Source of the DNA: Stramenopiles sp. TOSAG23-2
Taxonomy: Eukaryota; Sar
DNA length: 30,767 bases
Assembly (NCBI GenBank): GCA_900128395.1
Contig: LT649379.1
Coordinates: forward strand, 1 to 30,767
Reading direction: 5' to 3'
Shown: positions 1 through 30,767 of the stretch, in pieces
Layout: every line of letters starts with the position of its first letter
Position numbering within the stretch: position 1 is the stretch's first letter
Notes under the pieces: generated by a model
The model's input: only the letters and a program-made list of their open reading frames with translations
Database searches by the model: none
What the model was told of the DNA's origin: nothing
Position numbers and translations under genes: made by a program

Positions 1-342
1 ATTTTTTGGGCTCTAACCCTAAACTAACCCGATCCTGAAAATCACATATCGGTGTCAAGCTCGGCTTATATTTGATGTATGGACAGGAGAACGGTCGGGA
101 ATTGTTCAGGTGATCAGTATACGACTTTTAGGTGTTGGTTTCAGCTTTGTATATAATGGGAAAGTGTAGAAATGGCATTCGTGTGAGTGTATGTTGGTGC
201 TGAAAAATAGAGTGAGAGGTCCCGTCATGTACGGGTATGACCCCGCAGTGCTGAGTAGTGCTAGCATCTCTAACCCTAACGTAAATGATCAAAATGCACG
301 ATATTTTTAGTAAGCAAGGTTCTAACTGTAAACTCCCAAGAC
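1..342. other. Gene-free left end with two telomere-like remnants
   Basis: No convincing ORF is seen. Positions 13-30 read CTAACCCTAAACTAACCC and 270-280 read CTAACCCTAAC, so degenerate CCCTAA/CCCTAAA units flank a stretch that looks richer in G and C than the DNA to its right. This is what an interstitial or decayed telomeric tract in a subtelomere looks like. Two remnants this short could also be chance. No long perfect telomere array is present, so this is not a chromosome end as such. Confidence 0.4.
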
Positions 343-714
343 CACGACCTACAGATAATCTATATACAATAGGTAACGGATATACAACGTTTCAAAGTCT
401 AATATGAATAACTTCAATGAAAGTTTTCAACCTTTCAGATTTTCACCATTTCGATGGAAAAGTGCTCTAATACTAACTCCATGCTAACATACGATTAAAA
501 TTTTTTTTTCAGGACTTTTCTTTAAAAACACGACCTACAGATATTGTATATGTAATAGGTAACGGATATACAACGTTTCAAAGTCTAATATGAATAACTT
601 CAATGAAAGTTTTCAACCTTTCATGATTTTCACCATTTCCATGCAAAAGTGCTCTAATACTAACTCCATGCTAACGTGCGATTAAAAAAAAAATCTCAGC
701 ACTTTTTGTTAAAA
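343..714. repeat. Tandem duplication, unit about 186 bp, two copies
   Basis: Copy 1 is about 343-528 and copy 2 about 529-714. Both begin with a CACGACCTACAGAT motif, share the long central part that includes AACGGATATACAACGTTTC, and end in a poly(A/T) tract followed by TTAAAAACA. The copies differ by scattered substitutions and by the length and strand composition of the A/T run. No coding potential is seen. It is the first of five consecutive doublets in the left arm. Confidence 0.9.
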
Positions 715-739
715 ACATAATTATACTTGTAAACTCTCG

Positions 740-1263
740 GAGAAAAGTTAAATATATCACCTACCATATAGAATCTACGATATTTTATCAAAATTTTTTA
801 TGTTGCATGTTCAAAATGAAGATTTCTAGCTCCTGTTAAAATTGTTGTGAATGAAAATCGATTTGGAATTCTAGGCCTTTTTCAAGCATGTGGAAATGCA
901 TTGTAAAATGGGGTATAGTTAATACAATATATCTCAAGTCAATCAAAATATTAATACAAAAGTAGGTTCGATTCTCATTAATACATGTATAGAGCCAAAC
1001 CGAGAAAAGTTAAATATATCACCTACCATATAGAATCTACGATATTTTATCAAAATTTTTTATGTTGCATGTTCAAAATGAAGATTTCTAGCTTCCGTTC
1101 AAATTGTTGTGAATGAAAATCAATCTGGAATTCTAGGCCTTTTTCAGGCATGTGAAAATACATTGCAAAATGGGGTATAATCAATACAATATATCTCAAG
1201 TCGATAAAAATATTAATACAAAAATAGGTTCGATTCTCATTTATACATGTATCGAGCCAAACC
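740..1263. repeat. Tandem duplication, unit about 262 bp, two copies
   Basis: Copy 1 is about 740-1001 and copy 2 about 1002-1263. Each starts GAGAAAAGTTAAATATATCA and ends near GAGCCAAAC. The copies are close to identical, with a few transitions. The unit contains a GGTTCGATTCTC segment near its end that resembles a Pol III B box, but no tRNA cloverleaf can be drawn around it. No ORF of note. Confidence 0.9.
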
Positions 1264-1617
1264 TAAGAGTAAGTTGATGACAACTGAGTGTCAGGAACAT
1301 ACTTTTCTAACAACGTTTCAATTGCATGTCAAAGTACCCTTACTATGAAATAGGCTTGTAAAACCTTAATAGGAATTCTAGGCCTTTTTCAGGCATGTGA
1401 AAATACATTGCAAAATGGGGTATAATCGACACAATATATCGCGAGCCAATCAAAATACAAATACAAAAATAGGTTCGATTCTCATTTATACATGTATCAA
1501 GCCAAACTTAAGAGTAAGTTGATGACAACTGAGTGTCAGGAAGATACTTTACTAACGACGTTTCAATTGCATGTTAAAGTACCCTTACTATGGAATAGGC
1601 TTGTAAAACCTTAATAA
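1129..1617. repeat. Tandem duplication, unit about 245 bp, two copies, overlapping the previous repeat
   Basis: Copy 1 is about 1129-1373 and copy 2 about 1374-1617. Each begins AATTCTAGGCCTTTTTCAGG, continues through the GGTTCGATTCTC segment, then carries a GAGTAAGTTGATGACAACTG block and ends at GTAAAACCTTAATA. The first half of copy 1 is also the end of the second 262-bp copy, so two duplications with different breakpoints share sequence. The order of events is therefore partly readable: the 3' block was added or retained only in the 245-bp unit. Confidence 0.88.
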
Positions 1618-1715
1618 AAGTGTCCAAAAATGTGCATTTTTTAGTGAAAATTCACTTTGGGTCTAGCGTTTCATGTAAATGTAATATTTATTTTGGTTGG
1701 AGTTTAGAGATACAA

Positions 1716-1940
1716 GTAATATATATAAAGAAAGGATGCGGAAGTTTATATGAGTTAAAAATGTTTGAAATGATGTTGTGAGACATAATGCAAATTTTAT
1801 ATATCTCATTAAATTTCTCAATTTTCTAGCTATATATATAAAGAAAGGATGTGGTAGTTTATATGACTTCAAAATGTTGGGAATGATGTTTGGAGACGTA
1901 ATGCAAATTTGATATATCTGATAAAATTTCTCAATTTTTG
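1716..1940. repeat. Tandem duplication, unit about 113 bp, two copies
   Basis: Copies are about 1716-1828 and 1829-1940. Each starts with TATATATAAAGAAAGGATG and ends near AAATTTCTCAATTTT. Divergence is visible, with several substitutions. The reverse strand is open for about 100 codons here only because the repeat happens to lack stops in that frame. The translated product is repetitive and does not look like a protein. Confidence 0.85.
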
Positions 1941-1966
1941 TACCCACTTTGGCGGAAGTTCTCAAA

Positions 1967-2430
1967 TTGAAAATAAAATTGGCAAAAATATTCGTGTTTG
2001 AGGTGTTATAGAAATGTAGTATAAAGTTGGTAGTCTAATTTACATAATTTTGGCAATATACTTAAAACTTAAGTATGGAGATTTTTTGTTAATTGATATT
2101 GTCGTGAAAATGGTCCCTATGAAGTTTTTTTGAATTAGTGCTGTGTCTATAATAATAATTAGCATAGATACAGCACTTGCAACAAAAAGTTTATGTATTA
2201 TTGAAAATAAAATTGGCAAAAATATTCGTGTTTGAGGTGTTATAGAAATGTAGTATAAATTTGGTAGTCTAATTTACATATTTTTGTTAGAGTACTTAAA
2301 ACTGTAGTATGGAGATTTTTTGTCAATTGATATTGTCATATTAATTTTCCCCTATAAAGTGTTTTTAACATATGGAAATAGCATTATAAAATTAGCATGG
2401 ACACAGGCCTTTCAACATTTTACTATTGAA
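1967..2430. repeat. Tandem duplication, unit about 234 bp, two copies
   Basis: Copy 1 is about 1967-2200 and copy 2 about 2201-2430. The first 150 bp are nearly identical (TTGAAAATAAAATTGGCAAA onward). The last 80 bp are diverged but still alignable through ATTAGCAT(A/G)GA(T/C)ACAG and TATTGAAAAT. Copy 1 additionally carries an imperfect hairpin at 2138-2176 whose arms read GTGCTGTGTCTAT and ATAGATACAGCAC. Confidence 0.85.
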
Positions 2431-2794
2431 AATTGTGTTTTTCTGCCACATTTTCTGTTTTTCATTTCCTATCATATTTATACTTAATATAGTCCTTTTC
2501 ATATACTCAGTAGATTTGTAGTGTTTGATATATTTGATAGGATATATTAGGTATTTTTTGTACTTGAGGTGCAAAAATATTTGCCGATCGTATCATTAAT
2601 TTGCACATTTTCAGCCGTGGGTGGAAATTTTTATGTTGAACTTCTTCTAGAAAAAGTTTTGTTAATATTGAACATTTATTATAAATGAAATAAATACATG
2701 TATGTTGAATGTGGAAGTCCTGAAAGTAACAACATAAATAAATTATATGCATATAATAATAATAATAATAATATACGAAAAGTAAATTAGAAAG
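2431..2794. other. AT-rich stretch with no recognisable gene
   Basis: Short open frames exist on the reverse strand, but they have poor composition and no recognisable motif. A (TAA)n microsatellite lies at about 2754-2773, just before the next putative start codon. Otherwise nothing is seen. Confidence 0.6.
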
Positions 2795-3169
2795 ATGGAT
2801 TTACCCAGATACATACGAGTTGCAGAAAGAGCTAACTTAATAGAAAAAAATGACTTAATAAACCAACCTGAAAATTCCCCTCCTCTCTCAAAAAAAGTTG
2901 TACATGTCCTCCAATATTTTCCCAAAAAGGTCACAGAAATGGGAATATGGTGGAACACATTTTATATCTTATTATTTTTTTTTTGTTATTTTTCGCGAGG
3001 AGAACCGCATAATTTTAGATATTTTTTTCCTGTTGCTTGGTTCCTTCAAGTATGTTTTGGTGGATGGTGTGTCGTCATAAGTTTGGTTGTGTGTATCCCG
3101 CTTTTTTTTTTGTTCATGTATCTACTAACTGCTTATGTGGCGGGGAGAGCGATTAGTCGCATTCTTTGA
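2795..3169 (+). CDS. Putative small hydrophobic protein (124 aa), uncertain
   Basis: The frame opens with a charged, soluble-looking 50 residues (MDLPRYIRVAERANLIEKND...). It then has an aromatic hydrophobic stretch at about 52-66 and two more at about 77-92 and 94-118, which could be membrane segments. I do not recognise a family. The phenylalanine-rich segments coincide with poly(T) runs, which create hydrophobic codons by composition alone, so the protein may not be real. A possible GTATGT donor near 3051 and a perfect TACTAAC element near 3122 lie inside the frame, so the true gene might be spliced. The ATG is the first in frame and has an A at -3. Confidence 0.35.
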   Translation: MDLPRYIRVAERANLIEKNDLINQPENSPPLSKKVVHVLQYFPKKVTEMGIWWNTFYILLFFFCYFSRGEPHNFRYFFPVAWFLQVCFGGWCVVISLVVCIPLFFLFMYLLTAYVAGRAISRIL

Positions 3170-3294
3170 ATGTATTTGTCTAGCTTTGATTCAGCAGAAC
3201 AATTGCGATAACGTATATGGACACTCCGATTTCGGTTAAAAAACGTATTGAAGTAATAAACCATTACTAAGACTCACGTCTTCATTACATTACC

Positions 3295-3555
3295 ATGAGT
3301 TCCAGTGGATTTAAAGTTCAAGTTTTAAGAGCACCACGTAAAAATGCAGACGGTGCATCGGCTAAAAAAAAATCAACAGCTAAAAAAAAATCTGCATTAA
3401 AGAAAAGAAAAGATCCTCCAGCTCGTCGTGTTACAGCAACGAAAGCTAAAAGAAATTATTTAGAGATGAAGAAACGTCATAAGAAAGGTTTAAATAAACT
3501 CAAACATTGGAGCCTGTGTTTCTTCTCATTACAAGTCAAGTATTGTGCTTTGTAA
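3295..3555 (+). CDS. Small lysine-rich basic protein (86 aa), possibly nuclear
   Basis: The product is strongly basic. After MSSSGFKVQVLRAPRKNADG comes an alanine/lysine-rich stretch (AKKKSTAKKKSALKKRKDPPARR), then KAKRNYLEMKKRHKKGLNKLKHW, and a short hydrophobic end. This resembles the composition of histone H1-like tails, HMG-like proteins or basic ribosomal and nucleolar proteins, but no diagnostic domain is present and I do not assign a family. The last 15 residues (SLCFFSLQVKYCAL) are unlike the rest, so the real C-terminus could lie in another exon. The gene converges on the GTPase gene ending at 3795. The codon pattern looks like real coding sequence, unlike the left arm. Confidence 0.5.
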   Translation: MSSSGFKVQVLRAPRKNADGASAKKKSTAKKKSALKKRKDPPARRVTATKAKRNYLEMKKRHKKGLNKLKHWSLCFFSLQVKYCAL

Positions 3556-3688
3556 AATATACGAGAGATGTTAAAAAGCTCTAAAATTATAAAATATTCT
3601 TTTTTTTTGATGAAAATAATACGTATAATTTAAAATATATTTCATTTTTTACTTTTTTACAAAAAAGGAGTCATTATATAAACGTAAC

Positions 3689-3932
3689 GAATCAAGATAT
3701 CTTCCAATAACTACAATCCTAGATATACGTTCTTCTTCTTTTCTCCACATACCCTCTGTTTCATCATCCAATGGTTCACATTCAAATAAATCATTTACTG
3801 CTTGTAAAATGAATCAAGATATCTTCCAATAACTACAATCCTAGATATACGTTCTTCTTCTTTTCTCCACATACCCTCTGTTTCATCATCCAATGGTTCA
3901 CATTCAAATAAATCATTTACTGCTTGTAAAAT
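3689..3932. repeat. Exact 122-bp tandem duplication in the 3' end of the GTPase gene
   Basis: 3689-3810 and 3811-3932 are identical. The unit runs from GAATCAAGATATC to CTGCTTGTAAAAT and is the last coding part of the minus-strand GTPase gene. Because 122 is not a multiple of 3, the second unit shifts frame and brings a TAA at 3795-3797 just after the first copy of the coding unit. Absence of any difference between copies means the event is very recent or is an assembly artefact. Confidence 0.95.
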
Positions 3933-5018
3933 ATATTTTTTATCATCATTTACAACTGATATAATACCTTTCATTCTAAATATTTGTGGTGTTGGTTTTG
4001 AACCATTCGTATCGTTATCTGTTGATGTCATCTTCTTATCTTCTTCATTTTCCTCCTCCTCATCGTCCGGTTCAATCCAAATAATTTCACCTAACCATTG
4101 ATTAAATGTTGGAAGATCTACAGGTATTTTTGATATTAATGTAATGGTAGTTACATTTGAATGTTTTACATGAGAGTTATTATTATCATGGTGATGATGT
4201 TCATGATGCTCTTCTTCGCCATGATGATGATGATGTTCATGCTCATCATGTTTATGATGGTCATGTTCTTCATTATCATACGTAAGATTCAATGCATCTT
4301 CTTTCACTTGTTTTGCATGAAATGCTTTTACATTCAATATTAAATCTAAATCAATTTCCGATTTTGTTGTTTTGTAGATATTTGCTACATTATTAATTTG
4401 TTTGATTTCTGAGATAACATTTGTAATTTCTTTCGCATCAGTTACTAAATCCATTTTATTTAACATTAAAATATCAGCATATGCTATTTGTAATGTAGCT
4501 TCATTACATGCTTTACCACTTTTCTTCGCCTTCTCTGATATGCGTCTTAATATATTTTTCGAATCAACAATAGTAATAACACCATCAAGATGCATTTGAC
4601 TCTCCAATTCATCATCTAACCAAAACGTACTTGCTAGTGGTCCAGGATTAGCCATTCCAGTTGTTTCAATTAAAATATAATCAAATTTATCTTTACGCTC
4701 TAATAAACGTTCTAATGTATTTACAAGATCATCCTTCACAGAACAACATATACAACCATTTCCTAGCGAAAAAAACTCATCAAACCATTCACCATTAGCA
4801 CCATCTTTTGCTATTAAACTTTCGACACCAATCTCATCACCAAATTCATTTTCTATAACAGCGATACGTTTCCCATGTTTTGCTGTTAATATATAATTTA
4901 AAAGTGTGGTTTTACCACTACCTAAAAAACCAGTAACAATGGTAATTGGAACGGATGATTTTTTTTTTTGTACCATCGTCGCCGTCGCATTTTCATTGAC
5001 ATCCTTTACAATCTCCAT
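3795..5018 (-). CDS. COG0523/CobW-type GTPase, ZNG1-like zinc metallochaperone (407 aa)
   Basis: A G3E-family GTPase of the COG0523 group, whose eukaryotic members (ZNG1/CBWD) deliver zinc to methionine aminopeptidase 1. Visible motifs: Walker A GFLGSGKT at 30-37, ENEFGDEIG at 56-64, the metal-binding CxCC motif CICC at 89-92, the ETTG box at 118-121, and the guanine-specificity NKMD at 187-190. A His/Asp/Glu-rich linker at about 252-287, with runs of four and five His, is a likely metal-binding loop. The C-terminal CobW_C domain spans about 289-401, with an IGRYLD strand at 397-402. No CPEL-type METAP-binding motif is seen in the short N-terminus. The C-terminus is odd: the exact tandem duplication replaces the expected tail with FYKQ and a stop. 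Reading the outer copy in the pre-duplication frame gives a longer tail, DSLRLYNDSFFVKK, ending at a TAA at 3649-3651, which fits the family better. The gene is divergent from the next one. Confidence 0.93.
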   Translation of the reverse strand: MEIVKDVNENATATMVQKKKSSVPITIVTGFLGSGKTTLLNYILTAKHGKRIAVIENEFGDEIGVESLIAKDGANGEWFDEFFSLGNGCICCSVKDDLVNTLERLLERKDKFDYILIETTGMANPGPLASTFWLDDELESQMHLDGVITIVDSKNILRRISEKAKKSGKACNEATLQIAYADILMLNKMDLVTDAKEITNVISEIKQINNVANIYKTTKSEIDLDLILNVKAFHAKQVKEDALNLTYDNEEHDHHKHDEHEHHHHHGEEEHHEHHHHDNNNSHVKHSNVTTITLISKIPVDLPTFNQWLGEIIWIEPDDEEEENEEDKKMTSTDNDTNGSKPTPQIFRMKGIISVVNDDKKYILQAVNDLFECEPLDDETEGMWRKEEERISRIVVIGRYLDSFYKQ

Positions 5019-5471
5019 ATTATTATTTTATTACGCAGTAGTATACTTCAACTGATTTATATATAAGAATATACTATAGCAATGTTTCATTTATATATCG
5101 TATACATATATATATATATATCTTCCTCGTACAGTCTATAACAAAATGAAATTCACATTATTTATTATTTTATTTTTATTTTTATTTATTATAATAAATA
5201 ATTTTTTATAATCGGAGGGTATTTAATTAGTGCTATGGACCTGCTATTAATATTAATATTTTTTAGTCACCCGCGCCGGTACTTCTTACTGTACTCATCT
5301 CCATTCATCAATCAATTTTAATAAATAATAATAAAATTATACGGAGAGTAAATTTCATATCCTTCTATGTATATATATATTTTTGTATAAATTATAAATA
5401 AGATTGTGAATTAGAAATATCTGATAGAGAGAAGGAGAAGAAGCACAAGGAAAAAAATATATCAACATACG
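5019..5471. other. Divergent intergenic region, shared 5' flank
   Basis: 453 bp lie between two divergently transcribed genes, so both promoters must be here. It is very AT-rich, with an (AT)n run at about 5106-5121 and a T-rich tract near 5160-5200. A short G+C-rich patch (CACCCGCGCCGGTAC) lies near 5268-5282. A 21-codon frame with signal-peptide-like composition at 5146-5211 is probably an effect of the poly(T/A) sequence. No recognisable promoter element can be assigned. Confidence 0.5.
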
Positions 5472-6728
5472 ATGGCAACCGTGACGACGCAACGGATCAA
5501 TAAAACCATGTTGAAAAAAATTATTTATTTAAATTTTGATTTAAATCGCACCGTATTAATGTCAGATGCAGCAGGTGGACGAAGTATGGATGATACTGTT
5601 AATTATTTATTATCAGAAATATCTTATGGCAAAGTGGAGAAGAACGACGAAAATACTGCACGATGGATTGCAACTGGTGAAGCAAAACCATATCCAGGTA
5701 ATGAGGTCCCAGATGATCGCACATTAATAACGTATAAAGCATTTGGTGATAATTTATATAAATATAAAACTAGTGGAAGTGTGGAAGATGTTGCACATAA
5801 TAAAACGATGAAAAAACATCGTAAAAAATTACAAAGTTCATTTACAAATGAAAATAACCCAGGTGAAAAATTTCGGCCCTATTTAGTACAAGTAATGAAT
5901 GCATTAGAGATGAAAGATGAAGCGACGAAAACATTGGCAAAAAATGCTGCAAAGACAATTGAACCTGGTTTATTAAAAGAATTTTGGGAAGATGGGAAAT
6001 ATTTTTTATTACCATCATTTTTAAATTTATTAATATATTTGCAATCAGATCCAGCATTACTTGCAAACGTTCGTATTATATATCGTACATTTGGATCAGA
6101 TTTAGAAGAAGTCGCAAAAGAATTAGATGTATTTCATCAAGGTAAACATCCATTATATCCAGGTATTAAATTAAATGATAAATTATTATTAAAAGAGCCA
6201 TATGGTGTTTTTTTCCGTAATAGTGATCAAAGTGATGGAACATCATTAATTGTAGGTACGATTGATAAAGCACCAAAAGATTGTACGGATTTAAAAGGTT
6301 TTTATGATACAAGTAAAATCCAAATTGAAAACGGATTCCAAAATTGTAGCAATACTATCACTGCAATGCTCTTAAATAATAATAATAATCAAGACAATCA
6401 ACAAACGCTTGGATTACGTGATTATTGGGAATGGTGGCATGCACATGGTGAAAGTGATGATTCTGGAAAAATATTAATTCTCGATAGTACTAAAATAGAT
6501 GCTGAACATCATTGTTTCATTGATGATCATGTCGAAGCTGATCATGCTCATATTGTAGATGTACGAGATGGAGCAACTGGTTCAAAAATACCATTTGAAA
6601 AATCAATCAATGCAAATATTTTCCGTTCAGAACCGTTTTTAGCTATTACGGATAATAATTATTTTATAAATATGTTTGAAAATATTGTTACCATTAGTAA
6701 TAAGGATGAAGAAGGATCAAATTTGTAA
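5472..6728 (+). CDS. HAD-like superfamily protein with altered motif I (418 aa)
   Basis: The protein looks like a distant member of the haloacid dehalogenase fold. After a short leader, a hydrophobic strand runs into FDLNRTV at 22-28, which matches HAD motif I (DxDx[TV]) except that the second Asp is Asn (D23-L-N25-R-T27). A possible motif II lies in VRIIYRTFG at 200-208 (T206). A motif III lysine could be K333 or K341. The acidic motif IV is clear in CFIDDH at 348-353 (D351, D352), after a typical hydrophobic strand ILILD at 334-338. In most HAD phosphatases the second Asp of motif I is the general acid, so an Asn suggests altered chemistry or loss of phosphatase activity. The region 50-200 would be a cap or insertion. 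An Asn-rich loop (302-306) is low complexity. M13, just before the first strand, is an alternative start. The superfamily assignment is by motif only. Confidence 0.65.
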   Translation: MATVTTQRINKTMLKKIIYLNFDLNRTVLMSDAAGGRSMDDTVNYLLSEISYGKVEKNDENTARWIATGEAKPYPGNEVPDDRTLITYKAFGDNLYKYKTSGSVEDVAHNKTMKKHRKKLQSSFTNENNPGEKFRPYLVQVMNALEMKDEATKTLAKNAAKTIEPGLLKEFWEDGKYFLLPSFLNLLIYLQSDPALLANVRIIYRTFGSDLEEVAKELDVFHQGKHPLYPGIKLNDKLLLKEPYGVFFRNSDQSDGTSLIVGTIDKAPKDCTDLKGFYDTSKIQIENGFQNCSNTITAMLLNNNNNQDNQQTLGLRDYWEWWHAHGESDDSGKILILDSTKIDAEHHCFIDDHVEADHAHIVDVRDGATGSKIPFEKSINANIFRSEPFLAITDNNYFINMFENIVTISNKDEEGSNL

Positions 6729-6970
6729 CAATGCATATTAATAATAATAAAAATATTATGATACTGTATATATGTGAATGAATAATAATAATTATAATTA
6801 TGGAAATACCACGTATATTACAAGGCCTCGTATAATACAATGTAAAAAGATGAGTATTTTTTAATACGATACGAGTATATTTTTTGTTTATAAAAATGAT
6901 AATCGTCTATATGTGCACTCTAATACACGCATATAATATAATGTTTTAGCGCCTGCAAAAAATGTAGTTT

Positions 6971-7441
6971 TTAATTCAAAACAATCATTTCGCAAACAGT
7001 TTTGTTTATCAAATCTTCAACAACATTTTCAATTTGCATTTTTTCAAATATTTTTTCATATTTTTCAATTGTATCATGAATTTCTTTGTCTTTCATGTCA
7101 ATGGTTTTTGCATCATTCTCACGTAAATGTTTCATCGTATTGATGTCATTTTCATATTCATGTAATAAATCTTTAAAGCTGTTAACATTATTTTGCGTTT
7201 TCTTTTGCATTTTCAAGACATATTCTAACGTTTTGTTGTTATTATTCACCTCCACTTGAAGTTTTCTGTTAATTGCATCTTTTTGTTTAATCTCTTGCAT
7301 TAAATTTTCATTTACTATTATAAAATGATATGAATATAATAATTTCAACTGTAAATATGATATATAAAAAAGCAATAATACCAATAACAATATTGCAACG
7401 ACAGATGTAATCCTAATACTAGTAATAACGTTTTGTTCCAT
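6971..7441 (-). CDS. Small single-pass membrane coiled-coil protein (156 aa)
   Basis: The N-terminus has about 10 residues, then a strong membrane segment at about 12-30 (VTSIRITSVVAILLLVLLLFY). From about 44 to 145 the protein is rich in Lys, Glu, Asn and Asp with regular Leu/Ile/Val/Met spacing, a probable coiled coil. The lack of a cleavage site and the position of the hydrophobic stretch suggest a signal anchor with the coiled coil on one side of the membrane. I recognise no family. The gene is divergent from the secreted-protein gene starting at 8006 and convergent with the HAD-like gene. The start at 7441 is the first Met and lies directly before the membrane segment. Confidence 0.65.
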   Translation of the reverse strand: MEQNVITSIRITSVVAILLLVLLLFYISYLQLKLLYSYHFIIVNENLMQEIKQKDAINRKLQVEVNNNNKTLEYVLKMQKKTQNNVNSFKDLLHEYENDINTMKHLRENDAKTIDMKDKEIHDTIEKYEKIFEKMQIENVVEDLINKTVCEMIVLN

Positions 7442-8005
7442 GTAATACGTCTAATGTTTATCTTTTCTTTTCTTACTTTCTATCTATCATGTTTATCGTC
7501 ACATCAATCAATCTATCTATATATATAAATGTGTCAGACGACCTCCAAATGTTTTTTTTTTGGTAGTTTTTGATTTACTCTTGATGTGTAATGAAGAGTA
7601 CCCAATTAAGTATACTAAATTTCCCCATTCAAGTATAATTACCTCCAGGTGGTAGACTGCTCGTATATCACACGTGATAGGGAGATATATAAACTAAACA
7701 AAACGTTAGTAATTTTTATCACATATATTTTATATTAGATTTCCACAACTATATACATGTACATATATAGATTGTACATTTGTAGAAATATTTTAAAGGA
7801 TATAGTAATTTAAAATTAAAAATTGATTAGACATATATTATAACAAGATTTTAAAAAGGTATATTTAGTTTTATTTCGTCTTTGTCTATCTTTTTCTTTT
7901 TTATGTACTAGACGCGTTATAATATTTTTGGCATTTCCCCCTCTTCCTCCTTTTGTATGTATGTAATAATATTTATGATATAAAAAAAAAGATTTAAATC
8001 AAAAG
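7442..8005. other. Divergent intergenic region without a visible gene
   Basis: 564 bp separate the coiled-coil gene and the secreted-protein gene, which point away from each other. It is AT-rich with scattered homopolymer runs (T9 near 7553-7561, A9 near 7983-7991) and a pyrimidine-rich stretch around 7877-7900. No ORF, RNA gene or repeat is evident. Confidence 0.5.
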
Positions 8006-9676
8006 ATGAAAATTATTGTGATCATATTATTGGTAATAATAATAACAACATCGTTTTTTCATGTAAAAGCAACAATGTTAAAAGAGAATCAGGATAATGT
8101 TATAAAGATTATATTACAAAATGTAGAGGCAACGTTAGATTTTAGTGTATTATTGGATAATATATTAAGTATGCAAAATAATATTATAATCTTTCAAGGT
8201 ATGAAACCTAAATTTATTCAGGATTTAAAAGCTAATAAAGAATATAAGAACATATATAATATATATCAAGTTGGACAAATTGCTATATTGAATCATAAAG
8301 AGACGATAATATGCGAGAAAACAGTTGCATATCAAACGTTACAAAAATATGATCCTAATCAGCAACAAAACAATAAAATAGAAACATTACTTTCAACAAG
8401 TTGCCAACCATTGGATGTGGTCAATATTAATCGAGTACACAAAAAAATTAATATTTTCACTTTTAATTCGCAACCGTATAATATTACAAAGGCATATTGC
8501 AAATTATTTAGAGGGTTATTAAATAAAGAAAATATAATTGTAGCAGGGAATGTGAGAAACAATATTCAATTACAAAATGAATGTTTTAGAGATAAATTAC
8601 ATTTATTTGATGCATGGGAATTGATGAAAGATAGTGAAGGTAACACATTTGATATCGAAAATAATGACGTCGCAAAATATGTTGATGATCAGAATTCAGA
8701 TTATAATTATAATAAGAGACGAGATCGAATATATATTAAAAATTGGAATTATAATATCTTTTATATTGAAATTTTTAGCGGTAAACGGCGTCGAAAATTT
8801 ATAAAAAATGTAAAATATTATCAAAGTGCAGATTATGGATTGTTGATTGGTATTGGTGGATTACGCAAAAATATTAAAACGCAAAATCTCAAGTCATTTT
8901 GCCAAGTGCAAAAAGAAATCACAAATGCACAAAAAGAGTTACTTTGGTTGGAAGAATTTATAATCAACAATACAACATTTTTTTATGATAATGATGATGA
9001 TAATAAATTTAAAAAACAATTACCAGCATTAAAGTCATCATTCAATTTGATAAAACAATTCAAAAGCCTCTCGTTCAATTTGATAAAACATATGCAAAAA
9101 TATATTCAATATTTTAGTACTAAAAATAAGAAAGAAGATATTACTAGGGAAATGTTACATAATAGAAAGATAAAAAGCAGAAATCCATCATTACAATTAC
9201 ATGACCCAACAAGTCTCGAAGCAATTTTTGATAATAATAATAATAATAATCAGAATAATGATGTGAAAACAAGTAATCGTGATGTTCATGACAAAATAAA
9301 TACGAATCGCAACAATGATAATGATGAAAATAATGATGGTAGTATGAAAAAATTGAAGATGAAAGATCCAACAAATTTAAATGCATTATTTAATGATGAT
9401 GATAACCAAGACATTTCTTCAAAAAATGATGTGAAGAAGGATAAACAATCACAAAGAAGTACCATCAACGTCGGTAGTACAAACACAATCGTTGATAAAA
9501 GTGACAATGATGATCCGTTGATGGATAAAACTTTGAAAACATTACAAAAGCTTCGTCATAAAATATTATTAAAAAGAAACAAGAAGAAATTATTTGATAA
9601 TCAATATAATCCATTAAAGGTGAATTGGAACAAAAAACGAGATGATGAAGCTTTGAAAGCTTTAATCCGAGTATAA
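8006..9676 (+). CDS. Secreted Asn-rich protein of unknown function (556 aa)
   Basis: The first 22 residues (basic Lys at 2, then a long Ile/Val/Leu run to HVKA) form a typical signal peptide, so the mature protein should be extracellular or luminal. Residues about 30-380 look globular, with five or six dispersed cysteines and an aromatic strand cluster (RIYIKNWNYNIFYIEIFSGK). From about 385 the protein becomes a charged, Asn/Asp/Lys-rich tail. Within it a short motif, DPT[SN]L[EN]A[IL]F, occurs twice, at about 400 and 454, each followed by an Asn or Asp run, so the tail contains a 54-residue internal duplication. The C-terminal 60 residues are strongly basic. No membrane anchor follows the signal peptide. 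No family is recognised. It ends 68 bp from the convergent small gene at 9745. Confidence 0.7.
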   Translation: MKIIVIILLVIIITTSFFHVKATMLKENQDNVIKIILQNVEATLDFSVLLDNILSMQNNIIIFQGMKPKFIQDLKANKEYKNIYNIYQVGQIAILNHKETIICEKTVAYQTLQKYDPNQQQNNKIETLLSTSCQPLDVVNINRVHKKINIFTFNSQPYNITKAYCKLFRGLLNKENIIVAGNVRNNIQLQNECFRDKLHLFDAWELMKDSEGNTFDIENNDVAKYVDDQNSDYNYNKRRDRIYIKNWNYNIFYIEIFSGKRRRKFIKNVKYYQSADYGLLIGIGGLRKNIKTQNLKSFCQVQKEITNAQKELLWLEEFIINNTTFFYDNDDDNKFKKQLPALKSSFNLIKQFKSLSFNLIKHMQKYIQYFSTKNKKEDITREMLHNRKIKSRNPSLQLHDPTSLEAIFDNNNNNNQNNDVKTSNRDVHDKINTNRNNDNDENNDGSMKKLKMKDPTNLNALFNDDDNQDISSKNDVKKDKQSQRSTINVGSTNTIVDKSDNDDPLMDKTLKTLQKLRHKILLKRNKKKLFDNQYNPLKVNWNKKRDDEALKALIRV

Positions 9677-9744
9677 ATGTTTTTGAAGTACTCGTATTAG
9701 TATATATTTCTTTTTATTTTTTTTAAATAATAATTATATAAAAA

Positions 9745-10018
9745 TCATATATTTTTTTTATTGATTTTAATAAATTTATTTTCATGTATTGTTGTTGTCT
9801 CATTCGGTATTATTCCACCATGTTCTTCTTTTGCTAAATCTAAATCTGCTTTCCGTTTAATCATTAAACCTACTGTAATCACACCTTGCACCCCAATCAA
9901 TAATTTCCATTTATGTTTTGCCTATGTTATTGAGTGAACGAAATAATACGAAAGGTTAGAAAAGATGATTGAAGTAATAAATCAATATAATACTTACCAG
10001 AAATTGTGGAAAACTCAT
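9745..10018 (-). CDS. Two-exon gene for a 65-aa one-TM protein, probably organellar membrane
   Basis: Exon 1 (9998-10018) encodes MSFPQFL and ends at a GTAAGT donor. Exon 2 (9745-9921) follows a TAG acceptor in phase 0 and reads AKHKWKLLIGVQGVITVGLM, then a charged tail to a TGA at 9745-9747. The joined protein has 65 residues: a short N-terminus, a Lys/His/Trp patch at 9-13, one hydrophobic segment at about 14-28, and a hydrophilic tail with KRKADLDLAKEEHGG. This size and pattern are like those of small mitochondrial inner-membrane subunits or assembly factors, but I cannot name one. Support comes from the canonical splice sites, the branch-like CTAAC in the intron, the coding-like composition of exon 2, and the position between two well-defined genes. 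Confidence 0.65.
9922..9997 (-). other. Spliceosomal intron, 76 nt, phase 0
   Basis: On the minus strand it begins GTAAGT and ends ACATAG. A TTCTAAC element lies about 36 nt before the acceptor, followed by a pyrimidine-leaning stretch. The same donor and a CTCTAAC element occur in the intron at 29936-30037, so the two introns support each other. The intron contains in-frame stops, so the gene is missed if splicing is ignored. Confidence 0.75.
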
Positions 10019-10906
10019 TTTATTAATAATGCGTCAACAAATATTTATTTATAATATACAATATCTTTCCTTTAATTTACAATTTTTTGCACGTAGATTA
10101 ACTTAATTACTATACCGCTGGTGGTATACACGTATGTATAAAATATCAATTCTTTTACGTCATCTATTTTATACATTGCCTTTCTGACATTGTATACATA
10201 GTTTCAATATATGATTTTCTACATACAGTATTATTAATATATGCCTTGAAAAAAACTTGTTGATAAAAAACCAGAAGAGAGAACCAAGAAAACCAACACG
10301 TCGTTTTCACCTTAACCTTTTGGGTTTTTCTGTTGATGTTTTAGTTTTATTATAGTCTGCGTCGTCAGTCTTTAGTTTTAGTGTATTATACCACAGACCA
10401 CAGTCTTTACTTTTGTAAAACTTCCAAACTTTAACTTGCACGCACGCACGCACAGGGGAAAATTTAGATTACTTATAGCATAGACATATCATTGTAATAG
10501 ATTTGCTTTCTTTCTTGATCCTACAACATCATCATCATCATCATCATCATCATAATTTTTTTTTATCATTAGTCAGTCTTAGTAAAATATATTTATATCT
10601 ATGAATATTGTAAGTTTGGTATTTACAGTCATAATAACAATAGACACAAAAGGAATTAGAATAATTATTCGAAAAGTCACCTCCATTTATCCTATTCATT
10701 GTTAACATAAATTATACATAAAGTATTCTAAATATTATACTGATAAAGGTAGTAGTAGAAAGCAAAAGAATACTGAAACAAGATAAAAATAGATAGCAAT
10801 TAATTAAATGTTTTTAAAGAAAAAAGTAACTATTGATACAATGTATGTCTCTGTTTAATATTGTCGTCAATACAATTAATTGTAATATTCATTACACAGG
10901 TCCAAT
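10019..10906. other. Long 5' region of the HECT gene with microsatellites and a possible 5' UTR intron
   Basis: 888 bp lie between the divergent small gene and the HECT gene. It contains a CGCA-type tetranucleotide run near 10438-10454 and a (CAT)9 run at 10527-10553. A GTAAGT at 10610 and a TTACACAG at 10892-10899, seven bases before the HECT start codon, could bound a 290-nt intron in the 5' UTR. This is longer than the two introns seen elsewhere and has only a TTAAC-like branch, so it is a weak proposal. No other gene is seen. Confidence 0.4.
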
Positions 10907-13900
10907 ATGATTGGAGTATTTTTAAGCGCCATATCTATTATCTCCGTGCTAACGTTTTTTGGCAGCCTTGCTGCATTGTTTGCTCTTAATATGATTGGAA
11001 AATATGAAAATCAACGTCGCTATGATCATAAAGTCGAACTTATACGTCGACTAAGTGTAAGTTCGAAGAAAGCAAGACGTAGCAGTAAAGCAAGAAGTGT
11101 TATGCTTAATAGGAGACCTTCCATGAAACCTCCTACGCCAAAGTCCAAGTCCAGTCCTAAAGTGCGTGATGTCAGTCGTAGAGCAAAGTTTCGCCGTGCC
11201 TTTAAATTGTCTATTGTAATCCCAGATGATGATGAAAGTGATAACGATACTATTTTAGATTTTAATGGCAATAAGACAAACATTACTAAAATCCCGTCTC
11301 CAATACCGAAATGGTCACCTTCGTCGTTAGAAGTTGCTGTACAAAAAGTTGTAAAAAAGAATTTTGATGATATTTTTGTAAAAATTGGTTCTCCAACCAA
11401 CAGATCATTGCCTAAAAATAAAAAAACATGGCCAGGCTCACCTACCTACAGACCTCAAGGTCCAGATGGTAAAAAATGGCAATTTTTCGATGATACAGCT
11501 TATGATGATATTTTTGGAAAGAATGAACGAAAGCTGTTAAAAGATTCTTTATTTTACTCACACGAGGAAACTTTAGGAACATGGATGGTAGAAACTTTTT
11601 CAATGCAGTCACCGTATGGTATAAAATACACAACAAATTCTTTTACTATTGGGTGGGATAGCATGGTAAACAAAGACAAAGCAAGTGTAATCGAATATGA
11701 CTTGCAGTGTCGAGTTGCAAAGTTGGATAATGGCGATTTAAGTGATAGCCCACGGAATGCTGAATTTTTTGTTGATATTGATGGAAATAAAAACAATAGA
11801 GTGTACCATGATTGTTTAGAGATATTTACATCACTACCAAAAGATGCGTTCCGCAAAAATTTTAATAAATTAAAAATACAAGGATTGACTGGCTCATCGC
11901 CACCCATAGAATATAGGGTTCGTTTAAAATCATTTGCGGGATGGGGTCCATATACCAAGCCTAGCGAACCATTTAGACCATTAGCGTCGACCACATTTGC
12001 ACCTGAAACAAGGGCTATAACGTCTAGGGGTGTTGAAATCAGATGGCACCCGTTGAAAGATGTACGGTACGGTCGAACGATACGCTACACGCTTACAGGC
12101 AAGAAAGCTGGACAAAATCGATTCTCAACAATTTTTATTGGTAAAGGAACCTCATGCGTCGTTCAAGCTATTCAAAATAAAGCATTGAAACCTAATACAA
12201 CTTACGTGTTCCAACTATTAATTAGAACAGATGCTGGTGATGTATTGAGTCAAGTCTTGCCAATAACAACCCTGGCAGCACCACCAGATCCACCAGCACA
12301 ACCTACAGTTGGCATTGTTACCTCGGGATCGGTAGAATTGTCATGGACTCGACCATGCGACAACGGAGCTCAAATTGAAAAATACGTTTTATATGGGCGT
12401 AGGTCACGTTCAAACCGGTTTAAACGTCTTTTTACTGGAAATGCTCTTACTTACCACGTCGGTGGTACTGAGGGACAAGGACAGCTTGCACCAGATACTG
12501 TATATATATTTAAAGTGAAAGCATGTAATGCACATGGTGATGGTGCTACTAGCTCCACAGTTAGCGTAACGACTCTTTCTTTGACTGCATCTCCAATTAG
12601 AAGAGAAGGAAGTGGGGATGGACAAACAAGTCCGATTGCTTCGTCTCCTGTGCCAATAGGACGACGTCGTTCGTCTACAACCGATAATCGACGCGGTTCG
12701 TTTATTTCACCAAATTCACCAGCATTTAGAAATCCAGATCGTAGAAATTCCTCAACTTCTCCAACCAACACATCCATGTCAGTAACGCCAGCAAGGGTCT
12801 CGGAGCTACCAAATGGCTGGGTGGAATGTTGGGACCCGGAGCGAGAAAATTGCTATTATTATAATAGTGTGACTGGCATTACGCAATGGATGCATCCTAC
12901 GAAGGGAGATCATAAAGATCCTGAATTGCCATTTCGCAAAAAGCGATTTAAACTTTTGTATTCGTTACGAGAAAGAGATTGGCCGAAGGGTGGAAGAAAA
13001 ATTATTAAAATTACTTTACGAAGGTCTCATTTAGTACAAGATTCATTTACAACACTAGAACGATTGGGCGTTGAAAAACTAAAATTGAAAACTAAAATTG
13101 TATTTGAGAATGAAGAAGGAATTGATTCCGGTGGATTGACGAAGGATTGGTTTTTAGAACTTTCTCGTGGCTTATTTAATCCTCTATTTTGTTTATTGAA
13201 AAAGCATGAAGCAAGAGTTTACCATATAGACCCTAGATCTGGTGTAAATGAAGAGCATTTGAGATACTTTCATTTTTTCGGTAACTTCTTAGCAAAAGCA
13301 ATATATGATAGACAATTGGTTGATGTACAATTTTGTCGAGTCATATATAAGCATTTATTAGGATTGCCACCAACCATAGATGATCTGGGAGATATTGATA
13401 GCGTATACTTTACTAGTTTGAAATGGATATTAAATAATGATATTGATGATATTATATATGAGACATTTAGCGTTACTATTGATAATTTTGGTGAGAAGAA
13501 AATAATTGATTTAATTCCAAATGGAAGTAAAATTGAAGTTACAAATAAAAATAAAGAACAATATGTATCAGCAATTGTGAAATGGACCATGTGTGATGCT
13601 ATGAAAGAACAAATTGAACATCTAAAAAAAGGCTTCTATGAAATTGTACCTTTAAAGGAAATAAAAGATTTTACTCCGACGGAATTGAGTTTATTACTAA
13701 ATGGTAAGAAAGATATCAATGTCGACGAGATGGCAAATCAAACAAAATATACTGGTGGATATTCAAGATCCAGTGTACCAGTGCAATTTTTCTGGGTTGC
13801 AATGAAATCTTTCTCAAAAGAAGAACGGGGCGAATTGTTGCAATATGCAACTGGTACCAATAAGGCACCATTAGATGGATTTGATCCAGCATTTACAATA

Positions 13901-14053
13901 ACGTTAGCAGAAGGGGCAGATGTAGAAAATGCATTACCAACAGCTCATACATGTTTCAATCAACTTGTTTTGCCAGAATATAAGTCTGTCGAAACATTGA
14001 TGCAGAAATTACGGTATGCATTCAAGAATTCATCAGGATTTCAATTGACTTAA
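10907..14053 (+). CDS. Membrane-anchored HECT E3 ubiquitin ligase with FN3 and WW domains (1048 aa)
   Basis: The enzyme takes ubiquitin from an E2 onto its catalytic cysteine and transfers it to a substrate lysine. Order: a strong hydrophobic segment at about 3-29 with almost no residues before it, so a signal anchor; a basic, Ser-rich juxtamembrane region (40-105); an Asp-rich stretch (107-118). Three FN3-like beta domains follow, at about 236-357, 361-457 and 459-558 (the last has VELSWTRPCDNGAQIEKYVLYG). A Ser/Pro/Arg-rich linker leads to a WW domain at 634-665 (W638, YYY 650-652, W661, P664). The HECT domain runs from about 680 to the end, with GIDSGGLTKDWF in the N-lobe, FFGNFLAKAI, and the active-site LPTAHTCFNQLVLP with Cys at 1016, 32 residues from the C-terminus, as in the family. 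WW-HECT resembles the NEDD4 class, but no C2 domain is seen: the TM and FN3 domains stand in its place. No intron interrupts the coding region. The gene converges on the giant gene, 183 bp away. Confidence 0.95.
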   Translation: MIGVFLSAISIISVLTFFGSLAALFALNMIGKYENQRRYDHKVELIRRLSVSSKKARRSSKARSVMLNRRPSMKPPTPKSKSSPKVRDVSRRAKFRRAFKLSIVIPDDDESDNDTILDFNGNKTNITKIPSPIPKWSPSSLEVAVQKVVKKNFDDIFVKIGSPTNRSLPKNKKTWPGSPTYRPQGPDGKKWQFFDDTAYDDIFGKNERKLLKDSLFYSHEETLGTWMVETFSMQSPYGIKYTTNSFTIGWDSMVNKDKASVIEYDLQCRVAKLDNGDLSDSPRNAEFFVDIDGNKNNRVYHDCLEIFTSLPKDAFRKNFNKLKIQGLTGSSPPIEYRVRLKSFAGWGPYTKPSEPFRPLASTTFAPETRAITSRGVEIRWHPLKDVRYGRTIRYTLTGKKAGQNRFSTIFIGKGTSCVVQAIQNKALKPNTTYVFQLLIRTDAGDVLSQVLPITTLAAPPDPPAQPTVGIVTSGSVELSWTRPCDNGAQIEKYVLYGRRSRSNRFKRLFTGNALTYHVGGTEGQGQLAPDTVYIFKVKACNAHGDGATSSTVSVTTLSLTASPIRREGSGDGQTSPIASSPVPIGRRRSSTTDNRRGSFISPNSPAFRNPDRRNSSTSPTNTSMSVTPARVSELPNGWVECWDPERENCYYYNSVTGITQWMHPTKGDHKDPELPFRKKRFKLLYSLRERDWPKGGRKIIKITLRRSHLVQDSFTTLERLGVEKLKLKTKIVFENEEGIDSGGLTKDWFLELSRGLFNPLFCLLKKHEARVYHIDPRSGVNEEHLRYFHFFGNFLAKAIYDRQLVDVQFCRVIYKHLLGLPPTIDDLGDIDSVYFTSLKWILNNDIDDIIYETFSVTIDNFGEKKIIDLIPNGSKIEVTNKNKEQYVSAIVKWTMCDAMKEQIEHLKKGFYEIVPLKEIKDFTPTELSLLLNGKKDINVDEMANQTKYTGGYSRSSVPVQFFWVAMKSFSKEERGELLQYATGTNKAPLDGFDPAFTITLAEGADVENALPTAHTCFNQLVLPEYKSVETLMQKLRYAFKNSSGFQLT

Positions 14054-14236
14054 AAAGTGAAGGTAAATATGATATACGGGACGTACGAGTGTGTTCTTTT
14101 AATTTTAAAAATTACGAATCTTAATGTTCTTTTATTCTTATATATAGGCAATAATATTAAATTGATATGATATGCATATATGCCTCATATCGTAATTAAA
14201 AACACAAACTATGACACAGATATGATACAAATAATT

Positions 14237-17200
14237 TTATGCTGATTTTCCCTCTCGTATAATATCCTCCTCTAGCATATTCTGTATACGCAGCATTTCG
14301 CCCCATTTCATTATGTAGTAAAACATATGTGGTATCCAATCTTTCATTAACATTTCCGAAAGAATTATAATTAGTGGCTGTATGATAAAGAAAATGAAAA
14401 AGGAAGTCCACAAATAAGTTTTGCTCCATAGTATTTCTCTATCAAAATCAAATTTGATTCCATAAGTAAACATAAGAAAGCTACAATAAGCATGTAGCAC
14501 TATCAACAAAAACATGTAACCAAAAACTGGCAGCAAGTCTATACTTGTGTTCCTTTTTATATGGGCAATTTCCAAATACCGTACTTGGCGGGTTTTTCCT
14601 AAATAGCGCCGTACGAGAGACTGAATCGTACATGCGGCACCATCATACACAGTTTTAGTTAATTGGATCGAAGATGCAACAACTTTGCCATTATTTTCTA
14701 AAAATAGCAACTCTTTTAATAAATTTACTTTGTCTTTTTCTCCTTTTGTAACATAATCATCCTCTTCTAGATTCGTTGGTAGATATCGCATCAAAAACAG
14801 CGACAAGAATAATGATATCGCTTGTATTGTAATCATTACATATGAAATGCTTCCCATTAATTCTGTATGATCAACAAGATCAGAAATAATATAAGAATAA
14901 CAACCATCTCCTCTATATAACACAGTCGAATTATTATATTTGCATTCTTCGACAGGATAATCTAATTTATCACCAAAACCGCAGCATTCACCATCATTTT
15001 GAATTTTTGCAAGATCATCAGATGTACCGTCATTTTTAGCTGCATCTATCCATATTGTACGTATGTCATCCCAGTTACTTTTGCTTAAAGCTTTCACGTT
15101 TACAATTTCCATATTGTACGAAGCTAATACGACTAGAAGAAGCAACATTACACTTGGAAAAATAAATAAGATTTTACCGGATGTAAATTTGAGTAAATAA
15201 ATGCCAAAACTTGCTCCATTTGCTACAAAAAAGCCTAATATAAGACTTGCGGATGCATAAGGGGTTAAAAATATGTATTGGTAACTGTATAAACTATATA
15301 CGAGAAGAGCAAACGATATCGAAGTTAACAAACTTTGTAACAACAAAATTACCGTTTTAATATTTTGTGGAAATGCAGGCAAGAAAAATTTTTCATTAAT
15401 CGTTTCTTGTGCCTTCAAGATATTATAATAATGGGCTTCAAATATTCTTCGCCTCAGTCGAACACTGTATCCACGCCACATGGCCTGTACTGTTGTGGCA
15501 CAATTATAAATTTCTCTCGACAATGGTGTACTTCCATGCATGATAGCATCAACGACATAACGTTCATAGGAATGTGTTGTGCCATGCAAGGGATTATTTG
15601 CATCGCCACTTTTTAAACGTCGCTTCGCAACATCTTTTCTGGTTGCATATTTTAATGCTCGAATATGCAAGACTTCAAAGTTTCTCCATCGTTTTGCTGA
15701 CGATGGCCCTGCTTTGTATAATGATAACCCTTGTATTAGATCATATGAAGTTGCTAATCTTCGATGTACTTTGGACGAACCGAAAAGAAGATAACGAATC
15801 ATTTTAAAAACAATCTCCCAGACAAAAGTGGCAGATCCACTTGACACATTTATAACCCGACCAAAATTTGAACGGGTTGTCGATATGTGATTTTTCACTG
15901 ACATCAAAACATAAATAGCAATTACAGCAGCAATAGTTGTATTGATGATTGGTACATGTGGATCTAAGTTTGTATAAGAGACTCCTGGATCTATGGTTTT
16001 AGTTTCAATTGTCCCTATTGTATATGCTGACAAGCACATTATTAAAAAAGCGGCTCCAGTAAAAGTCATTAAACTTAATATACTTAACGCTCGTCTCATA
16101 ATAAGATCGTTAATACATGCGAATAACAGATGATTCGTCTTAAATCCATGCTTCACGCGTTTACAAAAATTAACAGGTGTACGATTATAAAGATACACCA
16201 ATGGCCTCCTCTGTGCTACCTTTGTTGACCCAAACAGAAGAAAGGACTTTAGATCTCTATGACTTGTCATTTTGTATGATTTTCTTGTTATGTATATTGC
16301 AGCAACGCAAGTCAATACTAACAATCCGCTATAAACTATCATGACTATTGTTGTATCCCAATTAAAAGTGTCATATGTGTAAAGTCCTATTTTGATATCT
16401 CCGACGTATTTTTTAAATGTTGGTGTCGATGGAATAATTCTGCTCATCAGTGCAAACTGCGACAAATGAGTTGACTGACAAATGTATGTATTACCAGCAG
16501 CTGATTTACCCTCTGTAAATATACCATCTACCACCCAAGCTTTTTCCTTGTTGTCCCAATACGAACATAAGGCCTTTTCATCTTTAACTGTTCCATTAAA
16601 TAATGGACTTACTGGTATACTCAATGTTACAGGAACTTGGAGCTCCTTCCATTCCACTGCACCACTATCGACTTTATCACCATCAAAAATTTCAATTGAA
16701 ACAATAGCATTACCTACACTGTTTCGATAATGTAAATTAAGTGCAGCAGCACATATATCTATTTTATTCAAAGACATGGCATAGGTACTAGTATCAATAT
16801 TTATCGAAGCAGCCTCGACGCTGCCTAAGTTTCTGTCTAAATTAATATTATACGATCCACCAAAAGCTTCCCTTTTTGCCCACATGGTTATGTCATCAGA
16901 TTTTAAAGTCAAATGGAATTCTCCTGATACGTGATGATTCAACAGAGCCCTTGATACGGATGCTGTGAGATTCAAAATTAATCCAGCTACGTGCGATCGA
17001 TCTCCTAAATATCCTGAGTGACTTTTATTCGACAGAATATCTGCGTTTCTTCCAGGAAGCTTTGCGCTAGTAACAATAGTTTGCAACGTTTTTACAACAA
17101 TTGGTGCTGCGTCTATAACACTGATGAATTCACGTGGTGCAAATAAATTATGTAAATGTGATATCCCGTCATCAACAATACTCAAATCTATTTCGGATGG

Positions 17201-20200
17201 TGTATCCATTATACTATTTATGCAAAGAACTTGTTGTTGGATAACAGCCTCAGTCACCAATAAATCTTCAAATCTGGATGTTAAAACCGTCATTAAATCT
17301 TTTCTGACTTTCACACGTCGATCTACCTCATTCTTTTTTAAATGACAATATTTGCCAGTCCAAGCGGCTTTACATTGACACGGCGATAGTCTTAATTTAG
17401 AGTATTTTCCGTAGTTACTGTTATGATCCATGTTCCTTTGAAATCCTTCACTACAAGTTGAATTGACATAGTGCCTTTCGGTTTGATTGTTACATTTTTG
17501 AATGTCATCATCGCAAGCCTTATTTGAACTCAGTGTTTCTGCTAGTGATATAACTTTAAAACTTAAATCATTATGATTTAGTTCATCCAGCATTGATAAA
17601 TATTGATCGGACTCGCGCATACCTATGTACCAAGAATGATCCCAAGCATTCGCTGATATCACTTTTACAATCATAGTTGAACCGTCCTTCCGTTTGCTGG
17701 TTGAAAAAGAAGCACCTAAATTATCAGTAACAGTCACCACCATTTTATATAATTTTACACCTTTCAAATATGGCAGTAAGTGCTTAATCTCAGTGGAAAA
17801 ACTGGGCCCAGTAGATATTGGAATTATTGTATCATTATTGTCTACATCTATAAATGAAAATAAATACGTAAAAGGCAAGTCTTCAATATCATCCGCCCAG
17901 GAATTTGTGTATGTAACAAACTGCGTTGTACTGCTTGTTGCAATCTCAGGATATGTTTCTATATAACCTGATGATGGTGGTTTATTTGTTCTAATACTTA
18001 CTTCCGCATAATTAGTACCTTCTGTATTAGTTGCGGATAATCTAAAGCTATAGCTACGCCCAGGAAGAAATGAATTTGGTAAAATTACGAGTGAGATTCT
18101 ATCTAATGGAGACCCGTATACGGATTGAATTTCTTTTTGCTCATTCAAATATCCAGATGTTTCTTCCCAGTGCAAGACATAGTTTTTTCCACCTACTTTG
18201 CCATCTTCTAATATTCCATTTAAAACAAATCTTTTATCTGTATTTATTTTATTCATTATTGGAGATTTAATGTCTACAGATGGACCCTTTATTTCAACAA
18301 ATTGTACTGCAACAGTTTTCATCGCACTGTTTCCGAGGAATTCAACATTTACCGAGAAAAGATATGGTTCTGAAACATCCGTAAATGTAAACGCAGGAAA
18401 ATTTAGTGCACTCCCATCCTCAGAGGCATAGGTATTTATACCATATGAAATAGCACAGCCATGCCCAGATCTGCGAGAACAACTCCATACAAATTTCAAT
18501 TTATTACCAAAGGACCCGTACTGATCCGGCGATATATCATCAGAAATTGACCTAGAGGCATCCAATGAAAATGTATTGTAAACTGACTGCTGTCGTTGCA
18601 ATGCCCCAACATCTACATGTATCGAAGATAGTAGTACAATTATTGTCCGAAACGCAGATTGACTATAACCTTCTTTATTTATTTGCAATTCTATTGTGTA
18701 TTTCATATTGGACTCGAAAAAAAAAGCTGGAATCTTTATTACTTTACTACCGTCAAATCTATCTATTGTAGATGTGTCTACCACATTGACTTTTCCATTT
18801 GCAGCATTTTTTGTAATATACCAATTAAACTTTACATCTATAATGGAGTCTGTACCACAAGTAGGCAATACAGCACCATTGACAATGAATTGTTCGCTTC
18901 GTCTAATTTTTGTAGTATCGTTCATCAATATGATAGGATAAAAATTATCCGAATCAGACATTGCAATCTTTAAGCTTTTGCTAGAATGTTCACCTAATAT
19001 ATTTTCTATTGTTAATGCGACAGCAATTTCCCTGATTCCCCCATTAAACCCAACCACTAAAACATCTCGAGGAATCGATAGACGAAGTGCTTGTACACTT
19101 GAAGCAGCATTTGATATATTGTTCAAGGATTCTGTAAAGTACGTACGATAATCCGAGCCAGCGGAGCCTTGGGCTGTGTATATAGAAGCGACAGACCATG
19201 TTACATCGTCTCTACCTCCGCCACTTGTTATCGAATTAGTGCCATCAATTGTTAAATCATTGCATATACTAGCGTGTGGTAATGCAATAATAGAAGCCGT
19301 CGGTTCAACAACATTTGGTGGCACATCAATTTTAATGCAACCACTAGCTGAAAGAATACTATGTCTTATAGGTTTTACAGCATCTGGAATCAGTCTCAAA
19401 GAACGCCCTTCAGGGCATAAAACTTCCTTTGAAATATCTGAAGAAACGCTGCAATAACAAAATTCGTCGGTGCATGCATATTCAGAAGTTGAACATTTTG
19501 TAGCGTACCCGTAATAATTAACGTACGCTGGTGTAGGAAGGCACGACTGACATTCACAAGTACCACATCGATTTAAACCAAACGCAGGCTGGATAGATGA
19601 ACCAAATCCTAAACTGATTCGCAATAAACATGGCGAAATCCATGAGCATGATGCAGCACCACCTAATTTATCCGAATTTGCAAAAACATTTGTGCACAAA
19701 GTTGCTCCAGCAACATCATGAAATCCACCATAGCAATAGCCAGTAAAATTAACAAATAATTCTGTACCAGTATCACCGTAATACGCATAGGTCATTTCTG
19801 GTGGTGGAAGACGTGGCTGCAAAACATACGTGCCTTCCGAAAAAATAACACTGGTTAATGTAGATCTTACAACCCCACCTAAAAGAGCTAGCTTAGAACC
19901 CGGTACTACATGCTTCTCTAGTGGGGTACCTTCTCTTACCCTTAGTTGTGTACGACTATGCCAATAGCAAAAAGCACCAGTTCCAAATAATTTTGCAGTC
20001 CGAGTACTAAAAAATTCATTACAATCTTCACTGTGCTCGATTCCTATAAGCTCCACGTACGCTGGTCGATCGAAGGTTACATGGATTTCGTTAATATTAT
20101 CAGCCTGCACCATAGATAGGACACTGGGAGGTGGTGAAGTGTCAACAACTGCGGAGGCATCGATAATACGCAAATTTGTGGCTTCTAAAACTATCTTCTG

Positions 20201-23200
20201 AAATAACTTATCATCAGTAGTAATTTCGTACACTAACTTGTCAAAATGAACTTGTGTTTCTAAGATTCCGTCATCAAACGCAGAAACATTTACTTTTTGT
20301 TGAATCATGTAATTGAAACTTGTGAAAGTAATTTGGGATGGCGAAACAACGACCTGATTCTTCAAAGATTTGATTTGTATGACAACAATGGATCTAGGAG
20401 CAGACTCTAATTCAACAAAAAATATATCAGCTCGTGTTCCATCTTCAGTTACCACTAAATTTTTTCTCGAGAGAAGTATTCCTGCAACATCGTTATCGTT
20501 AATGGATACATTAAAAACGGGCGTAATCAAGTCGCTGCATGGCTCGCAGTTATACGTTGCATCATCACTGATAGCAACATGTTGAATCAAAGTATTATAT
20601 GTCACTCCTAGATCAGTGTCATCGTCGTCGATGTTCAAAGTAAATGTTTTTGGATCCATCCAATTTTCCTTTCCCACATCAAAAAGCAAGGCAGCAGGTA
20701 AAACGGCAATATCACCATTCGGACGAACTATAACAGAAGTCGAAAATGACAAGGAAGATTCGTTACCAATGTATTGGGATGGAGTTTTTGCTAACATACC
20801 ATCTGAAGCAGGATTGAGGGAGATTAATATCAAAACTGGCGTTCGAGGCTGTGCAGTTAGTTTAATATCGTAGGTGACACGGCCACCTTCATCAACCCCA
20901 TAAAATATGTTTGGCGTCAATACGACTCCTGCAGTATCTTCATCAATAACAGTAACGGAAACATCCGGTATATGTATGTTGTAATAATTTGAATCATCGG
21001 TTGAAGATGTATGCGTGATAATGCTAGTGGAAACAAGAGGATCATCATAATCGTCTGGCCTTGCAGTCACATTTACCGTATGATTTACACGATAATCAAA
21101 AATACTATTTCGAAAAATAATAGTTTCTGGATGGATAAAGATATCTTCTCCACTATTCATGGTAAAAGCAACATCGTGCAACGGCCTAGACCTCAACTGT
21201 ACTTCATAACTGCCTTTAAGACCGACCTCGGAGGTAATGACACTTGTATTCCATATTAGTACACCGGAGTAGTCATTATCTTTTATTTCTATTGTAATGT
21301 TTCTCTTTGGTATGTAATCTTGATATAAATCATATACAACATCCTGCGTTTTGATGGAATGAACAAGATTTGATGTCAACGTTTCAACATCATCATAATC
21401 GTCATTCAAAGCTAGTACATTTATATCCACAGGAACTGACCAATTACTCTTGTCGAAGATAATTTTTCTCCTCATGTTTTCTAATTCATCAGCTACTCCA
21501 TCGATGTACAATGCAATTGGTGAAGATGGCCGCGAATTAAGGACTACACTATACGTATCATTTTCCTTGCCTTCAACAACGCACTGCTTACTTTCGGAAA
21601 GTAGTATCTGCGGCATTGGAGCAATTGGTATTCCAATAGAAACGTTTAAACCGCAACCGGCACTGTTGCATGCTGAAATTCTTAAGAAATAACGATGATT
21701 GGGTTCAAGCGAAGTTATCAAACTATTTGCTCGTATACCAACAAATTCGCTGCGAGGTTTTCTTTGCTTACACTTTGGGATCTGCTTTCCAATGTTCAAT
21801 ATTGAATCCCATTTACAAGCAGGATCATTTGGTGCTATTATAGAACAGTAGGTCAAAATATATTGAATACAACTTTGGCGTGGTATCGTACTATTATGGT
21901 AACCGATTTTTTTGCTACGAATCCAGGAATAGCTGAAATCCTCTATGACGCATGGTGGAGACGACACATTTTTTTGCAACATAATAGAACACGGGGATAG
22001 TTTATTTAATGTATCAAATGGACACCTTACTTCACAAAACATATCAGACGAACACATGTTTTCGGAGACACTTTGAACAATAGGATCCATATGGCAGTCA
22101 GCAACTGTAGAGCACAAAGCAGTACAATAACCTAGGCCCGGATGACATACGTTTGACTGACAATCACTATTATCACAGCAACATCCACCGTAACTTACGT
22201 TATTCTTAGTTGTTTCTAAACAAGAGCAATTTTCGTAGTACTTTCGTGCGGTAGTTTCCTCGTAGTTTTTAAATAGCGTAGGTGTGACAATTTCATGCAC
22301 ACCATTTAGAAACTGGTATCTTTTTGCAATTTCCAAGGTATTCATTGTCGAATTTGTCGAATTTGTCTCGTTAGTGCTATTTAATTTCCTGTATTTGATA
22401 TCTGTAAATATTTCCGCCCAAGCAATAAAATATGATGAAATTGCATCCCCCCCATTACTAACTGGAGGCGAATATAAAATTGACAGCGTCGAATAATTAT
22501 GAATAGCTTGTTCCACTCTCGTTGGAATTTCTGGAGGTTGCATTGTTTTAACTGGATTATGACTACTTGTTAGACCACACCCGATAGCATTGCAAGCAGT
22601 AATGTTTACATTGTAAAATACCCCCATCTTCAACCTAGTTATTTCGACTATGTGTGTTGTGGTAGAATCTACGGCATGTTCAACCTTTGTAAAATTATAC
22701 ACAATTTCACCACATCTATCGTTGGAATAGTTTAATTCACAACTGCAATTGTTGATGCTAGAGCAATTAAAAGGGCTTACCTGTCTATATTCCACCCGAT
22801 ATTTCCTAATCTTTGAACCCCCATCGAAATCAGGCACTTTCCAAGATACAAACAAACTACTTCCATTTATATGAGTCACATATAAATCAATTGGGGCATT
22901 AGGCGTTTGAATCGGAGGAATTATGCTGAGAGGATCACTAAGGCGTGATCTACCTCTTCTGTTTGCAATGACAGTATATACACGAAAGAAATACTCTTTA
23001 CCTGGGATAAGATTGTATAATATACGCTCATACATGTAGGTAGCATTTGCATCGGCGCGTTGAGAATACGTGGCTAAAGTGGACTCAATGGTTACACAAC
23101 TTAAACTTGCATTGTGCGCCTGTTCACAATTGACATACTCTATAACGTTCTTCAGTGATACATGACCAAACTCTATGTCAAAAGAATCAGTCCATTGTCG

Positions 23201-26200
23201 ATCTTCGAAAGAAGGTTCAAATTGGATAATTAAAGACGTTGAATATGCTTCCCGTGTTGAAGTCGTGTGTAGCATAACATGATTATAAATCGGTTTAGAT
23301 GGAATCATCAAAGCAGGCAAAGCAATTGACATACGTGTTATACCACGACCTACGTCATTTACGCTTGATACCCTAACTCTGTAAGCTGTTCGCTTTTCCA
23401 ATGAAGATATTCGATAATTGAATGAATCACCATCAGCAGCAATCACAATGCTTCCATCTGGTACATAATCTAAATCTTTCGAAAAATCATATCTGCTACA
23501 TCCCATATCAAATGGATTTTGGCATTTACAGTAAGTTCGAACAGCTGCAACACAGCTGCTTGTTAGAGTTTCTGTACTGTTTCTCGGTTCGTGGGTATAA
23601 GCTAAATTTAAACAATTTCTATTATCATGATACAATGGGCAAGAAGATTGTAAAAATACATAATATTCAATAGCCATTGAAGCTTGTGAAAAATGTATTT
23701 CTTTTTCGACAGTTTGCTGAAGAAACGATGGACCAGTTGTTAAAGTCACAATTTTTTTAGATGTACGCGCTAGACTTGCAGAAATATTCTGGAAGAATTT
23801 TCCAATACTGTCTGAACAACATGGAAAATCTTGCAAAGATTGACAGTTCAATGACATAGATTGCAAGCTACTTTTATAAGAACTTAAAATATTTGTGCAA
23901 GATTGACCACCCTCATCCCTATCACATAAAAATGACGTAGCAGAACGGTCAAGTGCAGTAGAAATATATCGAACATCACCGCTTCTTTCACAATTTAAGC
24001 GTTCAACATTAGCAAAAACATATGTCATATTTTTCATGCATGGAGACGTACATGATATTACTGGAATATCTCCAAATGGATCTGAAATATAATTACGAAT
24101 AGTTTCAATTTCAGTACGACAACTGCCACTAACATCTAATAAGTCGCGCTCTACTTCTTTCAAAGAAGCACAAGTAATATCAGAGTCATGGTATCTACTA
24201 CCAACTTCATCATTTGTTACATTGTTGCAAGCAGCACAAACGTCATTTCCACCACCTTCACTCGATAAAGGGCATTGATCCAACACTGAACACGACCCAA
24301 TCGTGCCATCACAATTAGATGAGCATTTCCCATATGATGTTTCACCACTGATACTAGGATTGTAATTTTCATTGCAAAGGTATTTTGCTTGACTACCAGT
24401 CGAACCACTATCAAATTGAATGCGTCGATCATACTCCAATAAATATGAAACAATAGAATTACCGTTGTCAAACGAAGGAGCGATAAATTCGACATCTAAG
24501 CTTTCTTTAGCTAATTCCAAAGTGACATTGTTACCTTCATCAGGCTCAACCTGTTTGACTGTAAGTGCTGCTGGTGGAGGAGGTAATGCTCTTGGAACTT
24601 CGAAAGACGGCATAGAAAATGTCGGTCGGCTGTATCCTATTTCATTTAAAGCATACATACCAAAATAATATTTCATGCCAGCGCTTAAATTTGCAATCGC
24701 AACAATTGACTTCCCATCGACTAATGACGAAGTTGAAATTTTTTTATATCCGGTTAGACCTAGTGACAAACGCACATTTTCCAGATGACACGCTATATTA
24801 AGAGTATTTTGTTGTGCACAATAGTCACGAACAACATCTGCACAACAAGGAGAACTTTGCAAATATTTTACTACGCCATTTGTAAATTTACCAATCAACC
24901 CACCTTTGCATGACGGATGATGACATGTGGCATTATCCGCAAATATACAATTTCCAATTGCTTGTGTCGGATCTTCATCCACTATGCTTGTATTATAGCA
25001 AACATCAGCACATAATTTAGCTGGCGAAGAATCATCAATCGCATTTCTGCTAGTATCACAAGCATATTTCGGATAATGTATAGAAGTCTTTAACCAATCA
25101 ACTTTCCTACATGTTGCATTTTGCTTCCCAGTAGCTTCAGCGCACTGCGAGTTTGATGTACATCGAAGTGTACATGAAAATGTTTGCTGGTCACATAAGT
25201 TTGACATACATTCTTTATTAAACATGCAACAAGAACCTAGAACTTTGTTCGCGGTGATGTTGTAATTATTAAAACAAATTGCTTGTTGAGGCGCTTTGAC
25301 ATCGTATTCGATCAAATAGTATAAGATAGGGGAAAAATTATCTGAATCCGATAAACGAAAGATGTTAGTTAGACTACTACGTGAAACCGCTACACTAGTA
25401 TCAAGATTTTCTTGGACTGTTGTAACGACAAGAGACTTAGGCGAGCTTGGAACTTCTACAAGGTATCCTTCATCATACTGATATGGGTTTTCAGGATCCA
25501 AACGCATAGTTTTTGGTGGAGGTGAGCACCATCCAATCGGAGGTATCAACACACTAATCTTGTTCCGATCCATTCTTTTAGCAAGGGTTCTAAAAATTCT
25601 TCCATTCCAAGATGATGGAAAATAATATGCTATATCTAATCGAATCGTGAAATCTTGAATTGAAATAGACTTGCATGTTATCTCTGCAACAGCCGTCGTT
25701 GTATTTGTTAGCTTATTATATAGTAGATTTTCCTCTATGACCCATTTCGTTGACGTTGTTGTCCCATCCGCATTGTTATTGAAAAATTTCCAGTGGCCTT
25801 GTAACCATATTGGGCAATTTTCCGTTGTTAATGGTGTAGCACACGTCCCATTTGCTTGTCTAGTTGTATCTAAGCTATCCTTTTTTTCTTTCCCAGAAGA
25901 ATAACGAGGTCGTTGACACCAGTTATACGGTGAAAAATCCATTTTTATTTCAGAGCGTGGGTCCGTGTCATCTAGAAATATTAACCCACGCTCAATAGCA
26001 TCTATACCAACGTTATATTTAATATCAACTGAAATTGTTGTACCTATATAATTTATTTCATTAAAACTTGAAGCACGACAAAAAATTGATTCAATACGGT
26101 CATTATGGCCACTAATGTTATTGATGGAACTTCTCGTCCCATTGACGATCATTGTGTAACTATTTTCAATGTTACTAAAAGTATTTATTAGAGGCAAGTA

Positions 26201-28591
26201 TTTGTTACCCATCACCGACCACTGCCCATCAATCCATGGAGGACATTTTTCCAGCATTTTAAGTACACTACAACTAAAATATACAGTAGAAAAAGGACCG
26301 TTGTCTAGTGGAGATGAGATGTCTGGTCGTATACACCATCCATATGGACCAAAAGTCATTTCCATGGTACCATTTTCTTGATAGAATTTTGCAATGCCCC
26401 GACGAGTATGCCCCAACAACGACGTTGGTTTGTTAGGTGTTATATCAAAACTTACGGAATGCTTATCATTCGTAGCTTCTTTGTTTGCATCATGATTGCA
26501 ACTTAATTTACCATATACAACATTATTTACAACAACATCTCTGCCATGAATTGCTAACTTATTGACATTATACTCAGATCCACCGATGCTACTTATATAA
26601 GTCCAATTTCCTTCAAACCAACCTGGACATGATGCAGTTAGTAGTGGTGTGTTACATCTATACACAGTGCTTGTGAAAGGATGTGGTGCACCACTTGATA
26701 AAGTAATATCAAAAGTTGAAAATTCAGGTCTTCCACAAAATCCTGCCGGCGCCTCAACAACATGTATAGTCCCCTTTTCGTCCATTTTTTTAACAATAAA
26801 TCGCTTTACCCAATTTTCAAAATGAGTTGGCGAAAGACCTTCGATATCTAACATCAGCTCGTACGAATTTGTGGCCATAGAACATTTCATAGAACCATGA
26901 ATGTATTCTGTAGATTTTATGGTACCTAAATTTCTAGAATCGGTTACATTAAATCCCAGCACAACACTTTTCAAACTGTCACTGCCACTTGTATTGTTCA
27001 ATGAAATTCTAGGCCCAGCTAACCAATCTGGACATGGAATGGATAACAAAGACATTGAGCAAAAAAATTCATATGTATCAAACCCATTAGGGGTTGAAGT
27101 ACCAATTGCCACTGGCTTAGCACATTTTCCAGGCAGACTAACTGTAATTTTAAATGATACGTATGTTCGACTAAATTTAAATTTAGTATGACTACTCCAA
27201 TTCGTTACCGTGCTCGGTGATTGAAAAACGATATCTAGGTATGACTCTGGCCAATTTGCCATAGCTGTGTCACCAGGTATAGAATACGATTCAAGCTGTT
27301 GATCACATCTAATGCTTCCACTATACATAATACCATTTTTATCAATAAATTCTACTGCGTTTCTAGTGGAGTTAAAATAAACATCTACATCATTATTAGT
27401 CGTATGATCATTACTATTCAATAAATGACCACGCCAATTACCGTGAAGAAAAGTATTACATAAATTTTCTTCATTTGGCACTGTGCAATGTAGGCTCGTT
27501 CTTCTATAGGGAACCCGTTCATCAGTTTCAAAATTATATATGGAGGGGGTTGAAACATTATGTGGCCGTTGGCACCAATTGAATGGCGCACCAACATGTT
27601 CAAGGAGACTTGGATACTGCGTTACACGAAAGACACCCCTTAATTTATGTGCTGGATCAGTTTCCGTAAAATCAATTCTCCATTGTCCATAATCCCCTTC
27701 GCTCTGCGTTGACATTTGTTGGCATGTGACACTATATTGAAATTCAACTCCATTTGAAGTCGATAAAGATATTGTATTTCCATTATCCGCTATAGTCAAA
27801 ATCCAATTATCTAAATAAACGCCTGTCTCATGTATACTTGCCATAGATCCATTCCATGACCCGTGTAACCAATGAGGGCAGATATCGCTTAAAGCGGTTG
27901 AAGTACAACCTAAAGAGTCGTAATAATATTTTCCAGACGGGACATTCTCTTTACCATCGTCATACGAAGTAAGTTTCAATGTAGAAAAACTTGGGTATCT
28001 TGTATCTTGCTGACCATCTACATAGCAACTAGCTTGCCAACCATATGTAATTAAAACATCGATCGACGAGGACGTTCGACTACTTATACTTTCCGCAGCG
28101 ATTGTAGGTAATGTTTGTAAATTAGTCCTACCTAAACGTATGACACCACGTATAAATGGATATGTTTCAGACATCCAAGTCGGGGAATCAGGCATTACAT
28201 CCCATTCTATAGCCACGTTTAAATCATCTGAAGACTCTTCTTGCGATAGAATATCCCATTCTCTACCAACATTTAAAGCAGTAGTAGCCTTGCTAAGGTT
28301 TAAACCACAGCGCATTGTCCCACTAAACGGTTGAGTCAATATAACGGCTGATACATGATCTCCCACAACTGTTAATTCCCAGTTTTTAGCACTTTTCCAT
28401 TGACCTTGCAACCAAGGCGGACATAGCCTTGGTGCAGCACATGTTCCTTCGCATATGGGGTCGCATAATTCGTTGTTTGTGACTGGATCACAATCACAAT
28501 GTGAAGTTTGCCATGATTGGGAAAAAGGTATGCAAATTACTAGTATGGTCGTCAATAGTAAAATTAATACTAGTTCGAAATATTTTATCAT
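14237..28591 (-). CDS. Giant multidomain GPS receptor with embedded tetraspanin (4784 aa)
   Basis: A single uninterrupted ORF for a cell-surface protein with a huge ectodomain. Order by residue: signal peptide about 1-27; seven Cys/Trp repeats 57-1022; five FN3-like domains about 1046-1325, 1335-1755, 1763-1890, 1897-2010 and 2018-2318, three of them interrupted by Cys-rich inserts; four Calx-beta-like repeats about 2330-2810 (each with a hydrophobic strand, E-x-G and a DDYDD or DDD acidic loop); a REJ/PKD-like beta region about 2820-3650; an EGF-like module 3693-3749 ending CQCKAAWTGKYC; a GAIN-like region with a GPS at 4009-4050 (C4009, W4012, W4019, C4038, H4042-L-S). Nine predicted TMs: 4079-4102, 4170-4192, 4213-4232, 4412-4436, 4441-4466, 4473-4490, 4580-4603, 4685-4710 and 4722-4746. 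IQ motifs lie at 4363-4383 and 4652-4672. TMs 4 to 7 with the CCG loop at 4536-4538 form a tetraspanin. GPS proteins with REJ regions recall polycystin-1, but no PLAT domain and no polycystin channel core are recognised. Roles in adhesion or mechanosensing are inference. Confidence 0.92.
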   Translation of the reverse strand: MIKYFELVLILLLTTILVICIPFSQSWQTSHCDCDPVTNNELCDPICEGTCAAPRLCPPWLQGQWKSAKNWELTVVGDHVSAVILTQPFSGTMRCGLNLSKATTALNVGREWDILSQEESSDDLNVAIEWDVMPDSPTWMSETYPFIRGVIRLGRTNLQTLPTIAAESISSRTSSSIDVLITYGWQASCYVDGQQDTRYPSFSTLKLTSYDDGKENVPSGKYYYDSLGCTSTALSDICPHWLHGSWNGSMASIHETGVYLDNWILTIADNGNTISLSTSNGVEFQYSVTCQQMSTQSEGDYGQWRIDFTETDPAHKLRGVFRVTQYPSLLEHVGAPFNWCQRPHNVSTPSIYNFETDERVPYRRTSLHCTVPNEENLCNTFLHGNWRGHLLNSNDHTTNNDVDVYFNSTRNAVEFIDKNGIMYSGSIRCDQQLESYSIPGDTAMANWPESYLDIVFQSPSTVTNWSSHTKFKFSRTYVSFKITVSLPGKCAKPVAIGTSTPNGFDTYEFFCSMSLLSIPCPDWLAGPRISLNNTSGSDSLKSVVLGFNVTDSRNLGTIKSTEYIHGSMKCSMATNSYELMLDIEGLSPTHFENWVKRFIVKKMDEKGTIHVVEAPAGFCGRPEFSTFDITLSSGAPHPFTSTVYRCNTPLLTASCPGWFEGNWTYISSIGGSEYNVNKLAIHGRDVVVNNVVYGKLSCNHDANKEATNDKHSVSFDITPNKPTSLLGHTRRGIAKFYQENGTMEMTFGPYGWCIRPDISSPLDNGPFSTVYFSCSVLKMLEKCPPWIDGQWSVMGNKYLPLINTFSNIENSYTMIVNGTRSSINNISGHNDRIESIFCRASSFNEINYIGTTISVDIKYNVGIDAIERGLIFLDDTDPRSEIKMDFSPYNWCQRPRYSSGKEKKDSLDTTRQANGTCATPLTTENCPIWLQGHWKFFNNNADGTTTSTKWVIEENLLYNKLTNTTTAVAEITCKSISIQDFTIRLDIAYYFPSSWNGRIFRTLAKRMDRNKISVLIPPIGWCSPPPKTMRLDPENPYQYDEGYLVEVPSSPKSLVVTTVQENLDTSVAVSRSSLTNIFRLSDSDNFSPILYYLIEYDVKAPQQAICFNNYNITANKVLGSCCMFNKECMSNLCDQQTFSCTLRCTSNSQCAEATGKQNATCRKVDWLKTSIHYPKYACDTSRNAIDDSSPAKLCADVCYNTSIVDEDPTQAIGNCIFADNATCHHPSCKGGLIGKFTNGVVKYLQSSPCCADVVRDYCAQQNTLNIACHLENVRLSLGLTGYKKISTSSLVDGKSIVAIANLSAGMKYYFGMYALNEIGYSRPTFSMPSFEVPRALPPPPAALTVKQVEPDEGNNVTLELAKESLDVEFIAPSFDNGNSIVSYLLEYDRRIQFDSGSTGSQAKYLCNENYNPSISGETSYGKCSSNCDGTIGSCSVLDQCPLSSEGGGNDVCAACNNVTNDEVGSRYHDSDITCASLKEVERDLLDVSGSCRTEIETIRNYISDPFGDIPVISCTSPCMKNMTYVFANVERLNCERSGDVRYISTALDRSATSFLCDRDEGGQSCTNILSSYKSSLQSMSLNCQSLQDFPCCSDSIGKFFQNISASLARTSKKIVTLTTGPSFLQQTVEKEIHFSQASMAIEYYVFLQSSCPLYHDNRNCLNLAYTHEPRNSTETLTSSCVAAVRTYCKCQNPFDMGCSRYDFSKDLDYVPDGSIVIAADGDSFNYRISSLEKRTAYRVRVSSVNDVGRGITRMSIALPALMIPSKPIYNHVMLHTTSTREAYSTSLIIQFEPSFEDRQWTDSFDIEFGHVSLKNVIEYVNCEQAHNASLSCVTIESTLATYSQRADANATYMYERILYNLIPGKEYFFRVYTVIANRRGRSRLSDPLSIIPPIQTPNAPIDLYVTHINGSSLFVSWKVPDFDGGSKIRKYRVEYRQVSPFNCSSINNCSCELNYSNDRCGEIVYNFTKVEHAVDSTTTHIVEITRLKMGVFYNVNITACNAIGCGLTSSHNPVKTMQPPEIPTRVEQAIHNYSTLSILYSPPVSNGGDAISSYFIAWAEIFTDIKYRKLNSTNETNSTNSTMNTLEIAKRYQFLNGVHEIVTPTLFKNYEETTARKYYENCSCLETTKNNVSYGGCCCDNSDCQSNVCHPGLGYCTALCSTVADCHMDPIVQSVSENMCSSDMFCEVRCPFDTLNKLSPCSIMLQKNVSSPPCVIEDFSYSWIRSKKIGYHNSTIPRQSCIQYILTYCSIIAPNDPACKWDSILNIGKQIPKCKQRKPRSEFVGIRANSLITSLEPNHRYFLRISACNSAGCGLNVSIGIPIAPMPQILLSESKQCVVEGKENDTYSVVLNSRPSSPIALYIDGVADELENMRRKIIFDKSNWSVPVDINVLALNDDYDDVETLTSNLVHSIKTQDVVYDLYQDYIPKRNITIEIKDNDYSGVLIWNTSVITSEVGLKGSYEVQLRSRPLHDVAFTMNSGEDIFIHPETIIFRNSIFDYRVNHTVNVTARPDDYDDPLVSTSIITHTSSTDDSNYYNIHIPDVSVTVIDEDTAGVVLTPNIFYGVDEGGRVTYDIKLTAQPRTPVLILISLNPASDGMLAKTPSQYIGNESSLSFSTSVIVRPNGDIAVLPAALLFDVGKENWMDPKTFTLNIDDDDTDLGVTYNTLIQHVAISDDATYNCEPCSDLITPVFNVSINDNDVAGILLSRKNLVVTEDGTRADIFFVELESAPRSIVVIQIKSLKNQVVVSPSQITFTSFNYMIQQKVNVSAFDDGILETQVHFDKLVYEITTDDKLFQKIVLEATNLRIIDASAVVDTSPPPSVLSMVQADNINEIHVTFDRPAYVELIGIEHSEDCNEFFSTRTAKLFGTGAFCYWHSRTQLRVREGTPLEKHVVPGSKLALLGGVVRSTLTSVIFSEGTYVLQPRLPPPEMTYAYYGDTGTELFVNFTGYCYGGFHDVAGATLCTNVFANSDKLGGAASCSWISPCLLRISLGFGSSIQPAFGLNRCGTCECQSCLPTPAYVNYYGYATKCSTSEYACTDEFCYCSVSSDISKEVLCPEGRSLRLIPDAVKPIRHSILSASGCIKIDVPPNVVEPTASIIALPHASICNDLTIDGTNSITSGGGRDDVTWSVASIYTAQGSAGSDYRTYFTESLNNISNAASSVQALRLSIPRDVLVVGFNGGIREIAVALTIENILGEHSSKSLKIAMSDSDNFYPIILMNDTTKIRRSEQFIVNGAVLPTCGTDSIIDVKFNWYITKNAANGKVNVVDTSTIDRFDGSKVIKIPAFFFESNMKYTIELQINKEGYSQSAFRTIIVLLSSIHVDVGALQRQQSVYNTFSLDASRSISDDISPDQYGSFGNKLKFVWSCSRRSGHGCAISYGINTYASEDGSALNFPAFTFTDVSEPYLFSVNVEFLGNSAMKTVAVQFVEIKGPSVDIKSPIMNKINTDKRFVLNGILEDGKVGGKNYVLHWEETSGYLNEQKEIQSVYGSPLDRISLVILPNSFLPGRSYSFRLSATNTEGTNYAEVSIRTNKPPSSGYIETYPEIATSSTTQFVTYTNSWADDIEDLPFTYLFSFIDVDNNDTIIPISTGPSFSTEIKHLLPYLKGVKLYKMVVTVTDNLGASFSTSKRKDGSTMIVKVISANAWDHSWYIGMRESDQYLSMLDELNHNDLSFKVISLAETLSSNKACDDDIQKCNNQTERHYVNSTCSEGFQRNMDHNSNYGKYSKLRLSPCQCKAAWTGKYCHLKKNEVDRRVKVRKDLMTVLTSRFEDLLVTEAVIQQQVLCINSIMDTPSEIDLSIVDDGISHLHNLFAPREFISVIDAAPIVVKTLQTIVTSAKLPGRNADILSNKSHSGYLGDRSHVAGLILNLTASVSRALLNHHVSGEFHLTLKSDDITMWAKREAFGGSYNINLDRNLGSVEAASINIDTSTYAMSLNKIDICAAALNLHYRNSVGNAIVSIEIFDGDKVDSGAVEWKELQVPVTLSIPVSPLFNGTVKDEKALCSYWDNKEKAWVVDGIFTEGKSAAGNTYICQSTHLSQFALMSRIIPSTPTFKKYVGDIKIGLYTYDTFNWDTTIVMIVYSGLLVLTCVAAIYITRKSYKMTSHRDLKSFLLFGSTKVAQRRPLVYLYNRTPVNFCKRVKHGFKTNHLLFACINDLIMRRALSILSLMTFTGAAFLIMCLSAYTIGTIETKTIDPGVSYTNLDPHVPIINTTIAAVIAIYVLMSVKNHISTTRSNFGRVINVSSGSATFVWEIVFKMIRYLLFGSSKVHRRLATSYDLIQGLSLYKAGPSSAKRWRNFEVLHIRALKYATRKDVAKRRLKSGDANNPLHGTTHSYERYVVDAIMHGSTPLSREIYNCATTVQAMWRGYSVRLRRRIFEAHYYNILKAQETINEKFFLPAFPQNIKTVILLLQSLLTSISFALLVYSLYSYQYIFLTPYASASLILGFFVANGASFGIYLLKFTSGKILFIFPSVMLLLLVVLASYNMEIVNVKALSKSNWDDIRTIWIDAAKNDGTSDDLAKIQNDGECCGFGDKLDYPVEECKYNNSTVLYRGDGCYSYIISDLVDHTELMGSISYVMITIQAISLFLSLFLMRYLPTNLEEDDYVTKGEKDKVNLLKELLFLENNGKVVASSIQLTKTVYDGAACTIQSLVRRYLGKTRQVRYLEIAHIKRNTSIDLLPVFGYMFLLIVLHAYCSFLMFTYGIKFDFDREILWSKTYLWTSFFIFFIIQPLIIILSEMLMKDWIPHMFYYIMKWGEMLRIQNMLEEDIIREGKSA
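14576..14638 (-). other. Second IQ-like motif of the giant protein (residues 4652-4672)
   Basis: After the tetraspanin's last membrane segment and a charged linker, the protein reads CTIQSLVRRYLGKTR, matching the IQ pattern IQxxxR[GK]xxx[RK] with Arg in place of Gly. Being on the same side as the first IQ motif, it would face the cytosol and could bind calmodulin or an EF-hand light chain. It is weaker than the first motif. Confidence 0.5.
14777..15364 (-). other. Tetraspanin fold inside the giant protein (residues 4410-4605)
   Basis: Three closely spaced membrane segments (4412-4436, 4441-4466, 4473-4490) are followed by an 88-residue loop and a fourth segment (4580-4603). The loop has the tetraspanin signature: the CCG triad at 4536-4538 preceded by KIQND, then Cys at 4550 and Cys at 4564 in a G-x-G-C context, giving the four-cysteine pattern of a large extracellular loop. 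The first loop is very short for a tetraspanin. The rest of the order (short inner loop, long CCG loop, final TM) fits. Confidence 0.75.
15443..15505 (-). other. First IQ motif of the giant protein (residues 4363-4383)
   Basis: The sequence CATTVQAMWRGYSVRLRRR fits the IQ consensus [IV]QxxxRGxxx[RK] exactly (V4368, Q4369, R4373, G4374, R4378). It lies in the cytosolic linker between the third predicted TM and the tetraspanin part. Such motifs bind calmodulin or related light chains, which suggests calcium-dependent control of the receptor. Confidence 0.75.
16442..16579 (-). other. GPS motif of the giant protein (residues 4005-4050)
   Basis: CSYWD at 4009-4013, W4019, C4038 and HLSQFAL at 4042-4048, just 29 residues before the first TM, is the GPS layout in which the chain self-cleaves between Leu and Ser/Thr. 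Two of the four usual cysteines are absent: the one that normally follows the second Trp, and the second of the CxC pair (here C-Q-S). The His-Leu-Ser triad needed for cleavage is intact. Confidence 0.85.
17642..20134 (-). other. REJ/PKD-like ectodomain region of the giant protein (residues 2820-3650)
   Basis: A long beta-rich stretch with features of the receptor-for-egg-jelly region: repeats containing FSLDASRS near 3341-3348, KLKFVWSC near 3364-3371, a later VLHWEETSG, and a PKD-like motif VVTVTDNLGA near 3618-3627. A Cys-rich insert (about 3003-3060, with the CGTCECQSC cluster at 3009-3017) interrupts it. Boundaries are approximate. The assignment rests on pattern and on the position before EGF and GPS. 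Confidence 0.6.
20162..21604 (-). repeat. Four Calx-beta-like repeats in the giant protein (residues 2330-2810)
   Basis: Four units start near 2330, 2442, 2554 and 2703. Each has an opening hydrophobic strand (GVLIWN, GVVLTP, GILLSR), an acidic-Gly turn followed by a strand, a [RQA]P strand-turn (NSRPSSP, RSRPLHD, AQPRTP, SAPRSI), a buried Phe (IIFD, IIFR, LLFD, ITFT) and an acidic loop (DDYDD, DDYDD, DDDDTD, DDG). The first three units end in an [IV]xDxD linker into the next. Spacing is about 110-150 residues. Calx-beta repeats bind calcium through such acidic loops. The fourth unit has a reduced acidic loop. Confidence 0.75.
21638..25456 (-). other. FN3-like domains with Cys-rich inserts in the giant protein (residues 1046-2318)
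   Basis: Five FN3-like units are visible from their conserved strand pattern (a Pro-rich start, ...Y.[LI]EY in the C strand, L..[GN]..Y.F.[VI].A.N..G in the F-G region). Units 1, 2 and 5 are split after the ..Y.[LI]EYD/AWAE strand by inserts of about 165, 310 and 220 residues containing many cysteines. Inserts 1 and 5 share G-x-CC...C-x-SNxC...C-xxx-C...C. All three end with a related C...[YW]-type segment (DYC, TYC, TYC) and a Cys 8-10 residues later, then return to the FN3 F strand. Confidence 0.75.
25526..28423 (-). repeat. Seven-fold CPxW repeat in the giant protein (residues 57-1022)
   Basis: Units start at C57, C238, C378, C520, C655, C783 and C926, about 128-181 residues apart. Consensus: C-P-x-W-[LIF]-x-G-x-W, 30-50 residues later G-[ST]-[MIL]-x-C (C95, C290, C429, C570, C698, C838, C973), then an RG[VI]xR-like strand, then [YF]-[GN]-W-C-x-R-P or variant (C340, C490, C619, C752, C892, C1022), and a linker Cys before the next unit. 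Unit 1 lacks the standard end motif, with YGWQASC instead. Unit 3 has CNTFLHGNW. Unit 4 has lost the second Trp. I do not recognise a named domain. The GxW start and beta-rich pattern faintly recall lipocalin-like barrels, which is only a guess. Confidence 0.85.
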
Positions 28592-29203
28592 TTTTATACA
28601 ATGTAAAAATATAGAAAAATAATTTTATTTACAAAAATTTTAGATTGATATTTTATTAGCTGATATCCATTGCAAAATGTAAAAATATAGAAAAATAATT
28701 TTATTTACAAAAATTTTAGATTGATATTTTATTAGCTGATATCCATTGCAAGAATATGTTGCTTATTATATAACGTATATACTATATTAATGGGTAAAAA
28801 GCTGAAGGTTTTTATATGTATCAATTGTTTCAAAATATGTCTCTATATATTATTTATTGTATATTATTGTTTATGCAAGTTAATTAATTAATATACTAGT
28901 ATTATTATAGGTATCAATCATGTATGTATTATTAGAAAAAGCTGTGTTCTACTCTTTACAATAAATTAAAATTAATAAAAAATCAATAGTAATACGTTTT
29001 ATTTTATTTTTAGTCATGCGGCCTGGCTGGCACGCCGACATCACAGGCATTATAGTTTCATTAATATCATCCATAGAAATTTGCTAAAATTTTAAATTTA
29101 AAAGAACGTACGATTCTTCGTACCATTAATATCTTTTTTATGCACATCATATTCAATATATTTTATATAATATAATATTTGAACAGATCTCTCTTGTTTT
29201 TTT
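28592..29203. other. Region between giant and double-tetraspanin genes, upstream of the giant gene
   Basis: 612 bp upstream of the giant start, very AT-rich. It contains an exact 76-bp tandem duplication directly before the start codon and an isolated G+C-rich patch (GCGGCCTGGCTGGCACGCCG, 29018-29037). A 38-codon minus-strand frame reads through this patch but has no recognisable product. The poly(A) site of the double-tetraspanin gene and the promoter of the giant gene must both lie here. Confidence 0.5.
28600..28751. repeat. Exact 76-bp tandem duplication upstream of the giant gene
   Basis: 28600-28675 and 28676-28751 are identical, from AATGTAAAAATATAG to ATATCCATTGCAA. The unit begins 9 bp upstream of the giant gene's start codon (minus strand), so it duplicates the proximal 5' UTR or promoter. 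Like the 122-bp event in the GTPase gene, it has exactly two copies without any difference. Confidence 0.95.
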
Positions 29204-30514
29204 TTAATCATCCTCCTCATCTGATGTATTAATACCTTCTTCTAGTCTTAATACTTCCAATTCTTCATCATCTAAAGCTGCTTCTGCACGACGGATTCTT
29301 TGATACATGTAACACGATCCACACGTATTAAACAATAAAACAACAACAACTATGGCAGCAGCAATGCCTAATTTATACATATGATGCGACATAATAATTT
29401 CAACATCTTCTTCCGTGTAACCAGGTGCAATTTTATCTTCTAATACAGACCATTCAGCTTTTACCACAGTTCGCATTTGTGTTGCATAATGAAATGACAA
29501 AACGCTTGATACGAAAAATAAAATAATTAATATTATTAATGAGCAAAAATAACATCTCATTAATGCACTGCTTTCTTTTCGTACAGCACAATATCCAATA
29601 CCACTTAATGTAGACATCAAAGAACCTAACACAGCAAGAAAATATGGAATCCACAAACCAGTCAAATGTTCTAACCCAGTAATTACACTTAATAATATAA
29701 CTAAAATACCAATAATAAATGTTGCACTATTAACAACTAACATAAAGTTACGAAATGTATATAAATGTCCTAGCAATTGAGATGTTGCACACATCGATAC
29801 AAACAATAAAATTGCTGAGATTAAACAAACAACTCCAGCAACGGCCATATGTTGTTCAATCCATTTTACCGTACTATTGTCAGGCATTCCATCACTTAAA
29901 TAATTCCAATAATATTCTACCAATGCTTCTGCATTCTGTAATTATATGTATGATGTATGCGTGCGTATTGTTAGAGGAGGATAATAGATATATTATACTT
30001 ATGTATAGGTTTAGGGGAATATTAAAAATTCACTTACATCTGAAAAAAAAAAGCAATAAAATGCACTAAACAATAAACCAGATGCAAATACCATTAATAG
30101 AACTAAATATGTGAATAAAAAGTATGACCGTTTTCTACCTGTTGCAAACGAACCAGCGAGTCCATTAAAACTAATAACTAACAGTGCAACACCCATGAAC
30201 ACGACAGTAGCCCAAGCGTTTTCAAAAAGAGATGTTGCACCTTTTGCAGATGCCCCAAGCGAACTTTCATTTGGCATGACATTTGCTGTTTTATTAATAT
30301 TCATATCTGCAGTACGGTTTGCCGCAGCTTGAATTGTTTTGTTTCGATTTGTTATTGTTATAGTAGTTGCACCATAATATATTAAAACGCATGCCAAAAT
30401 CATAGTCAATGTATTAATGACTACTAAATAACATTTTGCATAGCAACGTGCACAACAATCTTTCTTTTCATTATTTGTCGATAGAGCTGAACGATGCTTG
30501 GATAATTTTGCCAT
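29204..30514 (-). CDS. Two-exon gene for an 8-TM double-tetraspanin-like protein (402 aa)
   Basis: Exon 1 (30038-30514) encodes 159 residues and exon 2 (29204-29935) encodes 243, joined in phase 0 (...CFFFSD then NAEALVEYYW...). Without splicing, exon 1 would run on only eight residues to a stop, and exon 2 would have no ATG near its start. Predicted TMs: 28-50, 101-124, 131-154, 188-210, 222-246, 254-277, 286-310, 345-370. TMs 1-4 and TMs 5-8 each follow tetraspanin order (TM, loop, TM, short polar loop, TM, longer loop, TM). The polar loops are ATGRKRS and VRKESSALMR. No CCG motif is present, and the putative large loops are short (about 33 and 34 residues). The N-terminus has CCARCYAKC, a likely palmitoylation cluster. 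The first loop carries the sequons NRT, NKT and NES. The C-terminal tail is acidic. The tetraspanin relation is by topology only. Confidence 0.8.
29936..30037 (-). other. Spliceosomal intron, 102 nt, phase 0
   Basis: On the minus strand it starts GTAAGT and ends TTACAG, with CTCTAAC as a branch-like element about 40 nt before the acceptor. It interrupts the chain just after the third TM. In-frame stops are present soon after the donor. The donor and the CTAAC core are shared with the 76-nt intron at 9922-9997, suggesting a stringent splice code in this genome. Confidence 0.85.
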
Positions 30515-30767
30515 ATTTATTTTTTCTCTCTCTCTCTGTACCTATATATATATGTATTGTATTTTGACAAGAGAGATATACTTTGATGATGATGGATGGA
30601 CTGTTTATGAAATTATGTATTGTCGTCTCTATTATTAGTTGAAATTGAGGTAAAATAATAATATAATAATAATGATTTTCTATACACAAACAATATTTTA
30701 GAAATATAGTACTATAATTCCCACTAATATATATGATATCATATATATTTATATGTGCATATATAAC
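30515..30767. other. 5' flank of the double-tetraspanin gene
   Basis: AT-rich sequence with a short (CT)n tract at about 30525-30537, a TATATATATA run near 30544-30553, and a perfect 24-bp palindrome at 30726-30749 centred on GATATC. No other gene is visible before the window ends. Confidence 0.5.

Follow-up and report, generated by a model that had tools for sequence, protein, structure and literature searches.

How self-cleaving receptors such as adhesion GPCRs and polycystin-1 couple to membrane organisers is difficult to establish. Classical tetraspanins are stand-alone proteins of about 200-350 residues. In the polycystin-1/sea urchin REJ (PKD1) family, as described in PMC1934368, 11 TM helices characterise all five human PKD1 proteins as well as SpREJ3-6, a PLAT domain follows TM1 in 10 of 15 proteins and a C-terminal cation-channel part is present in 8 of the 15. 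An Ectocarpus protein, Esi0130_0068, is reported to have REJ, GPS and 6-7 TM helices and to be male-gamete specific (PMC4700764). According to the account in PMC13197933, ADGRG1/GPR56 occurs with CD81/CD9 and scaffolded Galpha-11 and Galpha-q, CD81 facilitates the GPR56-Galpha-q/11 complex, and GPR56-CD81 dissociates in NK cells when the GPR56 ectodomain is cross-linked. A subpopulation of cells is described in which human polycystin-1 and TSPAN4, again two separate proteins, colocalise on retraction fibres and migrasomes (PMC10487028).

We analysed a window of 30,767 nucleotides (contig LT649379.1 of the Stramenopiles sp. TOSAG23-2 assembly; 17.45 Mb and 793 contigs were searched by profiles); positions refer to this whole stretch, and all features given below lie on the minus strand. 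A single uninterrupted ORF (14237..28591), running from ATG to TAA, encodes a 4784-aa product, P0001, which is predicted to form, as one chain, a giant receptor at the surface of an uncultured protist and begins with an N-terminal hydrophobic signal-like segment (residues 1-28). Codon usage trained on residues 1-3999 favoured the annotated frame in all six C-terminal segments, and a 380-codon stop-free run has a log10 P of about -12.6 under the base composition. The predicted layout is an extracellular stalk (Cys/Trp repeats, fn3 and REJ), GAIN/GPS and then nine TM helices, whose borders were set by eye from hydropathy; the membrane order would be TM1, TM2-3, a first IQ motif, a four-TM tetraspanin, a second IQ motif and TM8-9. 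The domains follow one another in a single frame and are conserved in P0004, a relative of 40% identity. The initial annotation had placed a GPS and a tetraspanin in one chain, and both indeed lie in this ORF, in the order that recurs in full-length P0004.

In the N-terminal region (residues 57-1040; 25472..28423) the motif C-[PN]-x-[FW]-[LFI]-x-G occurs seven times; the Pfam scan gave no family there, and P0001 and P0004 are 47.6% identical over residues 30-1040. Further along, the whole-protein Pfam scan found three fn3 stretches, the best at residues 1899-2009 (22565..22897), and Pfam placed a REJ domain (PF02010, 95 bits) at residues 3329-3633 (17693..18607). The REJ domain and the terminal TM8-TM9 hairpin are absent from the initial annotation, which numbered the tetraspanin helices TM 4-7 and hence implied TM1-3.

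A GAIN fold at approximately residues 3753-4045 (16457..17335) is supported by a predicted model and a Foldseek search. The AlphaFold2 model of residues 3640-4784 has a mean pLDDT of 37.2, with the GAIN region mostly at 40-60 and built of helices followed by strands. With the GAIN-containing model, ranks 1-4 of 384 were adhesion-GPCR ectodomains with GAIN (ADGRB2, CELSR1, ADGRL3 and GPR126; E 1.1e-8 to 1.4e-5); these matches stem from a low-confidence model and come with no aligned query range, and we infer that GAIN is the aligned part. The GPS (PF01825, residues 4008-4048; 16448..16570) scored 24.1 bits when Pfam was run on shorter pieces and 29.2 bits in the genome profile search (cut-off 22.5), and was absent from the Pfam lists for the whole-protein scans of P0001 (4784 aa) and P0004. 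It retains C4009, W4012, W4019, C4038 and His-Leu-Ser; the two cysteines are the same two in P0004, and another relative, P0005, has four. The His-Leu-Ser site (residues 4042-4044; 16460..16468), with a predicted cut between L4043 and S4044, is intact where it had been reported and is found in P0004 as well. It had been described as directly before the first TM helix; the order holds, and the distance is about 35 residues. If P0001 is cut there, the new N-terminus would be SQFALM, which resembles the tethered-agonist consensus of adhesion GPCRs. Elsewhere in the genome, profile searches found no REJ or GPS among the best candidates scored.

The tetraspanin unit (PF00335, TM4-TM7) spans residues 4411-4602 (14786..15361) and covers positions 1-224 of the 225-position profile. 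It scored 38.7 bits in the whole protein, 42.2 in a shorter piece and 47.3 as an isolated piece (E 2.7e-12), against a cut-off of 32.1, and Pfam listed no other family for the isolated piece up to E 10. Profile searching, as proposed earlier for this segment, assigned it to the tetraspanins and listed no other family for it. Hydropathy and the profile extent indicate that the unit has four TM helices and that its third and fourth are separated by a large extracellular loop (residues 4495-4577; 14861..15109). The only cysteines within residues 4401-4620 are C4536, C4537, C4550 and C4564, with CCG at 4536, just as the claim of a complete tetraspanin had stated; all four, together with the sequon N4554-S-T, are retained in P0004. 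Since the unit is embedded in a 4784-aa ORF, P0001 has a tetraspanin domain without being a classical tetraspanin.

Could the segment instead be a four-helix membrane unit that came to look like a tetraspanin by convergence, within a polycystin-like core? Structure prediction leaves some room for this reading, because the model of the unit has a mean pLDDT of only 50.7 and tetraspanins did not stand out in the fold search with it. The full-length profile match speaks against convergence, as does the single PDB match of a two-sequence profile, which was a tetraspanin loop, though at E 0.9. A further argument comes from the same genome, where profiles gave nine tetraspanin matches, seven of them above the cut-off. 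The units compared with that of P0001 were L001, L004, L006, L008 and the two of a neighbouring gene (L005 and the C324 match were left out). L006 alone among these six was similar, with z 10.7 against P0001 and 6.5 against P0004 (0 of 300 shuffles in either case); for the others, 41 to 171 of 300 shuffles reached the score of the pairing with P0001. Because L006 resembles it, the P0001 unit appears to be genuinely descended from a tetraspanin, and we consider convergence very improbable. L006 itself is an ordinary 4-Cys CCG tetraspanin on another contig. The upstream neighbour (29204..30514), which lies outside the receptor, is a predicted spliced gene with one predicted 102-bp GT-AG intron, encoding 402 aa with two tetraspanin stretches; it was divided at residue 225 into two units. 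Together with the domain content, this intron points to a eukaryotic genome. An origin of the receptor's tetraspanin from this adjoining double-tetraspanin gene was rejected, as its units gave z -0.1 and -0.2 versus 10.7 for L006.

Hydropathy places TM1 at residues 4080-4101 (16289..16354), TM2 at 4170-4192 (16016..16084) and TM3 at 4212-4233 (15893..15958), with a TM1-TM2 loop of about 68 aa. The final hairpin (residues 4686-4748; 14348..14536) consists of TM8 (4686-4709) and TM9 (4726-4748), again by hydropathy. The tetraspanin had been described as flanked on both sides by cytosolic IQ motifs. The pattern [FILV]QxxxRxxxx[RK] does match on both sides, at 4368 in motif 1 (residues 4364-4380, VQAMWRGYSVRLR; 15452..15502) and at 4656 in motif 2 (residues 4656-4668, IQSLVRRYLGKTR; 14588..14626). 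The Pfam scores for IQ (PF00612), 17.3 bits at 4364-4379 in the whole protein and 13.1 for the second motif, are both below the cut-off of 20.3, and the cytosolic side is deduced from the TM count. With the GPS outside, this count would make the IQ segments and the C-terminus cytosolic and leave the CCG loop on the outer face of the cell. Flank charges support the predicted topology in part. In P0001 they fit it at TM1, 2, 3, 5 and 6, weakly also at TM8 and TM9, but not at TM4, and TM7 has equal charges on both flanks; in P0004, TM1, 2, 3 and 6 fit, TM4 is balanced and TM5, 7, 8 and 9 have the opposite bias. The topology proposed for the second half therefore comes from the TM count. Calmodulin binding at the two IQ motifs is a prediction.

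Database searches yielded eight different relatives (1 of 3727, 1 of 7996 and 7 of 5314 scored candidates, with P0002 found twice). P0004 is a 4744-aa predicted protein that aligns with P0001 from end to end, at 40% identity across 4895 alignment columns; in a MAFFT alignment, 1956 of 4623 residue pairs (42.3%) were identical. It repeats the order GPS, TM1-3, IQ1, tetraspanin, IQ2, TM8-9 and shares with P0001 CQSTHLSQF, CCGF, two further loop cysteines, the final hairpin and the pair of IQ motifs. Its tetraspanin scored 27.2 bits in the whole-protein scan, below the cut-off of 32.1, and is present among the database's precomputed domains. Among the seven relatives from one search, the precomputed domains include a tetraspanin in one and REJ in all seven, the latter as expected because the query included REJ. 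The GPS-tetraspanin order, for which a search in other proteins had been suggested, was therefore found once, in P0004, among these seven.

P0002 and P0003, from other contigs, are 97-99% identical to P0001; in both, the frame stays open past the GPS and is lost within the tetraspanin. P0003 stops at 4441, and the T5 run at 15267-15271 minus one T would give TAA; P0002 follows the frame up to 4455 and then shifts, in the T6 run at 15227-15232, into a frame that is also present in the window. These breaks, together with the fact that P0004 is known as a protein only and may be a spliced gene model, are what could be held in favour of a chance join in the contig, whether of two genes or through an assembly artefact. 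Against such a join, the breaks fall at two different T runs and each amounts to one T more or less; they also lie after the join, both copies still being in frame inside the tetraspanin, and P0004 is one predicted protein at full length. The breaks look like read-length errors because they are at two different T runs; P0002 and P0003 could also be true disabled copies. As P0004 keeps the elements at 40% identity, an artefact of assembly or gene model is very unlikely and was rejected on the strength of this end-to-end protein sequence, and we find a chance join hardly credible. The single-chain arrangement is real and is conserved in one distant relative, and the mechanism set out below is plausible.

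Conservation between P0001 and P0004 is uneven, the ectodomain being better conserved than the membrane parts. Identity amounts to 121/364 residues in GAIN, 16/41 in the GPS, 50/184 in TM1-3, 55/165 in cytosolic loop 1 and 36/75 in loop 2, 63/190 (33%) in the tetraspanin, 31/80 in its loop and 24/94 in TM8-9. The IQ segments reach 23/41 (56%; residues 4355-4395) and 15/23 (65%; residues 4650-4672), the best kept of the C-terminal parts measured, which argues for function even though their Pfam scores are below the cut-off. The low figure for the tetraspanin, 33% versus the protein average of 42.3%, is what one would expect of a passive addition that aids folding, export or membrane (e.g. flagellar) targeting and has no signalling role, and two relatives, P0005 and P0006, do without a tetraspanin. 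A mere anchor, however, would not obviously need the loop cysteines and the sequon, which are kept, or IQ segments conserved above average, and we regard a passive tetraspanin as unlikely.

The earlier description simply joined the GPS to a tetraspanin. The two are joined, and the description can be modified to that of a REJ-GPS receptor whose core may have five TM helices of its own, with the tetraspanin inserted among them instead of making up the core by itself. P0005 and P0006 have REJ and GPS followed by exactly five TM helices by position (TM1, then the pair TM2-3, and after a long loop the pair TM4-5, with which the membrane part ends), and P0007 and P0009 have five similar TM helices followed by further hydrophobic segments. 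We compared the TM segments with hydropathy-preserving shuffles (32 pairings, with values uncorrected for their number). The final hairpin resembled TM4-5 of the relatives in the pairings P0001-P0005 (0 of 300 shuffles), P0001-P0006 (2 of 300) and P0004-P0005 (0 of 300); the remaining five of the eight pairings of P0001 and P0004 with P0005, P0006, P0007 and P0009 gave 93-290 of 300. For TM1-3 versus TM1-3, the eight pairings gave 10 to 270 of 300, which is not convincing, and the 16 crossed pairings gave 53 to 296. The best of 12 profile-profile comparisons was the same hairpin pair, weakly (E 0.0057, probability 6.5%), followed by the tetraspanin versus TM1-3 of P0005/P0006 (E 0.03); TM1-TM3 against the REJ-GPS-5TM relatives gave E 0.11. 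Because TM1-3 have no convincing likeness and the profile comparisons are weak, the final hairpin is the one element that carries the insertion model. An insertion of the tetraspanin into the TM3-TM4 cytosolic loop of a REJ-GPS-5TM receptor is thus supported, not proven.

We propose that P0001 is a surface receptor with this layout and with a tetraspanin inserted into a 5-TM core, in which the GAIN domain would cut itself between L4043 and S4044 while the halves stay associated. Ligand or force acting on the REJ/fn3 stalk would be passed to the C-terminal fragment, and the built-in tetraspanin would provide clustering or scaffolding within one chain, as separate tetraspanins do for animal adhesion receptors. 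Calmodulin at both IQ motifs would couple the receptor to Ca2+, possibly together with polycystin-2-type channels; such partners may be available, since 12 PKD_channel matches were found in the genome, spread over 11 contigs other than that of P0001. We lean towards this proposal as a whole, with some reserve. A bolder version, which we put forward tentatively and with more doubt than confidence, is that P0001 represents a third kind of GPS receptor next to those with 7-TM and polycystin cores, with a tetraspanin signalling core between calmodulin-binding segments, set within REJ-GPS-5TM, in which shedding of the cleaved ectodomain would directly alter tetraspanin clustering and local calmodulin/Ca2+ signalling.

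CD9 acts in gamete adhesion or fusion in eggs, and P0001 might, like the sea urchin REJ proteins, be a gamete-recognition receptor, with its tetraspanin serving one of these processes. REJ and GPS are present together as they are in the male-gamete-specific Ectocarpus protein described in PMC4700764; kidney polycystin-1, however, also has REJ domains, according to PMC1934368, and we consider a gamete role rather improbable. Such a role is compatible with the receptor proposal, as it names a role and not the machine.

Among the matches listed in searches of open-licence PMC text, titles and the starts of abstracts, we found no description of a REJ- or GPS-tetraspanin fusion, and among those listed for open-licence PMC text no paper that combined 'tetraspanin' with 'REJ domain'. 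The nearest relatives in architecture, P0005 and P0006, share with P0001 the REJ domain, a GPS before TM1, a similar final hairpin and a short C-terminal tail; unlike P0001, they have no tetraspanin among their listed domains, no match to the IQ pattern and filamin-type repeats in their ectodomains. With the polycystin-1/sea urchin REJ family, P0001 shares a giant ectodomain and REJ followed by a GPS before TM1. Pfam listed neither PLAT nor PKD_channel in P0001, in the whole protein or in pieces, and its identification as a polycystin-1 was rejected on this ground; a six-frame PLAT search of the genome gave no match and is uninformative, as its controls were likewise silent. With adhesion GPCRs, P0001 shares the GPS and, by prediction, the GAIN fold, and GPR56 also partners a tetraspanin, there a separate protein. 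Since Pfam listed no 7TM family after the GPS up to E 10, P0001 is not an adhesion GPCR.

The P0001 unit matches tetraspanins (PF00335) in its four TM helices, CCG, four loop cysteines and complete profile, and differs from the small stand-alone ones in sitting near a receptor's end, between IQ motifs. In P0001 and P0004, two kinds of protein that are paired as separate partners in animals thus seem to be welded into one chain. As a conserved natural fusion, this argues in the manner of a 'Rosetta stone' that a GPS receptor and a tetraspanin can work as one functional unit, and for structural work their stoichiometry and geometry are fixed by it. P0001 would also extend the range of membrane cores known to follow a GPS.

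Upstream of the giant receptor gene, at a distance of about 600 bp, lies a predicted two-exon gene on the reverse strand (29204-30514; exons 30514-30038 and 29935-29204), whose exons are separated by a 102-bp GT-AG intron. Its predicted product of 402 a.a. contains two stretches matching the Pfam Tetraspanin family PF00335 (54.3 bits), indicating from the sequence that this neighbor is a double tetraspanin; the CCG motif is absent from the predicted protein. Directly upstream of the giant ORF, a tandem duplication of about 75-80 bp, in which the unit ggatatcagctaataaaatatcaatc occurs twice, was noticed by eye at about 28600-28750. The convergent neighbor on the forward strand (10907-14053) is a single ORF encoding a HECT ubiquitin ligase of 1048 a.a., which also carries a WW domain and matches fn3 in two stretches.

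Elsewhere in the source genome, one frame of 466 a.a. (locus L005, 1207-2604, reverse strand, contig C415) joins a Ras-family GTPase (158.5 bits) to a tetraspanin-like membrane part that comes after it (35.0 bits against a cut-off of 32.1, profile positions 4-96); it is a further predicted tetraspanin-type fusion beside the giant receptor.

Within the receptor, the motif C-[PN]-x-[FW]-[LFI]-x-G occurs seven times toward the N-terminus (25472-28423, reverse strand), spaced by 128-181 residues. Pfam scans found no family for this region, which shares 47.6% identity with P0004, the predicted full-length relative, and the copies possibly constitute an as yet undescribed extracellular repeat.

A profile search of the 17-Mb genome found polycystin-2-type PKD_channel matches at 12 places on 11 contigs (loci L014-L021 and four others), two of them on contig C621 in open frame(s) of 1636 a.a. 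The GPS region of the receptor (residues 3981-4052; 16436-16651, reverse strand) weakly matched the axonemal protein IC97/Casc1 (8glv_AE, E 0.25), and the fifth-ranked Foldseek match (E 2.9e-5) was chain 9fqr_Hn, from the axoneme of bovine sperm. A GAIN-like domain may be present in an axonemal protein.
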